A stretch of 64,000 bases of DNA, taken from assembly GCA_002701385.1 (NCBI GenBank), contig NZVD01000071.1, positions 10,394 through 74,393 of the forward strand. Direction: 5' to 3'. The position numbers were made by a program, and so were the translations under genes. Shown here one piece after another: positions 1 to 64,000 of the stretch; the first letter of the stretch is position 1, and the number at the start of each line of letters is the position of its first letter. Below the pieces are notes generated by a model that saw nothing but the letters and a program-made list of their open reading frames with translations, did no database searches and was not told the DNA's origin. The DNA is from Rhodopirellula sp. (lineage in GTDB: Bacteria; Planctomycetota; Planctomycetia; Pirellulales; Pirellulaceae).

Positions 1-831
1 TTCCGTGGGGCTGGTGCGTCGTCCTACCTCGATTGAACAACGGTCTGGCACGGTGTTCACACTGATACCACCTTCAATCATTCCCACATTGAGAGTTGGG
101 TTGGTTACCAACGGGTGTTCATTGAGCTGCCCAACCACCTCGGCAGCATACTGTTCTAAAACTTGAATAATGCGTGCCATGCGGTAAATGGCATTTTGTC
201 CGAGTTCCGGTTGAGAGCTATGGCAAGCCACGCCGGGCACTTCCAGTTCAAAACGGGTGACACCTTTATGCGCCACCACCACATCCAACAATGTTGGCTC
301 AGCCACGATAATCGCATCAGGCTGAGGGATCCATTGCTCTTCCAGCCAGAGGTCACACAGCTTTGCCGCGCCAGACATTCCGAACTCTTCGTTAACCGTA
401 CATGCCATCACCACCGTTGGACGATCGGGCGGAGGAGTTTCCACGAACCGTTTAAAGGCCGTAAGCATACATGCCATGCCCCCTTTAATATCGCAGCTAC
501 CTCGTCCATACATTTTTCCGTCTTGAATCACAGGATCGAACGGTTCAACGGTCATCCCGTCGATCGGAACAGTGTCCTGATGAGCTTCCAGCATGATTAA
601 GCGGCCGCCATCCTCTACGGAGCGACTGCCGGGCAAAACAGCCGCAATGTTATCTCGGCCCGGTTCCAGCGTATTACGTCGAAATTCGACTCCCAAATTG
701 GTAAACCAATTCTCCAGATATGAAGTCATTTTGTCTTCGTAGTAGATATCCCCAGAAACATCACGTCCCATCGGGTTCACGCTGGGGATACGGACGAGAT
801 CCTCTAGTAAGCCAAATAGTCCCTCAGACAT
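1..831 (-). CDS. M20-family metallopeptidase / deacylase (C-terminus cut by window edge)
   Basis: Reading the minus strand from an ATG at 831 gives 277 codons open to the window edge, so the C-terminus is missing. The product resembles the ArgE/DapE/ACY1/CPG2 group of zinc-dependent amidohydrolases, which cleave N-acyl amino acids or small peptides in the cytoplasm. Visible motifs are LEAHQDTVP (residues 81-89, His84 and Asp86), GRGSCDIKGG (109-118, bridging Asp114) and VNEEFG (146-151, catalytic Glu148/metal Glu149), in the family order and spacing. An AAGGAAG sequence lies 6-12 bases before the ATG and supports this start. No signal peptide is visible. ArgE, DapE and general M20 deacylases cannot be separated without the missing part. 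The neighbour at 880-1662 runs in the same direction and may be co-transcribed. Confidence 0.88.
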   Translation of the reverse strand, partial: MSEGLFGLLEDLVRIPSVNPMGRDVSGDIYYEDKMTSYLENWFTNLGVEFRRNTLEPGRDNIAAVLPGSRSVEDGGRLIMLEAHQDTVPIDGMTVEPFDPVIQDGKMYGRGSCDIKGGMACMLTAFKRFVETPPPDRPTVVMACTVNEEFGMSGAAKLCDLWLEEQWIPQPDAIIVAEPTLLDVVVAHKGVTRFELEVPGVACHSSQPELGQNAIYRMARIIQVLEQYAAEVVGQLNEHPLVTNPTLNVGMIEGGISVNTVPDRCSIEVGRRTSPTE

Positions 832-879
832 TAGGTGCTTCCTTTTCTAAATATTTGGCGGGCCGAGGCAATACTAGAA

Positions 880-1662
880 TCAGCTCGGCATCTTGCCTTC
901 TGCGATTTCACGCTCCCACTCATCCATCAGGGGCCAATCGGTCGCACAGGTCCCGAAATCTGCCATATGTCTGTAGCTTTCAAGTCGGGCAATCGTCCGT
1001 TCGAGTAATTCATCATCTTTCGGGAAGATAGGTCCGTGACTTGGAAGCAACCACTTCACGTTACTGGCTTTGATACGGCGGAGTGACTTAATAAAGTCAT
1101 CCAGATTACTTCCATGATGAGCATCAATGGCACCAACACATCCGTCGCGGTAAATGTTGTCACCGCTAAAGAGCAAATCTCCCATGCGGAAACTGAGTTG
1201 GCTATCGGTGTGCCCAGGAGTTAACCAAACCTCCAATTCTACGTCGCCGACCGTGATTTTATCACCGTCATTGATCAGCGTGTCGACTTCAACCGGGGGC
1301 ATATCCAAATCAATTCCTTGGGCTTCAATTTGAGCAAAGGTCTTGAGTTTGTCTCCGACTTTCAATGACTCTTCAGCCAATGGGTGAGCGGAAACCGTCG
1401 TTTTAAAAATTTGTTTAAGCTGTGCAAGTCCCTGGATATGGTCCACATCAGCATGAGTGGCAATCAGAGTTTTACAATGGGCAAAGGGGAAGTCCAGATT
1501 GCGGATGAGATCGACAACTTCCTCAACAACTTCTTCATAACCAATATCAATCAATAACCATTCGTCATTACTGTAAATCAGATAGATATTACAACCGATG
1601 ACATATCCCAGTTGGTGATTAACTTCGATGACATTAGGAAAGACAGGACGGCGTTCCAGCAT
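880..1662 (-). CDS. Metallo-beta-lactamase-fold hydrolase with altered HxDxDH motif
   Basis: A 260-aa protein with the metallo-beta-lactamase fold: motif 1 at residues 70-75, GHTDSQLSF around 150-158 (His151), SGDN at 166-169 (Asp168) and PSHGP at 207-211 (His209). In the family these residues bind two zinc ions, and members hydrolyse thioesters, lactones, phosphodiesters or similar bonds. Motif 1 reads H70-A-D72-V-D74-H75, so the second histidine of the usual HxHxDH is an aspartate. This suggests a changed metal site or a subfamily with its own chemistry. The start at 1662 is an ATG with AGGA about 8 bases upstream. No signal peptide is seen. The substrate is unknown. It lies 48 bp upstream of the M20 gene and 77 bp downstream of the epimerase, all on the minus strand. 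Confidence 0.85.
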   Translation of the reverse strand: MLERRPVFPNVIEVNHQLGYVIGCNIYLIYSNDEWLLIDIGYEEVVEEVVDLIRNLDFPFAHCKTLIATHADVDHIQGLAQLKQIFKTTVSAHPLAEESLKVGDKLKTFAQIEAQGIDLDMPPVEVDTLINDGDKITVGDVELEVWLTPGHTDSQLSFRMGDLLFSGDNIYRDGCVGAIDAHHGSNLDDFIKSLRRIKASNVKWLLPSHGPIFPKDDELLERTIARLESYRHMADFGTCATDWPLMDEWEREIAEGKMPS

Positions 1663-1739
1663 GAATGATTCCTATGGTGTGGTATGAAAAGTTAACAGCG
1701 ATTTTAATTCTTGCGCGTTTTATGTACAAGCATCAGACC

Positions 1740-2612
1740 TTACGCCTTCGCTAAAAGCTCGGTTAATGTTTCCCGATATGTGGGATATTTCCATTGCAAT
1801 TGAAACTCGTCCATCAAACGCTGGTTACAAATTCGTTTAGAAGAGCTGGCTCGTTGGGCCACGGCACTGTCGGCTTGTGTATCTTCAAACACGACAGGAG
1901 GTGCTCCCAATTGTCTCGCGATTTCCTGTAAATACTCGTGACGATCGACCGGGTGTCCATCGGAAACAAGATAGAGGTGTTCACTAGGCAGTTGACTTAT
2001 GACGCAATCGACGACACGCACAGCATCCTGTACATGAATCAGGTTGAGCCAACCTGTCGAGGGCACCTTGAGAGGCTGGCCCTGTTTTATCTGTGCCAGT
2101 CGTGGAATTCGATTCGGCCCATAAATTCCGGCAAGGCGTAAAATGGTCACGCGTGGTAAGGCTGCTTGAGCCTGTTTATCCAGCAGGAATAATTCCGCTT
2201 CGAGGCATGCTTTGCCACCAGGGCGAGTTGGTGCGGTTTCAGATGTTTCAGTCACCCAGCTTCCGTCATCCTGTCCATAGACTCCGGTCGAGCTAATATA
2301 CACCAACTGTTGGACCGAGTCCGGCAGGCGATGCACGACATTCTTAAGCCCCTGAACGTAAACATCTTCGAGTGAATATTTCCCCGAACGATCATATCCC
2401 ACGGCATACAATACTTGTTCCACAGCCGGAAAAATCGGCAGCGATTGAGGTTCCATGACGTCACCCACGAGCGGTTGAATCCCCAGAGTTCGCAGCCTCT
2501 GCGCATTATCCTGGCTTCGAGTAAGAGCGAACACCTGATCACCCTGAGCAATCCAGTGTTTTGCGACAGGCGTACCCAGGTAGCCACAACCTATGATTAT
2601 TCGAGTTGCCAA
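1740..2612 (-). CDS. NAD(P)-dependent epimerase/dehydratase-like SDR protein
   Basis: A 290-aa extended-SDR protein. The N-terminus has a nucleotide-binding glycine motif (GCGYLG, residues 8-13) directly after the first strand, and YISSTGVYG (105-113) matches the active-site strand and the Ser-Ser-Thr-Gly-Val-Tyr signature of sugar-nucleotide epimerase relatives such as YeeZ. The catalytic lysine three residues after the tyrosine is not present (VYGQDD), as in several atypical members, so the enzymatic reaction is uncertain. The start is a TTG at 2612. The ATG at 2620 is in another frame that stops within eight codons, so TTG is the only start that keeps the full Rossmann motif. It is divergent from the HtrA gene at 2869 across a hairpin-rich spacer. 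Confidence 0.82.
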   Translation of the reverse strand: MATRIIIGCGYLGTPVAKHWIAQGDQVFALTRSQDNAQRLRTLGIQPLVGDVMEPQSLPIFPAVEQVLYAVGYDRSGKYSLEDVYVQGLKNVVHRLPDSVQQLVYISSTGVYGQDDGSWVTETSETAPTRPGGKACLEAELFLLDKQAQAALPRVTILRLAGIYGPNRIPRLAQIKQGQPLKVPSTGWLNLIHVQDAVRVVDCVISQLPSEHLYLVSDGHPVDRHEYLQEIARQLGAPPVVFEDTQADSAVAQRASSSKRICNQRLMDEFQLQWKYPTYRETLTELLAKA

Positions 2613-2650
2613 CGAGCCATTCTCATGTGAAAGAAGAAGTTCTAGTGGAA

Positions 2651-2709
2651 CCCGAAGTCGGTTCGGGCAAACATGGTAAAGTTTGAGGCTTGATGAATTG
2701 CCTCAAACT
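2651..2709. promoter_or_regulatory. Two adjacent inverted repeats between divergent genes
   Basis: In the 256-bp spacer between the divergent epimerase and HtrA genes there are two consecutive hairpins. The first pairs CCCGAA (2651-2656) with TTCGGG (2662-2667). The second is a perfect 10-bp repeat, AGTTTGAGGC (2680-2689) with GCCTCAAACT (2700-2709), around a 10-base loop. Neither is followed by a T-run on either strand, and both lie upstream of both genes, so a terminator is unlikely. An operator for the divergent promoters or a 5' UTR structure of the minus-strand transcript is more plausible. The rest of the spacer (2710-2868) is AT-rich, with several weak -10-like hexamers near 2770-2790. 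Confidence 0.5.
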
Positions 2710-2868
2710 CAGGAAAAAGTACGACATCCCAACTACAAGCGCAGCAATCAGGAGTAATAATTATTAATACTACCATTTTGTATTATATTCAATGGAACTA
2801 CGCCCAAATGGATTTGGCGTAGTTGGAATGGCAGGAAGCTCTGACCTATATAGATTTAGTGAAACCGA

Positions 2869-4962
2869 ATGAGCCTATTCAACCTATACGCTGGGCGACA
2901 GACTTCTAGTTACCTGTCACTACTAATATTACTGACACTAAGCACACTGGCCGTGGCGCAACCGGAAGCTGGTGACGAGCGAGCTATTGTCGTTCCCGTT
3001 TCAGATAAATTGGTTGACTTTTTCTCCGGCTCGACGCCAAGTTCTATCGATGAACTTGAAGCAGCGCAGGCACATGTCCGTGAACTTGCCGAGACAGTGC
3101 AAAAAACCGTAGTCGGTGTTGGTGTTGGCGCCGCACAGGGTAGCGGTGTGATTATAAGTCGTGATGGATATGTGCTAACCGCTGCTCATGTTTCGGGGCG
3201 TCCAGGAAGAATGGCTCGGCTATTCCTTTCCGACGGCCGAATGGTTCCTGCCCGCACTTTGGGATTGAACAAAACTTTTGATGCCGGATTAATGAAGATC
3301 GCTATTGACGACTGGGAAGATCAAAACTGGCCGCATGCAGACATGGGGTCATCGGTTGATGTCGAGTTAGGTCAATGGGTTATGGCTGTAGGACATCCCG
3401 GCGGATTTCAGGCGGACCGTAATCCGGTAGTTCGCTTGGGAAGAATTGTTCACACATACAAAGACGTGCTTACCTCAGATTGCACACTCATCGGTGGCGA
3501 TTCAGGTGGGCCTCTATTTGGTATGGATGGCCGCGTTGTTGGGATTCATAGTCGAATCGGACCTGAACTCAGCCACAATGTTCACGCTCCTGTTGATTCC
3601 TACAAGGAAGGTTGGGAGCGAATGGCCAATGAGGAGCAATGGGGACAGATGCCCGGAGCTCCTTTAGTTGGGGTAACCGGAGGGCAGAACCCAGACAAAG
3701 CGGAAATTGAGAGCATCGTTCCTGGTAGTCCGGCTGCCAAAGCAGGGATCCGCAAGGGAGATATCATCATCGAATTTGCAGGCAAAGACATTTCGACTTT
3801 TGACTCGTTAGTCAATGTTGTGGGAATTCACCGTCCCGGAGAAGAGGTAATGGTGAAGATTCTACGAGATGACAAGGAGATCGATATTAAATTGACGATT
3901 GGTCAGGCTAATGGTCGCATTCCGGATGCTCCTGAAGAAGATAGTAGTCTGCAGGAACAGCCAGTAGCTGCTGAATATAACAGTTGGCTTAGTTACATTG
4001 CCGCTTATAAACCAGCTACGATTCACCAAAAGAATCATTCCGAGATCGTCAATGCATTTACACCGGTGGTGACGAAAGCCGACAATTCCACCGTGAAGGT
4101 ATTGGACAAGAAACGCCCGCTGGCCTTAGGTGTCATTGTGAGTGCTGACGGCTATGTACTAACCAAAGCAAGTGAAATCCTCAGTGATGAACGTGAATTT
4201 CCTTTGATTTGTGAAGACTCTCGAGGCAACAAGTATGAAGCCAGTTTTGTTTCACACCGTCCCAAAGTGGATCTGTTGATGTTGAAGCTGGATGCTCGGA
4301 AGCTGAAACCAATTAAATGGAATACGGATCCACAACCACTGGGAAGTTGGTTGGTTTCCCCCACCAATAATGGGAAACCGTTAGCCATCGGCGTGGTAAG
4401 TGCGCACCCACGTGCTATTCGTGGCGGGCTGTTGGGTGTCTTCTTAGGTGAAACACCAGATGGTGTCCGCGTTGAACAGGTCTTTCCTAATACAGCTGCC
4501 GCCCGTGCCAAAATGGCGCGAGGTGACATTATTCTTAAAGTCAATGAAGTTGAAATCATGAACCGGGAGCACTTGATCGAAACGGTTCGCAGTCACTTGC
4601 CCGGGGAAAAGATCACACTCCAGGTGCGACGAGGAGATGAGCAATTAGATATCGATGCGGTGTTAGGTCGGGAAGAAGATATCGCTGGTAGCCGAGCTGT
4701 GGAACAACAGAATCTCGGAGGGCCACTGAGTAGTCGCCGTAGTGGATTCCAATCCGTATTACAGCACGATACGGTTCTGCGTCCGGAACAATGTGGCGGG
4801 CCTATACTCAATACGAAAGGTCAGGCCATTGGAATCAATATTGCCCGTGCCACGCGAGTGTCTTCCTACGCTCTACCTGCGACGGTTATCGTCGCACTCA
4901 TCGAAGAAATGAAAACACGTGATGCGGATGCAGTAAACGAACCGGGCGACGCAGCCAATTAG
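2869..4962 (+). CDS. Secreted HtrA-like serine protease with second, degenerate protease half
   Basis: A 697-aa exported protein with a signal peptide (hydrophobic 14-30, cleavage likely after AVA-30). Residues 85-250 form an HtrA/DegP trypsin-like domain with an intact triad: His107 (TAAHVS), Asp138 (FDAGLM) and Ser212 (GGDSGGPLFG). A PDZ domain follows (about 265-345). A second trypsin-like half starts near 395, but the His position is Ser435 (LTKASEI) and the Ser position is Cys642 (EQCGGPIL). A second PDZ (about 520-600) sits between the two barrels of this half. HtrA proteins degrade or chaperone misfolded envelope proteins, and the second half is probably non-catalytic and structural or regulatory. 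No clear Shine-Dalgarno precedes the ATG. It converges on ruvX, 21 bp away. Confidence 0.9.
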   Translation: MSLFNLYAGRQTSSYLSLLILLTLSTLAVAQPEAGDERAIVVPVSDKLVDFFSGSTPSSIDELEAAQAHVRELAETVQKTVVGVGVGAAQGSGVIISRDGYVLTAAHVSGRPGRMARLFLSDGRMVPARTLGLNKTFDAGLMKIAIDDWEDQNWPHADMGSSVDVELGQWVMAVGHPGGFQADRNPVVRLGRIVHTYKDVLTSDCTLIGGDSGGPLFGMDGRVVGIHSRIGPELSHNVHAPVDSYKEGWERMANEEQWGQMPGAPLVGVTGGQNPDKAEIESIVPGSPAAKAGIRKGDIIIEFAGKDISTFDSLVNVVGIHRPGEEVMVKILRDDKEIDIKLTIGQANGRIPDAPEEDSSLQEQPVAAEYNSWLSYIAAYKPATIHQKNHSEIVNAFTPVVTKADNSTVKVLDKKRPLALGVIVSADGYVLTKASEILSDEREFPLICEDSRGNKYEASFVSHRPKVDLLMLKLDARKLKPIKWNTDPQPLGSWLVSPTNNGKPLAIGVVSAHPRAIRGGLLGVFLGETPDGVRVEQVFPNTAAARAKMARGDIILKVNEVEIMNREHLIETVRSHLPGEKITLQVRRGDEQLDIDAVLGREEDIAGSRAVEQQNLGGPLSSRRSGFQSVLQHDTVLRPEQCGGPILNTKGQAIGINIARATRVSSYALPATVIVALIEEMKTRDADAVNEPGDAAN

Positions 4963-4983
4963 TTGGATGAACTCTGTCGCTGG

Positions 4984-5412
4984 TTAACGTTCCAGATAGG
5001 CTTGCAGCATTTGTTGGGCCGCAATCATATCTAGTCGTTTCTTGCGTTTACTGGCTTTGATATTGCCCGCGATCATCAGTTCGTGGGCCAGCGACGTAGT
5101 AAATCTCTCATCATGAAATGTGATCGGTCGCGCAGTGACTTCTGCTAACCAAGCTCCGAATTCTCGGGCTTCCTGACTTTTGGCTGTTTCATAGCCATCG
5201 GTGCTGATCGGTAGGCCGACAACAAACCCGACAATCTCTTCTTCCTTGACGAGCTCATTAAAACGTCGGGCATCGGCATCCAGATCCCGACGTTGATAAT
5301 TCTCAACGGGGCTGGCAAAGGATTGGCCTTTATCACAAATAGCAATGCCGATCCGTACGGTACCAAAGTCGATACCAGCCAGGCGGCCGGTCTGAGGGAA
5401 TGCGTTAGTCAC
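4984..5412 (-). CDS. ruvX: RuvX/YqgF-family Holliday-junction resolvase-like nuclease
   Basis: A 142-aa protein of normal family length. It has the RNase H-like acidic motif GIDFGTVRIGIA (residues 13-24, Asp15), the VVGLPISTDG segment (64-73), DERFTT (101-106) and the C-terminal acidic residue in LDMIAAQQML (Asp128). YqgF proteins are implicated in 16S rRNA 5'-end processing and have been proposed to resolve Holliday junctions. The start is a GTG at 5412; no ATG lies upstream in frame near the first strand. Downstream partner of the lipase-like gene: its start lies 8 bp after that gene's stop, so the two are probably one transcript. It converges with the HtrA gene. Confidence 0.9.
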   Translation of the reverse strand: MTNAFPQTGRLAGIDFGTVRIGIAICDKGQSFASPVENYQRRDLDADARRFNELVKEEEIVGFVVGLPISTDGYETAKSQEAREFGAWLAEVTARPITFHDERFTTSLAHELMIAGNIKASKRKKRLDMIAAQQMLQAYLER

Positions 5413-5420
5413 GTTTGAGT

Positions 5421-6380
5421 TTACTTGAGGGGAGTACGGGTTGGTTCCGATTCAAAGTAACCACTTTTTAAGAATCGATGGACGTATTGTAATGTCTCAT
5501 GTTGGTTCATAATTCGGGTGTGAGTGGAATTGACAGTGCGAAAGTCACGGGCGCCCACGAGTTTCGACTCTTCCACCGTGACCACTAGATCGTTGGGACC
5601 ATCAAGTAAGGGATTTCGTACCAGATTACTTGTCATGACCCCTGCGAGAATGCCAAATTCAAAATCGGGTGTTGCCAGCTGTAATTCAAGATCATCAAAG
5701 CCGTTAGCTAGTTCCTGCCCAGAGATTCCCCAAATCGACTCGAATAGGATATTGTCGTTTACAGCTCGGCCGAATGACGAGCCTTGATTAGGCGGAGCGA
5801 GCATAACCATACGTTTGATTCGTTGGTCGGTGTGAGTTTTCAAAAAACGCCGGACAATAATATTCCCCATGCTGTGCCCCACCAATTGAATTTCCGCATC
5901 TTTTGGGAAATGCGAGATGAGTTCATTGAATTTCTCTGCATGCTGGCTGATTGTCTGTCGCGTACTAGCGTAACTCCAACTGATCACATCGGCTGCCTGT
6001 CTATCACGCAGATATTTTCCCAGCGGTTCCAGAGAGTTCTTTGTGCGAATGACGCCATGCAGTAATACGATGATCTTTTGCTTATAAGGTCGAATCGTTC
6101 CGTCCTGAACCAAGGTGTCGAATCGTTCCTGACATTGATCGTAGGAACCCCAGGCGCGTCGCACGTTCTTACCATCTAGAACTCGGCAGTGGTTGGTATA
6201 GTGATTTCGCTGAATACGCCAATCACCTTGGACGCGGATATCAGTCCAAAACTGTTTTCCGCCAAGCGTCTTAAACTGCAGATTGATATTCAAGGGAGAT
6301 TCATCATTGGATATTGCAAAATTGGAATGTAAAAAAGCGAGTGCCAATGTTGCTAGAGTTTTACGTCTCGAGGAATTCAT
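5421..6380 (-). CDS. Secreted alpha/beta-hydrolase (lipase/esterase-like)
   Basis: A 319-aa protein from the ATG at 6380 (a TTG codon directly before it is also open). The N-terminus looks like a short signal peptide (basic SSRRK, then a hydrophobic run to about residue 22). LLHGV (106-110) is the oxyanion loop and VGHSMGN (167-173) the nucleophile elbow with Ser170. The pattern matches triacylglycerol-lipase-like hydrolases such as the PGAP1/EstA group. A VLHGVIRT-type loop followed by a short lid is visible, and a late GPNDLVVTVEES segment probably carries the catalytic Asp. The substrate is unknown. It lies 12 bp downstream of manC and 8 bp upstream of ruvX, which suggests one minus-strand operon running from 8866 to 4984. 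Confidence 0.85.
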   Translation of the reverse strand: MNSSRRKTLATLALAFLHSNFAISNDESPLNINLQFKTLGGKQFWTDIRVQGDWRIQRNHYTNHCRVLDGKNVRRAWGSYDQCQERFDTLVQDGTIRPYKQKIIVLLHGVIRTKNSLEPLGKYLRDRQAADVISWSYASTRQTISQHAEKFNELISHFPKDAEIQLVGHSMGNIIVRRFLKTHTDQRIKRMVMLAPPNQGSSFGRAVNDNILFESIWGISGQELANGFDDLELQLATPDFEFGILAGVMTSNLVRNPLLDGPNDLVVTVEESKLVGARDFRTVNSTHTRIMNQHETLQYVHRFLKSGYFESEPTRTPLK

Positions 6381-6392
6381 CAATATACAATC

Positions 6393-7460
6393 CTATAGGT
6401 GTAAGCTATCCTGTTTGGATTCTAAAAGGCGGACTAATTTCCGTACGGATTCCTCCTCCTGTTTATTCGCAACCAATGTGGCGTCCTCCGTATGGACAAT
6501 GATTAAATCACTCACGCCAATGGTGGCAACTAAATGATCTTTCGACGATTGGATAATCGAATTAGTAGTTTGGATTCCGGCGTGCTTCCCAACGACGGTG
6601 TTGTTGTTTGCATCGGTAGGGAACAATCTGGATAAAGCCTGCCAGCTTCCGATATCATCCCACTCGAAGGGAGCTTCGATCACCAACACGTTAGCGTGGT
6701 GTTCCATAACAGCATAGTCAATGGAAATGCCCTCGATAGCTGTGAATTCCCGTTTTATAACATCATGGAAATCCGCTTCGCCACGTCGCTGTACTATCCG
6801 ATTGATGCGTAGAATCATGTCCGGTTGATACTGTTCTAATGCTTCGAGGATCGCCCGGGCCTTCCAGACAAAGATCCCGGAATTCCAGTAATATCCACCC
6901 TCGTCTAGATATTGTTTTGCCGTATCGATAACAGGCTTTTCTTTGAATTGCTCCACTCGAAAAACATCGGAATTAACGGATTCGCCTCGTTGAATGTATC
7001 CATAGGATTCTGCCGGCCTGTCAGGAGTAATTCCAAAGGTAATCAGCCGGGAAGGATCCTGTTCTACCAATTTATGGGCTTTCGTAACGGCCTCATGAAA
7101 TGCCTCGACCGGTTGAATGATATGATCACTGGGCATCACAATCATGGTCGCATCCGGATCTTCAGCCGCAATCAAGCCAGCAGCCAGACCAATACATGGA
7201 GCGGTATCACGTTTCGCAGGCTCGCCGATAATTGACTTGCTGCTTAAAGCTGGGAGTTGATCTTCAATGGCTGAAACCAACGATTGATTGGTGATGACCG
7301 AGATGTTATCAACCGGCACGAGCGAATCCAATCGATCAATGGCTTGTTGAATCAGACTGCGCTCACCTCCAAAACTCAATAATTGTTTGGGGATAGCCAT
7401 ACGGCTTAATGGCCAAAAGCGAGTGCCTGCTCCACCTGCCATCACTACGGCATGTATCAT
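6393..7460 (-). CDS. manC: Mannose-1-phosphate guanylyltransferase
   Basis: A 355-aa nucleotidyltransferase. The N-terminal signature VVMAGGAGTRFWPLSR (residues 5-20) and the later FKEKP motif are diagnostic of GMP enzymes, which make GDP-mannose from mannose-1-phosphate and GTP in the cytoplasm. At 355 residues it lacks the C-terminal phosphomannose-isomerase half of bifunctional ManC/AlgA proteins, so it is the monofunctional type. The ATG at 7460 overlaps the stop of the upstream UDPGP gene by 4 bp (ATGA arrangement), and GGAGG sits in the end of that gene at good spacing, indicating translational coupling. GDP-mannose and the product of the upstream gene would feed envelope polysaccharides. 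Confidence 0.92.
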   Translation of the reverse strand: MIHAVVMAGGAGTRFWPLSRMAIPKQLLSFGGERSLIQQAIDRLDSLVPVDNISVITNQSLVSAIEDQLPALSSKSIIGEPAKRDTAPCIGLAAGLIAAEDPDATMIVMPSDHIIQPVEAFHEAVTKAHKLVEQDPSRLITFGITPDRPAESYGYIQRGESVNSDVFRVEQFKEKPVIDTAKQYLDEGGYYWNSGIFVWKARAILEALEQYQPDMILRINRIVQRRGEADFHDVIKREFTAIEGISIDYAVMEHHANVLVIEAPFEWDDIGSWQALSRLFPTDANNNTVVGKHAGIQTTNSIIQSSKDHLVATIGVSDLIIVHTEDATLVANKQEEESVRKLVRLLESKQDSLHL

Positions 7461-8866
7461 GATCCCTCCGGATGAACCAGGTAGGTGTTTTCAGTAATCT
7501 GGTCGGGTACATCAGACCGTTCTAAGAGATGAGGCAAATCAACAGCATAGGTTGGATGTATTTCCACAATAACTTCATCTGCGACAGAACATCCAGCCTG
7601 TTGTAACCAACTCCGATGTAGCTCACTGATACCGCGTCGGCTCGTTCGTGGTGTACTAAAATTAGCAGACGAAGCGTTCTTTACTGGAGCAAATACAGAT
7701 TCCCGAGCGGCTTCCACTGTTAGTGTTCGCTGAGCTAGTGGCAATAGATCGAATATAAATCTCTCAAACTTGATGGCATTAGGTACGTCCGGCTCGACAG
7801 GATTTCCCTGATGATCAATGTGAGCCACTTGCTTATGTGCAAAGTGATAAGGTAGCCCGGACGCTGAATTGACTATTTCCTGAAGGAATCGTGTTTGAAA
7901 AACATGGACAGCAATGTTGGCGGCCCAGAACTTAAGCTGCCCCTGAGCATCCTCAGACGTAGCCAAATCATTTGGCATTTCACTGTATTCAATAATCTGC
8001 GTGCGATCGTCTACCGCTACGATATTACCTGTTTTTTCGTCCGGAGACATTTTGGCAATGGTTTGTAGTGTTACCTGAGATTCGGAAAGTGAATGATAGC
8101 CCAGCAAGGCCGGTGAGCAGGTGGGGGACAGGGGGTTGTCAATTTGCCCGTAAAAGAGTGTGTCGATATTTTGTGACTCACATCGCTCTAAAATGCCAGC
8201 AGATTGCATTGCTTCGAGCATTCCTCCATGTCCGTTGGGACTAGTGAATATCTCCGCCTTGTCTTTCATTAGGAGTTTACCCGTCCGAGCGTCCACTGCA
8301 GGTATTGCTGGTTGGCAGAAAAACTCGACGCGATCACGACGTTGAAAAAAGTCATTTCCTTCAAAGTAACAAACAGTTTCCTCGTGTACTGTCGGACTCG
8401 TCATTACAAACAAAGGGATTTGAGTTTCGTATTTCACTTCATATCCGGCGATTTTGTCGAGCACAAACTGGAAGAGTGTTCGTTCTGACAAAGGCCCAAT
8501 CGGAAACAATCCCTTGGGATGAGGAAAGCCAAGCCGGCTCCCTTGTCCGCCGGCAACAATCACCACGCCTACTCTTCCATCACGAAGTAATTTCTCTCCT
8601 TGGGCATACGCAGTTTCAGGAGAAATCGTAGCGTCTTGTTGTAGCCTGATTGAATTGGGTGGTGTGAGCTTAGAAAGATCCGGTGCGACTTCAGCCTGCT
8701 GAGAAAATTGCTCGAAAAGTGACCGTATACCCGGCAGATCAATTTGTTCAATTTGTGCTGCCAGTTGACGCTTGTCGTTGTCGTTGATTGATTGCCAATG
8801 TTGCAATACATGCTGTTGGTCGCATGCATTCAGTTGCTCGATAAGTTGAGTAAAGAGTGTATCCAT
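7457..8866 (-). CDS. UDPGP-type UTP-sugar-1-phosphate uridylyltransferase (UAP/UGP-like)
   Basis: A 469-aa protein with the UDP-sugar pyrophosphorylase signature VAGGQGSRLGFPHPKG (about residues 103-118) and a GHGG/QIDNPL core (GGMLEA and YGQIDNPLSP). This matches the eukaryote-type UDP-N-acetylglucosamine pyrophosphorylase/UDP-glucose pyrophosphorylase family rather than bacterial GlmU or GalU. Such enzymes join UTP with GlcNAc-1-P, GalNAc-1-P or Glc-1-P to give the UDP-sugar. Which sugar is used cannot be read from the sequence. No strong Shine-Dalgarno is visible before the ATG at 8866. It is the first large gene of a tight minus-strand operon with manC, the lipase-like gene and ruvX. Confidence 0.88.
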   Translation of the reverse strand: MDTLFTQLIEQLNACDQQHVLQHWQSINDNDKRQLAAQIEQIDLPGIRSLFEQFSQQAEVAPDLSKLTPPNSIRLQQDATISPETAYAQGEKLLRDGRVGVVIVAGGQGSRLGFPHPKGLFPIGPLSERTLFQFVLDKIAGYEVKYETQIPLFVMTSPTVHEETVCYFEGNDFFQRRDRVEFFCQPAIPAVDARTGKLLMKDKAEIFTSPNGHGGMLEAMQSAGILERCESQNIDTLFYGQIDNPLSPTCSPALLGYHSLSESQVTLQTIAKMSPDEKTGNIVAVDDRTQIIEYSEMPNDLATSEDAQGQLKFWAANIAVHVFQTRFLQEIVNSASGLPYHFAHKQVAHIDHQGNPVEPDVPNAIKFERFIFDLLPLAQRTLTVEAARESVFAPVKNASSANFSTPRTSRRGISELHRSWLQQAGCSVADEVIVEIHPTYAVDLPHLLERSDVPDQITENTYLVHPEGS

Positions 8867-8889
8867 GTCGAATTGGGAAGGAGCAATCC

Positions 8890-9003
8890 TTATAGCTCAC
8901 CGCGTACCCAGAGGTAGGCAATGTAGGCTAACGCCGGGAACAATACAAAGATTAACCCGTATGTGAATATGGAGGTCCAGATTTTTCGAGGCCATCTTGC
9001 CAT
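8890..9003 (-). CDS. 37-aa single-pass membrane peptide
   Basis: An ATG at 9003 opens 37 codons ending in TAA at 8890, 23 bp before the UDPGP gene. The peptide begins MARWPRKIW, continues with a roughly 22-residue hydrophobic helix (IFTYGLIFVLFPALAYIAYL) and ends in a short charged tail (WVRGEL). The positive-inside N-terminus, clean transmembrane helix and position in an operon support a real gene. There is no convincing Shine-Dalgarno. I do not recognise a family. It could be a small envelope-complex subunit or a leader peptide. Confidence 0.45.
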   Translation of the reverse strand: MARWPRKIWTSIFTYGLIFVLFPALAYIAYLWVRGEL

Positions 9004-9048
9004 AGGAGCGTCTTAGTTCATTACAACAAACGGAAGTCTGATTCTATG

Positions 9049-9897
9049 CTATGCTGCTTGCGAGGATTCGGCAAACACTTCCACCTGAATCACGACTTCC
9101 ACAGGCTCGTCATAAATCTGTGTTAATTTCAGTTCCAGACGAAGTCCAAATCCCTGAACTTCGCCTACCATAATCTCTACGCTGGGACCTTCCAATGAGG
9201 TTACATCGACATGTGGAATTCCGGGTAATTCTGGAATAAATGCCAGATGAATTGTTTGGAATCGCTGGCCTGCAGCAAACAGTGCGCGTTGAGAAGCTGA
9301 GATTGACTCACCATACTCATCCCGAGAGCGTATCCAAGACTGGTTTGTTTGCGCGGCGATTTCACCAGATGTCCCAACCGCTCCCAATGGACTATCGACG
9401 GAATCAGAAGTTTCCAGGGAACTCAGCAATCGAGCTTCGATGTCCTCCTCGATGACATGATCCGTTTCCGCTGGATTCGTCGTTACCGGTGGAGCCTGTC
9501 TGCCGTTGACTGTCCACCAAACCACTTCGTTAACAACACTCAGTACCCAAATAATCGCAGTCGCTTCTGAATATGCAGAGGTTACCGTTAGTAATAAGGA
9601 GACTTGTAAAAGTGTGAGTGTTTGCAGATACCATCCCCATTTAGCCAACGGCGAACGAGCCGGTTTACTAGGAAGTCCGCATAACCCACGTAGACATCCG
9701 ATTCCCAAAATTGTACCTAAGCCAATCGCTATGGTTTGAATGGTCTGGATGGGAGTGGAGTAAAAATGACTTCGGGCTAATAGTAGAAATGCAGCAAAGC
9801 AGGCAAACAGACAGGGAATGATCACTGACGTATTACGAAGTACATCCAGGAACGATGTTGGACGTTCACCTGCACTTTCACTAGCTAAACTGTTCAT
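9049..9897 (-). CDS. Hypothetical multi-pass membrane protein
   Basis: I do not recognise a family. From an ATG at 9897 the product is 282 aa; the frame stays open to a TTG at 9993, but the extra residues have no start support. Four hydrophobic segments occupy about the first 130 residues (VIIPCLFACFAAFLLL, TIAIGLGTILGIGC, LQTLTLLQVSLLLTV, ATAIIWVLSVVNEVVWW), followed by an acidic, soluble C-terminal domain rich in beta-type residues (HVDVTSLEGPSVEIMVGEV onward). The pattern suggests an inner-membrane protein with a cytoplasmic or periplasmic beta domain. It lies 45 bp upstream of the 37-aa membrane peptide on the same strand. Confidence 0.65.
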   Translation of the reverse strand: MNSLASESAGERPTSFLDVLRNTSVIIPCLFACFAAFLLLARSHFYSTPIQTIQTIAIGLGTILGIGCLRGLCGLPSKPARSPLAKWGWYLQTLTLLQVSLLLTVTSAYSEATAIIWVLSVVNEVVWWTVNGRQAPPVTTNPAETDHVIEEDIEARLLSSLETSDSVDSPLGAVGTSGEIAAQTNQSWIRSRDEYGESISASQRALFAAGQRFQTIHLAFIPELPGIPHVDVTSLEGPSVEIMVGEVQGFGLRLELKLTQIYDEPVEVVIQVEVFAESSQAA

Positions 9898-10098
9898 TAA
9901 ACTACCGCACTGATTGAAGTGCCCGCTGGAAAGAAAACTCAGCAGGTAGGGTACTGCAGAGCGGTAGTGGGTGTAAAGACAGGCGTTAGCCAATTATCCA
10001 TTTAACCAGTGGGCCATTTAGACAGTTAAACAATTAACAAGCCGGAGTTGCAGAGCAAGGGAGCTTGTCGGTTCCACCTTCGCCCTGCAGGTTTGGGT

Positions 10099-10169
10099 GG
10101 ATAAACTCGGTCCTCCGCTATAGTAGCAACGAGTTTATCCGTCGGAGTGCTACGAAGGGGTACGAAGTC
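10099..10169. repeat. Compact structured element with overlapping inverted and direct repeats
   Basis: A perfect 11-bp inverted repeat, GGATAAACTCG (10099-10109) and CGAGTTTATCC (10130-10140), encloses a 20-base loop. Two further complementary pairs cross it: CTCCG (10113-10117) with CGGAG (10143-10147), and GTAGCA (10123-10128) with TGCTAC (10148-10153). TACGAAG is then directly repeated at 10151-10157 and 10161-10167. The crossing pairs allow alternative hairpins or a pseudoknot. It resembles a dispersed palindromic repeat unit of the CTACGAAGG type, but copy number elsewhere cannot be tested here. Confidence 0.5.
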
Positions 10170-10187
10170 GGATTAAGCGCTTGTAAG

Positions 10188-10210
10188 AAAAATGGGTAGG
10201 CCGAAAGGCC
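10188..10210 (-). terminator. metK: Weak rho-independent terminator candidate after metK
   Basis: On the minus strand, just past the metK stop, GGCC-TTTC-GGCC (10199-10210) is followed after a short spacer by five T residues (10188-10192). The stem has only four GC pairs, so this is a weak candidate. Confidence 0.28.
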
Positions 10211-10226
10211 GAAGCTAAGTAACCAG

Positions 10227-11393
10227 TTAACCGTTGAGCAACTGCTTCAACTCTTCAGCTCGGTCCGTGTTTTCCCAGCTAAACTCACTACGGCCGAAAT
10301 GACCACCAGCAGCTGTTTTTCGATAGATCGGTTTTCGCAAATCCAAATAATCGATGATGCCACCAGGCGATAATGGGAAAAACTCGCGAACAACGTCACA
10401 AATACGAGCATCATCCACTTGTCCTGTCCCTTGCGTATCGACATGCACACTGACAGGATCAGTAACCCCGATGGCGTAGGCCAACTGGACCTCACAACGT
10501 TCGGCTAATCCTGCTGCCACAATATTCTTGGCAACATGGCGAGACATATAAGCAGCACTGCGATCGACTTTGGTTGGATCCTTTCCACTGAAGGCTCCAC
10601 CTCCGTGACGGCCCCAGCCTCCATAGGTATCCACAATAATCTTGCGGCCGGTTAATCCACAGTCCCCGTGAGGACCACCGGTTACAAAGCGACCGGTGGG
10701 ATTGACGTGGTAAGTGATATCCCCTTGAACCATATTTTCCGGCAGCAGAGGGTTGATGATATCATTGACGATGAATTGTTGGATATCTTCGTTGCTCACC
10801 TCAGGACTATGCTGAGTACTGACGACTACGGTGTCGATGCGCACAGGTGTCAGCCCATCGTATTCGACGGTAACCTGGCTTTTACTATCCGGGCGGAGCC
10901 AAGAGACTTCATTGCCAAACCGAGCATCATTCAGACGATCCAGAATTTTGTGAGACAACGCGATGGGAAGCGGCATGAGTTCCTCTTCCGTGTCACGGCA
11001 GGCAAATCCAAACATCAGGCCCTGGTCTCCAGCCCCGATCTCTTTACCACTATCACTGTTTTCATCCACTCCCTGAGCGATGTCCGGACTTTGCCGGTCG
11101 ATGGAGGTTAGGACTGCACAGGTATCGGCACAAATTCCCATTTCATCATCGGTATACCCGACGTCACGAATAACTCCACGAACGACTTCTGGATAATCGA
11201 TTTGAGCTTTCGTGGTAATTTCACCAGCAATGATTGCCATTCCGGTTGTTACCATCGTTTCACAGGCAACTCGGCTATAAGGATCCTGTTCAAACAGAGC
11301 ATCCAGTACTCCGTCCGAAATCTGGTCAGCCAGTTTATCAGGGTGACCCATACTTACAGATTCGCTAGTGAACAAGTATTTTCCAGATGTCAC
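10227..11393 (-). CDS. metK: S-adenosylmethionine synthase
   Basis: A 388-aa enzyme of normal length that makes S-adenosylmethionine from methionine and ATP in the cytoplasm. The family signatures are intact: [18 protein letters not shown] near the N-terminus (ATP/metal site), [12 protein letters not shown] (the P-loop-like hexapeptide region) and [16 protein letters not shown] (second signature, catalytic Lys and Asp). The start is a GTG at 11393, because the conserved Lys-Tyr-Leu-Phe-Thr-Ser start of the family follows directly and no ATG lies upstream in frame. A GAAGGA sequence about 10 bases upstream fits as a ribosome binding site. A promoter with a perfect -10 box lies about 50 bp upstream, so metK is probably transcribed alone. 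Confidence 0.97.
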
Positions 11394-11444
11394 GGGAATG
11401 TTTCCTTCGTCCAGTGAGTAATACTAAGAGTAGTTAAACCTCTG

Positions 11445-11474
11445 ATTATAGAGCCAGTGGGAACCTGTCGACAA
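11445..11474 (-). promoter_or_regulatory. metK: Sigma-70-type promoter of metK
   Basis: On the minus strand TTGTCG (11469-11474) and TATAAT (11445-11450) are separated by 18 bases. The -10 box is perfect and the -35 box matches 4 of 6. It lies in the 121-bp gap between waaA and metK, about 50 bp before the GTG start. I see no SAM-riboswitch-like structure in the short leader. Confidence 0.58.
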
Positions 11475-11514
11475 CCACAGGGTGAGTATAGATAGCACGA
11501 TTAGGAGAGATACT

Positions 11515-12795
11515 CTACAGGTAACTAAGGATATCGACGGTTCGTCGTGTCGCTCCCTGTTGAGTTGCCACCAGTTGGGCAGCCATCGTTCCCATTTCAG
11601 CGGCGTCTTCCGGAGATTCAATATTCCAACGCAGGAATTCCTCAAACTGTTCAGCGGAGTTGATGACTTTGGCCGCTTTATGATGCAAAAGCAGTTCTAC
11701 GATGTCTTTGAAATTCCAAGTATGCGGTCCAAAGCAGACTGCCGCGCCGTAGGCAGCCGGTTCGATCATATTCTGACCTCCTCGACTTCCCATACTACCA
11801 CCTACCAAAGCGATATCGGTGAGTCCCCACCAGGCCCCCAATTCACCGATGACATCGACTAGAAGTAGCCGTGAATCTGAAGGTGAATTGTCGGAGAGAT
11901 CAGAACGGCGGTGATATGGTATTTTTGACTGGTCACAGAGCTTCGCGACCTCGTCAAATCGTTCGGGATGACGAGGCACGAGGATGAGTTTCAGTTGAGG
12001 GTAAGTCTCGTAGTATTTTGCGAAGGTTTGGAGGCATAACTTCTCCTCTTCCACCTGTGTCGACCCGGCCAGTAAGACAACGTCCTGTTGCTGGATACTG
12101 GCTAGCTCCTGTAATTGACGTGTCTTCTCATTGTGGCGGTCTGATTCAGCTCCATCGAATTTAATACTGCCGGTTACCGTGACCTGTTCCCTGGTTGCAC
12201 CGATTTCGAAGAAACGCTGGGCATACTGTTCATTTTGCACAGCGATGTGCTTTAGTTTTTTTATGGTGGGTCTAATCATCCATCCCAGTCGCCGATAGCC
12301 TTTAGCACTGTTTTCACTGAGTCGTCCATTAATAATGGCAACGGGACAACCACGGGAGGCATAGTGAATCAGATTGGGCCATAATTCGAGCTCAATCAGT
12401 ATGAACAAATCCGGCTGAATTCGCCGTAAAGCAGACTTAACTGCCCAACTGAAATCCAACGGGCAATAGAAAATGGTGCGGGGAGAGTATTTTTGCCGTG
12501 CCAATTCATAACCAGTCTTAGTGGTCGTACTAATGACACATTCCCAATCCGGGTATCGTTGTTCTAATTCCTGTAAGACGGGCTGAAGTAAATTAACTTC
12601 ACCAACGCTGACCGCATGAAGCCAGATTCTTCGTTGGGAGGAATCGACGCCGGCACCGGGAAGTCGAGGGACGAGTCCAAGGAACTTCTGAGCGAATCCC
12701 TGACGGTACTTTCCTTTGGTGATGGCGCTAAGCACTAACCACGGCAACAGCAGTGTGAGTAACAGCAGATAGATGAGATTCCGCATATAGGGCAT
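11515..12795 (-). CDS. waaA: 3-deoxy-D-manno-octulosonic acid (Kdo) transferase
   Basis: A 426-aa protein matching WaaA/KdtA, which transfers Kdo from CMP-Kdo to lipid IV-A on the inner face of the cytoplasmic membrane during lipopolysaccharide synthesis. An N-terminal membrane anchor (LIYLLLLTLLLPWLVLSA, about residues 7-24) is followed by the GT30 acceptor-side motif HAVSVGEVNLL and the C-terminal donor-side motif GGSMGSRGGQNMIEPAAYG. Length is as in E. coli (425). The ATG at 12795 has AAAGGA about 11 bases upstream. It starts 39 bp after the secA stop and is likely co-transcribed with it. Together with lpxK it shows that this organism makes lipid A. Confidence 0.93.
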   Translation of the reverse strand: MPYMRNLIYLLLLTLLLPWLVLSAITKGKYRQGFAQKFLGLVPRLPGAGVDSSQRRIWLHAVSVGEVNLLQPVLQELEQRYPDWECVISTTTKTGYELARQKYSPRTIFYCPLDFSWAVKSALRRIQPDLFILIELELWPNLIHYASRGCPVAIINGRLSENSAKGYRRLGWMIRPTIKKLKHIAVQNEQYAQRFFEIGATREQVTVTGSIKFDGAESDRHNEKTRQLQELASIQQQDVVLLAGSTQVEEEKLCLQTFAKYYETYPQLKLILVPRHPERFDEVAKLCDQSKIPYHRRSDLSDNSPSDSRLLLVDVIGELGAWWGLTDIALVGGSMGSRGGQNMIEPAAYGAAVCFGPHTWNFKDIVELLLHHKAAKVINSAEQFEEFLRWNIESPEDAAEMGTMAAQLVATQQGATRRTVDILSYL

Positions 12796-12834
12796 AGCGA
12801 ATCCATTCCTTTACCCTGACTATTCCCGGTTGTC

Positions 12835-15800
12835 CTATTTGCCGTAACAACAGTGTTTGTACTTTTTACCACTTCCACAGGGGCAAGGGTCATTGCGTCC
12901 AACTTTCGGAGCTGCGTTGCGGACCGTCTTTGGTTTCGATGAGCTAGGCTGAGAAGGGTCGCCACCGCCCTGATTTCGCACTGCATCGCTGGAAGAAATG
13001 CCATCCTCATGTGTCGCCGATGTTTCCACCCAGGTGGATCCGACAAATTGTTCATTCAGTTGCTCCATTCGGAAAATCAAGTCAGTAACCTGTTCACCGA
13101 TGGAGAACCACATGTTGTCGTAAAGTTTCATTCCTTCACGTTTGTACTCAACCTTGGGATCCTTTTGCGCGTAGCCACTGAGCCCGACGCTACTCCGCAG
13201 GCGATCCATCGTTAAAAGATGTTCCTTCCAGGCAGAGTCAACGATTTGCAATAATAATGCTCGTTCCATCCGACGCATTTCTACGTGGTGTTTTTCTTCC
13301 ACTGCCGAGGACAGGTGGCGATAGAATTCGTCTCTAACACAATTTCCCAGCTCTTCCACTGAGATTTCACTATCGACGTTGTCTCGTAACCATAAGGAAA
13401 CAGCCGCGATTTCCCCTTCGTTGGCGATACGATTTAAACGAGTGGTTTCGGCTTGCTCTGCAAAGAACTCCGCAGTTTTTTCCTTGGCCCACAATCGGTG
13501 GGCTTTTGAACGCTTTTGGCTAGCTAGGCTCAGGTCGACTAAGGTCTCCTGCAGCTCTGTCCTCTGCATGTTGCGGATACTGTCGATTGAAATTTCAGCA
13601 TTAAACCGTTGGGAGGCCCATTCGATCAATCCTTCGCGATCCAGTTTTTTGTCGCTACCTCCGCCGTAGCGGTAGATTCCTGCCATCACAGGATATTCCG
13701 CTTCACGGTGTTGATACATCTCCATCGCGCGATTGTGAATGGAGTGTAGTAGCTCGTCATTGTTTTGGTCCTTGAGTTCGCCTTCATCCAGCTCGAACCC
13801 AAACTTATTACGTACCCAAGTCGCCAGTGAACTACGCCCAAACCGTTCGTCGAGGAAGATCGATCCGTCGGATAGATCGACTTTGTCGATATGGGCATAA
13901 GCCAATTCAGCCAAGTCATCTTCCATGTCATCCAACTCAAATGCATGCAGGTCACGAGGACGTAATGAGGTGTTCCAATTGGAATTCATAAATTTAGCTA
14001 GTGCCAGCCAATTCCATTCCGCTTCATCGAAGTCCCGAGGCAGGTTTTCATCGACCGAGTCTCGAATTCGACGCATGGCAGAGCGATAGGCGAACCGTCG
14101 TGCTTCTTCATCGGCCTGTTTGAAATCCATGCCTTTGAACACATTGGCTTCTTCCTGCATATTGAATTGAGAATTGACCCAGGCAGTGAAGGATTCCACA
14201 CCATAGTTGGGTTCCAGGAACACATTGACATAGTGCTCAATCTGTTCTTCCAAACAGTCAGTGACTTTGGTGGAGACATTTTCGCCATCTAAAATCTGCT
14301 GGCGATAGTTATAGAGACGCTTTCGTTGCGTATCCATCACTTCGTCATATTCCAACAGATTCTTTCTGATCTCAAAGTTTCGTTCTTCGACTTTTTTCTG
14401 GGCCGCTTCGATACGTCGGCTGACCATTTTGTTTTCAATGCGGTCTTCCGGACTCATTCCGAAGCGAGACAACATGGATTTTAGGTTGCCACCGCCAAAG
14501 ATTCGCATGAGGTCATCGTCGAGAGAGAGAAAGAATCGGCTGCTACCAGGGTCACCCTGACGGCCACAACGTCCTCGAAGCTGAAGGTCGATGCGGCGTG
14601 CATCATGACGCTCGGTTCCAATAACATGCAGTCCACCGAGTTCCTTGAGCTCTTCGCCTTCCTCGGCCATCTTGTATTCTTCATCGATCTCACGAACCAG
14701 ATCGTCCCAGATATCCTGAGGGACTTCCAGACGGGTTGGGTATTCGTTTTGCAGTCGGGACCAGGCCAGTGTTTCCGGATTACCTCCAAGCACGATATCG
14801 GTACCACGACCAGCCATGTTGGTGGCTATGGTAACAGCCCCGCGTCGACCTGCCTGAGCAATAATCTCGGCTTCCCGCCCATGGTTTTTCGCGTTCAGAA
14901 TTTCGTGCTTCACACCTCGTTTTGTGAGGAATTCTGAAATTGCCTCACTCTTCTCAATCGAGACGGTACCGATCAGGACAGGGCGTCCGGCTCGATGGAT
15001 TTGAGCAATATCGCTTTGGTCAATAGTTTCCCGTTTACGACTGTCTGACGGAAGGAGGACAACAGAGTTTTCATTTTCGGATTCTATCGTACCGCTGTAG
15101 AGATCACCGTTGTAATATTCAATAGTGTCGTACTTGTTCAAGGCTTCTACTTCATCGGCCACGGCCTTGAATTTATGCTTCTCTTCGAGATAGATAACGT
15201 CAGTATGCTCTTTGCGTTGCAACTCGCGATTGGTAGGAATCGCGACGACATTCATTTTGTAGATATCCCAAAATTCTTTGGCTTCCGTTAACGCTGTCCC
15301 GGTCATTCCGGAGATTTTAGAATAGAGTTTGAAGTAATTTTGAAGTGTGATCGTCGCGAGTGTCTGCGTTTCTTCTTTAATCTTGACACCTTCTTTGGCC
15401 TCCACCGCCTGATGCAGACCATCGGACCATTGGCGTCCGTCCATTAAACGGCCGGTAAACTGGTCGACAATGATAATGCGACCTTCACGAACAACGTAAT
15501 TGACATCCTTCTTATAGAGGTAGTGCGCCTTCAGGGCATTATCGATCAAGTGCGGCCATTCCATGTTGCCTGCGGTATAAAAGCTCTCAACCCCCGCTAA
15601 TGTCTCGGCAGTACGAATTCCTTCGTCCGTCAAATTGACACTATGGTCTTTCTCATTAACGACAAAGTGAGTTTCTTTCTTGAGTTGTTTGGCGAGCTTT
15701 TCTGCTTCACCGTACTTTTTGAGATTGTCATGAGCCGGTCCGGAGATGATTAACGGAGTACGGGCTTCATCAATCAGAATGTTGTCGACTTCGTCGATAA

Positions 15801-16506
15801 TGGCAAATGTAAGTTTGCCCTGAGACTGCTGTTGATGTTTTGGGAACCGGTCGTCGCCACTGGCAGCAGGACGCATATTGTCTCGTAAGTAATCAAAACC
15901 AAACTCATTATTGGTTCCATAGGTAATGTCACATGCATAGGCTGCCTGACGTTCACTTGCCTTCATGTCACTTTGAATACAACCAATGGTAAGGTTGAGT
16001 CCGATGAACAGAGGGGCCATCCATTCCTGGTCACGACGAGCAAGATAGTCATTGACGGTAATCACATGGACGCCATCACCACTAAGTGCATTCAAATAGG
16101 CCGGCAGTGTGGCAACCAGTGTCTTTCCTTCTCCGGTGACCATTTCGGCAATCTTGCCTTCATGTAATACCATCCCACCAATCAACTGGACATCGTAATG
16201 CCGCATTCCAAGCCACCGACGGCCCGCTTCCCGGACTACCGCAAACGCTTCGTTACGAATGTCGTCCAGAGTTTGACCTGCCTTGAGACGCTCCTGAAAC
16301 AGCGTCGTTTGCCGGCCCAATTCGTCATCCGACATCACCTGATACTGTTGCTCTAAAGCATTGATTTGCTCGACAACTGCCAGATACTTATCGACCTGTC
16401 GTTTATTGGACGAGCCAAATGCCGACGTGACAATCGAGTCAAAGGTGTTGACTAACCCAAGGAAAAAGGCTGAGATGAGCTCCCAGATTCTTACAAATAT
16501 GTCCAT
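12835..16506 (-). CDS. secA: Protein translocase ATPase SecA, unusually long
   Basis: The motor ATPase of the Sec pathway, 1223 aa against about 850-950 in most bacteria. Walker A (MVTGEGKTL, 122-130), [12 protein letters not shown] (238-249), the SISGMTGTA region (397-405), [14 protein letters not shown] (562-575), [17 protein letters not shown] (642-658) and the C-terminal zinc-binding SEC-C motif ([13 protein letters not shown], 1208-1220) are intact, so it should be functional. Two expansions explain the length: a beta-rich insert at about 459-504 before the second nucleotide-binding half (the usual [14 protein letters not shown] follows), and a much enlarged helical-wing region (about 750-1075) with three copies of a W-x7-E-[LI]-x4-[LI] motif at W897, W963 and W1039. 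An N-terminal amphipathic stretch precedes the core. It heads a likely secA-waaA operon. Confidence 0.97.
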
Positions 16507-16660
16507 TTTTGCTCCGATCCAAACTCGAGTTTTCGACGGGTCGCTACTTGCCAGCTTAATTGCCAGAAACGTCGGTTCGAATCTTGTTGTTGCTCGTTTT
16601 AATTGATTCGTAAAGAATCCGTCCCCGAACTTGGGGGAGGATTGTTACAAAGCATAAACG

Positions 16661-16682
16661 CTTATGTATATCTTATGTATAT
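16661..16682. repeat. Perfect tandem 11-bp repeat upstream of secA
   Basis: CTTATGTATAT occurs twice head to tail (16661-16671, 16672-16682), and the first copy overlaps a CATAA/TTATG palindrome. The 11-bp period is one helical turn, which would place two bound protein subunits on the same DNA face. It lies about 155 bp upstream of the secA start and 227 bp upstream of the GH43-like gene. Confidence 0.6.
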
Positions 16683-16844
16683 ATAGTTCCGTTGGTAGCT
16701 TATCCCTATATGAAAAAGCGGTCAACGGTGGTTATTTCAACCATCATACCACTGCGAAGTTTTCTTCTGGGGATAATCCTCTTCGACAACAAATCACTTT
16801 CAGAGAGTGTCGTGCGGAGACCAATCGTATGTCCCTGTAACTTG

Positions 16845-16850
16845 TATAAT
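16845..16850 (+). promoter_or_regulatory. -10 box of the GH43-like gene
   Basis: A perfect TATAAT lies 58 bp before the ATG at 16909 and inside the longer GTG-started frame that opens at 16807. No good -35 box is visible. Its position favours the downstream ATG as the true start. Confidence 0.35.
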
Positions 16851-16908
16851 TAGACCGTCATTCGAAAGATTGATTGCATACAAATTTCCCCCCTTTTTGG
16901 ACCGTCTC

Positions 16909-17955
16909 ATGAATTCAATTCGGCAAGCCTCCTTTCTTATGCTCTTGCTTACACTCAACCTCGTACCGTCGGGCTGTTGGGCTCAAGCCCCGGAAGTACA
17001 GTTCCGAGGAAGGAAAGAAACTACTTCGGACGTATTCCTACTTCCTTACTTTTTAGGTAATGGAGAGACAGGAATTTATTTTGCGTACAGTCATGATGGA
17101 TTGAAATTTCGCTGGCTCGCCGACCGTGAAGTAATCCTGCCGGCGCCGGATTGGGGAAACGAAAGCTTAACGCGTGATCCTTCGGTTTTGTATCACGACG
17201 GCAGATTTCATATGATTTGGACGACCAGCTGGAATTCCCGCACGATTGGTTACGCTTCTTCAAAAAACCTGCGTGATTGGTCCACACCTCGACGGATTGA
17301 AATCTGGGGAAACCGTCAGGATATAAAGAACACCTGGGCTCCGGAACTTCATTGGAACCCCGAGCAAAAGAGATTTTTGATTCTTTGGAGTTCCACATCA
17401 CTCGAAGAATTAAACGATGGCGACGGCAGTGAAGACCCACATGGATATGATCATCGAAGTTACTTCAGCATGACTCGAGATTTCAAAAAATTCACCAAGC
17501 CCGAACTCCTCTATAGCCCACAGGACCCCGAATACAGTGTGATAGACCCATTTATTGCACATGATGACCGAGGGACGGATTCTAAGAAAGATGATCGCTG
17601 GGTGATGGTGATTAAGCATGAGCTAGGAGAAGCACAGGGAGGGAAAAACCTACGCCTGACCTTCTCCAAAAATATGCTGGGCCCTTATCAGCCAAAATTA
17701 GGCCCTCCCATCGTTGGTGCGGGTACCTCGATTGTGAATCAAATGGGAGAGGGACCGACCTTGTTTCGTCACGAAGGTAAGTGGCATCTCTATTGGGACG
17801 CTCCAGGTAGCGAATTCTCGTATTGTCTGGCTACCAGCAAAGATTTGGTGCATTGGGAGAATCGATCAGCCGAGCTGGAATTGCCTGTCAAGCAGATGCG
17901 GCATGGCACGGTGTTACGCGCACCGCTCCTGGCGATCCCCAGTCTTATTCCCTAA
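16909..17955 (+). CDS. Secreted glycoside-hydrolase family 43-like beta-propeller protein
   Basis: From the ATG at 16909 the protein is 348 aa, beginning with a signal peptide (hydrophobic 9-20, likely cleaved after CWAQA). The frame is open upstream to a GTG at 16807, but that start would bury the signal peptide. The body has GH43-type blades: TRDPSVLYHDGRFHMIW (Asp90), NTWAPELHW (Glu146), VIDPFIAHDD (Asp213) and GEGPTLFRHEGKWHLYW (Glu281). In GH43/GH117-like enzymes the corresponding Asp, Asp and Glu act as base, pKa modulator and acid, which points to hydrolysis of a plant or algal polysaccharide. The exact substrate cannot be read. It is divergent from secA and followed 82 bp later by a PhnP-like gene. 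Confidence 0.82.
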   Translation: MNSIRQASFLMLLLTLNLVPSGCWAQAPEVQFRGRKETTSDVFLLPYFLGNGETGIYFAYSHDGLKFRWLADREVILPAPDWGNESLTRDPSVLYHDGRFHMIWTTSWNSRTIGYASSKNLRDWSTPRRIEIWGNRQDIKNTWAPELHWNPEQKRFLILWSSTSLEELNDGDGSEDPHGYDHRSYFSMTRDFKKFTKPELLYSPQDPEYSVIDPFIAHDDRGTDSKKDDRWVMVIKHELGEAQGGKNLRLTFSKNMLGPYQPKLGPPIVGAGTSIVNQMGEGPTLFRHEGKWHLYWDAPGSEFSYCLATSKDLVHWENRSAELELPVKQMRHGTVLRAPLLAIPSLIP

Positions 17956-17980
17956 GCTCCTGAAATAGATTGTTATTCAC

Positions 17981-17986
17981 TATAAT
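17981..17986 (+). promoter_or_regulatory. -10 box upstream of the PhnP-like gene
   Basis: A perfect TATAAT lies 51 bp before the TTG start at 18038, in the short gap after the GH43-like gene. The -35 region is poor (TCCTGA at 17958-17963), so the assignment is weak. Confidence 0.3.
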
Positions 17987-18037
17987 AGCGTCATCATTTA
18001 TCACGAATGAAAGTAAACAGTTTACAAGGTCATTGCG

Positions 18038-18844
18038 TTGCCAAAGACAGCCGTTACAACGGACATTCAAGGGAAACTAATCCTCTTAGGAACAGGCACA
18101 AGCGTTGGTGTTCCTTCCATCGGGTGCGGATGCTATGTCTGTACGAGTGACAATCCCAAGAACAATCGCACACGCTGTTCAGTTGTGATGGGGCTGGAGC
18201 AGGGCAATCTGTTAGTCGACACAGGTCCCGATTTACGGCACCAGCTTTTGCGAGAAAAAATCGGGTTGATTCATGCAGTCCTTTATACTCATGAACACGC
18301 TGACCATATTTTTGGCATGGATGACCTACGACTGTTTCAATTCTACCTTGGCCATAGTGTTCCAATTTTTTGTGAAGCTCGGGTCGAGCAACGTTTGCGT
18401 CAGTCCTTTGATTATGCCTTTACAAAGCGTGAGCAAACCCACCGAGGTTCGATCCCTCAGTTGTCCATGAATGAGATTACGACTGAGCCATTTCAGGTAT
18501 TAGATACCGAAGTCGTGCCGATTCGCTTGCATCACGGTCCGCGTTTTAAGGTGCTTGGTTTTCGCGTTGGAAATATTGCGTATTGCACAGACACCAACGA
18601 GATTCCCCCAGAGAGCCTGCCCTTGCTTGAAGGACTCGACTGCCTCATCCTGGATGCTCTGCGCAGGAAACCACATGCGACTCACTTTGGACTCGATGAA
18701 GCAATTGCAGTTGCTCATCAAATAGCAGCCAAGCGAACTGTGTTTACACACATTTCACATGATCTTGAGCACGAGCAAACGAACGCCGGATTACCAGACT
18801 CGATGGAACTTGGTTATGACGGGATGCAAATCGCGCTAAGCTAG
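18038..18844 (+). CDS. PhnP-like metallo-beta-lactamase-fold phosphodiesterase
   Basis: A 268-aa MBL-fold hydrolase with the intact metal motif THEHADH (84-90: His85, His87, Asp89, His90). It also has the PhnP-type cysteine cluster GCGCYVC (29-35) near the N-terminus, which in E. coli PhnP binds a structural zinc. PhnP is a cyclic ribose phosphodiesterase of the C-P lyase pathway, but homologues without phosphonate genes around them are common in PVC bacteria and act on other phosphodiesters; none of the phn genes is seen here. The start is a TTG at 18038, preceded by AAGG about 10 bases upstream, and begins two strands before LGTGTSVGVPSIGCG. Its last four bases overlap the convergent prc gene. 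Confidence 0.85.
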   Translation: MPKTAVTTDIQGKLILLGTGTSVGVPSIGCGCYVCTSDNPKNNRTRCSVVMGLEQGNLLVDTGPDLRHQLLREKIGLIHAVLYTHEHADHIFGMDDLRLFQFYLGHSVPIFCEARVEQRLRQSFDYAFTKREQTHRGSIPQLSMNEITTEPFQVLDTEVVPIRLHHGPRFKVLGFRVGNIAYCTDTNEIPPESLPLLEGLDCLILDALRRKPHATHFGLDEAIAVAHQIAAKRTVFTHISHDLEHEQTNAGLPDSMELGYDGMQIALS

Positions 18845-20877
18845 TTCGTCTGGTCTTTGATATATTCGCCGGTAATGGTCAGTACTTCCCTGTTGTAGAA
18901 AGTATCCGGGAAGACTTCTGCTTCGCCATTCGCGCGTTTTTCAAGATTGTCCTGAGCTTCTTCTTGAGCCGAGTTTTCATCTCGTTTTGCAAAGAATACT
19001 TCTTCGACAAGTGAAACCCGTTTTTCTTTCTGTTGTTTCTTATACTCATCAATTTGAGTTAGGAGCTTTTGAAAGTCTTCAGATTTCTCGATGCGTTGTT
19101 CCGAAGCAGCTTTTAGTTTTGCAATGATTTCCTCATCGCGGGCGCCCAGATGTTCCTGCACTTGATCATCCACTTTGTCGAAGGGAACTGGATAATCAAG
19201 ATCTGATTCGGAGACCTTCAGGTGATCGGTGATGGAGGGCAGTATGATATCAGAGTAGACACCACGCTGTTGAGTACTTGCTCCGCCAGGACGATAGAAC
19301 TGTTGGGTTGTAATCTTTAGGGCTCCCAGGTTGGGTGGGTTATTGATGCTAAAGAATTGGGCCCCCAATTCCAGGAAGTTTTGGACGGTACCTTTACCGT
19401 GTGTGGTCGAGTCTCCGACAACGATGCCACGGCCGTGATCGACAATCGCGCCCGCAAAGATTTCACTAGCACTCGCACTGAATTTGCTGCAGAGTACGAC
19501 TAGTGGACCGTCATAACTGGTTCCCTTATTGCGATCGTCATATTGCTGCACTCGACCGGAAGGATCTTTCACCTGAACGACCGTACCCAGATCGATAAAT
19601 AAACCAGTCAAATCGATGGCTTCCGTCAAACTACCACCGCCGTTGGTGGAAAGGTCCATGATCATTCCATCAATGCCTTCCTCGTTGAATTCGTCAATGA
19701 TACGACGACAGTCACGTGTTGTACTGCGATAGTCTTTGACACCTTTCCGGGCGGCATCCATATCCATATAGAACGAAGGTAAGTTGATCACGCCGATCCG
19801 AAGTGTTTTCTTCGTGCCCGGCAGATTATGCTCGATGATTTCTCCTCGAGCTTCGCTGTCCTTCAATTCGATCTTAGCTCGTTTAATTGTTAGGACTTTC
19901 GTCTCCTGACTTTTCTCCGGAATGATTCCTAGGCGGACAGTTGAGCCTGGTTTTCCTCGAATCAATGAAACAACATCGTTAAGTTTCATATCGATGACTT
20001 CCTGCATTTCGCCTTCCGTATCCTGTCCGACACTGACAATGCGGTCACCTGTTTTGAGCTCTCCCTGCTTATCGGCTGCACCACCAGGAATGATGCGAGT
20101 GACTTTGGTGTATCCGTCTTCGAGGGTTAACTGCGCCCCGATACCATCGAGATTTAACCGCATCTGGATTTCGAAGTTTTCAGAGCTCGTTGGCGACATG
20201 TAAGTCGTATGTGGATCATAACTGGTTGTCACGGAAGTCAGGAAAATTTCGAGCAAGTCGTCGCTCTTGGTTTGCTCCATTTGTTTTAGCTGACTACTGT
20301 ATCGCCGGTGGAGTCGTTCCCGAGCATCCTCACCTTCCGTTTTATCTCCTTTGAGAACCAGGAAGTTGTACTTAATTCGCTTACGCCAGCGTTCGGTTAA
20401 CTCTTCCCGAGTTTTAGCAAATTCAAGATTGTCCCAGTCAGTATTGATGTACTCCTCTACCGTAAAATCATGCTTAGCGTCGATGAGGTGATGGACAACA
20501 GTGATGCTCTCTTCCATACGGCTCATGTATTTTAAAAACACATCATGCGCGAATTGAAGTTCGCCACTTTTCAGCATGTCATCAATCTCAGTCTTCTTCG
20601 ATTCAAAAGCATCCACATCCTCTTGGAGGAAGTAAAGCTTCATTGGATCAAGGCGATCGATAAATGTTGCTAAGGACCGTTCTGAAATCTCATCGTCTAA
20701 CTCATGACGAGTGAGATGTTGTGACGATACAATGCCGCGAACCATTAAGGCAATTTGCCGGTTTTTCGTGCTTGGTTCCCCAATTTCCGCACCCACGAGA
20801 AATGGAAGCGTGACTCCAAAAAGAAGTAATACGGAAACAGTTCGTAGGATGTTTTTGCGTGTATTAACCAGGGGCAT
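18841..20877 (-). CDS. prc: Carboxy-terminal (tail-specific) processing protease
   Basis: A 678-aa periplasmic S41 protease, close in length to E. coli Prc (682). A signal peptide (about 11-30) is followed by an N-terminal helical domain, a PDZ domain (about 245-335) and the catalytic core. Nucleophile Ser469 sits in FSASASEIF and the general-base Lys495 in HGKGTVQ, with a 26-residue spacing close to Prc. NGGGSLTEA (412-420) is the usual loop next to the active site. The C-terminal coiled, charged segment (about 590-650) matches the Prc-type tail. Such proteases trim or degrade envelope proteins and peptidoglycan hydrolases from the C-terminus. The ATG is at 20877; the leader contains a weak TTGATG-N19-CATAAT pair. 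Confidence 0.93.
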   Translation of the reverse strand: MPLVNTRKNILRTVSVLLLFGVTLPFLVGAEIGEPSTKNRQIALMVRGIVSSQHLTRHELDDEISERSLATFIDRLDPMKLYFLQEDVDAFESKKTEIDDMLKSGELQFAHDVFLKYMSRMEESITVVHHLIDAKHDFTVEEYINTDWDNLEFAKTREELTERWRKRIKYNFLVLKGDKTEGEDARERLHRRYSSQLKQMEQTKSDDLLEIFLTSVTTSYDPHTTYMSPTSSENFEIQMRLNLDGIGAQLTLEDGYTKVTRIIPGGAADKQGELKTGDRIVSVGQDTEGEMQEVIDMKLNDVVSLIRGKPGSTVRLGIIPEKSQETKVLTIKRAKIELKDSEARGEIIEHNLPGTKKTLRIGVINLPSFYMDMDAARKGVKDYRSTTRDCRRIIDEFNEEGIDGMIMDLSTNGGGSLTEAIDLTGLFIDLGTVVQVKDPSGRVQQYDDRNKGTSYDGPLVVLCSKFSASASEIFAGAIVDHGRGIVVGDSTTHGKGTVQNFLELGAQFFSINNPPNLGALKITTQQFYRPGGASTQQRGVYSDIILPSITDHLKVSESDLDYPVPFDKVDDQVQEHLGARDEEIIAKLKAASEQRIEKSEDFQKLLTQIDEYKKQQKEKRVSLVEEVFFAKRDENSAQEEAQDNLEKRANGEAEVFPDTFYNREVLTITGEYIKDQTN

Positions 20878-21175
20878 AGAAAAATCCAGTAAATGTGATA
20901 AATGAATTATGTCGAGTCACCAAGATTTCACATCAAGTGCCGACTGGACCGAAAAAATGGAAGCCGGTTTTAAGCAAAAAATTGATCACCAAAAGAATGT
21001 TAATGCGTTGATGTGACTTAGACAAGTCGAATCAGCCGCCAATCAACAGTCAGTGAATCGGATTCACCAAAAATCACAGAGGTCTAAATCATGGAGTTGT
21101 TTACTTCCCGATTTTAAGCCTTTTTCGAGTGCATGTGTTTGTCCCCAAGAGTATTCGGGTAATTTCTTAGTTTAC
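20878..21175. other. Intergenic region between YheT-like gene and prc
   Basis: Just under 300 bp. Apart from a weak minus-strand promoter candidate for prc (-35 at 20932-20937, -10 CATAAT at 20907-20912, spacing 19) I see no gene, terminator or repeat. Confidence 0.4.
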
Positions 21176-22138
21176 TTAGTCACTTTCGAGCCATGAGATA
21201 ATTTGATCATCCAGCCAACGGCGGCCCTTGCTGGCCAGATAACCCATATGCCCCCCATGCGGTGTCCGAAATAAGTTTGTCGTTTCCGAAAGCTGAACGT
21301 TATCAAATATTTCAGCAGGAACTACCGGATCATCATCTGCAATCATTATCTTTGTTGGCACGGAAATACGATGCAGGTTCGCTTTGCTGCTGCTTCGCTG
21401 ATAATAGTCATTGGCATCCTGGAATCCATTCAAGGGAGCTGTGAATCGGTCGTCGAATTCAAATAACGATTTTGGAAATGGTGTCAACTGAGACCACTTG
21501 CAGTCGGGATGGTGCTTTAGTCGTTGAGCAATGTCTTTTTTAAGAGAACGAATAAACTGATAATCATAGAATCCCCAATACTTCTTTTTTATCTGGTGAC
21601 TGGCATAGGCCAAATCGATTGGTGGGCAAATGGCAATCGCTTGTTCGATGCTGATACTTGGAGTCTCTTCTGATTCGCTTAGCAGCTTAAGAAGAATATT
21701 TCCGCTGAGCGAATACGCAACAACGCGTATGGAACTGGAATGAGTAAATTCCTGAATCCACCGAATTGTCCGCGCCAAATCATCACTCGCTCCGGCGTGT
21801 GCAGTTCGTTTAGCCACAGGAATGCCCAGCCCGCAACCGCGCATATCCATTCGAAATACTCTCTGGTTATTTTGACGAAGACGTTTTGCCAGTCGTGTCA
21901 GGTACGACGATGCATGAGAACCACCCAATCCATGCACTAAGAGAGTGGGGAGATCCGGTGCAGGGGAGGCAGGAGAGTCATCATAGACGAAAAGTGAGTC
22001 ACCATCGGGAAGCTCAATTTTATGTTGCACCGTCTCTGGTAACGATTTTGTGCCACCGAATAGGGCAGCTAAAATCGTCTGACGATGACGACAACTCAGA
22101 AATCTCCTTGGCTTGAAATCCAGATAAGTAACAGCCAT
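21176..22138 (-). CDS. YheT-family alpha/beta-hydrolase
   Basis: A 320-aa hydrolase similar to YheT and the ABHD1/3 group. LLVHGLGGS (66-74) is the oxyanion loop, MDMRGCG (97-103) is a typical YheT segment and GGHMGYL near the C-terminus carries the catalytic His. The nucleophile elbow, normally G-x-S-x-G (often GYSLGGN), here reads A141-Y-S143-L-S145-GN, so both glycines are replaced. This may be tolerated, but it is unusual and could reduce activity. The ATG at 22138 lies 2 bp after the stop of the 5-oxoprolinase gene (22141), so the two are translated from one message. The substrate is unknown; YheT relatives act on esters or lipids. Confidence 0.85.
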   Translation of the reverse strand: MAVTYLDFKPRRFLSCRHRQTILAALFGGTKSLPETVQHKIELPDGDSLFVYDDSPASPAPDLPTLLVHGLGGSHASSYLTRLAKRLRQNNQRVFRMDMRGCGLGIPVAKRTAHAGASDDLARTIRWIQEFTHSSSIRVVAYSLSGNILLKLLSESEETPSISIEQAIAICPPIDLAYASHQIKKKYWGFYDYQFIRSLKKDIAQRLKHHPDCKWSQLTPFPKSLFEFDDRFTAPLNGFQDANDYYQRSSSKANLHRISVPTKIMIADDDPVVPAEIFDNVQLSETTNLFRTPHGGHMGYLASKGRRWLDDQIISWLESD

Positions 22139-22140
22139 AG

Positions 22141-25100
22141 TTATGGTTTCCCCCAGCCCCCTCCCCCCGGTGTTTCGAGGGTAAGTTGGTCGCCCGGCAT
22201 AACCGATAGTTGCTGTCGATTACTAAGTGTCTGTTGTCTACCGTCAGATTGAGTGAGTAAGTTGAGCCCCGGTTTTCCTGGTAAGCCACCTTGAATACCG
22301 GGTGGAGCATTTGAATGGCGGCGTTGAGTTAGCAGTGAGACAGTGACGGACTTTAGAAATGTCATCTTGCGGATAATGCCATTTCCGCCGTGTTTTATGC
22401 CTCGTCCACCAGATCCCGAACGAATAGAGAATTGATCCAGTCTTACCGGATACCTTTGCTCGAGGATTTCTGGGTCGGTGATTCGTGTGTTAGTCATATG
22501 AGTGTGTACGGCATCGGCGCCATGAGCCAAAGCTGTCGCGCCAGCTCCGCCACAAATAGTTTCGTAGTACCCAAACGTCTCATCTCCAAACAACAGGTTG
22601 TTCATGGTGCCCTGACTGGCGGCCGATAACTGCAAAGCGCCGATTAGGACATCGACTATCCGTTGGGAGGTTTCTACGTTGCCACCGACAAGGGCCGGTG
22701 AATCTGAAGCTGTTGGCCCCGCGTTTGGATTGAGCAAGCAAGGCGGCAAAACGAGTGTAATCGGATCCAATACTCCCTGATTCAAAGGGATCGGCTGGTT
22801 TATCAGCAATCGTAATACGTAGATGACTGCCGCCGTCACGATCGCTCGGTTGGCATTAAGGTTGTTTGGGAGTACATCAGATGTTCCGGTAAAGTCGATC
22901 GTCGCAGTGTCTCCTTCGATGGTCACTGTCACGCACAATTTTGCTTCATACGGTTCCGTAAAATGTTCATCTAAAACGTCTTCGTATTGGTAGACACCGT
23001 CGGGCAAGTCCCGGATTGTTTGACGAGTTCTAGCCGCAGCTGCCTGCTGAATTAGATCCATATATCGTAAGACATTGTTTTCACCACGCCGTTGAATCAT
23101 CCTCTGCAGATCATCAGCGCCCTGTCGATTGGCTGCAATCTGAGCATTAATATCGGCAATGTTGGCATCGATGCTACGGGAGGGATAGGCGCTGTTTCCG
23201 AGCAAAGCTCTCAGAGGCATTTCTTCCGATTTTCCAGCGTTGACTATTTTCTGGGAACGGATCAACACTCCTTCCTCTGCCAGTGATTTGGAAAACGGAG
23301 GCATCGAACCCGGCGTAATTCCTCCCAGTTCGGAATGATGAGCTCGGCTGGCCGTAAAAAAGAGCCGCTCATGCTTTGAATTGAAGACAGGCGTGATAAC
23401 CGTGATATCAGGTAAATGGGATCCACCGCGATAAGGATCGTTAGTAATGAAGACATCGCCCGGTTGTATTTGATGATGGTCTTCAATCACTGCGCGAACA
23501 GCTTCACCCATAGCACCCAGATGGACAGGGATGTGAGGCGCATTGACTACCAAACCGCCCGAGGCTGTAAAGATCGCACAACTAAAGTCCAGACGCTCCT
23601 TGACGTTGACACTGCTCGAGGTGTTTTGAAGTGTTAACCCCATCTGGTCTGCAATCGATGCAAATTGATTGTTGTAGATTTCCAGTAAGGCAGGGTCGGA
23701 GTTGGTCGTATTTCTGACTTCTTGAGGGTCGCTAGCGTCACGGGATTTGTTCAAAACAATCGTACCGCCTGGAAGCACTTCGGCCGTCCAGTCGGAATCA
23801 ATGACTGTGGTGGAAACCGCTTCGGTAATGATGGCAGGTCCTGAGATCAGATCCCCAGACTGCAAAGTACGTCTGGAATAAACTCTGGCGTCGTGGAATT
23901 TCCCCTGATAGTAAATGCTCGCTGGCTCTGTTGTCGGCTTGTCGCCCAGTGGTGGGTTCTCCATTGAGGTCTCTGGAGGGTTCGTTTGGCCAGTGGCTTC
24001 GAGTCGGAGTGTAACGAGCTCAAGCTCTGTATCGGAGGTGAATCCGTAGCGACGTTGGTGAGCTGATTGAAAACGATGCTGTAAACCATCCGCATCGACC
24101 GACCAGATCAACTCGTTGGAAACTCCGGCGATCAATTCAACCGTCAGCGTTGCATCGATACCTTGCGGGCGTACTTCGGCAAGCACCCTTACGTGAATGT
24201 TCTGATGCTCTATTCCCTCGTTAAGAACCAGATCGATTAGAGTATCACTCGCTTTCTTGAAAGGGGATTGAAGGTCATCGAGTACTGATTGGGTAAGTGG
24301 TTTATAGACTCCGAAGTTTGTCTGCCGGGATATGTTTGCGTGACCGATGCCATAGGCCGACAAAATTCCAGCGTCAGGGTGATTGAGGATTTTGGTCATG
24401 CCGAGGAGTTGAGCTACCTGACAGACATGTTGCGATGCTGCGCCTCCGAAATTGACCAAAGTATACTCCGCTGGGTTATATCCTTTAGCTACGCTGATGT
24501 TGTTGACGGCCTGGGCCATGTTGTGATTGGCGATTGTGAGGAATGCTTCCGCCAGGTCATGGAGTTGGTATTCGTGGCCGGTTGCTTCATGGATCTCGGT
24601 AATGAGGGCCTCGAGCCGTGCAATCGCCGCGTCGGGATATAAGGGAATGGAAAACTGTTGCGGCAAGATTCTACCGAGAATTAAGTTGAGGTCCGTGACG
24701 GTGAGTGGCCCTTGTTGTCCATAACAGGCTGGCCCGGGATGGCTACCAGCACTTTGAGGTCCCACTGTGAGCTTCACTCCATCGAAGCTGCAAATCGATC
24801 CTCCGCCTGCCGCGACGGTTTCGATTGCGAGCATCGGAGTCACGATTCGGACTCCGGCTTTTTGCGTTTCGTATTCGTATTCAAATTGCCCGTCATAACG
24901 AGAGACGTCTGTACTCGTCCCTCCCATATCGAATCCGATGGCTTTTTGGAATCCAGCTTGTTCGGCGACGTGTGAAAACCCGACGACTCCGCCAGCCGGC
25001 CCAGACAAGATGGAGTCCTTTCCGGAAAACAAGTCTGCCGGAATCAATCCGCCTGACGAGGTCATAAATCGAATTGAAGAATCTGGATGGAGTTGTTGTC

Positions 25101-26007
25101 TAATGTCGTTGAGGTAGTCGGTGAGAACTGGGTTGAGGTAGCTATTCAGGACAGTTGTGTCGGCTCGTGACACGAGCTTAATGAGAGGTGATACTTCCGA
25201 GGAAATACTGACGTCTTTAAATCCCAGTTCATTCGCCAGTGTTTTTAATGCCTGTTCATGAATGTCATTGGTGTAGGAATTCATCAGGCAGATGGCAATG
25301 GACTGGATTCCTGTTTGTCGGGCTTGTTGGAAAGCTTCTCTGGCCAAAGGAATTTGTAGTGGTTCGAGAACTTCTCCGTTCGTATCAATGCGTTCCTGAA
25401 CTTCGAAGGTTGATTCAAACAGTGGGTGGGGCTTTTGGATATTTAAGGTGAAGAGATCTGGGCGATCTTGATTTCCGATGTGAAGAATATCTCCAAATCC
25501 CGCCGTAGTCACAAACAATGTTCGCGCACCGGTACGTGTTAACAGCGCATTGGTGCCGCGCGTTGTGCCAAGTCGTAAACTTACCGGTGGTAAGGAGTCG
25601 GTTAACGGAACTCCAAGCAAATAATGAATGGCGATCAGAGGAGCTTCCAGTGGCGTATGAATTTCATAGCGTAGCTCGGTGGTTGCATACTCGGCCGGGA
25701 TCTCGAATCCCGATTCCAGTTGTATGGATCCTTCTCGACTCTCCGCAATCGTTGACTCAAAGATTAACTGCCCATCGCAGTCCAACACGCGTAATTGGGC
25801 TCCGTTCCAGAATGCTGGAGGATCCTGCTGACGTCGATGGTCATACAGGACATTACCTTCAACGTGTTCTATTAACCCGGGCGTAATGGCCGAGCTAAGA
25901 AGTTTATGTCGCTGTAGAGATTCGCTCTTTTGGTTCGGAGGACAAGCGATACAGTCGGTAAATGTCCCGCCGACATCAATCCAGAATTGCCACAGCTGGT
26001 TTTTCAA
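22141..26007 (-). CDS. Fused 5-oxoprolinase (hydantoinase A + B)
   Basis: A 1288-aa fusion. The N-terminal half (about 1-730) is hydantoinase A-like: ATPase motif DVGGTFTD (11-18), a second phosphate motif GFDMGGTSTDV and GPAGGVVG. The C-terminal half (about 750-1288) is hydantoinase B-like: DVFITNDPYRGGSHLPD, GGNVETSQR and a glycine-rich end (ETPGGGGWG). This arrangement is as in eukaryotic OPLAH and some bacterial OplA, which open 5-oxoproline to glutamate at the cost of ATP; in most bacteria the two halves are separate genes. The start is a TTG at 26007, because no ATG precedes the first ATPase strand. It lies 6 bp after the PQQ-propeller gene and 2 bp before the YheT-like gene. Confidence 0.92.
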   Translation of the reverse strand: MKNQLWQFWIDVGGTFTDCIACPPNQKSESLQRHKLLSSAITPGLIEHVEGNVLYDHRRQQDPPAFWNGAQLRVLDCDGQLIFESTIAESREGSIQLESGFEIPAEYATTELRYEIHTPLEAPLIAIHYLLGVPLTDSLPPVSLRLGTTRGTNALLTRTGARTLFVTTAGFGDILHIGNQDRPDLFTLNIQKPHPLFESTFEVQERIDTNGEVLEPLQIPLAREAFQQARQTGIQSIAICLMNSYTNDIHEQALKTLANELGFKDVSISSEVSPLIKLVSRADTTVLNSYLNPVLTDYLNDIRQQLHPDSSIRFMTSSGGLIPADLFSGKDSILSGPAGGVVGFSHVAEQAGFQKAIGFDMGGTSTDVSRYDGQFEYEYETQKAGVRIVTPMLAIETVAAGGGSICSFDGVKLTVGPQSAGSHPGPACYGQQGPLTVTDLNLILGRILPQQFSIPLYPDAAIARLEALITEIHEATGHEYQLHDLAEAFLTIANHNMAQAVNNISVAKGYNPAEYTLVNFGGAASQHVCQVAQLLGMTKILNHPDAGILSAYGIGHANISRQTNFGVYKPLTQSVLDDLQSPFKKASDTLIDLVLNEGIEHQNIHVRVLAEVRPQGIDATLTVELIAGVSNELIWSVDADGLQHRFQSAHQRRYGFTSDTELELVTLRLEATGQTNPPETSMENPPLGDKPTTEPASIYYQGKFHDARVYSRRTLQSGDLISGPAIITEAVSTTVIDSDWTAEVLPGGTIVLNKSRDASDPQEVRNTTNSDPALLEIYNNQFASIADQMGLTLQNTSSSVNVKERLDFSCAIFTASGGLVVNAPHIPVHLGAMGEAVRAVIEDHHQIQPGDVFITNDPYRGGSHLPDITVITPVFNSKHERLFFTASRAHHSELGGITPGSMPPFSKSLAEEGVLIRSQKIVNAGKSEEMPLRALLGNSAYPSRSIDANIADINAQIAANRQGADDLQRMIQRRGENNVLRYMDLIQQAAAARTRQTIRDLPDGVYQYEDVLDEHFTEPYEAKLCVTVTIEGDTATIDFTGTSDVLPNNLNANRAIVTAAVIYVLRLLINQPIPLNQGVLDPITLVLPPCLLNPNAGPTASDSPALVGGNVETSQRIVDVLIGALQLSAASQGTMNNLLFGDETFGYYETICGGAGATALAHGADAVHTHMTNTRITDPEILEQRYPVRLDQFSIRSGSGGRGIKHGGNGIIRKMTFLKSVTVSLLTQRRHSNAPPGIQGGLPGKPGLNLLTQSDGRQQTLSNRQQLSVMPGDQLTLETPGGGGWGKP

Positions 26008-26013
26008 GAGACG

Positions 26014-27267
26014 CTAGCTTTTCTTTGCACCGATACAAATCAGTTGTGAATAGGTACGAAGGTACATCCGTCCACCGGCAACGGCTGGAGTACTGCGACT
26101 ATCCTCACCTAACGGGTTGGTTGCCAGGACTTTAAATTCTTTGCTAGCCGCAATCACATGGACGATTCCTTCTTCGTCGATGCAGAATAATTTATCTCCA
26201 ACTCGAATTGGTGACCCGGAAAAGGCACAATCCAATCGCTTTTGATAATAGACTTTACCAGTCTTTGTATCCATGCATGACAAGATTCCCTTGTCATAAA
26301 AACAGAACATAAGATTGTCGAGGCAGACCGAAGTTGGCACATAGGGAGCAGCTCGATCTAGTTTAAAGCTGATCGTGGGTTCGGCTCCGGGTTTGATAGC
26401 GGCGACATAATTACCCCCTCCGCCTGAACCGGTTGAACCAAAAATGTGGCCACCGGAGAATAAAGGAGATGAAACAGTTCGTTTATCAAAGGCCGTGACG
26501 GACCAATTTTCTTTTCCGGTTTCTGGATCGAGGCTATACATTCCGTCGACAGTGTTGGAGCAGATAATCTCATCTCCGTTTTCTCCCGAGTAAATAGCAG
26601 GAACGCTATAGCTGGCAGAGGCGGTACCACGAGGTGTTTTCCAAATCAACTCACCACTTTCCTTCTCAAACGCATAAAAGAAGCTTTCGCCAGGTTCGAT
26701 CCCTGCCGGAAGTTTGTTATTGGCCTGTGAAGCATTGAGCAGAACTCGGTTCTTATAAATGACTGGTGACGTGCCGAAACCATGCTGGCTACTCCAGGAA
26801 CCCAAATCTTTGCTCCAGAGTTCATTGCCGTCGTGGCTATAAGCCTTTACTAAGGTATGCTGAGGATCGGACCACGCAAAGATGACCACATCCTTATCGA
26901 CGACTGGCGTACAGGAAGCGTAACTGGACCGCAGGTGTAATTGGTGTGTGGCTGACTGATAATCATGTTGCCAAATCACTTTTCCAGTACTGGCATTTAG
27001 GCAGAGAACATACCGTTCAGCATTTTCCGGATCCGCACTGAGCAAAAATACCTTTTCTCCCCATAGGACTGGCGACGAGTGACCAATTCCCGGAAGTTCC
27101 GATTTAAATACCACATTGTCTTCACTCCACTGGGCAGGGAAGGACTTAGTTGCAGCAACTCCTTGGCCATTTGGACCGTGAAATCTTGTCCATTCCTGAG
27201 CTTGAACGGAATGAGAAACTAGTAATGAACAGGCAAAGAGGGCCAAACAATATAAACGATTGGTCAT
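26014..27267 (-). CDS. Secreted PQQ-like beta-propeller repeat protein
   Basis: A 417-aa protein from the ATG at 27267, which has AAGAG about 8 bases upstream; a GTG at 27276 is three codons earlier. It begins with a signal peptide (LYCLALFACSLLVSHSVQAQ) and then carries WD/PQQ-type blades: several copies of a G-x-x-x-W or D-x-x-T-G-K-x-x-W turn (LNASTGKVIWQ, ESGELIWK, PETGKENWS, TKTGKVYYQ). This is the BamB/YfgL-like type common in planctomycetes, usually annotated as outer membrane assembly or PQQ-binding-like. No haem or metal motif is seen and the function is open. It forms a tight operon with the 5-oxoprolinase and YheT-like genes. Confidence 0.85.
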   Translation of the reverse strand: MTNRLYCLALFACSLLVSHSVQAQEWTRFHGPNGQGVAATKSFPAQWSEDNVVFKSELPGIGHSSPVLWGEKVFLLSADPENAERYVLCLNASTGKVIWQHDYQSATHQLHLRSSYASCTPVVDKDVVIFAWSDPQHTLVKAYSHDGNELWSKDLGSWSSQHGFGTSPVIYKNRVLLNASQANNKLPAGIEPGESFFYAFEKESGELIWKTPRGTASASYSVPAIYSGENGDEIICSNTVDGMYSLDPETGKENWSVTAFDKRTVSSPLFSGGHIFGSTGSGGGGNYVAAIKPGAEPTISFKLDRAAPYVPTSVCLDNLMFCFYDKGILSCMDTKTGKVYYQKRLDCAFSGSPIRVGDKLFCIDEEGIVHVIAASKEFKVLATNPLGEDSRSTPAVAGGRMYLRTYSQLICIGAKKS

Positions 27268-27341
27268 ATGATTCACTCTTAAATTGAAAGGAGACTTAAG
27301 TGATTACGACTATCCTACATATCTAAAGCGGGACACGCAAT

Positions 27342-28652
27342 TTATGCAGTTGGTAATTCTTCCAGTGGGCTTTCCTGCTCGCCGGCAGAAAAGTCGCTTC
27401 CACTGCGAGCCGCCGCGAAGATGAGTAAAACTCCCAATACCATCAATCCTGCGGCGACAAAGTAAGGCATATCAATTTTGATTGCCAGCAAGGGAATTCC
27501 TATTCCCGAACCAATGATCCGAGCAAGTGAACTGATACTCTGCCCAACTCCCATGATGGCTCCCTGACGAGTTGGGTCACTGCGCCGAGAAAGCATAGCG
27601 TTGAGCGATGGTTGCATGAATGAGAATCCGGAAACGACGACGCCCAAAGCGACGAATAATAAGGTGTCGCTTTGCTTATCAATGGCTACCGTCATAATGG
27701 CAAATCCGAGAATTTCCAAAACCGCTCCTGTCAAAGCCAGTGAGGAGTCAGCAAGTTTTCCAGCCATGCGTCGAACAATGCCACCCTGAACGAGTGCCAG
27801 CGTAATTCCGATAAAGGCAAAGGTTCCACAAATGCCCCGATAACTGAATTCGAACGGGCTTCCCGTAAAGTGTTTGGAATCCCCTTTGATTAATAGGGAC
27901 AATGTCGTTTCGAAATTGGCAAAGGAAAAAATACAGACAAAGATAGTAATAAGAATTAGGCCTATCGACCGGATAGACAAAGCCTGTTTAAGCCCTGCCA
28001 AATCCAAGATTTTATGGCTGGCCGAGTTACTTGATTCCGTACGGGACTCAGGTAGCTTCTTAAATGCCAAAAGTAGTGCTACGAAGGACAGGATTGCGGC
28101 GATAAATCCCGGCCAGGGACTAACCGTGTTCTCAGCCATGGCTACCATTCCCAGGAGCGGGCCGAAGGTGAAGCCTGCACCAAAGGCCATCCCGATTAAC
28201 GCCATTCCCTTCGCTCGCTTTTCAGGTGTCGTTGTATCGGCAATGTATGCCTGAGCGGTGGAAATGGTAGCTCCAAAAATACCGGCACCAATTCGCGAGA
28301 CGTAGAGTAACAGCATGGTGGTGGATGGATCGCTTACCAACTCGGTAGTAGCCAGGCCAAATAGCGAGTAGAAGACGACCGAACCGGCTAACCCGACCAT
28401 GATGATCGGCCGTCTGCCGTGTTTGTCCGATAACTTACCCCAGAACGGTGCAAATAGAAACTGCATGGCAGAGAAGCTTGCCATCAACAGTCCCAATTGC
28501 ATTCCGGCGTTTGCAGATTCGGTTAAATAGTGATCTGCATAGGCTGGCAACAGCGGAAGAACCAAGCCGAATCCTAATAAGTCGATGAAGACTGTCAGAA
28601 AGATTACCAGCAGAGAGCCTTTACGGGGTTCGTCGGTCATAGATGAATTCAT
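27342..28652 (-). CDS. Major facilitator superfamily transporter (TetA-like)
   Basis: A 436-aa membrane protein from the ATG at 28652; a TTG is four codons upstream and another ATG four codons downstream. About 12 transmembrane helices are visible. The first loop-2/3 motif (GKLSDKHGRRPIIM, cytosolic) and the opening helix (VFIDLLGFGLVLPLLP) are typical of TetA/MFS drug-proton antiporters, and GAGFTFGPLLG is the helix-5 antiporter motif. The substrate is unknown. No start has a good ribosome binding site. A 60-bp gap separates it from the DUF971 gene and 75 bp from the PQQ-propeller gene, so operon membership is uncertain. Confidence 0.9.
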   Translation of the reverse strand: MNSSMTDEPRKGSLLVIFLTVFIDLLGFGLVLPLLPAYADHYLTESANAGMQLGLLMASFSAMQFLFAPFWGKLSDKHGRRPIIMVGLAGSVVFYSLFGLATTELVSDPSTTMLLLYVSRIGAGIFGATISTAQAYIADTTTPEKRAKGMALIGMAFGAGFTFGPLLGMVAMAENTVSPWPGFIAAILSFVALLLAFKKLPESRTESSNSASHKILDLAGLKQALSIRSIGLILITIFVCIFSFANFETTLSLLIKGDSKHFTGSPFEFSYRGICGTFAFIGITLALVQGGIVRRMAGKLADSSLALTGAVLEILGFAIMTVAIDKQSDTLLFVALGVVVSGFSFMQPSLNAMLSRRSDPTRQGAIMGVGQSISSLARIIGSGIGIPLLAIKIDMPYFVAAGLMVLGVLLIFAAARSGSDFSAGEQESPLEELPTA

Positions 28653-28724
28653 TCTGTGGAGCAAAAGTTAAAGAAGGTTTCAGTTTAAATAGGAGGCCAC
28701 GGTCGTGCTATCCCCTGAAGTTAC

Positions 28725-29069
28725 TCACATTTGGGATTCGGCTTCTGCGACGGCATCTCCCAATTGTCGAAGTAGCTCGAGTTTATAGATGCCGGCATCA
28801 CACCCATCGCTGAAGGCAATGTTGTAAGCATAATTACCTAGTGGTTTCATATTCTCAACAATTAGAGGACGAGCTTCGGCTGCACTGATGACAGGTAGTA
28901 AATCAACTGGCTGCGGGTCAAGTGCTGCAACGCGACAATGCGCACATGGGCAGTTGTCCCGCAGGACTTTGAAAGGAATCTGGGAAATCGCATCGTCGCT
29001 CCAATGGATGATCAGGCGTTGATCATCAGATAGGTTGATTCCAGTGGGATAAGCGGTTGGTTGGTTCAT
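28725..29069 (-). CDS. DUF971 / GBBH-like N-terminal domain protein
   Basis: A 114-aa protein matching DUF971, the small zinc-binding domain also found at the N-terminus of gamma-butyrobetaine hydroxylase and fused to the Mrp/HCF101 iron-sulfur carriers. IHWSDD (21-26) and LRDNCPCAHC (36-45) are visible; the cysteines are Cys40, Cys42 and Cys45. Its start lies 8 bp downstream of the cysteine-desulfurase-like gene. Since that gene family is related to sulfur mobilisation, the pair suggests a sulfur or Fe-S role. That is inference; no enzyme activity is established for stand-alone DUF971. Confidence 0.82.
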   Translation of the reverse strand: MNQPTAYPTGINLSDDQRLIIHWSDDAISQIPFKVLRDNCPCAHCRVAALDPQPVDLLPVISAAEARPLIVENMKPLGNYAYNIAFSDGCDAGIYKLELLRQLGDAVAEAESQM

Positions 29070-29077
29070 AGTTCAGC

Positions 29078-30340
29078 CTAATTTAGGATTTCTTTGAGGG
29101 CAGTAATGAGTCGTGTGACCTCTTCCGCCGTGTTGTAGTGGACCAATCCCAGGCGAACCATCCCATCAGGTTCCAACCCGAGTTGCTCTGTCAGTTCCAG
29201 CGCGTAGTAATTTCCATCCCAGGCATAGATGCCATATTCGTTAAGTTCACTAGCGAGTGCAGAAGCACTCATTTTTGGATGTGTCACTGAGACGGTGGGT
29301 ACACGTTGATCAATTTGATCTGGAGCGGTAATTCCATGGATTTTTAAATCAGTGACGGTTGCCAGTCCTGTCAGTAGTTGCTTGCAAAGGTCGTCTTCAT
29401 AGCGGTGGATTGCAGCATAAGCAGATTGAAGCGCCTCACGTCGTGTCAATGAGCCATCACCGGAAACGGTGCGCCCCAAATCCGCTAGATAATCAACCGC
29501 GGCACGGGCTCCACACAGACTGGCAAAGTTCTGGGTGCCGGTCATCCATTTGTCAGGGATTTCCATCGAAGAAGGGCGAACTTTATAGGCTTCCAAGCTC
29601 TCAAGTATTTCCGCTTTAGCCCAAAGCACTCCAATATGTGGCCCAAAGAACTTATAGGTCGAACAAGCCAGAAAGTCACAGCCAATCTGTTTAACATCAA
29701 TCAAACGATGAGGCGCGATGTGCACGGCATCAATGAAAACCTGAGACTGAACCTGTTTGGCATAGCTGGTGATTTCCTGGACCGGGTTAATTGATCCGGA
29801 AGAATTGGAAGCCAAGCCTACTGCGACCAACTTAGTTCGGTCATCAATTTTTGATTTCAAGTCATCGATATCCAGAGTGCAGTTATCTTTATGAATGTCA
29901 GCGTAACGTACTTCTACGTCATGATCCTTTGCAGCCTGTGCCCAGGTCGATACGTTGGCATCATGGTCAAGTCGAGTCACTACGATATTGTCTCCGGCCG
30001 TCCATGTTCGCGCGACTGCGCGTGAAAACGCGAACGTCAGGCTGGTCATATTGGCTCCGAATACAATTTCCCGCCACTGGTCTGCACCCACGAAATCGGC
30101 TAATGCCTGGTGAGCTTCCTGGACAAGAGCATCACTTTCATGACTCGTGGCAAATTGCCCGCCATGATTAGCATTGCAAGTGCAGTAATAGTGAGTGATA
30201 GCATCCATGACGGATTGAGGAACTTGCGTGCCGGCGGGTCCGTCGAGGTATATTGCTGGCTGCCCGTTATGATCACGTGATAGAGCAGGGAATAAGTTAC
30301 GGCATTGTTGGATGAGATCAGAGGTCAATGTAGCGGTCAT
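29078..30340 (-). CDS. Cysteine-desulfurase-like class V aminotransferase
   Basis: A 420-aa PLP-dependent protein of the SufS/NifS-like class V aminotransferases (the 'cysteine desulfurase-like' subfamily). DAVHIAP (204-210) supplies the Asp and His that contact the cofactor, and STYKFFGPHIG (227-237) places the Schiff-base lysine at Lys230, with the FFGPH variant typical of this subfamily. No cysteine in the short flexible loop that NifS/SufS use for persulfide formation is obvious, so desulfurase activity is not certain; kynureninase or isopenicillin-epimerase-like reactions are alternatives. The ATG at 30340 has GAGAAG about 12 bases upstream. It is followed 8 bp later by the DUF971 gene. 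Confidence 0.87.
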   Translation of the reverse strand: MTATLTSDLIQQCRNLFPALSRDHNGQPAIYLDGPAGTQVPQSVMDAITHYYCTCNANHGGQFATSHESDALVQEAHQALADFVGADQWREIVFGANMTSLTFAFSRAVARTWTAGDNIVVTRLDHDANVSTWAQAAKDHDVEVRYADIHKDNCTLDIDDLKSKIDDRTKLVAVGLASNSSGSINPVQEITSYAKQVQSQVFIDAVHIAPHRLIDVKQIGCDFLACSTYKFFGPHIGVLWAKAEILESLEAYKVRPSSMEIPDKWMTGTQNFASLCGARAAVDYLADLGRTVSGDGSLTRREALQSAYAAIHRYEDDLCKQLLTGLATVTDLKIHGITAPDQIDQRVPTVSVTHPKMSASALASELNEYGIYAWDGNYYALELTEQLGLEPDGMVRLGLVHYNTAEEVTRLITALKEILN

Positions 30341-30407
30341 GCGGTTGGCTTCTCAGGTCATGTCGGATAATCATCGGCGAAAGTAAGTCACCGAACGAGG
30401 GTTTGCG

Positions 30408-31679
30408 TTAATCGCGATTGTCGATAAAACGCTTCCCCTTCGCTTCAAATCTCGGAAGCGAATTTGCATCTGCCAATATAACCTCAACTCGTAGACCTAA
30501 CCCGACCTGGATTGCGTCTTTTATTTGATCCACGTTTCCGGAAGTATCTTCTACTTCGATGGATAGACTGTCCATCTCTCCCTCTTTGAATGCGGTAATA
30601 CGATATTCAGTGACACTGTCGAATCGTCTTATTATTTCTTCGAGTGAACTAGGAAAGACATTCACTCCACGCACAACGATCATATCGTCAGCTCGGCCTA
30701 GGACTCCACCCTGCAACAAGACAAAGCCATTGGTGCCATGATAGGTAGGGACGACTCGGTCACCGGTACGGTATCTAATGAGTGGGCTTCCTACACGTCC
30801 CAAGCAAGTCAGGACCAGTTCACCCGAGTCACCGGGACTGACAGGGTGGTTTGTTTCCGGATGAATGACTTCAGCAATGAATTCGGCTTCACAAACATGA
30901 AGACCAGTTTGTTCGGCATTGGCAAATCCCCACGGACCAATTTCTGAAGCCCCGGCATGATCGATAAGCCGAGCTCCCCAGAGTGCCTCGATCCGAGAAC
31001 GCACCGAGGGAATCGATCCCCCCGGTTCCCCGGCAACAATGATCCGTTCTACGGAGGAAGACCTTAGATCGATGGCATTCTCCTGCGCGACCTCGGCTAG
31101 ACGTAATGCATAAGTTGGTGTGCAGAGCAGGACGGTTGGTTGGCTGGTTTGGATCAAGTCCAGACGCGATCGGGTACTGAGGCCACCTCCGGGTATGGAC
31201 ATGGCGCCGCGAGCGACAATGGCGTCATGGGCAGACCAAAACCCAATAAAGGGTCCAAAAGAGAAAGCTAGAAAGCATCGATCTTGGCTGGAAATATCAG
31301 CGGTGTCCAAAACGTATTGCCAGACGTGCATCCACCATTGCCAGTCTTCGGTCGTATCCAAAACGGCCATAGGGTTTCCCCTGGTTCCGGACGTTCGGTG
31401 AAACCGTACGTAGTTCTCTGTCGGCCAGGTCAGATTCTTTGCAAAGCCATTTTCAGCAAGTAGTTCCGCTTTAGTTGTGAACGGTAAGTCGCTCAGTTCC
31501 TGTAAGTTGTTTAGCGAAGAGCGACTTCCCAGTTTGTCTCGGTAGAACTGGTTGTGGGGGAGTATTTGGGCGAGTAGGGAATTCAGTTTCTCTAGTTGCA
31601 GACATTCCAATGCCTCACGTGATAGCGATTGAATCTCATCACGGGATGAACTGTCGTTAAGTTCAGCATTGGTATTCAT
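30408..31679 (-). CDS. PaaK-like AMP-forming acyl-CoA ligase
   Basis: A 423-aa adenylating enzyme resembling phenylacetate-CoA ligase. The phosphate-binding loop RTSGTRGNP (95-103), the GASEIGPWG motif, the RTGDRV motif and the hinge segment GRADDMIVVRGVNVFP are in family order. PaaK forms an acyl-adenylate and then the CoA thioester of an aryl-acetate. No other phenylacetate-degradation genes are nearby, so a different carboxylic acid substrate is likely. It lies 67 bp upstream of the desulfurase-like gene and could be co-transcribed with it. The ATG at 31679 is well placed for the family N-terminus. Confidence 0.88.
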   Translation of the reverse strand: MNTNAELNDSSSRDEIQSLSREALECLQLEKLNSLLAQILPHNQFYRDKLGSRSSLNNLQELSDLPFTTKAELLAENGFAKNLTWPTENYVRFHRTSGTRGNPMAVLDTTEDWQWWMHVWQYVLDTADISSQDRCFLAFSFGPFIGFWSAHDAIVARGAMSIPGGGLSTRSRLDLIQTSQPTVLLCTPTYALRLAEVAQENAIDLRSSSVERIIVAGEPGGSIPSVRSRIEALWGARLIDHAGASEIGPWGFANAEQTGLHVCEAEFIAEVIHPETNHPVSPGDSGELVLTCLGRVGSPLIRYRTGDRVVPTYHGTNGFVLLQGGVLGRADDMIVVRGVNVFPSSLEEIIRRFDSVTEYRITAFKEGEMDSLSIEVEDTSGNVDQIKDAIQVGLGLRVEVILADANSLPRFEAKGKRFIDNRD

Positions 31680-31697
31680 GATTAGTTTGCGAATGGT

Positions 31698-33344
31698 CTA
31701 TTGATCCTCCGGATTGGCATTATCCGGTAGATTTCCCTGAGGCAGTGTATTAGGAAGGCCCGGAACGTTGGGCAGTCCCGGGACAGCGGGCAGCCCTGGA
31801 AGGTCACCGCCAAGTTCGTTCTTCTGAGCTCTAATCAAGTCAGTGTTTGCCAGATGTAATTTGTTGTAAGTGGCTTCATCAATAAGGTAGAACCAATTGG
31901 CAAATCGTCCATTTAGCAACCGCACCGTATTTTTAGCAGCCGCTAATTTTGTTTCGTACTCTTCCTTAAGCCTTGCATTGTCTCGTTCGATTTCAGCTTT
32001 TAACTCAGCTAACTGCTCAGGTGTGAGTTTAGTTTGTGGTTCGGCCGGATCGGCTGATTCTGTGGTTGCAGTCTCGGAAGTGTCTTCTGCTGGAGTTTCC
32101 GTTGTAGGCTTAGTTGGTAATGCTCGGTATTCCGGTGCCGGAATCATATTGGGTTGGAATTCAGTGGTGACAAACAAGTAACGCTCGATGGAACTATCGG
32201 CGTTGGACGAAGTATCGACTTCTCCAAATCGAAGGACATACTTTACACCCGTTTGTAGTGACACATTCATTTCACCGTTGGCGCTCTTTAGATCCATCAG
32301 ATTATTGACCGTGGTATTCGGATCACCGAATAAGCCGAGTTTGGTAAGCGTTGCAGACGTTTGTTCATCTTTAATCGCAGCGGCTGTAATCTTGAGGTCT
32401 GGACGTAAGACAGCGGGCTTTCTCATGACGCCCTGAATGGTCAGATTCTCCAATGTACTTTGCAGGATATTGATGCGATCCAAATTTAATTCTTCATTTT
32501 CAGTTAGCTCAATGGTGAAAGGTTCCTGCGTGTTTTGGTCATATTGCACCATGTTGGCAAGCTTCCAAAGCAGGTCAGTTTCGTCGAGTGCTAAGGAGGT
32601 ATTGGAACGGCGTAGCATAATCGGAGCACCCTCGGGGTCGAGACCGATGAAGTAGTCCTGAATGCCGAGTTGTCGGACATCCAGCCCGTTAAGCCCCAGT
32701 AAGTTGGTATCGATCCATTGGGAGAACTCCGTGTTAAAGATTCCCATGTTGAGATCAATCGTGAACACGGTGTCGCTCTCAGGACGCCGGGCAGTGTAGT
32801 AGGATTGTTGCATGCGTGGGTCAATACCAGCCTGAGTGCCTCGCATGACTTTGGCACCGACAATTAGTGAATATGATTTTCCTTCGTCGTCGGTAACGGT
32901 GATGAGAGTTCCAACGCCGTCCGTTCCTACGTCCAAAGTTTCAGTATTGGGCTCGACAACACGGTATTCGGCATGCACGCTACGGTCAACATCGACGACT
33001 TCTTTGACTTCCAGTGTGCCAAATGCTGCCGCGGCAGACGCCATTTGTTCTTCAGCATCAGCGGGATAGTTGCTGTGTGAAGGGATCACCCACTGACCAG
33101 TCGCATCTCGCTTAACACTGAAAGATTTGATTCTTGCAGTTGTGTCATCGTAGGTCGTGATTTTCAACTCGACAGCTCGTTCCGCTGTGAAACCTTCAAA
33201 GACTGCTCTGCCTTCTTCCTGCTTAGCAATATCACGACGGTTTTGATACGTGTCAGCCTCACCAATGTCATTGGTTAAAAAGGCTGCGACAATGCAGACT
33301 GCAGCAAGCGTTACAAAGATACAAGTTTGGGTTAGGTTATTCAT
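31698..33344 (-). CDS. DUF4340 domain protein of the Gld-type ABC operon
   Basis: A 548-aa protein starting with a membrane anchor (about 8-25, CIFVTLAAVCIVAAFLT). Repeated beta-rich DUF4340 segments follow (FEGFTAERAVELKIT, KRDATGQWVIPSHSNYPAD, VDVDRSVHAEYRVVEP), then a Thr/Glu-rich linker (about 415-450), a coiled-coil stretch (about 450-480) and a Pro/Leu/Gly-rich tail with repeated P-G-L-P units. DUF4340 proteins travel with GldF/GldG-type ABC permeases, as here: the gene begins 46 bp after the GldFG-like gene. It is probably the extracytoplasmic partner of that exporter. The molecular activity is unknown. Confidence 0.85.
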   Translation of the reverse strand: MNNLTQTCIFVTLAAVCIVAAFLTNDIGEADTYQNRRDIAKQEEGRAVFEGFTAERAVELKITTYDDTTARIKSFSVKRDATGQWVIPSHSNYPADAEEQMASAAAAFGTLEVKEVVDVDRSVHAEYRVVEPNTETLDVGTDGVGTLITVTDDEGKSYSLIVGAKVMRGTQAGIDPRMQQSYYTARRPESDTVFTIDLNMGIFNTEFSQWIDTNLLGLNGLDVRQLGIQDYFIGLDPEGAPIMLRRSNTSLALDETDLLWKLANMVQYDQNTQEPFTIELTENEELNLDRINILQSTLENLTIQGVMRKPAVLRPDLKITAAAIKDEQTSATLTKLGLFGDPNTTVNNLMDLKSANGEMNVSLQTGVKYVLRFGEVDTSSNADSSIERYLFVTTEFQPNMIPAPEYRALPTKPTTETPAEDTSETATTESADPAEPQTKLTPEQLAELKAEIERDNARLKEEYETKLAAAKNTVRLLNGRFANWFYLIDEATYNKLHLANTDLIRAQKNELGGDLPGLPAVPGLPNVPGLPNTLPQGNLPDNANPEDQ

Positions 33345-33390
33345 GATTCAATTTGGTAGTGAATGGCCTGATTGAATAGGTGCGGAGTGT

Positions 33391-36267
33391 CTATCGCAAG
33401 CGTGCTGCTGCCACGCCTTCACGTTCTTTAATCCGGCGACGGAAGAAAACGAAGACTGCGATCAGCAGTGGAGGGATTGGAGGAATTAACACGGCGAGGA
33501 ACTTATATTGGTTTTGCATTTTCGCAATTTTACGGTTGCTATCACGCCGGATCGTAGCAATCTTTTTATCTCGATCACGTTCCTGTCTTACTCGTTCAAC
33601 TTCTAGTTTTCTTTGGTTTTCCTGTTGCCGGCTATTGAGGTTGATGACCTTGGCACGCAGGATGGCGGGGTCAGGTTTATTGGTGTTTGTGGGATCTTGC
33701 AGTGTCTGAAGTTGAGTTTGTAAATCTTCGATTTCCTGATTGAGATCTTCCTCAATAGAAGCGATCGCACTATCCATTACCTTATGAAATCGTGCAGTTT
33801 CATTCGTCAGGTTTTCCTGTTCGAGATTAATCTGATGCTCGACGGTCTTGAGTGAGCTGTGGCGAAGTTTGCGATTCCGGATCGCTATGTAATCCACTTC
33901 CTTGGTCAGGTAATCCACCACGTTTAACAGGAAGGTGATGTTTTCGAATTTATAGGAGACATCCTGAAAAGCGGTCGGTCTCGCACGCACGGTGAGAAAG
34001 GCATTGAACATAATATCGAGATCACTGATATACACCACTTCGACTTCAGGTGTCTTGCCATCGTCATCGGGCTGAGCTCCTGCTGGAGCCCCCTTTATGT
34101 GAACAGCTAGATTTTGGATGCCATTGGTTCCCTCATTTTGCAACTGCTTAATACGGGATTTCGCGGCACGACTTCCGTTGGCTAATGCCTGTAATTCAAT
34201 CTGATACGGTGCAGACTCCAGCGTGCCGGAATTTCTAATCGAGGATCGAATCAACGGAGTGATCGTCATGTGATCCTTCGTTGGGTCTACTTCGATGGGG
34301 CTGCCTACAGGGATCAGTACTTCCTGTAAATCACGCGTGATGTCATGATCTATTTCGAGATTGCGGGTAAAGATCCAGGTGTCCAGAATGTCCTGATATT
34401 TCAATAAAGGATATGGATTGTCCGTTTGCCAAACGAGATTGGAATCCCAGAGCCCCGGATTGGTTTCAGAAGGCTTGCCTGGAATGTGAATTCCTAATAA
34501 ATCCCAGAGCCGCGAGATACTTCCTTTTTGTTGAGGTGTTCCCGGCAGCCCCATCATTTGTTCGATAGATTGCCGTGGCATACCGGTCCCCGGAGCGGCA
34601 ATGGTTTCAGGCCTGGGGTCTTCAAAGATAACGGCAGGCACACCAGCTTGCAGAGCTCGTAAAATATTCGTCAGCTTTACGTCTTCCAGTGAAGAGGGCT
34701 GAGCAATGAATAGCAGATCATATTCTGTTGTGGAGATCTCTTGCTCGGAGTCGACATTGACAACACGATATTGCTTTTGCAACTCAGTAATAAATCCTTG
34801 TTGAGGAACGCGGGTGGGGCGGCCACTGGCAAAACTATAGCCCCCCATAATATTGGCGTCCGAATCAATCACTCCAATTGTCTTGCGTGTCCCTTTAGCG
34901 ACTGTGGCAATCGAACGAGCTAATTCATATTCCACGGGAATTCCGTAGTCGAAAAACGGAACAACGACCTTCTCTAATCCACTGCGGAACACAGCTCCCA
35001 TAATAATGGGTTGACTGGCGTTTTCTCCGGTAACGTTGATGAGAGAGATACCATGATTGTCGTCTGCATTGGCGACCACCTCATCGTACGATTCCAAATT
35101 GTCATGGAGTGTGAGGAAGATCTTTTCGTGAGAGTCAAATTCCTTGAGTAGAGAAATTAAGTCGTAGCGAGTTTTTATATATTTTTCTGGGACTTGGTTA
35201 CTAATAAAAGCTTCCACATAAACCGGATGTTCCGGTTCAAGGCTGTCAATGAGTTTGCGGGTGTGATCGGAGAGCGAGCTGATTTTGCCCTGCGTGGTAT
35301 CCTGTCTGACAAGGTCGTGTCCATCAAACACAACTGTGAGCGAGAATAACATCACAATCAAAGCACAGATACGAATGAGAAAATGAATCCATAGTCGATC
35401 CCCATCGCGTCCGCCGGACCAGTGGCGTTTGCCGATCATGATCATGCACAGATAAAGGCTAATGCAGATGATCATCACAAAATACATGGTGGAGGATAAA
35501 CTCAGTACGCCCCGTTGAAAGTCATCAAACTGAGCGTGAATTCCCCATTTAGAAATCATCTGGGCAAACCCTGAAGTCGACGAAAACAGATCTGCTGATT
35601 TCGCGGCAACCAGAGGAACATTGAAAGCCAGCCCAAAGACAAAGGCGATCGTCATGTTACTGGTAAGGAAGGAAGCAACCATGCCGATGGCTAGCATCGC
35701 CAGCCCTATCAACCAGTAACCGAAGTAGTTGGTGGCCAGCAAACCTGTGTCTAAATCCACCGTCCAGGCGTTTGGCTCCTTAGCCAGTGAGGCCAGGACC
35801 AGAAAGTTCGAAAACTGAGAGAACAATAGCGACACGGTAAAGATCAGTGCAGCCGAAATGAACTTGCCGATCACAATATCTGAATCACGAGCCGGAAGTG
35901 TGAGCAATAATTCGTCAGTTTTGCCACGACGCTCTTCTGACCAGATTCCCATCGTAATGGCAGGAATATAGATCAACATGATTAATGGCAGATACTCATT
36001 CAGTTGAGATAGATTGGCCAGATTGGCATTGAAAAACTGCTTGGGCCAAAAAGCAGCAAAGGATGTCAGCAAAACAAAGACACAGAGGAATACATATCCG
36101 GTTGGATTGCTGAAGTATCCACGGAAGTTCTGTCGTACCACAGCGATGGCCGCTCGGCGCGTGTAATTCAGTGGGACGAGGATGCCAGCCAGAATGATCA
36201 CGATCAGCAGATCGCGAAAGATCAGGTCACCCAGTGAGACGATTAAATTGGTTCCGGTTTGGTCCAT
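33391..36267 (-). CDS. GldF-GldG-like fused ABC-2 permease/auxiliary protein
   Basis: A 958-aa membrane protein combining an ABC-2 permease (six or so helices in residues 1-320, with GIWSEERRGKTDELLLTLP as the GldF-type intracellular signature) and a GldG-type ABC-auxiliary domain (about 335-720, IDSLEPEHPVYVEAFISNQ onward). A coiled coil (about 840-925, rich in Glu/Gln/Arg) and a C-terminal helix (VLIPPIPPLLIAVFVFF) follow. In Bacteroidota GldF and GldG are separate and are needed with GldA for gliding and surface protein export; fused versions occur in other phyla. Gene order GldA, GldFG, DUF4340 with gaps of 56 and 46 bp indicates one operon. Confidence 0.88.
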   Translation of the reverse strand: MDQTGTNLIVSLGDLIFRDLLIVIILAGILVPLNYTRRAAIAVVRQNFRGYFSNPTGYVFLCVFVLLTSFAAFWPKQFFNANLANLSQLNEYLPLIMLIYIPAITMGIWSEERRGKTDELLLTLPARDSDIVIGKFISAALIFTVSLLFSQFSNFLVLASLAKEPNAWTVDLDTGLLATNYFGYWLIGLAMLAIGMVASFLTSNMTIAFVFGLAFNVPLVAAKSADLFSSTSGFAQMISKWGIHAQFDDFQRGVLSLSSTMYFVMIICISLYLCMIMIGKRHWSGGRDGDRLWIHFLIRICALIVMLFSLTVVFDGHDLVRQDTTQGKISSLSDHTRKLIDSLEPEHPVYVEAFISNQVPEKYIKTRYDLISLLKEFDSHEKIFLTLHDNLESYDEVVANADDNHGISLINVTGENASQPIIMGAVFRSGLEKVVVPFFDYGIPVEYELARSIATVAKGTRKTIGVIDSDANIMGGYSFASGRPTRVPQQGFITELQKQYRVVNVDSEQEISTTEYDLLFIAQPSSLEDVKLTNILRALQAGVPAVIFEDPRPETIAAPGTGMPRQSIEQMMGLPGTPQQKGSISRLWDLLGIHIPGKPSETNPGLWDSNLVWQTDNPYPLLKYQDILDTWIFTRNLEIDHDITRDLQEVLIPVGSPIEVDPTKDHMTITPLIRSSIRNSGTLESAPYQIELQALANGSRAAKSRIKQLQNEGTNGIQNLAVHIKGAPAGAQPDDDGKTPEVEVVYISDLDIMFNAFLTVRARPTAFQDVSYKFENITFLLNVVDYLTKEVDYIAIRNRKLRHSSLKTVEHQINLEQENLTNETARFHKVMDSAIASIEEDLNQEIEDLQTQLQTLQDPTNTNKPDPAILRAKVINLNSRQQENQRKLEVERVRQERDRDKKIATIRRDSNRKIAKMQNQYKFLAVLIPPIPPLLIAVFVFFRRRIKEREGVAAARLR

Positions 36268-36323
36268 TGTCAGTTATTCAAAGAAGAATGTGTGTAAGGC
36301 ATTTAGGCGAGCAAGAGCAGGGC

Positions 36324-37172
36324 TTAGATCTCTTCCGCGACGGTGGTCATCCGACGGAAGGCGGCATCGAGCGGTTCGCCTTCTTCGGCTAGTTCGTCCA
36401 TGGGGCCGTCGTATACTAACTGGCCTTCATTAATCATGATGACTCGACTTGCCATCGCTTCGACCTCCTGCATGATATGAGTGGAAAGCAGGATTGTCCG
36501 GTCTTTCCCAAGTCGATTCATTGTATTGCGGACTTCCTGAATTTGATTCGGGTCCAGCCCCGCGGTTGGTTCATCCATAATTAATACATCGGGTTCATGG
36601 AGTAAGGCTTGAGCCATCCCGACACGCTGGCGATAGCCTTTGGATAGTTTCCCAATGGCTTTGTAAATGACACTGCTTAAGTCACACAGATCAACTACCG
36701 CTTCAATCCGTTCTTCCCGATTACGTTTAGAGAGGCTACGAGCATCAGCAAAAAAAGCTAGTAGCGAGTAGGGTGTCATATCGAGGTATAGCGGCCCATT
36801 TTCTGGTAGGTAACCGAGATGTCTCGAGCCTTCAATACGATGAGTGGCCATGTTGAAGCCGGCAATGCTGGCGACACCTTCTGATGGTGACAAGTAACCG
36901 GTTAGGATTTTCATCGTCGTGCTTTTCCCCGCTCCGTTAGGACCGAGGAAGGCTACGACTTCACCACGTTTGATTTGGAAGTTAATATCTCGAGTCGCTG
37001 TAAACTCTCCATAAAACTTGGATAGTTGATTTGCCTCGATCATGACCTCATCGCTTACCTCCACCGTTTCCGGCAGTGATGCAGCTTGAGGTTGCTGGGA
37101 CTCGGGCGTCTCCAAGGAATCCTCGTCTGATTTAGAGGCAAGTAGCTGGGATATGGAGTCTTCTTCAGTCAT
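36324..37172 (-). CDS. ABC transporter ATP-binding protein (GldA-like)
   Basis: A 282-aa ATPase. About 45 acidic/Gln-rich residues precede the core; then Walker A GPNGAGKST, the signature LSKGYRQRVG, Walker B VLIMDEPTAGLDP and the H-loop STH are all intact. It energises the GldFG-like permease encoded 56 bp downstream. The ATG at 37172 has no strong Shine-Dalgarno. The N-terminal extension is not needed for ATPase function and could be a regulatory tail, or the true start might be the ATG at VMIEANQLS, but the extension has normal codon use. Confidence 0.92.
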   Translation of the reverse strand: MTEEDSISQLLASKSDEDSLETPESQQPQAASLPETVEVSDEVMIEANQLSKFYGEFTATRDINFQIKRGEVVAFLGPNGAGKSTTMKILTGYLSPSEGVASIAGFNMATHRIEGSRHLGYLPENGPLYLDMTPYSLLAFFADARSLSKRNREERIEAVVDLCDLSSVIYKAIGKLSKGYRQRVGMAQALLHEPDVLIMDEPTAGLDPNQIQEVRNTMNRLGKDRTILLSTHIMQEVEAMASRVIMINEGQLVYDGPMDELAEEGEPLDAAFRRMTTVAEEI

Positions 37173-37331
37173 TTGATTAAAGGGGGCAGGCTGTAATTAC
37201 CAATAAAAGTTCGGATGGTGTTTGGAGGTTATCGAATGAGGGTTATATCTGGAATTGAGTATTGTGTTAATACGGCTTTGATTGGATTCTTGTTCTCAAA
37301 TTCATGGAAGTGTTAACAAGACGTTATCTAA

Positions 37332-37357
37332 CTAGCCGGACTTGCTAGCCGGACTTG
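37332..37357. repeat. Tandem 13-bp duplication at the nadB stop codon
   Basis: CTAGCCGGACTTG occurs twice in a row (37332-37344 and 37345-37357). On the minus strand the first-read copy ends with the last nadB codons and TAG, and the second copy repeats them directly downstream. Because 13 is not a multiple of 3, the repeated stop is in another frame. A recent slippage event is the simplest explanation. Confidence 0.85.
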
Positions 37358-38946
37358 GAAATCCGCAAGTGACGCTCCCAATTGTCATCCAATCCTGGGA
37401 AGTCCGTTCGCAAGTGGACTCCGCGTGATTCCTCCCGCTGAAAAGCTGCATCCACCATGATACGGGCCACTGTAAGCATATTTTGCAATTCCCATCCCTG
37501 AAGGCTGGTGAATTGTGCGGGGAGTACATAGCGTCTCCAGCGATCAATTGTCTCCAAGGCTTCTTTTAAGGTATCTGCTTGACGGCGGACACCAACAAAT
37601 CGCCACATCAAGCTTTTCAGGGAATTGGTTATGTCAGGCAAGTCCATGATTTCATTGGTCGAAGCGATATTCGGATTACTGATTTGATAGGCCTCGTAGT
37701 GATCCTGCATTTGGGAAGCCGCATCAGAAGCTCCCTTTCCGGCATGAGCTCCAAAAACCAGGCTCTCTAATAAACTGTTAGATGCCAATCGATTGGCTCC
37801 GTGAAGTCCGCTGGCTGAGACTTCTCCGGCGGCCCAAAGCCCTGGTAACGTGGTTCTCCCCTGAGCGTCCACGGTAACACCGCCAATCATGTAATGAGCG
37901 CCCGGGCGAACTGGGATGCGATCGGAGGTAATATTGATTCCAAATTTCTCACAAGTCCGTGCAATCCCTGGGAAACGTCCAGTGACGTAAGACGCGTTGA
38001 GATGGGCTAGGTCGAGGTAAACGCAAGGGTGTCGTTTCTTTTCCATTTGGGAAACGATTGCTTGAGAGACAACATCTCGTGGAGCCAACTCACCTCGTTG
38101 ATCATACTCGTTCATAAAGCGATGGCCATTGTTGTCGACCAAATAGGCCCCCTCACCACGCATCGCTTCAGTAATTAGATTCCGACTACTCCCTGCAATG
38201 TACAGAACGGTTGGATGAAATTGCATGAATTCCATATCGGACAGCTCGGCGCCGGCTCGGTACGCTAACGCATGGCCGTCGGCAGTGGCAACTGAAGGGT
38301 TCGTCGACTCCCGGTAGAGTTGCCCGGCACCACCGGTACAAAGGATTGTCTGCTTTGCCCAGACCATGATCATCTCATTGTTTTGACGAATGAGAGCGCC
38401 ACGGCAAATTCCGTCTTCTGTGAGCAAGTCCAGAGTAAAGGTGTTTTCAAGTATCGATACGTTACGGAGTTTCCGAGTCCATTGGATCATGGCCCGGATG
38501 ATCTCTTTGCCGGTCGAATCACCTAACGCATGTAAGATCCGGTGGTGACTATGCCCTCCCTCACGCCCAAGAGATAATTCGCCTGAATTTCGGTCGAAAT
38601 TGGTGCCCCATTGCATGAGCTCACGAATCCGGTCCGGAGCCTCTTTGATTACCATGTCGACGATATCTTGGTCACATAAGCTTCCACCTGCCGTTAACGT
38701 ATCCTGAATATGGTTTTCAAAGTTGTCTTCGGGGTGCATTACTCCGGCAATCCCACCCTGTGCATAATTGCTGTTGGATTGTTGTAACTGATCCTTAGTG
38801 ACAATCATCAGACTGTTGGATGAACTGACAGCGTTGGCAGCTCGTAAACCAGCCAGACCACCCCCAATGATGAGCACATCGGTAAAGCGGTGAGCTACAT
38901 CCTTGGGATGAAAGGGAACGAGATAACGAGGAGTAATATCGGGCAT
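37345..38946 (-). CDS. nadB: L-aspartate oxidase
   Basis: A 533-aa flavoprotein of normal family length that oxidises L-aspartate to iminoaspartate for NAD synthesis. The FAD-binding motif IIGGGLAGLRAA (about 26-37), the YAQGGIAGV loop, HHRILHALGDSTG, EFMQFHPTVLY and the Arg-rich QRGELAPRD region match NadB rather than succinate dehydrogenase; the C-terminal capping domain is also present. nadA and nadC are not nearby, so it is probably a single-gene transcript. The ATG at 38946 is the family start. The 3' end carries the tandem duplication described separately. Confidence 0.94.
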   Translation of the reverse strand: MPDITPRYLVPFHPKDVAHRFTDVLIIGGGLAGLRAANAVSSSNSLMIVTKDQLQQSNSNYAQGGIAGVMHPEDNFENHIQDTLTAGGSLCDQDIVDMVIKEAPDRIRELMQWGTNFDRNSGELSLGREGGHSHHRILHALGDSTGKEIIRAMIQWTRKLRNVSILENTFTLDLLTEDGICRGALIRQNNEMIMVWAKQTILCTGGAGQLYRESTNPSVATADGHALAYRAGAELSDMEFMQFHPTVLYIAGSSRNLITEAMRGEGAYLVDNNGHRFMNEYDQRGELAPRDVVSQAIVSQMEKKRHPCVYLDLAHLNASYVTGRFPGIARTCEKFGINITSDRIPVRPGAHYMIGGVTVDAQGRTTLPGLWAAGEVSASGLHGANRLASNSLLESLVFGAHAGKGASDAASQMQDHYEAYQISNPNIASTNEIMDLPDITNSLKSLMWRFVGVRRQADTLKEALETIDRWRRYVLPAQFTSLQGWELQNMLTVARIMVDAAFQREESRGVHLRTDFPGLDDNWERHLRISKSG

Positions 38947-39078
38947 ATCAGATACTTAGGACAGGGGAGTACTCTCTTTAATAGTACGCTATGTGCGTAC
39001 ATGCATTCCCTGCACACAGTTAGCGGCAAGTCCTTTTTCCCGCTTTTTAATAGGTGTGGCTGTTGTCGTCGTTACAAC

Positions 39079-42000
39079 CTATTCATCTGATACATTCGTA
39101 CCGGTTCGGAAGGATTTGAATCGATGTTGTAGATGAGCTGGCAGGCCTGATAGAGCTCCACTACCACGGACTCCCTGAACATCCTGCTGATTACTTTTCA
39201 CCTGTCGGATTCCGGATTGAGTCGTGGGGCGCAGGCCAAGGGATTTCAAAGTATCAGATAAAACCGTTTTGCCAGCGTCTGTGGTGTCTTGTTGCAGAGC
39301 TTCGTAACGAGCCACCATCTCCCGTAGTTGTTCGGCTGTGATTCCTAAGTCCTCCAGTAAGTCATCACTCGGATTATCCTGATGATCTCGCAGGTATTTT
39401 AAGGCCAAGTCAGTGGCACGTTTGGCATATTCCAGCTGAGCCTCTTCCGATTCGTCAATTTGTTCGGGCAATCCAAGGTTATCGACTTGCTCAGCGTCCT
39501 GTTGACCGGTCCCGGATTGTGAATTGGCTTCAGCTCCTGCTGACTGATCAGTAGCACCTGGCGAGTCAGTTGACTCCTGCGTGCCCGGTGTATCAGTCAC
39601 CTTTTCTCCATTGGGGTTGTTTTCGTCGCCAGCCGACATATCACTCTTTTCACTCTGCTGTGGACCACCAGTTTGAGTCGTGTCCGTATCGCTACCTCCC
39701 ATATCTTCGACCTGTTCACCGGAGTCGCCTACATCACCATTGCGAGGATCCTTCATCGGGTCTTTTGTGTTCATACCCTGAGCATCAGGATTAGCAGATG
39801 CGTCATCTGCCTGCTGATTTGCAGGATCCCCGGTCTTAGGTTTTCCCGAATCGGTTTGCGTATTTGGTTGTCCTTCGACATTCTGCATAGAATCGGAATT
39901 TCCATCTGTCGCCGCTGGCTTTTCATTGGACGACTGTTCTGTTGGATTTTCATCGCCCTGATTCATGGGAGGCGTTTGAGGCGGCTCATTAGAAGGAGTA
40001 TCGCCGGTCGTGGATTCCTGATTTTGCATATCGCGTAAACGGTCAAGAAGCTTATCAAAGATGTCGCCATCATGCTTGTCATCCGATTTGGCTCCGTCTT
40101 CTCCCCCTTCTTGTTCTGGGGTGTTACCGGAGTTGTTTTGATTCCCGGATTCTCCGGTCGATTGACCACTTACCGACTCATCCGAAGATTGGATACTTTC
40201 CCCGGTATCCGCAGTGTCCTGAGCATTACTATCGTTTCCTGACTCACCGGAATCTGAGTTGTTGCTCGATTCTCCTGTCCCTGCATTTCCGGTGTCAGTT
40301 CCTGTTTCACTTTCAGGATTGTTGTCTCCCGGCATGTCGTTATCAGAGTTTCCATCATTGGTATCGCTGGGAGGGCCTCCCCGATCTGCTGGCGCATTTT
40401 CGCCTTTACCGTCATTTGACTCTTCAGACGGATTCCCCTGACCTCCGGAACCCCCGTTTTCATTATTCGGTTCTCCGCCTTCTTCCGGGTTTTCAGAAGA
40501 TCCTCCGGTCTCGCCTTCTCCAGAACTATTACTTCCTCCATCAGGAGCCATGCCTTCTTCGCTACCCATTTCATTCGGTGCATCTTCCATGTTGTCCGAT
40601 GGCTGCTGCGTCATGTCGCCATCGTCCGTCCCGTTTTCTTCGTCAGGATTTTCCGGAGTATCAACAGGGGCAGTTACATGAATTACTAGATGTTCACTTT
40701 GACTCTGATTAGGTCGTGGATTCGAGGCTGTTTTTCTATTGTCTGCTGCTTCACCGTAAAGCGTGATCCGTGTCCCTGGCGTAAGCCCCAATTTCGTTGG
40801 TGTGAATTTGGTATTAAAACGGCGTTGCATTTCCTGTGATTGCGGGGGTTCCAGCAACTCCACACGAATATCGTCATGGGCCTGTCGAGTGATCACCATA
40901 GATACCGATGACAATGCGAAGTCGGGATCGTAAGCCTGCCACTCTAGTTGCAGCGTCTGATTGGCGGCCAACTCCACCGGGCCGTTGCGTACTTCCCGTG
41001 AGGCCGGTTGGGTGAATTCAATTAGCGGAGGCAGATCCTGTAGGGTCGTGATCGAATATTCAATGGCATGTGGGTTGGTCTTACCTGATTTGGATTTGAA
41101 GAAGACCTGGTAGCCCGAGTAAAGAGGTATTTGTTCGCTGTCGACTCGTAATTCCAATTCAGATGCCGCAGTCAATTCATCGGTGACTTCCATTGCTTGT
41201 CGTTGAGAACCACCGTCCCTAGTCCTTAGTTGCAGCCAGGCTGAGTCGATAGCAGCATTGGCTGTTGCATGGATTTGGACACGACTGCCTTCCAATGCTT
41301 CCAGATTGAATTGTGTCGAACTCGAGGAGGCCGGCAGATTGGTGTAAGCAGGACGAGTCGTTTTTACTTGAGTGACTCGTATCGAAGGTGCCGGGATGAC
41401 CTGCACTTTAAACTGTTTGCTTAATGCCGTCCGGCCGCCCGGATCGCCAGCTTCGATCCAGTATCGAAAACTTTGCTGGATCCCATGTGGAACTTCGTCC
41501 AATGTGAATTCATACTTGTTGTCGTTCAGCATCATTAGGTGCTTCTGACGAGCGGAGGTTCCATCAAGAGACTTGGTGATCAAGTGGACTGGTTGTCCTT
41601 CGCTGATCCCATCAACCTTTGCGGAAAAGGTCACGGTAGCACCATAGTTGATTTCGATCTCTCCCGGTTCGATCTGGTCGATAATGATTTCGGAAGGTCG
41701 TTGCACGTCGTCCCACGGGATTAAAATACGATGCATTGTCTGAAGCGACGGATTAGGCATGCAGGCAAAGTAGATTGCCGTCACTGCCATGCTGGCGAGA
41801 CTGGAGTATCCCCACCAGGAAGTGGTGGTCGCGTCGGCGCCATCCAGTGCTCGCTCGTTGTCCAAATCTAAATAAGCCTGTTTTTCCATCGATTGGGCAA
41901 TGGACGGATGGGTGTAATTTGAATCTTTGATTTGCCAGTAATTAGAAACGCTGTTCCTGATCTCGGGCGAGATGGCTTCAATCTGCTGAGCGACATAGAG

Positions 42001-42312
42001 CGGATTAATTCTCCCGCGGAGCGAACATCCAATGAAGTAAATACTCGCAGGTGGAAAGAGAATGACCAGTAACAGGAAATATAACCAGCGACCTAGAGAT
42101 CCAAGCGACCCATTGTCAACGAGCAGATATGCCCAATGGTCGATTAAAAATGCGGAGCAAAGTAGTACTAAGCCTGCCAATGCCGATCGGCTAAGCATCG
42201 TTAGAAGATCGAGTAGCTTCCAACGCCGGCAATTGGATTGCAATACGTTAGCGATTTCACCTGCTTCCGCAGTTTCGCTGAGATCGTGTTGTGATAACGA
42301 GCCTGTGGCCAT
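39079..42312 (-). CDS. Large membrane protein with DUF4175-like region and acidic low-complexity tract
   Basis: A 1077-aa protein. Two membrane helices lie near residues 40-60 and 75-100 and a third near 175-190. Beta-rich extracytoplasmic domains follow to about 545 (repeated V-K-T-T-R-P-A-Y-T and R-N-G-P-V-E-L type segments), resembling the DUF4175 group often found beside MoxR/VWA genes. Residues of about 548-942 are nearly pure Gly/Ser/Asn/Asp/Glu/Gln/Thr low complexity. A short conserved-looking helical tail (about 943-1077, LEYAKRATDLALKYLRDH) ends the protein. The low-complexity tract makes long false ORFs on the other strand. The function is unknown; a periplasmic linker or surface-anchoring role is an inference. 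Confidence 0.75.
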   Translation of the reverse strand: MATGSLSQHDLSETAEAGEIANVLQSNCRRWKLLDLLTMLSRSALAGLVLLCSAFLIDHWAYLLVDNGSLGSLGRWLYFLLLVILFPPASIYFIGCSLRGRINPLYVAQQIEAISPEIRNSVSNYWQIKDSNYTHPSIAQSMEKQAYLDLDNERALDGADATTTSWWGYSSLASMAVTAIYFACMPNPSLQTMHRILIPWDDVQRPSEIIIDQIEPGEIEINYGATVTFSAKVDGISEGQPVHLITKSLDGTSARQKHLMMLNDNKYEFTLDEVPHGIQQSFRYWIEAGDPGGRTALSKQFKVQVIPAPSIRVTQVKTTRPAYTNLPASSSSTQFNLEALEGSRVQIHATANAAIDSAWLQLRTRDGGSQRQAMEVTDELTAASELELRVDSEQIPLYSGYQVFFKSKSGKTNPHAIEYSITTLQDLPPLIEFTQPASREVRNGPVELAANQTLQLEWQAYDPDFALSSVSMVITRQAHDDIRVELLEPPQSQEMQRRFNTKFTPTKLGLTPGTRITLYGEAADNRKTASNPRPNQSQSEHLVIHVTAPVDTPENPDEENGTDDGDMTQQPSDNMEDAPNEMGSEEGMAPDGGSNSSGEGETGGSSENPEEGGEPNNENGGSGGQGNPSEESNDGKGENAPADRGGPPSDTNDGNSDNDMPGDNNPESETGTDTGNAGTGESSNNSDSGESGNDSNAQDTADTGESIQSSDESVSGQSTGESGNQNNSGNTPEQEGGEDGAKSDDKHDGDIFDKLLDRLRDMQNQESTTGDTPSNEPPQTPPMNQGDENPTEQSSNEKPAATDGNSDSMQNVEGQPNTQTDSGKPKTGDPANQQADDASANPDAQGMNTKDPMKDPRNGDVGDSGEQVEDMGGSDTDTTQTGGPQQSEKSDMSAGDENNPNGEKVTDTPGTQESTDSPGATDQSAGAEANSQSGTGQQDAEQVDNLGLPEQIDESEEAQLEYAKRATDLALKYLRDHQDNPSDDLLEDLGITAEQLREMVARYEALQQDTTDAGKTVLSDTLKSLGLRPTTQSGIRQVKSNQQDVQGVRGSGALSGLPAHLQHRFKSFRTGTNVSDE

Positions 42313-42699
42313 GCAATCTGCCCAATAATTTCAATTGACTAGTACTACTTATTATAGACGTCTATCGCGTTGTAAAGTTCCATTGTTTTTAGAACTTCAA
42401 CGACTGAGCGGTCGATGAGGGACACGCCGACCAGATGTAGTGCTATTACTATGAACTCGTAAAGAGTCTAAAGTACAATATTAGATAAGCACCACCTTTT
42501 ATTTATCGGCTTATTTGTAGCTGTTTCTCCCTGACATTTATGCTATTCATGTCTCGTCGACGGAGAAATTCGAGTCGTTCCAAAGCTATCGATGCTCGCG
42601 TCTCCTTAGCATAAGTCCGATTAGGGTAAAGCGTGTTGGCTTTATGATAGCCAACCTAAGCCGACTGATACACAACTCTGTAAGAATAGGTAATTTTCA
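42313..42699. other. Divergent intergenic region between the DUF4175-like and UxaA-type genes
   Basis: About 390 bp. It contains a -10 box overlapping a 12-bp palindrome (42351-42365, listed separately) and a nested hairpin upstream of the UxaA-type gene: GTTGGCT (42635-42641) pairs with AGCCAAC (42649-42655), flanked by TTAGG (42621-42625) and CCTAA (42655-42659). A 24-codon Arg-rich ORF at 42540-42614 lacks support. No tRNA is seen. Confidence 0.5.
42351..42365 (-). promoter_or_regulatory. -10 box overlapping a 12-bp palindrome
   Basis: On the minus strand TATAAT (42351-42356) lies about 40 bp before the ATG at 42312. The perfect palindrome ATAGACGTCTAT (42354-42365) overlaps its upstream half. 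A regulator bound there would block the polymerase. The -35 region is poor. Confidence 0.4.
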
Positions 42700-44250
42700 G
42701 TGTCCGACAAAGTAGATTTCATTTATCTCGATGGAAATGACAATATTTGTGTAGCCACCAGAAATCTCTCCAAAGGTACAACATTGGATGTTGAGGGCCA
42801 GTCCTTTGAGTTACAGGAAGATATCCGTATCGGTCACAAAATAGCGATTCGGGAAATTGATTCCGAGACACCGGTTTACAAGTACGGTCAGCCGATTGGT
42901 CTGAGTACCGAACGTGTGACTCCGGGACAGTGGGTTCATGTTCACAATGTGAAGCATGTGGCACCGGAAACGGATTACGAAAAGGCGACGAATCATCCGG
43001 AGCCCTTGCCTCCAATCACCGATCGTACGTTTATGGGATTTCGTCGGCCTAATAATACAGCCGGGACTCGAAACTATATCGGAGTCCTGTCTTCAGTAAA
43101 TTGCTCGGCCTCCGTGGCGAAGTACATTGCGCGTCATTTCGACCAGAGTATTCTCAAAGATTATCCCAACGTGGATGGGATCGTGCCGTTTGTGCATGGA
43201 GAAGGTTGTGGAATGCAATTCGGCGGATTGAAGCATGAAATGTTAAATCGGGTATTAGGTGGGATCGCCCGACACCCTAACATCGGTGGCTATCTCATTG
43301 TTGGACTGGGCTGCGAGCAAAGCACGATTGGCTACTTGGTGGAAAGTCAACGTCTTGTACAGATTGATGGAGTGGCGGATTCCAGTGGAGTGAAAACACC
43401 ACCAGTGTTAAGTATGCAGGACCATGGGGGTACGATGGCGACCGTCGAGCTGGGTATTCAGCAAATCGCTAAATTGCTCCCTGCCGCCAATGACGTGAAA
43501 CGAGAACCAATTCCCGTGAGCGAACTGACTGTCGGGTTGGAATGTGGTGGTTCAGATGGTAACTCCGGCGTAACCGCCAACCCAGCTGTCGGCATTGCCA
43601 GTGATTTACTGGTTGCCAGTGGGGGAACGGCGATGTTGTCCGAGATGCCTGAGGTTTATGGTGCAGAGCACCTATTGACGGCTCGTTCCAGATCGGTGGA
43701 AGTGGCCGATAAGTTACTTGAGCGGATTAAGTGGTGGGAATGGTATGCCGGAATATGGGGTGAGTCGATCAACAACAATCCTTCGGCTGGTAATAAAGAG
43801 GGAGGCCTGACTACGATTGCCGAGAAGTCATTGGGAGCTGTTGCCAAAGGTGGCTCTACGATTCTCGAAGCCGTCTATGAATACGCAGAGCAGGTTGATA
43901 AGAAAGGGTTTGTGTTAATGGATACGCCCGGTTTTGATCCTCCCAGCGTCACCGGAATGGTAGCCGGTGGTGCTAATGTTGTCGTGTTTACCACGGGTCG
44001 TGGAAGTTGTTTTGGATGTAAACCCACTCCATCAATCAAGGTTGCCACCAATACTCCGATGTATGAACGCATGATTGATGACATGGATATTAATGCGGGA
44101 ACCGTACTGACCGGCAAGACGGTTCAGGAATTGGGACGTGATATCTATGAAGAGATTATTGAAGTGGCCAGTGGCAAGAAAACCAAAAGTGAAATCCATG
44201 GAATTGGAGACGAGGAGTTTGTCCCCTGGACGTTAGGAGCTCAGCTCTAA
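42700..44250 (+). CDS. UxaA-family altronate/galactarate-type dehydratase
   Basis: A 516-aa hydrolyase of the UxaA/GarD family. It has an N-terminal SAF domain (about 1-95) and a large C-terminal domain with GFRRPNNTAGTRNYIGVL, VHGEGCGMQFGG, GLECGGSDGNSGVTANPA and GRGSCFGCKPTPSIK. The cysteines in the last two motifs are those that hold the metal/Fe-S site in the family. Family members dehydrate altronate, galactarate or related sugar acids to 2-keto-3-deoxy compounds. The exact sugar acid is unclear. The start is a GTG at 42700, with only a weak AGG upstream. Twenty-five bp downstream lies lpxK, so they may share a transcript without sharing a pathway. Confidence 0.9.
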   Translation: MSDKVDFIYLDGNDNICVATRNLSKGTTLDVEGQSFELQEDIRIGHKIAIREIDSETPVYKYGQPIGLSTERVTPGQWVHVHNVKHVAPETDYEKATNHPEPLPPITDRTFMGFRRPNNTAGTRNYIGVLSSVNCSASVAKYIARHFDQSILKDYPNVDGIVPFVHGEGCGMQFGGLKHEMLNRVLGGIARHPNIGGYLIVGLGCEQSTIGYLVESQRLVQIDGVADSSGVKTPPVLSMQDHGGTMATVELGIQQIAKLLPAANDVKREPIPVSELTVGLECGGSDGNSGVTANPAVGIASDLLVASGGTAMLSEMPEVYGAEHLLTARSRSVEVADKLLERIKWWEWYAGIWGESINNNPSAGNKEGGLTTIAEKSLGAVAKGGSTILEAVYEYAEQVDKKGFVLMDTPGFDPPSVTGMVAGGANVVVFTTGRGSCFGCKPTPSIKVATNTPMYERMIDDMDINAGTVLTGKTVQELGRDIYEEIIEVASGKKTKSEIHGIGDEEFVPWTLGAQL

Positions 44251-44275
44251 TCTCTTTCCGGGGCATCGCCAGACC

Positions 44276-45334
44276 ATGTCAGGTTTACTTAAGATCATCG
44301 ATGGGAGCTCCCGATCGCCACTGATCTGGTTCGTGCATTGCCTATTACGTTTACTCTCGCTTCCGTATCGTCTGGTGATTTACTGGCGAAATGCCCGTTT
44401 TGATAAAGGACATCGTGTTACTCGCGTTTCTGTGCCAGTCATTAGTATTGGCAATCTTACGACCGGAGGTACCGGGAAGACCCCGATGGTGAAATATGTA
44501 GCTCAGTGGCTACGTGATTGTGGACTGCGAGTGACTTTGTTGAGCCGTGGCTATCGCGCCGAAGCTGACCAGCCCAATGACGAGGCCTTGGAATTAGAAA
44601 GACGCCTACCGGATGTCCCTCACCTACAGAATCCAAATCGAGTTGAATCTGCTCAGGTGGCGATCGAAGAGTTTGCTGCTCAAATTTTGCTACTTGATGA
44701 TGGTTTTCAACACCGTTTTCTTGAACGAGATCTGGATATCGTCTTGATTGATGCCACTTGCCCCTTTGGGTACGGACGGCTACTGCCAGCAGGTTTGTTA
44801 AGAGAGCCAGTTACCGCATTGAATCGAGCCGACGTGGCTATCATTACCAGAACAGATCGTGTTTCCGCTGAGGATGTTCAGCAGATTCGACAGCAGATTG
44901 GGTCCGTTAATAATGACCTACCGATCATTGAATTTGGCCATGCCATCGATGGACTGGAAAATTACAGTGGCGAATTGGTCGACTGTGAACATCTTCAAGG
45001 TGAAAGGGTCTTAGTTTTTTCAGGTATCGGAAATCATCAGGCATTCAAAGCACTGTTAGAAAGCCGGAAGTACGATATTGTCTGTGATATCGAGTTTGCT
45101 GATCACTACCATTATGATCGCACAGATATTGAGAGGATTTGCCAGCGGGCTCAGGAACATTCAGCCAGTACCGTAATCTGTACAATGAAGGATCTGGTCA
45201 AGATACAGGTGGATCAACTTGGTGAATTTCCTTTATGGGCTTTAGCTGTAAGTTTGGAGCCAACGGCGGAGAAAGCAGATCTGGATATGGCGTTAGGTAA
45301 GATTGTGGATTTAGTAGGACCGGACGAGTTATAG
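44276..45334 (+). CDS. lpxK: Tetraacyldisaccharide 4'-kinase
   Basis: A 352-aa membrane-associated kinase that phosphorylates the 4' position of the lipid A disaccharide. The Walker A-like loop GNLTTGGTGKTP (59-70) and the downstream DDGFQHRFLERDLDIVLIDA motif (Asp-Asp-Gly-Phe-Gln-His, diagnostic of LpxK) are intact. The N-terminal hydrophobic helix (about 15-35) anchors it to the inner membrane. Only one base pattern separates it from the next gene: its TAG stop is directly followed by the ATG of the SDR at 45335, giving tight coupling. With waaA it shows a lipid A pathway. Confidence 0.93.
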   Translation: MSGLLKIIDGSSRSPLIWFVHCLLRLLSLPYRLVIYWRNARFDKGHRVTRVSVPVISIGNLTTGGTGKTPMVKYVAQWLRDCGLRVTLLSRGYRAEADQPNDEALELERRLPDVPHLQNPNRVESAQVAIEEFAAQILLLDDGFQHRFLERDLDIVLIDATCPFGYGRLLPAGLLREPVTALNRADVAIITRTDRVSAEDVQQIRQQIGSVNNDLPIIEFGHAIDGLENYSGELVDCEHLQGERVLVFSGIGNHQAFKALLESRKYDIVCDIEFADHYHYDRTDIERICQRAQEHSASTVICTMKDLVKIQVDQLGEFPLWALAVSLEPTAEKADLDMALGKIVDLVGPDEL

Positions 45335-46078
45335 ATGCCAGAAGCAGTAATTATTATCGGAGCCACTTCGGATATAGCGCGGGCAACCGCTATGGAGCTC
45401 TCGCAGGAATATGATCTGATTCTTGTTGGCCGTAATGAAGTCGAATTGGAAGCGATAGCTAATGATCTGGCTATTCGATTCGATTGCAATGTGACCACAC
45501 GGCCATTTAACGCTCGGGATTTATCTACCCATCAGGATTTAATTAGTGATTGTTTTGAGCAAGCTGAGTTGATTGCCGGAGCGATAGTGTGCCATGGCTT
45601 CCTACCAGAGCAAACTCAAGCTCAACGGGAATGGGATTTGGCGCATAAAACACTGGAAGTCAACTTCACGTCATGCGTTTCTATTTTGGAACCACTGATG
45701 GCTCGGTTTGAAGAACAGCAATATGGTTTCTTGGCGGTGATTTCATCCGTAGCTGGTGATCGAGGTCGTCAAAGCAATTACATCTATGGAGCAGCCAAGG
45801 GAGGGCTGACGACTTACTTACAAGGCTTGCGAAACCGAGGATTCAAATCGGGAGTCCATGTGATGACGGTGAAACCCGGATTTGTCTCAACGGCGATGAC
45901 TGTTGGAATCGTTGATCCAAAGTCTCCTTTAGTGGCAACCCCGGGACAGGTGGCTCGAGACATTTATCGAGGTATTAGGAAACGAAAGAATGTGATTTAT
46001 TCACGTTGGTTCTGGCGGTACATCATGTTGATTATTCGTGCGATTCCCGAATGGATTTTCAAACGGTTAGGCCTCTAA
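45335..46078 (+). CDS. Short-chain dehydrogenase/reductase
   Basis: A 247-aa classical SDR with GATSDIARATAM (9-20) as the NAD(P)-binding motif, serine 137/138 before the active-site loop and the catalytic pair Tyr151-x3-Lys155 (YGAAK). The C-terminus has a hydrophobic/basic end (IIRAIPEWIFKRL) that may associate with membrane, as in some sugar-lipid reductases such as DprE2-like proteins. The GATSDIA motif is also typical of DprE2/decaprenylphosphoryl-ribose reductases. It starts immediately after the lpxK stop (no intergenic base). The substrate is unknown. Confidence 0.87.
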   Translation: MPEAVIIIGATSDIARATAMELSQEYDLILVGRNEVELEAIANDLAIRFDCNVTTRPFNARDLSTHQDLISDCFEQAELIAGAIVCHGFLPEQTQAQREWDLAHKTLEVNFTSCVSILEPLMARFEEQQYGFLAVISSVAGDRGRQSNYIYGAAKGGLTTYLQGLRNRGFKSGVHVMTVKPGFVSTAMTVGIVDPKSPLVATPGQVARDIYRGIRKRKNVIYSRWFWRYIMLIIRAIPEWIFKRLGL

Positions 46079-46109
46079 CTAGCCTATCGCAAGCGCAGGG
46101 TACCCGCTC

Positions 46110-46115
46110 TATAAT
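46110..46115 (+). promoter_or_regulatory. Perfect -10 box 6 bp before the acyl-CoA dehydrogenase-like start
   Basis: TATAAT is followed by six bases and then the ATG at 46122, so transcription would start at or next to the initiation codon. No Shine-Dalgarno is present. The -35 region (TCGCAA at 46087-46092) matches 3 of 6. This suggests a leaderless mRNA. Confidence 0.4.
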
Positions 46116-46121
46116 GACGCT

Positions 46122-47231
46122 ATGTCTGTGACCATTGAGCCTGTCGAAATACGTTCGCCTGAAGACCCTGCGTTAGAGCAGCTGTGTCAGCAGCTTCGTG
46201 AATTGTCAGACGCCTTGGACTTTCAGGATGAAAACGGGCAGTCTCCATGGCCTCAAAGGCAGCTCGATCTTTGCGCCCAGTATGGCGTTTTTCGCTGGTT
46301 TTTGGACGAAGAATTTGGTGGTCTTGGTTGGAGTGACCGCGAGCTTACCGAAGGCTATCTGGCTCTCAGCTCAGCCTGTCAAACAACCACATTTATAATC
46401 ACACAGCGGACTGGCGCTTGTCGCCGTATCGCTTTGAGCGGTAACGCGTTTGCTCGCGAGCAGTTGATCGCACCACTACTTAATGGATCCCAGTTTTCAA
46501 CAGTCGGTATATCTCATTTAACGACAAGCCGACGCCACTTAGCCAATCCGGTGTTAGCCGCAGAAGAAACAGACTCTGGTTTCATTCTTAATGGATTTAG
46601 TCCTTGGGTGACCGGTGGTATCCACGCTGACACAATTGTTGTCGGCGCTGAGTTAGAGGATGGTCGGCAAATTTTAACCGTCGTACCTACGGATGTCTCA
46701 GGCGTCCACGCAGAAACGCCAGCAGACTTGGTGGCCTTATCTGGAAGTCATACCGGAAAGGTCTCCTTTACGGACGTGCATGTTGATGCAAAGTGGTTAT
46801 TGGCCGGTCCCATTGAAAATGTGATGGCAGCCGGAATCGGAGCTCGCACTGGTGGGTTACAAACGTCCACTTTGGCATTGGGCTTATCCGGCGCTGCCAT
46901 AGAATTCATCTTTTCGGAAGCGGAAAAGCGTCCTGATTTACTACCGCCTGCCCAGGCATTGCGACAGGAACGGGAGTCACTGAAACAGATTCTGCTTCAG
47001 TCGGCATCCGGGGACGAGTCCTGTGGGACGGAAACACTCAGGCAACACTGTAACAGTCTGGTTCTGCGTTCCACTCAGGCAGCCTTATCAGCGGCGAAAG
47101 GGATGGGGTTTGTAACCGGACATCCGGTTGGAAGATGGTGTCGTGAAGCCTTGTTCTTCATGGTTTGGAGCTGCCCACAACCAGTCGTCAATGCTCAGCT
47201 TTGTCAGCTGGCAGGAATTTCGGTGGAGTAA
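46122..47231 (+). CDS. Acyl-CoA dehydrogenase-family flavoprotein
   Basis: A 369-aa protein of the acyl-CoA dehydrogenase fold: the FGGLGWSD loop (about 66-73), the FAD-side strand VGISHLTTSRRHL and GFSPWVTGGIHADTIVVGA in the middle domain, and a C-terminal helical domain. The catalytic glutamate of classical dehydrogenases is not evident. It could be a monooxygenase-type member or use another base. It follows the SDR after 43 bp and precedes cysC by 12 bp. Whether the three act in one pathway is open. A perfect -10 box just before the ATG suggests its own leaderless message. Confidence 0.8.
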   Translation: MSVTIEPVEIRSPEDPALEQLCQQLRELSDALDFQDENGQSPWPQRQLDLCAQYGVFRWFLDEEFGGLGWSDRELTEGYLALSSACQTTTFIITQRTGACRRIALSGNAFAREQLIAPLLNGSQFSTVGISHLTTSRRHLANPVLAAEETDSGFILNGFSPWVTGGIHADTIVVGAELEDGRQILTVVPTDVSGVHAETPADLVALSGSHTGKVSFTDVHVDAKWLLAGPIENVMAAGIGARTGGLQTSTLALGLSGAAIEFIFSEAEKRPDLLPPAQALRQERESLKQILLQSASGDESCGTETLRQHCNSLVLRSTQAALSAAKGMGFVTGHPVGRWCREALFFMVWSCPQPVVNAQLCQLAGISVE

Positions 47232-47243
47232 GGGAACAACTGG

Positions 47244-47903
47244 ATGGAAGAAACACATATTACCTGGCATGAACACTCAGTATCACGCGAACAACGGGAA
47301 AGCCTCAATGGGCATCGCGGTTGTGTGGTATGGTTCACCGGATTGAGCGGTTGTGGGAAAAGCACAGTCGCCAATGTCGTGGATCAAAAACTTCATGCAC
47401 GCGGGATCCACACCACTGTGCTCGACGGAGATAATGTACGTCACGGATTAAATGCCAGCCCCCAGATCTTAGAGTCGCTTGGTCAAGAGTATGCAAAACG
47501 ATTCGGCTTAGGATTCTCAGCAGAAGATCGGCAGGAAAATATTCGCCGAGTCGGCGCAGTGACCGAGTTGTTTGCTGCTTCAGGATTAATTACGTTAGTA
47601 GCGTTTGTGAGTCCCTATCGTCAAGATAGAGCGAGTGTACGGGAACGCGTGGAGGCAGCACGGGCCGGTGATTTCGTAGAAGTCTTTATGGATACTCCAT
47701 TGGAAGTCTGTGAATCCCGCGACCCAAAGGGTCTTTATCAAAAGGCACGTACAGGTGAAATCAAAGGGATGACTGGCATCGACGCTCCATACGAAGCTCC
47801 GGAGGCACCAGAAGTTCACCTTCAGGGTGGAGATCAAACACCGGATGTCTTAGCCGATCAGGTTATCGCTCATTTAGTATCAGTCGGCATCATTCACAAC
47901 TAG
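47244..47903 (+). CDS. cysC: Adenylylsulfate (APS) kinase
   Basis: A 219-aa kinase that phosphorylates adenylyl-sulfate to PAPS. Walker A GLSGCGKST (33-41) follows the conserved VVWFTG strand; DGDNVRHGLN, FVSPYRQDR and the C-terminal lid motif GLYQKARTGEIKGMTGID match CysC. The N-terminus is about 20 residues longer than the minimal kinase (HEHSVSREQRESLNGH). No cysND or other sulfate genes are visible nearby. PAPS may serve sulfotransferases or reduction. The ATG at 47244 is 12 bp after the upstream stop. Confidence 0.94.
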   Translation: MEETHITWHEHSVSREQRESLNGHRGCVVWFTGLSGCGKSTVANVVDQKLHARGIHTTVLDGDNVRHGLNASPQILESLGQEYAKRFGLGFSAEDRQENIRRVGAVTELFAASGLITLVAFVSPYRQDRASVRERVEAARAGDFVEVFMDTPLEVCESRDPKGLYQKARTGEIKGMTGIDAPYEAPEAPEVHLQGGDQTPDVLADQVIAHLVSVGIIHN

Positions 47904-47973
47904 GACATATCCTACCCAAGTGTGTGAACGCTCTGCCTTGCAACTTAAAAGCTCTTAACAGAAGGAATGAATC

Positions 47974-48441
47974 ATGGCGATTTTAGAAGGACAGCCTGCA
48001 CCGGAGTTTTCGTTGCCGGACAAAGATGGGAATCAGATCTCGCTGGAAGGACTGAAGGGGAAAAATGTCGTCGTCTATTTCTATCCCAAAGATGATACTC
48101 CGGGGTGTACCAAACAGGCACAGGGCTTTCGTGATTTGAATCCACAGTTTGAAGCATTGAATACTGTCGTACTTGGCGTCAGCCCCGACGGTGCGAAGTC
48201 GCATGATGACTTCATTTGTAAATATGACCTTCCATTTACGCTGCTTTGTGATGAACAAAAGGCAGTCTTACCCGCCTATGATGCCTGGGGTGAAAAAACT
48301 CGGTTTGGGAAAACCTCAATGGGAGTCATTCGATCCACCGTATTGATTGACAGCGAAGGTGTTGTAAAGAAACATTGGGCTTCTGTTAAAGATGCAGGAG
48401 CTCATCCTCAGGAAGTATTGGACGTGATTTCCGAAGCATAA
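47974..48441 (+). CDS. bcp: PrxQ/Bcp-type thiol peroxidase
   Basis: A 155-aa peroxiredoxin that reduces hydroperoxides with thiol electron donors. The peroxidatic Cys45 lies in PKDDTPGCTKQ. The usual resolving cysteine five residues later is Gln50 (QAQ), so this is not the E. coli Bcp type. Cys82 (37 residues on, DFICKYD) fits the alpha-3-type PrxQ with the resolving Cys in the next helix. The ATG at 47974 has AGAAGGA about 7 bases upstream. It lies 70 bp after cysC and is probably a separate or read-through unit. Confidence 0.92.
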   Translation: MAILEGQPAPEFSLPDKDGNQISLEGLKGKNVVVYFYPKDDTPGCTKQAQGFRDLNPQFEALNTVVLGVSPDGAKSHDDFICKYDLPFTLLCDEQKAVLPAYDAWGEKTRFGKTSMGVIRSTVLIDSEGVVKKHWASVKDAGAHPQEVLDVISEA

Positions 48442-48514
48442 CGCAATGGCTCAACTTGTGTGATAAAATCGCATCAGAAGAATTCAGATTTACTTTTGTA
48501 AGAGAAATAGATTT

Positions 48515-50464
48515 ATGAAATCGTTAAAAGGTTTAGGGACTGTTAGCGTGCTAATGTTGACAGCCTTCATCACCAAAGCTGCATTGGCAGAAGTACCGTT
48601 AAACGGCCTGACTGAAGCAGAGAAACGTAGTGGCTGGGAAGTATTGTTTGATGGTAAGTCGACAGACGGCTGGAGAAACTACAAGAAAGAAGGCGTGAGT
48701 GACGGCTGGCAAGTCAAAGATGGCGCGTTGGTGCGTGTAGCCGGCGGTGCCGGAGATATTATTACCGAAGGAAAGTACGAATATTTTGAGCTGTTTCTGG
48801 AGTATAAGATCTCCAAAGGTGGCAACAGTGGCATCATGTTCCACGTGACCGAAGAGTATAACGCTCCTTGGCAGACCGGACCGGAGATTCAGGTTCAGGA
48901 CAACGTCGACGGTCATGACCCTCAAAAAGCGGGCTGGCTTTATCAGTTATATAAACCCAAGAAGCCAGCTTGGGCGAAGATGTTTGAGGAACAGGTCGGA
49001 TTCAAAGGAATCGATATGGACGATGCGACTCGTCCAGCCGGCCAATGGAATTTGGTTTACTTGCGAATTGGCCCCAAGAACTGTGAAGTACAGGTCAATG
49101 GAGTCCATTACTACTACTTCAATGTAGGAAGTCCTGAGTGGAATGGTTTGGTCGCTAAAAGCAAGTTCGCCAAATATCCTAATTTTGGGAAGGCCGGAAA
49201 AGGGCACCTCTGCCTACAGGACCACGGTAATCTGGTCTCTTATCGGAATATCAAAATTCGTGAAATTGAAGAAGGTAAAACGCCTTCCATCGCGGATAAA
49301 GAAATCACGCTCAATGCCGTCGAGGCATTCCCTGGTTTAACCTGGGAAGATTTCGAAGGAGTGGATGAAGATGGAAAAATTCAGGTCATGCGTCCGGTCG
49401 AGTTGATTCATCCTGGAGACGGATCGAACCGACTGTTTGCACTGGACCAGCGTGGGCGAATCTACTCTATCGATGCGACAGGCAAAGACAAAGAAGCAAA
49501 GATTGTTGTGGACTTTCAGGATCGTGTTCAGGCGCATGATGCGGCCAATAACGTGAATGAAGAAGGGGCGTTAGGCATGGCCATTCACCCTGACTATGCC
49601 AACAACGGTCAGATCTTCGTTTACTACTCGTCAAATAAATCCAATCTCAAAGATGGACGTACCTCGTACTTGTCCCGCTTTACGGTCGATACGAAGACTG
49701 GAGTTGGTAAAGCCTCAAGTGAAGCCATTATCATGACCATTCCCCAGCCGTTTTCGAATCACAATGGTGGTCCGATGACGTTTGGCAATGATGGCCTGTT
49801 GTATATCGGAATGGGTGACGGAGGTGGACGTAACGATCCCACCGGCGAAGGACAGGACTTGAGTTCCTGGATGGGATCTATCCTACGAATCGATGTTGAT
49901 AAACCGACAGCGGCGCGACGTTACAGCATTCCTGCCGACAACCCGTTTGTCGATGTGAAGGGAGCGAAGCCGGAGATTTATGCATACGGCATTCGTAACC
50001 CCTGGAGAATCGCGAATGATCCTGAGACAGGAACGATCTGGATTGGGGATGTTGGTCAGGACCAGTGGGAAGAAGTGAACATCCTTGAGAAGGGCGCTAA
50101 CTATGGTTGGAGTGCTCGGGAAGGGAGTTACCAATTTGGTAATGCCCCAGTGGATCCGAAGCTGGAAGTGACAGACCCAATTTTTGAATATGATCATCAA
50201 ATCGGTAAATCGATCACCGGTGGATATGTCTATCGTGGTAAGGAGATTCCTGAACTACAGGGTGCATATCTTTATGCAGATTATATTTCCGGCCGTATTT
50301 GGGCGTTGAAGTATGATCTCAAAAACAAGAAGGTTGTTTCGAATATCGAAATCAAAGCCTCGGGCACTCCGGTGATGGCCTTTGGATTAGGAGTTGACGG
50401 TGAGATTTATTACACCGTTGGAGCTGCCAGTGGTCGCTGTATTTATAAGTTCGAACGACCCTAA
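48515..50464 (+). CDS. Secreted DUF1080 (3-keto-disaccharide hydrolase) + glucose/sorbosone dehydrogenase-like propeller fusion
   Basis: A 649-aa secreted protein. A signal peptide (about 8-26, ending LAE) precedes a DUF1080/LamG-like domain (about 40-255, with the opening WEVLFDGKSTDGWRNY, residues 41-56). This is the domain now linked to 3-keto-disaccharide hydrolase activity. A six-bladed glucose/sorbosone dehydrogenase-like propeller follows (about 275-649; FSNHNGGPMTFGNDGLLYIG, GIRNPWRIA and GWSAREGSYQFGN are typical). Both domains are abundant in planctomycetes. PQQ binding is likely but not proven. It lies 73 bp after bcp and 11 bp before the carbon-nitrogen hydrolase gene. Confidence 0.87.
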   Translation: MKSLKGLGTVSVLMLTAFITKAALAEVPLNGLTEAEKRSGWEVLFDGKSTDGWRNYKKEGVSDGWQVKDGALVRVAGGAGDIITEGKYEYFELFLEYKISKGGNSGIMFHVTEEYNAPWQTGPEIQVQDNVDGHDPQKAGWLYQLYKPKKPAWAKMFEEQVGFKGIDMDDATRPAGQWNLVYLRIGPKNCEVQVNGVHYYYFNVGSPEWNGLVAKSKFAKYPNFGKAGKGHLCLQDHGNLVSYRNIKIREIEEGKTPSIADKEITLNAVEAFPGLTWEDFEGVDEDGKIQVMRPVELIHPGDGSNRLFALDQRGRIYSIDATGKDKEAKIVVDFQDRVQAHDAANNVNEEGALGMAIHPDYANNGQIFVYYSSNKSNLKDGRTSYLSRFTVDTKTGVGKASSEAIIMTIPQPFSNHNGGPMTFGNDGLLYIGMGDGGGRNDPTGEGQDLSSWMGSILRIDVDKPTAARRYSIPADNPFVDVKGAKPEIYAYGIRNPWRIANDPETGTIWIGDVGQDQWEEVNILEKGANYGWSAREGSYQFGNAPVDPKLEVTDPIFEYDHQIGKSITGGYVYRGKEIPELQGAYLYADYISGRIWALKYDLKNKKVVSNIEIKASGTPVMAFGLGVDGEIYYTVGAASGRCIYKFERP

Positions 50465-50475
50465 GGAATGTCTTC

Positions 50476-51390
50476 ATGGCCAATCGAAGAAACAAGAGAC
50501 CTGCCGCTCAGTCGGCAGGTCTTTCTATAGCTACCTGCCAGTTTTCGGTCGAAGCCGACATAACTCACAACCGAGATTGTGTTTTACGACAGATGCGTAA
50601 AGCGGCTTCTCTGGGTACGCGTGTGGTTCATTTTTCTGAGTGTGCTTTGAGTGGCTATGCTGGTGTTGAATTTGATTCCATCAAGTCGCTGGATTGGGAA
50701 TCCTTGAAGTCAGCCACTGAGGATGTTATGGACCTGGCCCGGCAGCTCAGGCTATGGGTTTTGCTGGGGTCGACTCACCAGCTTTCTGGAAACCACAAAC
50801 CTCATAATTGCATTTATGTGATTTCGGACGAAGGAAAAATTGTAGAGCGATATGATAAGCGGTTTTGTACAGGGACTGACGGGAAGACTCCGACTCTGGA
50901 TTTAATACACTATTCGCCCGGAAACCACATGACGGTCTTTGACGTGGACGGGTTTCGTTGTGGAGTTTTGATTTGTTATGACTACCGTTTTCCTGAGTTA
51001 TACCGGGAATTGAAACAGGCGGGTGTGCAAGTTTTGTTTCAGTCTTTTCATAATGCACGATCGAGTGTCGTGGACGATCAGCAATACAATATCTGGAAGA
51101 CCATCGTACCAGCGACGATGGCGTGCCGCGCCGCTGAAAACCATATTTGGATTTCAGCCAATAACAGCACGACACGTCCTTCCCGTTGGGGTAGTTTTTT
51201 AGTCCGTCCAGATGGTGCCATTATTAACAAGTTGCCTTTGCACCGTGCGGCAGTGATGGTGAATGATGTTTTCTTCGACGCATCTTTCTACGATGCACCG
51301 GGGCCGTGGCGTGATCGAGCAATTGCCGGTCAGTTGCATAGCGGATGTACGGTCAAAGACAAACGCAGTCGTGACCGGACCGTTCTTTAA
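50476..51390 (+). CDS. Carbon-nitrogen hydrolase (nitrilase superfamily)
   Basis: A 304-aa nitrilase-superfamily amidohydrolase with the triad Glu55 (SECALSGY), Lys128 (YDKRF) and Cys167 (LICYDYRFPE). Members hydrolyse amides, ureides or nitriles and often release ammonia. The ATG at 50476 has AAGGA about 8 bases upstream and starts 11 bp after the propeller gene. The next genes are the ammonium transporter and P-II protein, so a nitrogen-scavenging role is a reasonable inference. The substrate is unknown. The stop codon lies in a tandem 15-bp duplication. Confidence 0.88.
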   Translation: MANRRNKRPAAQSAGLSIATCQFSVEADITHNRDCVLRQMRKAASLGTRVVHFSECALSGYAGVEFDSIKSLDWESLKSATEDVMDLARQLRLWVLLGSTHQLSGNHKPHNCIYVISDEGKIVERYDKRFCTGTDGKTPTLDLIHYSPGNHMTVFDVDGFRCGVLICYDYRFPELYRELKQAGVQVLFQSFHNARSSVVDDQQYNIWKTIVPATMACRAAENHIWISANNSTTRPSRWGSFLVRPDGAIINKLPLHRAAVMVNDVFFDASFYDAPGPWRDRAIAGQLHSGCTVKDKRSRDRTVL

Positions 51391-51417
51391 AGCGAGGCAA
51401 TCTAAAGCGAGGCAATC
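51388..51417. repeat. Tandem 15-bp duplication at the stop codon of the carbon-nitrogen hydrolase gene
   Basis: TAAAGCGAGGCAATC is repeated head to tail (51388-51402 and 51403-51417). The first copy begins with the TAA stop. The pattern matches the nadB stop duplication and probably arose by replication slippage. Confidence 0.85.
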
Positions 51418-51446
51418 TGTGTTGTTTTCCCGAGAGTGTTTTTTGC

Positions 51447-51503
51447 TACAATTAAACCAAGATGCTCATTCGACGTTTTCTTTAAGTTAACCCAAGAGCA
51501 TCT
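51447..51503 (+). promoter_or_regulatory. Promoter-like sequence and leader inverted repeat upstream of amt
   Basis: An extended -10 box TGCTACAAT (51444-51452) lies about 145 bp before the Amt start, with a weak TTGTTT (51422-51427) 19 bp upstream. In the leader, AGATGCTC (51460-51467) pairs with GAGCATCT (51496-51503) around a 28-base loop. No sigma-54 consensus is seen. The structure may be a binding site or an mRNA element. Confidence 0.35.
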
Positions 51504-51595
51504 ACAAGGCGGCCCTATTTGCAATTGGGGTGATTCTGTGATTGCAAGAATTGTATTGACTTATTTAGTTCATTGATTTTAGAGGATCAATTGTG

Positions 51596-53098
51596 ATGTT
51601 TAGTAAGAGAATTGCGCGCGGAATTCTGTGCGTTCTGTTTTTAGCTGGATTGCCGATGGCTAGTTGGGCAGAAGATGTTGCTCCGGCCGCGGAGCAGAAT
51701 GTTGAGTTGGCACCTGGTGAATCAGCAGACGTGTCCACTGAGGAACAGTATGAAAGCACAGGCTTAAGTCCGGAAGAAGAATCTCCCGAATTGATTGACG
51801 AGTTAGAGTTAAGCGAGGCTGTTGCTGCTGCAGCTTCAGCCGCAAACAATGGCTGGATGCTGGTTTGTTGTGCTTTGGTATTATTTATGACAGCTCCGGG
51901 ATTGGCTCTGTTTTATGGTGGACTCGTCCGCAAAAAGAACGTCGTCAGTGTTCTCATGCAATGTATGTTTCTCATGGGACTGATGACGGTGGTCTGGGCC
52001 ATTTGTGGATACACATTTGCTTTTGGTGGAGATGGGCAATCGCATCCGTTCATTGGAAGTTTGGAGTACCTGTTTTTGGATGGGGTGAGTATGGATCAAG
52101 CCACTCTACCAACGGGAAAAGGCTCGGCCATATCGGATCTCACATTCGCTTTGTTCCAGGGAATGTTTTTCATAATCACACCGGCATTGATTTGTGGGGC
52201 ATTTGCAGAACGTATGAAATTTAGCACGATGGCTGTCTTCTCCATCCTTTGGGGAATTCTTGTATACTGTCCGATCTGCCATTGGGTTTGGGATGGAGGA
52301 ATTATTGGTCACGGTGACCAGGCCTGGGCTGGTGGTGCCTTAGACTTTGCAGGCGGAACAGTTGTTCATATCAGTTCCGGAGTTTCTGCCTTGGTTGCGT
52401 GTATCCTTATCGGTAAACGAATGGGATTTGGCTCTGAACCGATGCCTCCACATAATCTCACTTACACAGTGTTAGGGGCAGCTATGCTTTGGGTAGGATG
52501 GTTTGGATTTAATGCCGGTAGCCAACTGGCGGTTGACGATGTTACCGTCAGCGCTTTTGCCGTGACTCATTTTTCTGCTGCGGCGGGTGTGATCGGCTGG
52601 ACATTGTTCGAATGGGCTGTCCATAAGAAACCAACCGCATTGGGTGCAGCTTCCGGAGCGGTTGCTGGCCTGGTTTGTATTACTCCAGCTGCTGGGTTCG
52701 TCCAGCCAATGCCAGCGCTCCTTATGGGGTTCATCGCTGGTGCCCTGTGTTTCTTTGCCGTGACAACGATGAAGAACAAGCTTGGTTATGACGACTCTTT
52801 GGATGCCTTTGGAGTTCATGGAGTCGGAGGCACGATCGGTGCTGTCTTGACAGGTGTGTTTGCTACGGTTGAGGTGAATACCGGATATGGTAGTCACTTA
52901 GGGATCGTGGATGACAATTATTCTTTACTTTGGGGCCAAATTGTGGCGGTCTTAGTAACGGTGATTTATGCCGGTGTGGTTTCGTATATCCTGCTTAAGA
53001 TTTTGGATAAAGTCATGGGCTTGCGAGTGGATGAGGAATCTGAAACACGCGGACTTGACCTCAGCGAACATGGTGAAGAAGGCTATATCTGGCTGTAA
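51596..53098 (+). CDS. amt: Ammonium transporter (Amt)
   Basis: A 500-aa membrane protein from the ATG at 51596; the GTG one codon earlier is also possible, and AGAGG (51581-51585) fits either. A signal peptide (about 1-23, SWA) and an acidic, Glu-rich linker (about 25-75) precede the Amt core. The two pore histidines are visible in HISSGVSAL and FGVHGVGGTIG, and the twelve-helix pattern with NGGxFF-type lumen residues is intact. It moves ammonium across the inner membrane. The P-II gene follows 87 bp later across a strong hairpin, the usual amt-glnK arrangement. The N-terminal linker of about 50 residues is longer than in most homologues. Confidence 0.95.
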   Translation: MFSKRIARGILCVLFLAGLPMASWAEDVAPAAEQNVELAPGESADVSTEEQYESTGLSPEEESPELIDELELSEAVAAAASAANNGWMLVCCALVLFMTAPGLALFYGGLVRKKNVVSVLMQCMFLMGLMTVVWAICGYTFAFGGDGQSHPFIGSLEYLFLDGVSMDQATLPTGKGSAISDLTFALFQGMFFIITPALICGAFAERMKFSTMAVFSILWGILVYCPICHWVWDGGIIGHGDQAWAGGALDFAGGTVVHISSGVSALVACILIGKRMGFGSEPMPPHNLTYTVLGAAMLWVGWFGFNAGSQLAVDDVTVSAFAVTHFSAAAGVIGWTLFEWAVHKKPTALGAASGAVAGLVCITPAAGFVQPMPALLMGFIAGALCFFAVTTMKNKLGYDDSLDAFGVHGVGGTIGAVLTGVFATVEVNTGYGSHLGIVDDNYSLLWGQIVAVLVTVIYAGVVSYILLKILDKVMGLRVDEESETRGLDLSEHGEEGYIWL

Positions 53099-53524
<426 letters not shown>

Positions 53525-53546
53525 TAGCCGCTAAACATTTAGCATA

Positions 53547-53574
53547 AGGCTGGCAGTAACATGCCAGCCTTTTT
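53547..53574 (+). terminator. Rho-independent terminator of the P-II gene
   Basis: AGGCTGGCA (53547-53555), a 6-base loop and TGCCAGCCT (53562-53570) form a perfect 9-bp stem followed by TTTT. It also stands directly next to the stop codon of the convergent amidohydrolase gene, where it may limit read-through from the other side. Confidence 0.88.
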
Positions 53575-54540
53575 CTATGCATCGAAATCTATCAAATCAA
53601 GAATTAGGTTTTCATATCGCGGCCCGTATTGATAAGCTCGCTTGATATTCAGGTCTAAATCCAGAATGTTCTTACGGTACTTGGGAAATAATCCGACGTG
53701 TTTACGATGAGGAATACACGAGGGTGGAATCGGGTAATCACTGCCGTGGAGAATACGACTGGTAATCGATTCGGGCTCTTTGGATAACTTCCCGCAGGCG
53801 TTTAGGCGAACTAATCCTGCCATGACAGCCGTATCGCCATAGAGGTTGTCGTACTTGTGCATCATTTCGATGAAATGGGGATAGTAATCTTCTCGATCCC
53901 AAAAGGCACAGGTGCCACAATGTGCCGCGATGATATTTCCACCCTGCTCTAAAGCGCGGGATAGCTTTTTGGGATCAGTAAACTTTTGAGAAACCACCTG
54001 GCAGGAGTGCTCGTAACCGGTGTGAAAGATCAGTGTGATCCCTATCTCCGCCGCATGACGATAGAATGCTTCGAACTCGGGTAGATCGGGACTGACTCCC
54101 TGAATGGCGGTGTGGATTTTGACAAGCTTACAACCAGCATCTCGCACGCGATCGAGTTCCTTAATTGAATCCTTTCGCATCGGGTTGATACTCGTACAGG
54201 GAATAATCTTGTCGGATCGCGTCGCCAGCTCTAATACGTAGTCATTAGAGACATAAAAATGAGTTCTCTCATAGTCAATGTCGATTCCGTCTTTGTAGAT
54301 AGCATCCTGAGCAAATAAGACGATGTAATCCAGCTCGGTAGATTCCAAGTCCTTAAAGAGGCGATTGTAGATTTTCTCGGAGATCGTATCGCCACGCTCT
54401 TTCTTTATTCCGGATAAGCGTAGTAACAACTTAGAGATGATCGACTTTTGTGTTCGTTTAGAGAGAAAGCCCTCTTTAGGGTTCTCTCCCCAACAAAATA
54501 TGTGAGTGTGCGAATCGACACTGAGGTTGGTGAAATCCAT
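53575..54540 (-). CDS. Amidohydrolase-2-like metal-dependent hydrolase
   Basis: A 321-aa TIM-barrel protein from the ATG at 54540; the open frame continues to a TTG at 54549, but AGGAAG lies 12 bases before the ATG. VDSHTHIF (about 8-15, first metal histidines), IFHTGYEH, IIAHCGTC and LHGSDYPIPP supply the His and Asp residues of the amidohydrolase-2 (ACMSD/4-sulfomuconolactonase-like) family. These enzymes decarboxylate or hydrolyse small acids with a divalent metal. The substrate is unknown. It starts 36 bp downstream of the stop of the acyltransferase fusion gene (54576) and is convergent with the P-II gene. Confidence 0.85.
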   Translation of the reverse strand: MDFTNLSVDSHTHIFCWGENPKEGFLSKRTQKSIISKLLLRLSGIKKERGDTISEKIYNRLFKDLESTELDYIVLFAQDAIYKDGIDIDYERTHFYVSNDYVLELATRSDKIIPCTSINPMRKDSIKELDRVRDAGCKLVKIHTAIQGVSPDLPEFEAFYRHAAEIGITLIFHTGYEHSCQVVSQKFTDPKKLSRALEQGGNIIAAHCGTCAFWDREDYYPHFIEMMHKYDNLYGDTAVMAGLVRLNACGKLSKEPESITSRILHGSDYPIPPSCIPHRKHVGLFPKYRKNILDLDLNIKRAYQYGPRYENLILDLIDFDA

Positions 54541-54575
54541 ATCCGGCAAGTACTTCCTGATTGGTTGGGTGTTTC

Positions 54576-57500
54576 TTAGGTGTGAGCGGATGGAACGGAT
54601 TGAGTGTGGTCTGATTTGGATCGCATGAACAGGACAAATTTAGTCAGGGCATAGCCGATCGCAGCCACGACAGATAGATAAAACAAAACGATCACTTTCG
54701 TACCTACCAGAGCGAAAATGCCGTGGCGTTTGTATTCCATGATGAAAGTGATGCTGGAACGATTGAGTGTTTCGGCGAACCGTTCAAAAGCTTCGCCCTT
54801 ATGATTACCCTCGTAGATCTCCAGTGTCGACGAGTTGTTAATGCGGTCAGAATCCAACCAGGCGATCAGTTTGTACTGCTGTTTTTCTTCTTTATTACGA
54901 ACTTGTTGAACAAAATGACGAGCCAATTCATGGGCAGGAAGCGTCTTGCGTCCCATGACAGTGATGATCGGAAAGTGAAGAGCCCCAGCATTGCCGCCAT
55001 AACAACGATAAATGACTTCCGTGCATACAAGTGTGTTCGGAGTTTCGAAATCGAAGTTAAAGTCGTACTCTCTGCCTTCGTAAAAGTAAGCAGCGGCAAT
55101 CGCCTCAGCTCGCTCGTCGTCTGGAAGATTAAGCGGCCTCAATGCAAAGACAGAAGAAGCCTCACCGATACTGTGGTCGACAGTGTTATGGTAAACGCCT
55201 TCACTGATTGCCTCCATGATTTGACGTGAATTGAGCTTTTCATTACCTCCCTTTTTCAAGTCTTCGACCAGAGCAAACATTCGGTCGGCATGGGTTAAGC
55301 CGTCGACGGATGGTGTTTCAGATGTCTCGAGATCCTTTTCCTCATTCGCCATGGAAGTCAGTTCTTTAACGACGTCGTCGAGAAGGCCATCTTCGGCAAG
55401 TTCCTCGGGAGTACCAATATACAATGCTCCGTGTGGCCAGTATCCAGGGAGGAATGCATTCGACGAATACCAGTCCCGTCGTTCAATGAGGATGTCGCCT
55501 GGCTCAAGTAACTCGTGAAACTGGTCGACTTTTTCCGAATCGATCTTGTGATTAGTGATATCGTCGGTCTTCTTGATGCGAAAATCACCAATCTGAGTTG
55601 CTACAAACTGCTGAATGCTTAAATAGGTATCCACACTGCGACGTTTTGCTTCACTGAGAGCCGCTTTGACACTGTCGCTGAAAGCGTACTCAGGATTTTC
55701 AGCAATCGTAGCCTTAGCCTTGGCAATTAATTCGAGCAGGGCTTTGGTGCTGGCTGGACTGTCTTCGTTGGTCCGAGCGGTATCGAATCCGTATCCGTCC
55801 ATTGCCGAGGCAATGTATCCCTGGTAGCTCGGGTCGATTAATTGTTCATTGACCTGGACAATCAAATTGGCCGGGATGCCATAGGTATCATCCTGTTGAT
55901 TGAGATATTTTTCCAGAGTGCTATCCGCCTTATAAGTCACGGCAAATCGGATGGACATCTGATGACGTAATAGTAACGCTGCGGTGAACAACATCGCTCT
56001 GCGTTGGCGTTGTTGCGGATCATCACCCTGCATTTCGTTATCAGGGCTGTAGTCTGCCACGATCTTCCAGAGGTCGTCGCGAGCTTGGAAAAAACTATGA
56101 AGTAAAGCACTCACTTCTCGGCGGTTATCTTGGTCTTCTAACGGAAACAGGCCCTGGTTGTATTTCTCGAGCAATTCAAGGCTGCGAGCGTGTGTAGCTT
56201 TAGCTGTCTCAGCAATCCGTAGGACTTCCTGCTCTTTCTTTCCGATTTGTGCATCCAATTCTTCCGGGGTGACTTTCGTCACGCGGTATCCAGCCTGTTC
56301 GGTAGTAACTGTGGGGAATAGATATTGGTTGGCAAGAATATAAAAGACGAATGCCACCATTAATAGTAAGATCGAGCTTACTGTCGACGCGAGTAACATC
56401 ATCAGCGGTTTGATGGAAGGTGGAGTAGGTCGGGGTACTACTTCTGCATATTTGTCAGCGTATGCAATCAGTGTGTTACGGATCTGTTGAAGCTCTTCAC
56501 GTAACCGAAGTAGTCGACTTCGCTGTAGTGTCGCTCGGACTTGATGCCCTAGATGCACCATTGTCTTGGTGAAGTAGGGCCAATACTTCAATGAGATCGT
56601 CCCTGACAGGATTAGTAGGAAATTTGTCACCGTGATGAGAACAAATTGGTCCGTTTCGCTTATGACGGTGTAATCGATGAGTCCGTACCAAATGAGATAA
56701 ATTGGGATCCCAATTCCGATTCGTGCCTGGGCGGTCGTCTTCATTCCCTCTTGTTGTACTTTGCCCGCAAAAAAACGTGTGATCACAAAGGGAACAATAT
56801 TTCCCAATGTCCCTACGGTCGCTGGAATGAACCAGATGATTAGGTGGAGCAATTTTCCCAGAATGCTAACCGTGGTTTTGAGAGAACTCCGTTGCAGAAT
56901 GGGGTCATCAATTACCAGGCCGGCAGATTGGACTGTTTGGTGATAGGCTTTGATTTGCCCAACGACTTCTTCACCAACTTCCGGTTGTTCCTTGTAAAAA
57001 TAGTTCAATGCATCAGCAATTCGTTTACGACGCATCAATTTTGGAACTTTAAGAGAGGCTTTATGTTTGGAATGGTCCACTAATGTTTCAAGATCATCGA
57101 GTAATGGGTCCCATTCGGCGTTATCTAAGTGAACAATGACAGATTTCAAACGATCTTCAATCGTGCTAGTCAGTTGTCGACGAAGGACCTTGTCTTCCGT
57201 GGGAGTTTTACCTTCCGAAGCGTTTTCTTCTGCAAAGGTTTTCAGTAGGACGGGCTCACCAACATTGATCCAGACTTTACTCCCCAACTGTTGCTTGCGT
57301 TCATAGTTAATACCGAGGGGAATAATAACAAGATCGTCGACACCACCCTCTAAGGCTTCAAGGGCAATACGGGAGGCACCGCCACGGACCAGGCCAAGTT
57401 GTCGCAAATCACTTGAGACGCCTTCCGGGAAGATTCCCATAGCACGGCCTTCTTTTAGTCCTATGACAACTCGTCCCAGACTCTTTTGGTTTTTCTTGAC

Positions 57501-57803
57501 CTGACTGGAGTCATCTCGGCCTCGATACGCTGGGACCATGCCCAATGCATGCATGAGCGGACCGATAACAGGTGCCTTAAAGAGCGGGGCTTTGGCCATG
57601 AAACTAACAGGCCGTTTGGCTGTAATCCCGATGAGTATGGGATCGATGAGCGAGTTAGGGTGATTCGCACAGAACAGAACCGGCCCATCAGCTGGAATCC
57701 GGTCGGAACCGGTGATTTGAATCTTTGGATAATACTTCTTGATGAGCGTATGGGCGACTTTTCTCAGTAGTCGTCCTATCAAAATCCCCGTATTCAGCAC
57801 CAT
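54576..57803 (-). CDS. Acyltransferase fused to YiiX-like permuted papain-fold domain
   Basis: A 1075-aa membrane protein. Residues 30-185 are a PlsC/LPLAT acyltransferase: catalytic HX4D is N-H48-PNSLI-D54, and FPEG (125-128) and the GxPA segment bind the phosphate. Helices follow near 320-345, 365-400 and 465-492, with an extracytoplasmic helical/coiled region (about 500-745). The C-terminal part (about 755-985) matches the YiiX/YebB permuted NlpC/P60 group: GDILIERRDW (769-778), H791 in PHGALYIG, and C927 in TLVCTEVIYRCY. A final membrane helix (about 1031-1060) ends the protein. The first half should acylate lysophospholipids; the second may cleave lipid amides or esters. The combination is unusual and suggests lipid remodelling. 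Confidence 0.87.
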   Translation of the reverse strand: MVLNTGILIGRLLRKVAHTLIKKYYPKIQITGSDRIPADGPVLFCANHPNSLIDPILIGITAKRPVSFMAKAPLFKAPVIGPLMHALGMVPAYRGRDDSSQVKKNQKSLGRVVIGLKEGRAMGIFPEGVSSDLRQLGLVRGGASRIALEALEGGVDDLVIIPLGINYERKQQLGSKVWINVGEPVLLKTFAEENASEGKTPTEDKVLRRQLTSTIEDRLKSVIVHLDNAEWDPLLDDLETLVDHSKHKASLKVPKLMRRKRIADALNYFYKEQPEVGEEVVGQIKAYHQTVQSAGLVIDDPILQRSSLKTTVSILGKLLHLIIWFIPATVGTLGNIVPFVITRFFAGKVQQEGMKTTAQARIGIGIPIYLIWYGLIDYTVISETDQFVLITVTNFLLILSGTISLKYWPYFTKTMVHLGHQVRATLQRSRLLRLREELQQIRNTLIAYADKYAEVVPRPTPPSIKPLMMLLASTVSSILLLMVAFVFYILANQYLFPTVTTEQAGYRVTKVTPEELDAQIGKKEQEVLRIAETAKATHARSLELLEKYNQGLFPLEDQDNRREVSALLHSFFQARDDLWKIVADYSPDNEMQGDDPQQRQRRAMLFTAALLLRHQMSIRFAVTYKADSTLEKYLNQQDDTYGIPANLIVQVNEQLIDPSYQGYIASAMDGYGFDTARTNEDSPASTKALLELIAKAKATIAENPEYAFSDSVKAALSEAKRRSVDTYLSIQQFVATQIGDFRIKKTDDITNHKIDSEKVDQFHELLEPGDILIERRDWYSSNAFLPGYWPHGALYIGTPEELAEDGLLDDVVKELTSMANEEKDLETSETPSVDGLTHADRMFALVEDLKKGGNEKLNSRQIMEAISEGVYHNTVDHSIGEASSVFALRPLNLPDDERAEAIAAAYFYEGREYDFNFDFETPNTLVCTEVIYRCYGGNAGALHFPIITVMGRKTLPAHELARHFVQQVRNKEEKQQYKLIAWLDSDRINNSSTLEIYEGNHKGEAFERFAETLNRSSITFIMEYKRHGIFALVGTKVIVLFYLSVVAAIGYALTKFVLFMRSKSDHTQSVPSAHT

Positions 57804-57965
57804 AAGAGTTCTCTCGAATCTGCCGCAGTGTAATGAAACTAAGTGGTTCGCTATTTATAATATCCCTGTTGTATTTCCGGATTGCCCGAAAAAAACGACG
57901 CCAAGCTTTAGAAACATTACTTAAATTACAACGCATAAATCCGGGTTGATATGAAAGAAGAGCGA

Positions 57966-58859
57966 ATGAATTACCGAATACTTGTAGTTTTGACCGTCAT
58001 TGTAGCTTTGTTGATTGGTGATTCAATGGTTGGATTTGCAGCTGAAAAACCGATCAAAGTGTGGCCAGATAAGGTCCCTGGTGAAACAGGAGATATCGGC
58101 GAAGAAACGGCGACCCCAAGTGAACCGGGGAAGAAACAGGTACTACGGATTTCCAATGTCTCTGTTCCCACGCTGCAATTTTATCCCGCTGTGAAGGAAA
58201 AGAATACCAGAACGACGGTGGTTGTTTGTCCCGGGGGCGGTTACAACATTTTGGCTTGGGATCTGGAAGGCACGGAAGTCTGCGAGTGGCTTAATTCTCT
58301 TGGTGTGAATGCCGTATTGTTGAAATATCGAGTACCTCGTCGTAAAGGCCTTCCTCCTCACCATGCACCACTTCAGGATGCCCAACGTACGATGAGCTAT
58401 GTCCGAGCCCATGCAAAACAATGGGATTTGGATCCTCAACGGATCGGTATTCTGGGCTTCTCTGCCGGAGGTAATCTTGCTGCGATGACATCTATGCACT
58501 TTGCTAAACGTAACTATGAAGGAATCGATGATATCGATCAGATAAGCAGCAGACCCGATTTTTCTATTCTGATCTACCCAGCGTATCTTACAGGAAGCGA
58601 TGGGAAGTTAGTGCCTGAGGCATTGGTGACCAAAGAGACACCCCCGATGTTTATGGCTCATGCCTATAACGATGGAGTAACACCGGAAAGTAGTGTTTTG
58701 ATGTGGTTGGCTTTGAAGCGAGTTGGAGTTCCTGCGGAAATGCATATTACAGAAACTGGTGGTCATGGCTATGGCTTACGCGTTACCGATTCCAATAGCC
58801 ATCGCTGGCCTTCACGGTGTGAAGAGTGGCTGCAGGAACGGGGACTTCTGAGTAAATAA
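57966..58859 (+). CDS. Secreted BD-FAE-like alpha/beta-hydrolase
   Basis: A 297-aa secreted esterase from the ATG at 57966, which has AAGAGCG upstream; an ATG at 57951 is five codons earlier. A signal peptide (about 6-25, hydrophobic VLTVIVALLIG) is followed by the oxyanion loop CPGGGYN, nucleophile GFSAGGN (Ser166) and the late catalytic His in GGHGYGL. It matches the acetyl-xylan esterase/BD-FAE group that deacetylates plant polysaccharides. A HHAPLQDAQRTMSYVR segment is typical of this group. It is followed 1 bp later by a Tm-1-like gene, so they share a transcript. Confidence 0.85.
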   Translation: MNYRILVVLTVIVALLIGDSMVGFAAEKPIKVWPDKVPGETGDIGEETATPSEPGKKQVLRISNVSVPTLQFYPAVKEKNTRTTVVVCPGGGYNILAWDLEGTEVCEWLNSLGVNAVLLKYRVPRRKGLPPHHAPLQDAQRTMSYVRAHAKQWDLDPQRIGILGFSAGGNLAAMTSMHFAKRNYEGIDDIDQISSRPDFSILIYPAYLTGSDGKLVPEALVTKETPPMFMAHAYNDGVTPESSVLMWLALKRVGVPAEMHITETGGHGYGLRVTDSNSHRWPSRCEEWLQERGLLSK

Positions 58860-58860
58860 G

Positions 58861-60099
58861 ATGAAACAAACCGTACTGCTTGTCGGCGCCTTTGACTCCA
58901 AAGGATTGGAATATTCGTTTGTCCGTAAATTACTGCAGGCAAATCAACTGCACGTATTAACGGTGAATACCGGAGTTCTTGGTACGACCGATTTATTCCC
59001 CGTGGATATTGAAGCCGCTGAAGTTGCTGAGGCCGCCGGCTCCACGTTGGAACAACTGAGAGAGGCGGGAGATCGGGGAGAAGCCATGAAAACCATGGCG
59101 GCAGGAGTAGCAGTCATCTCCAAGAATCTGTTTTCTGAAGATCGATTTGATGCAGTGTTTGGTATGGGAGGATCAGGTGGTTCCACGATGGTGACCGCAG
59201 CAATGCGTTGCCTTCCACTCGGGATCCCCAAAGTCTGCGTCTGTACGGTCGCAAGTGGTGATACTTCCATCTACGTCGGGGCCAGTGATATTGTGCTTTA
59301 TCCCTCGGCAACCGATGTTGCAGGTGTCAACAGAATCAGTCGAGTAACATATACCCGAGCCGTTGGTTGTTTACTTGGGATGCTACAAACCAAGATCACC
59401 AAGGCCGAGCATGAAAGGCCGATCGTGGTGGCCAGTATGTTTGGAAACACAACTGCTTGTGTGGATGCCTGTCGCCAACAATTAGATAATCAGGGATATG
59501 AGGTCTTAGTCTTTCATGCAGTAGGCACCGGTGGCCAGACGATGGAATCTCTGATCGAACAAGGGTTGGTTGACGCCTGTCTCGATATCACCACCACCGA
59601 ATGGGCTGATGAGTTATGCGGAGGTGTGTTTAGTGCAGGGACGGCGAGGCTGGAAGCTGCTGGCAAAGCAGGGATACCTCATCTGATTGTGCCTGGATGT
59701 GTCGATATGGTGAATTTCAATGCTCCGGAATCTGTTCCCCAAAAATATCAGAATGCCGGTCGCCAGTTCTATCATTGGAATCCGTCCGTCACACTAATGA
59801 GAACGAATTTACAGGAAAACCGGCAGCTAGGCGAGATTTTTGCTACGAAGGCAAATCAGGCAAAAGGCCCCATCGCTTTCCTGCTTCCCTTGAAGGGAAT
59901 TTCGATTTTGGATGGCGATGGAGAGCTCTTTTGTGATCGTGAGGCAGATCAGGCATTGTTCCAGGCGATTCGGGAAAATGTCCGCGAGGGTATTCCAGTT
60001 CACGAATTGGACGCCAATATTAATGACCCCGAATTTGCCGCTCGAGCAGTTGAGTTGTTATTGGAAATGCGAACGGAAGATAAGGACAAGTGTGAATAG
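58861..60099 (+). CDS. Tm-1-like ATP-binding domain protein (UPF0261)
   Basis: A 412-aa protein of the UPF0261/Tm-1 N-terminal family. [13 protein letters not shown] (6-18), [15 protein letters not shown] and the FGNTT and [10 protein letters not shown] segments are characteristic and bind nucleotide in tomato Tm-1. The ATG follows the upstream TAA after one base. It pairs with the next gene, which encodes the other half of the plant protein. The physiological reaction in bacteria is unknown. Confidence 0.9.
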
Positions 60100-60101
60100 A
60101 C

Positions 60102-60935
60102 ATGAGCTTTACCAGAGAAACAACGTTGGCTCGACTGCGGGAGCGTCAACAAGCGGGTGTCCCTATCATTGGAGGGGGTGCCGGTACAGGCATCAGTGCT
60201 AAGTTTGAAGAAGCGGGCGGGATCGATCTAATAATCATCTATAATTCGGGTCGTTTTCGTATGGCCGGTCGTGGGTCGCTGGCGGGATTAATGCCTTATG
60301 GTGATGCCAATCAGATCGTCATGGAAATGGCCGGGGAAGTGTTAACCGTTGTCCGTGATACTCCGGTATTGGCCGGTGTGTGTGCCTCGGATCCATTCCG
60401 GCAAATGGATAAATTTCTCGATCAGGTGAAAGCGGAAGGATTTGCTGGGATTCAAAACTTTCCTACGGTAGGACTTATCGATGGAAGTTTTCGAGCGAAT
60501 TTAGAAGAGACCGGAATGGGTTATGACCGAGAAGTTGAGTTGGTAAAACTTGCTCGTGAAAAAGATCTGTTGACCACTCCCTATGCGTTTACCCCGGAAG
60601 AAGCTGAACGGATGACGGAGGTTGGAGCTGATGTGATTGTCGCTCATATGGGACTGACTACCAAAGGATCAATCGGAGCAGAAACAGCGTTGTCGCTTGA
60701 GCAAAGTGTTCAACGTGTTCAGGCTATTGCAGATGCTGCCCGTCGGGTTCGGGAAGATGTTATTGTTTTATGTCATGGTGGGCCGATTGCAATGCCCGAA
60801 GACGCTCAATTCGTACTGTCCCGAACCACCAATGTCCATGGATTTTACGGAGCGAGTTCCATGGAACGCTTGCCAGTGGAAACGGCTCTGACTGAACAGG
60901 TGAGGGCCTTCAAGCAAATCCGTTTTGAAGATTAA
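60102..60935 (+). CDS. Tm-1-like TIM-barrel domain protein (PEP-hydrolase-like)
   Basis: A 277-aa TIM-barrel protein of the family that forms the C-terminal half of tomato Tm-1. [21 protein letters not shown] near the N-terminus, [12 protein letters not shown] and [16 protein letters not shown] in the middle and [11 protein letters not shown] near the end are its signatures. The ATG lies 2 bp after the stop of the Tm-1-like ATP-binding gene, so the two should form one complex or pathway. Its substrate is not known; an aldolase- or phosphoenolpyruvate-type chemistry has been suggested from fold alone. Confidence 0.9.
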
Positions 60936-61028
60936 TGAAGTCCGAGGAAGTCTGCTGACATTCATTACTGATTAAGAGATTGCTCAAGAGAATGGCAAAT
61001 AGTAAAGGAAAATGAATTATTGGTTGTG

Positions 61029-61532
61029 TCATTCCGTACCTAGTGGGAAATCTAATACGTAGTCATCAAATTCGGCAACCGGTATTCGTTCAGTGATACG
61101 CATGCCAATTTTCTTTGCCAATGCCAGAGACGCTTCATTTTTGACATGAATTTTTGCAAACAAGCGACGCGGCTCCAAGGTCTCTAAGGCTTGCCGAATG
61201 ATATAACTGGCAGCTTCAAACCCTAGCCCCTGCCGCCAGAAATCGGAATGAAGTCGCCAGCCTATTTCCAGCTGGTGGGGGTCATGCTTAAGTGGTCGTA
61301 ATCCACAAAACCCAATCAGTTGACTATCACTTTTCAATTCCAATGCCCACCGACAATGACCTAGTTGTTCGAACTGTTGTTGTTCATGACCTATGAATTC
61401 GGCAACTCGTTTGGTATTCCATGGCCCATCGATGAATTGCATGACTTCGGGGAGACTGCAGATGGCATGAAATGCCTGCAGATCGGTCATATTCCAGGGG
61501 CGAAATCGTAAACGACTGGTAGTCATGTCCAT
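61029..61532 (-). CDS. GNAT-family N-acetyltransferase
   Basis: A 167-aa acetyltransferase of the RimJ/RimL-type GNAT group. It starts with the family opening (TSRLRFRPWNMTDLQAF) and carries FCGLRPLKHDPHQLEIGWRL, the acetyl-CoA loop QGLGFEAASY (Arg/Gln-x-x-Gly-x-Gly/Ala-like) and ASLALAKKIGMRI at the end. It probably acetylates protein N-termini or a small amine. The ATG at 61532 has AAAGG about 11 bases upstream; a second ATG follows two codons on. A 40-aa secreted peptide is encoded 44 bp upstream on the same strand. Confidence 0.87.
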   Translation of the reverse strand: MDMTTSRLRFRPWNMTDLQAFHAICSLPEVMQFIDGPWNTKRVAEFIGHEQQQFEQLGHCRWALELKSDSQLIGFCGLRPLKHDPHQLEIGWRLHSDFWRQGLGFEAASYIIRQALETLEPRRLFAKIHVKNEASLALAKKIGMRITERIPVAEFDDYVLDFPLGTE

Positions 61533-61576
61533 GGAAATGAATACCTTTCCAACTCAATAAACGATTGTATGGAGAC

Positions 61577-61699
61577 TCACACATCGACGTTGTCAGTGAC
61601 ACTTTCGATGATCGCCTTGCTCTTTGGATTCAACTCAGTTTGTTGTGCACTAATGGCAGTGGTTAGAAAGAGAAAAATTAAAACGGTCATAATTCGCAT
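61577..61699 (-). CDS. 40-aa secreted peptide
   Basis: An ATG at 61699 opens 40 codons ending in TGA at 61577. GGAGA lies about 8 bases upstream, which is a better ribosome binding site than most genes here have. The peptide has a clear short signal peptide (MRIMTVLIFLFLTTAISA, cleavage likely after residue 18) followed by about 22 polar residues (QQTELNPKSKAIIESVTDN). I do not recognise a family. It may be a small periplasmic or secreted factor or the remnant of a longer gene. Confidence 0.5.
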   Translation of the reverse strand: MRIMTVLIFLFLTTAISAQQTELNPKSKAIIESVTDNVDV

Positions 61700-61845
61700 G
61701 ATGCGTCTCCTGATATACGCCATGGGATGTCGCTTTTGATCTGGTGATGATAGACAATGAGAATTGCCTTGTTGGCTTTGTCATTTAGCCGTAACGTTAA
61801 TTATCTCTTTTCAAAATACTAATCGCAAATCAGTAGGATGACATC

Positions 61846-63141
61846 ATGAGTGTTTATCATTTTGGTGCCGTAGGTGATGGTGTAGCAGATGACACCGATG
61901 CTTTACAGCATGCTTTAGATGCCGGGGACGGCGTCCTGGATCTTGAGAAGGGAACGTATCGTATTACGCGACCGGTCGTCATCAATACCGTTGAAAATGG
62001 CTACGGTGGGATTTCCGGTCGTAGTGGTGCATCACGGATTGTCATGGAAGGTGCTGGACCGGCTATTCGAGTGGTTGGGAATCACAACGGAACTGCCTCG
62101 CCATCGACCTACAAGGAATCGACCTGGCAAAATGAGCGGATGCCAATCCTCGAAGGGTTTGAAATACTTGGGCGTCATCCTCAGGCTATAGGTATTGAAC
62201 TCGTCAAGACGACCAAGACAGTGATTTCGCGGGTATTGGTGCGTGAATGTCAGATCGGTATTCATCTGGTTGAACGAAATCGGGACTTTATTCTTTCAGA
62301 TAGCCATCTACTCAATAATTCTCACTTTGGCCTGTTTTTCGATCGCTGTAATCTGCATCAAATAATCGTGCACGGAAACCATATTTCATGGAATGGGAAG
62401 GCTGGGATCAAGTCGCTTGATGGGGATGTCCACAACCTTCAGATCACCGGAAATGATATCGAGTACAACAACTCCCCGGAAACGGATGAAGGTGACGGCC
62501 CCTTAGGAGCAGAGATTTGGTTTGATGCCCGTAATGGTGTTATTTCAGAAGTTACAATCGCCAGTAATACGATTCAAGCAACGATTCAACCTGGCGGGGC
62601 CAATGTAAGAATCTGGGGCAACGGTAAAGTAGATCAATATTCCAATCGTCTTATTGCGATTACCGGAAATGTGCTGGGAAGCCAGACGCGGGGTATCGAT
62701 ATGCGAGATGGAGGGCGAATAACGGTGACGGGTAATACGATTTATGATTCGCAAGATTTGTCCGTGTACTTTGAACGTTGCCACGGGTTTTCCATCGGCA
62801 GTAATACGTTTGTCTGGCGGAGCGATCCGAATGCGGCTCAGCGAGATGGGCTGAAATTTGTCGATTGTTCTGCAGGTGTTTTATCCGGATTACAAACGGA
62901 GCACCTATGCTATGGTTCCCAAGAACAAGGCGCAGGCATTACCCTCGAAGGTTGTCAGGATATTACGATAGGTCACTGTCAGGTGCTGGATCCTCTACAT
63001 TGCGGTATCGAATTGAGAGATAGCGAACGCTGTATTGTTGACGGCTGTACGATTCTTGATCGTAAAAATCCGCCGACTATGGTAGAGGCAATTCGAGTGG
63101 TGGGTGGAGCGGATAATCAGGTCGATCGAAACTTCACATAG
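61846..63141 (+). CDS. Right-handed parallel beta-helix protein (pectate-lyase-superfamily type)
   Basis: A 431-aa protein. The opening HFGAVGDGVADDTDALQHAL (5-24) is the typical pectate-lyase-3/tail-spike start with the G-D-G and D-D-T signatures, and ISGRSGASRIVMEG follows. Repeated N-T-I, G-N-x-I and NHI-type turns through about 120-430 are beta-helix coils. No signal peptide is visible, so it may be cytoplasmic, or secreted by a route that does not need one. Enzyme activity (lyase, epimerase or hydrolase) cannot be decided. It is followed 23 bp later by a convergent MFS gene, with which it may or may not be linked. Confidence 0.85.
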   Translation: MSVYHFGAVGDGVADDTDALQHALDAGDGVLDLEKGTYRITRPVVINTVENGYGGISGRSGASRIVMEGAGPAIRVVGNHNGTASPSTYKESTWQNERMPILEGFEILGRHPQAIGIELVKTTKTVISRVLVRECQIGIHLVERNRDFILSDSHLLNNSHFGLFFDRCNLHQIIVHGNHISWNGKAGIKSLDGDVHNLQITGNDIEYNNSPETDEGDGPLGAEIWFDARNGVISEVTIASNTIQATIQPGGANVRIWGNGKVDQYSNRLIAITGNVLGSQTRGIDMRDGGRITVTGNTIYDSQDLSVYFERCHGFSIGSNTFVWRSDPNAAQRDGLKFVDCSAGVLSGLQTEHLCYGSQEQGAGITLEGCQDITIGHCQVLDPLHCGIELRDSERCIVDGCTILDRKNPPTMVEAIRVVGGADNQVDRNFT

Positions 63142-63164
63142 TGACGCTGAACGCTCTTCAATTT

Positions 63165-64000
63165 TTAGGTGGCGTCAGGATCCGAAGCGACTTGATACTC
63201 CGCAATGGGACGTAGTAGGTAGCTGCAAATTGCACAGACCACACATCCAGCTGAAAAGAACCAGAAGATCCCCAGCAAATTGTCCTGCCATTTGAAAAAT
63301 GCTACCGCGGCATAGAAGATCAGCGTACCAGTTCCCCAGGTAACCCCCATCGTTAAGGAACTGGCAAACCTCTGTCCTGCTGGCATGATTTGTTGGGCGT
63401 AGCTGATGAAGATTGGCATCGCTACACCTTGGAAAATCCCCGAGATTAACGCCAGAACAAATAATTCGGCAACGGGGATCACACCAAAAAGATGGAACCA
63501 TGCTTCATGACTAGCGGTTCCGATCATAGCGACGGGAACGGTGGTGAGAAGAGCCGGTAGCCAAAGGGTAAGGCGTTGGCGTTTGCTCCCAAATCCGAAG
63601 GCACAGGCTATACCACCAATCCCCAGTCCGGCCATGAAGTAACTGGCTACCGTCCCTTTGATCGTATCGCTTTCTCCTGAAAGTATATAGGACATGACGA
63701 TCGGGATGCCTAAGGCGGGCATGACTCGAAATACACCTCCCACAAACAACAGGAACATTTGTCCTTTCGGGGCAGCGTCTGGGATGGTGTCTCGGACTGT
63801 CTTCGACGCATCCGGACTCTTCTGCTTCTCCCGCTCTTGCCGCTCTTGTTTCGCTGAGAACCAATGCAGGCTGATCCCCACAATGGTGAGAAGGGGTAAG
63901 CACCAGTAGAAATTATTGGTTAGCCCAGGTAATTGGAATTGATCCGAGATCCAGCCTCCATAGGTTGGCCCGACAGCTTGGCCCAGATATCCAGAGAGAG
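63165..64000 (-). CDS. Major facilitator superfamily transporter (N-terminus cut by window edge)
   Basis: The minus-strand frame is open from the stop at 63165 to the window edge (278 codons), so the N-terminus is missing. Several hydrophobic helices are visible. The antiporter-like SGYLGQAVGPTYGGW segment near the edge and the second-half helices (VMPALGIPIVMSYIL, GLGIGGIACAFGFGSKRQRL, VAELFVLALISGIFQGVAMPIF) fit an MFS permease. A central charged loop lies between the two halves (ERQEREKQKSPDASKT). The substrate is unknown. An internal GTG at 63881 is a false start, because the frame continues upstream. Confidence 0.85.
   Translation of the reverse strand, partial: LSGYLGQAVGPTYGGWISDQFQLPGLTNNFYWCLPLLTIVGISLHWFSAKQERQEREKQKSPDASKTVRDTIPDAAPKGQMFLLFVGGVFRVMPALGIPIVMSYILSGESDTIKGTVASYFMAGLGIGGIACAFGFGSKRQRLTLWLPALLTTVPVAMIGTASHEAWFHLFGVIPVAELFVLALISGIFQGVAMPIFISYAQQIMPAGQRFASSLTMGVTWGTGTLIFYAAVAFFKWQDNLLGIFWFFSAGCVVCAICSYLLRPIAEYQVASDPDAT

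What the first reader, a model, noticed from the sequence alone, without database searches (positions are those of the whole stretch)
54576..57803. Acyltransferase fused to a YiiX-like permuted papain domain
One polypeptide combines a PlsC-type HX4D acyltransferase with a C-terminal domain carrying the order His791 (PHGALYIG) then Cys927 (LVCTEVIYRC), the hallmark of circularly permuted NlpC/P60 enzymes (YiiX/LRAT-like). The related LRAT/HRASLS enzymes move acyl chains between lipids. A coupled acyl-transfer and acyl-removal machine spanning the membrane, with three or more helices between the domains, would be a new lipid-remodelling design.
Basis: partly seen in the sequence, partly recalled or inferred. 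Interest (0 to 1): 0.72.

Follow-up and report, generated by a model that had tools for sequence, protein, structure and literature searches.

The report
Two-headed lipid acyl enzyme in planctomycetes
One bacterial protein joins an enzyme that probably attaches fatty acids to a lipid backbone with a second, very different enzyme that probably removes or moves fatty acids, with membrane spans between them; the combination recurs in several planctomycete families and was not described in the papers we could search.

Summary
The 1075-aa ORF is real (54576-57803, minus strand). It carries Pfam Acyltransferase (PF01553) and Peptidase_C92/YiiX (PF05708) domains, both above cut-off, with membrane spans and a helical module between. 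One detail is wrong: motif I is HX5D (H48...D54), not HX4D; HX5D is the published mark of fungal GPATs. H791, E864, Y913 and C927 are invariant in 26 of 26 fusions and 21 of 21 free-standing relatives. The fusion occurs in all nine genomes of the genus examined (one cut by a contig end) and, as one ORF, in 18 of 342 sampled Planctomycetota genomes from 7 families. Charge bias of the span before the C92 module (23 of 26, none reversed) favours acyltransferase inside, C92 outside. An amidohydrolase gene follows. Both AlphaFold jobs failed, so the papain-like fold rests on sequence. PlsB was not detected and PlsX/PlsY only in one relative; the fusion is the only HX5D enzyme among 9 acyltransferases of this genome. 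Best reading: a bifunctional lipid acyl enzyme, probably working on both membrane faces; substrates and coupling are inferred. New architecture of known enzyme kinds.

The parts
54576..57803 (-). fusion gene, 1075 aa
57309..57725 (-). acyltransferase domain PF01553, residues 27-165
   Evidence: E 1.1e-20; N-half profile hits 5KYM (PlsC) E 1.6e-9 and 8E4Y (human GPAT1) E 9.8e-5
57642..57665 (-). motif I NHPNSLID (HX5D), residues 47-54
   Evidence: motif class from PMC4207751
57420..57431 (-). motif III FPEG, residues 125-128
   Evidence: 26/26 fusions, 11/11 N solos
56589..56876 (-). hydrophobic region residues 310-405: stretch 310-345 (possibly a hairpin), then spans about 357-380 and 387-405
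   Evidence: the 357-380 span is clearer in homologues
56343..56399 (-). membrane span before the C92 module, residues 469-487 ('TM-D')
55593..56276 (-). helical module residues 510-737, no Pfam match above cut-off; shared with free-standing C92 relatives
54945..55508 (-). Peptidase_C92 (YaeF/YiiX) domain PF05708, residues 766-953
   Evidence: C-half profile hits 2IF6 (YiiX) E 2.3e-4; hhalign to E. coli YiiX probability 93.5 over 46 columns
55431..55433 (-). His791
   Evidence: 47/47
55212..55214 (-). Glu864, candidate third member of the triad
   Evidence: 47/47; equivalence to Glu64 of BcPPNE/YiiX (PMC3142127) inferred from order
55065..55067 (-). Tyr913 (YDF), aligned with the YDF of YiiX
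   Evidence: catalytic Tyr of YiiX described in PMC3142127, residue equivalence inferred
55023..55025 (-). Cys927, predicted nucleophile
   Evidence: 47/47; aligned with the YiiX Cys
54663..54719 (-). C-terminal membrane span, residues 1029-1047
   Evidence: hydropathy 1.6 or more in 18 of 26 fusions
53575..54549 (-). downstream amidohydrolase (PF04909); 26 bp between the genes with the TTG start that the ORF tool picked; putative operon partner
53546..53571 (.). 10-pair terminator-like hairpin between the amidohydrolase and the convergent P-II-like gene
   Evidence: reported for the + strand only; number of such sites in the region is not above shuffles

Best explanation
A membrane-anchored bifunctional lipid acyl enzyme. 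The N-terminal half is an HX5D, fungal-GPAT-like acyltransferase on the cytoplasmic face that moves an acyl chain from acyl-ACP or acyl-CoA to glycerol-3-phosphate or a close relative. Membrane spans carry the chain across, and the C-terminal YiiX/C92 module, most likely extracytoplasmic, uses Cys927/His791/Glu864/Tyr913 to form an acyl-Cys intermediate and then hydrolyses or transfers an acyl chain of a membrane lipid. Shown: ORF, both domains, invariant catalytic residues, purifying selection, recurrence. Inferred: topology, acyl donor and acceptor, extracytoplasmic substrate, and that the two activities serve one pathway.
For: Both Pfam domains above cut-off in the window protein and in all six further fusions scanned. 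C92 catalytic residues invariant in 26/26 fusions and 21/21 C solos. Motif I HxNx(phi)(phi)D and motif II (phi)P(phi)xR as listed for fungal GPAT-B in PMC4207751; HX5D in Sct1/Gpt2 in PMC7613133. Only HX5D enzyme among 9 PF01553 proteins of the own genome, in a genome without detected PlsX, PlsY or PlsB. YiiX was modelled with a fatty acid next to its Cys (PMC3142127); LnsA, Lnb and Tox-Act1 act on acyl chains. TM-D is more positive on its N side in 23/26 fusions, reversed in 0; a C92 solo placed in the fused-type clade starts like a lipoprotein (L130; long branch, place unsure). Halves co-occur: 31 of 53 N-half genomes also have the C half among 342 (Fisher p 8e-17; genomes are related, so p is optimistic). 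dN/dS 0.05-0.31 for window versus L002. Single cases of lipid-type neighbours: a PLD-family gene 71 bp upstream of the G031 fusion and PAP2 beside the L037 N solo.
Against: No activity was tested. Both AlphaFold models are poor (pLDDT 51 and 53) and the fold searches listed no papain-like match. The 15-row solo clade shows no hydrophobic N-terminus (12 of 15 have one hydrophobic stretch inside the helical module), and in the split G189 pair neither half keeps TM-D and no export signal is seen: the C92 module may also work inside the cell. The C-terminal span shows no charge bias. Motif III (FPEGVSSD) does not fit the fungal classes and the gap between motifs I and II, 35 residues by my count, is just under the GPAT-B range of 36-40. 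Gene neighbours differ between most families. 22 of 53 N-half genomes lack the C half, 20 of 51 C-half genomes lack the N half, and 13 of the 31 with both do not have them in one ORF.
Confidence: 0.55

Rival explanations
1. Both domains lie on the cytoplasmic side and hand an acyl chain from one active site to the other (acyl editing or salvage), with no trans-membrane coupling.
For: One clade of free-standing C92 relatives (15 rows) has no hydrophobic N-terminus; in G189 the halves are separate genes without TM-D; the stretch 310-345 may or may not cross the membrane, so the parity of spans is uncertain.
Against: Positive-inside bias of TM-D in 23/26 fusions, none reversed; solos grouped with the fusions that have a lipoprotein-like start (L130) or a signal anchor (L125).
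Confidence: 0.2
2. The C92 module is a protein N-acyltransferase or deacylase for lipoproteins or other acylated proteins, like LnsA or Lnb, and the acyltransferase half supplies or repairs the lipid donor.
For: LnsA is YiiX-like and needed for lipoprotein N-acylation (PMC7387801); DUF4105/Lnb is a permuted NlpC/P60 N-acyltransferase (PMC12994826); Xu et al. [quoted passage not shown]
Against: Lnt matches in 60 of 60 genomes (own included), 58 above cut-off, among them all nine of the genus, so N-acylation is not a missing function; no shared gene cluster was recognised as a lipoprotein-pathway gene (most clusters were not identified).
Confidence: 0.12
3. The N half is not a GPAT but a lysophospholipid, DHAP or other acyltransferase; the pair remodels existing lipids.
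For: A solo of the same family sits beside PAP2 (L037) and, in Persicobacter, an acyltransferase ORF overlaps a gene with patatin-like motifs (L185; name recalled); most relatives without the fusion also lack PlsX/Y/B matches, so the fusion is not the only route to phospholipids in the group.
Against: HX5D is reported as specific to fungal GPATs among the acyltransferases compared in PMC4207751.
Confidence: 0.25
4. The C92 module is a peptidoglycan or peptide amidase, as in canonical NlpC/P60 enzymes.
For: Superfamily membership; Pfam names the family 'amidase'.
Against: Xu et al. judge the narrow hydrophobic S1 site of YiiX unsuited to peptides and modelled a fatty acid in it.
Confidence: 0.07
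5. The fusion is an assembly artefact or a chance read-through.
Against: Same architecture in 26 ORFs from 7 families in separate assemblies, with dN/dS below 1 in both halves.
Confidence: 0.01

Closest known systems
Fungal GPATs Sct1/Gpt2 (HX5D, PF01553)
   Same: Motif I HX5D with HxNx(phi)(phi)D; motif II (phi)P(phi)xR; FPEG in motif III; several membrane spans
   Different: Motif III here is FPEGVSSD, not FPEG[T/G/I]S[H/Y]; about 27 residues between motifs II and III (inside the GPAT-B range 21-104, outside GPAT-A 97-132) and 35 between I and II (B: 36-40); bacterial; carries a C92 module
YiiX/YaeF, Peptidase_C92 (PF05708; PDB 2IF6)
   Same: His-Glu-Tyr-Cys order, PGD motif, YDF...C block
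   Different: Far below the NCBIfam YiiX equivalog cut-off (15.2 of 216 bits); preceded by a helical module and fused to an acyltransferase
LnsA/LnsB of Staphylococcus aureus (PMC7387801) and Lnb/DUF4105
   Same: Permuted NlpC/P60 enzymes in lipoprotein N-acylation; LnsA needs a second protein, LnsB
   Different: LnsB is not a PlsC-family enzyme (recalled: CAAX-protease-like); Lnt is present here
Tox-Act1 (PMC12994826)
   Same: Permuted NlpC/P60 enzyme that removes acyl chains from PG and PE
   Different: Secreted antibacterial effector; no fused acyltransferase mentioned in the passages read
Acyl-[ACP]-phospholipid O-acyltransferases (PRK08633-type) and OlsF
   Same: Multidomain proteins with a PlsC domain; weak NCBIfam matches to that domain only
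   Different: Scores far below cut-off (58 of 1221 bits for PRK08633, 13 of 620 for OlsF); the C92 part of the protein is not matched by them
LRAT/HRASLS
   Same: Permuted NlpC/P60 enzymes with acyl-transfer and phospholipase activity
   Different: Not matched by any search here; relation only at superfamily level, from the papers

Membership tests
PF01553 / PlsC-GPAT superfamily | Profile match above curated cut-off | tested here: met
   74.2 bits against 23
PF01553 / PlsC-GPAT superfamily | Motif I with invariant His and Asp, motif III FPEG | tested here: met
   H48/D54 in 25 of 26 fusion ORFs (one lacks the stretch) and 11/11 solos; FPEG 26/26 and 11/11
   Five residues, NHPNSLID; the other 8 PF01553 proteins of this genome are HX4D
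Fungal-type GPAT (HX5D) | HX5D, HxNx(phi)(phi)D | tested here: met
Fungal-type GPAT (HX5D) | Motif III FPEG[T/G/I]S[H/Y] (class B) or FPEGGSHD (class A) | tested here: not met
   FPEGVSSD; so 'GPAT-like', not filed as a member
Fungal-type GPAT (HX5D) | Acylates glycerol-3-phosphate | not testable with these tools
   needs complementation or enzyme assay
PlsB (TIGR03703) | Equivalog profile match | tested here: not met
   0 of 30 genomes have a match, own genome included; the model is narrow, it rings in 2 of 14 controls
Peptidase_C92 (YaeF/YiiX) | Profile match above curated cut-off | tested here: met
   41.4 bits against 27; 6 of 6 other fusions scanned too
Peptidase_C92 (YaeF/YiiX) | Permuted order His-Glu-Tyr-Cys, all conserved | tested here: met
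   H791, E864, Y913, C927 in 47/47; order as in PMC3142127
Peptidase_C92 (YaeF/YiiX) | Papain-like fold | tested here: inconclusive
   AlphaFold pLDDT 51 and 53 with 6 and 5 sequences; fold searches uninformative
Peptidase_C92 (YaeF/YiiX) | Hydrophobic acyl pocket and acyl-Cys intermediate | not testable with these tools
   needs structure or assay
YiiX equivalog (NF007458) | Score above equivalog cut-off | tested here: not met
   15.2 of 216 bits: a distant member of the C92 family, not YiiX itself
Lipoprotein N-acyltransferase replacement (Lnb/LnsA role) | Genome lacks Lnt | tested here: not met
   Lnt profile matches in 60/60 genomes, 58 over cut-off, own genome included

The most novel reading that the evidence does not exclude
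In lineages without detected PlsB, PlsX and PlsY, this protein is a glycerol-3-phosphate acyltransferase of fungal type whose activity on the inner leaflet is physically tied to an acyl-removing or acyl-moving cysteine enzyme on the outer leaflet, so that one chain senses or balances the two leaflets: a single-protein trans-bilayer synthesis-and-trimming machine, which may also feed the amidohydrolase encoded downstream.
Probability: 0.13. Interest if true: 0.82.

Novelty: new variant of a known kind. Interest (0 to 1): 0.5.

Why it matters
If right, one polypeptide carries two unrelated acyl-transfer chemistries (His-Asp and Cys thioester) on opposite membrane faces, an arrangement I know of nowhere else (recalled, not searched exhaustively). 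It gives a defined candidate for the first acylation step in planctomycetes in which none of the three textbook enzymes was detected, and it suggests that the poorly understood YiiX/C92 enzymes belong to lipid acyl metabolism, since a conserved fusion is a functional hint.

Tried and rejected
Structure prediction: full length with 6 sequences (A4) and residues 738-1028 with 5 sequences (A5) both came out at pLDDT near 50. Foldseek on the latter gave no hit below E 0.8, and VIA-align gave Z 5.3 at best, mostly over helices; no papain-like chain was among the rows, and I take nothing from this. Only window and the search for related loci sequences were given to that tool, as its rule asks, so the deeper set could not be used.

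Lnt replacement: rejected, Lnt matches throughout. Fusion unique to this genus: rejected. Amidohydrolase as a universal partner: rejected. Of 66 genomes searched, 22 matched at E 1e-20; an orthologue of 55% identity or more is in the genus (9 of 9), G031, both f82 genomes, and G009, which lacks the fusion. More distant copies (28-37%) in f64 (5 genomes), f76 (1) and f38 (2) lie on other contigs or far from the fusion or N half; the G207 copy (33%) lies next to an N half. Plasmid search: 25 records matched, none covering 80% of the query; in the 15 rows listed only the acyltransferase part matched. Promoter-like and terminator-like sites around the gene are no more numerous than in shuffles; the repeats are short and 71-76% alike, with no control given.

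Rows dropped before counts: I left out 19 of the 72 N-half genomes, those whose best E-value was between 3e-25 and 8e-22 or weaker (mostly ORFs of 213-300 aa, ordinary PlsC size). The L006/L013 (G001) copy is cut by a contig end and was left out of the 26. L150 (G252) lacks the first part of the N half in its ORF and counts as a gap there; it was left out of the N-half tree. The phylum scans were limited to genomes at least 80% complete.
Full report
WHAT IS THERE. The window lies in a planctomycete genome: the named relatives found are MAGs of uncultured Pirellulaceae and Planctomycetaceae (5 loci). The minus strand of 54576-57803 holds one ORF of 1075 codons. Pfam finds Acyltransferase PF01553 at 27-165 (E 1.1e-20) and Peptidase_C92 PF05708, the YaeF/YiiX family, at 766-953 (E 2e-10), both above the curated cut-offs. 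The acyltransferase motif, however, reads NHPNSLID, so His and Asp are five residues apart, not four.

CONSERVATION. A protein search of 60 genomes (own included) found the fusion in all nine genomes of the genus (in one, G001, it is cut by a contig end) and in one other genus of the family (G031, 36-37% identity). Across 342 Planctomycetota genomes (own included, at least 80% complete), the N-half profile matched 72 at E 1e-20, 53 of them strongly, and the C-half profile 51 at E 1e-8. In 18 genomes of 7 families both matches are in one ORF (in G252 that ORF lacks the start of the N half); a 19th (G158) is probably split by contig ends. Thirty-one genomes have both halves, 13 of them not in one ORF (Fisher p 8e-17, relatedness not corrected). 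In 26 fusion ORFs and 21 free C92 relatives, H791, E864, Y913 and C927 are invariant, as are PGD 768-770 and N782. H48 and D54 are kept in 25 of 26 fusions (the other lacks the stretch) and 11 of 11 free N halves; FPEG in 26 of 26 and 11 of 11. dN/dS is below 1 in every segment of three pairs; for window against L002 it is 0.05 (acyltransferase), 0.11 (membrane part), 0.20 (helical module) and 0.31 (C92).

HISTORY. A tree of C halves (50 rows) separates 15 free proteins from a group of 35 that holds all 26 fusions and 9 rows labelled solo, of which one (L181) is a contig-cut fragment and one (L176) comes from G189, where the two halves are separate genes. Two of the nine, L130 and L133, sit on long branches and their place is unsure. 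A tree of N halves (40 rows) shows the same main groups of fusions, f41/f46/f75/f76 against f1/f64/f82, so the halves have largely travelled together. The label fused/solo needs 4 changes on the first tree and 3 on the second; one fusion with later splits or losses is the simplest reading, not a proof.

TOPOLOGY. Hydropathy gives spans near 312-330, 387-405, 469-487 and 1029-1047, and a weaker one near 357-380 that is clear in homologues. The span before the C92 module has more Lys/Arg on its N side in 23 of 26 fusions and never the reverse (means 4.6 and 2.1 in 20 residues), which predicts acyltransferase inside and C92 outside. The C-terminal span, seen in 18 of 26, gives no clear charge signal. 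Against this stand the 15 free proteins of the other clade, which have no hydrophobic N-terminus (12 of 15 have one hydrophobic stretch inside the helical module), and the split G189 pair. In the fused-type group, L130 begins like a lipoprotein and L125 with a signal anchor.

FOLD. The C92 assignment therefore rests on sequence: Pfam, an hmmsearch match of the family profile to YiiX 2IF6 (E 2.3e-4), an hhalign match to E. coli YiiX (probability 93.5, 46 columns around Tyr and Cys), and the invariant four residues. Xu et al. (PMC3142127, passages) report the set His, Glu, Cys and Tyr and a density in YiiX that they modelled as a fatty acid; [quoted passage not shown]

WHAT THE HALVES SUGGEST. 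[quoted passage not shown] The window protein fits motifs I and II of its class GPAT-B but not motif III, and its gap between motifs I and II (35 by my count) is one under that class's range. In the own genome 9 proteins match PF01553; 8 are HX4D and only the fusion is HX5D. PlsY was found in 1 of 60 genomes, PlsX in 1 of 30 (the same genome, G041) and E. coli-type PlsB in 0 of 30; the control genomes ring for PlsY and PlsX in 8 of 14 and for the narrow PlsB model in 2 of 14. So the first acylation step in this group is unassigned by these models, and the fusion is a candidate where it occurs; relatives without the fusion must use something else. On the other half, permuted NlpC/P60 enzymes act in lipoprotein N-acylation (LnsA, PMC7387801, passages; Lnb, as told in PMC12994826) and as a phospholipase (Tox-Act1, PMC12994826, passages).

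SURROUNDINGS. An amidohydrolase (PF04909) starts 26 bp after the fusion (TTG start as picked by the ORF tool) and is followed by a 10-pair hairpin, reported as a + strand terminator-like site. It sits directly downstream in all nine genomes of the genus (in G001 beside the contig-cut 3' piece) and in both f82 genomes, and about 2 kb away on the other strand in G031. It is more conserved (85-99% among close congeners, 73-74% in G003 and G007, 54-57% in f82 and G031) than the fusion (60-92%, 46%, 36%). Its substrate is unknown. The G031 fusion is preceded by a PLD-family gene, and the free N half of G051 lies next to PAP2. No neighbour cluster is shared by all families; several contigs are short.

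CONCLUSION. This is a real, conserved two-enzyme protein, most likely a lipid acyl enzyme with one active site on each side of the membrane. The architecture appears undescribed in the library searched (one search listed 4 papers, of which I read passages of 3; searches listed none), but both parts belong to known enzyme kinds. Activity, substrates and coupling remain to be shown.

Noticed in passing
own genome and relatives (G000-G059): PlsY (PF02660) found in 1 of 60 genomes, PlsX (PF02504) in 1 of 30, PlsB (TIGR03703) in 0 of 30, own genome included; the first phospholipid acylation enzyme of this order is unassigned by these models.
   Followed up: partly
window 53575-54549: Amidohydrolase (PF04909) downstream of the fusion, better conserved than the fusion itself; substrate unknown.
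   Followed up: partly
L167 (G207) 1273-4037: A free N-half acyltransferase lies directly next to a distant copy (about 32%) of the same amidohydrolase.
   Followed up: partly
L150 (G252) 4032-10280: The fusion gene looks interrupted: an N-terminal piece and the rest are about 3 kb apart with an opposite-strand ORF between.
   Followed up: no
L175 and L176 (G189): The two halves are separate genes on different contigs, and neither keeps the span that joins them in relatives.
   Followed up: partly
L038, L039, L041, L048: Free C92 relatives of four genera of the family sit in a conserved row of four gene clusters (c11, c16, c15, c14; hisF- and pilT-like and a protein of about 250 aa; names recalled from sequence, not searched).
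   Followed up: no
L185 4001-6092 (Persicobacter plasmid CP012852): An acyltransferase ORF related to the N half overlaps a gene with patatin-like motifs (name recalled), another pairing of acyl addition with acyl removal.
   Followed up: no
window 51593-53524: Ammonium-transporter-like and P-II-like genes, convergent with the fusion-amidohydrolase pair (names recalled from sequence).
   Followed up: no
L145 1407-8096 (G084): A 2229-aa ORF that looks like a polyketide or PUFA synthase precedes the fusion by about 100 bp (name recalled).
   Followed up: no
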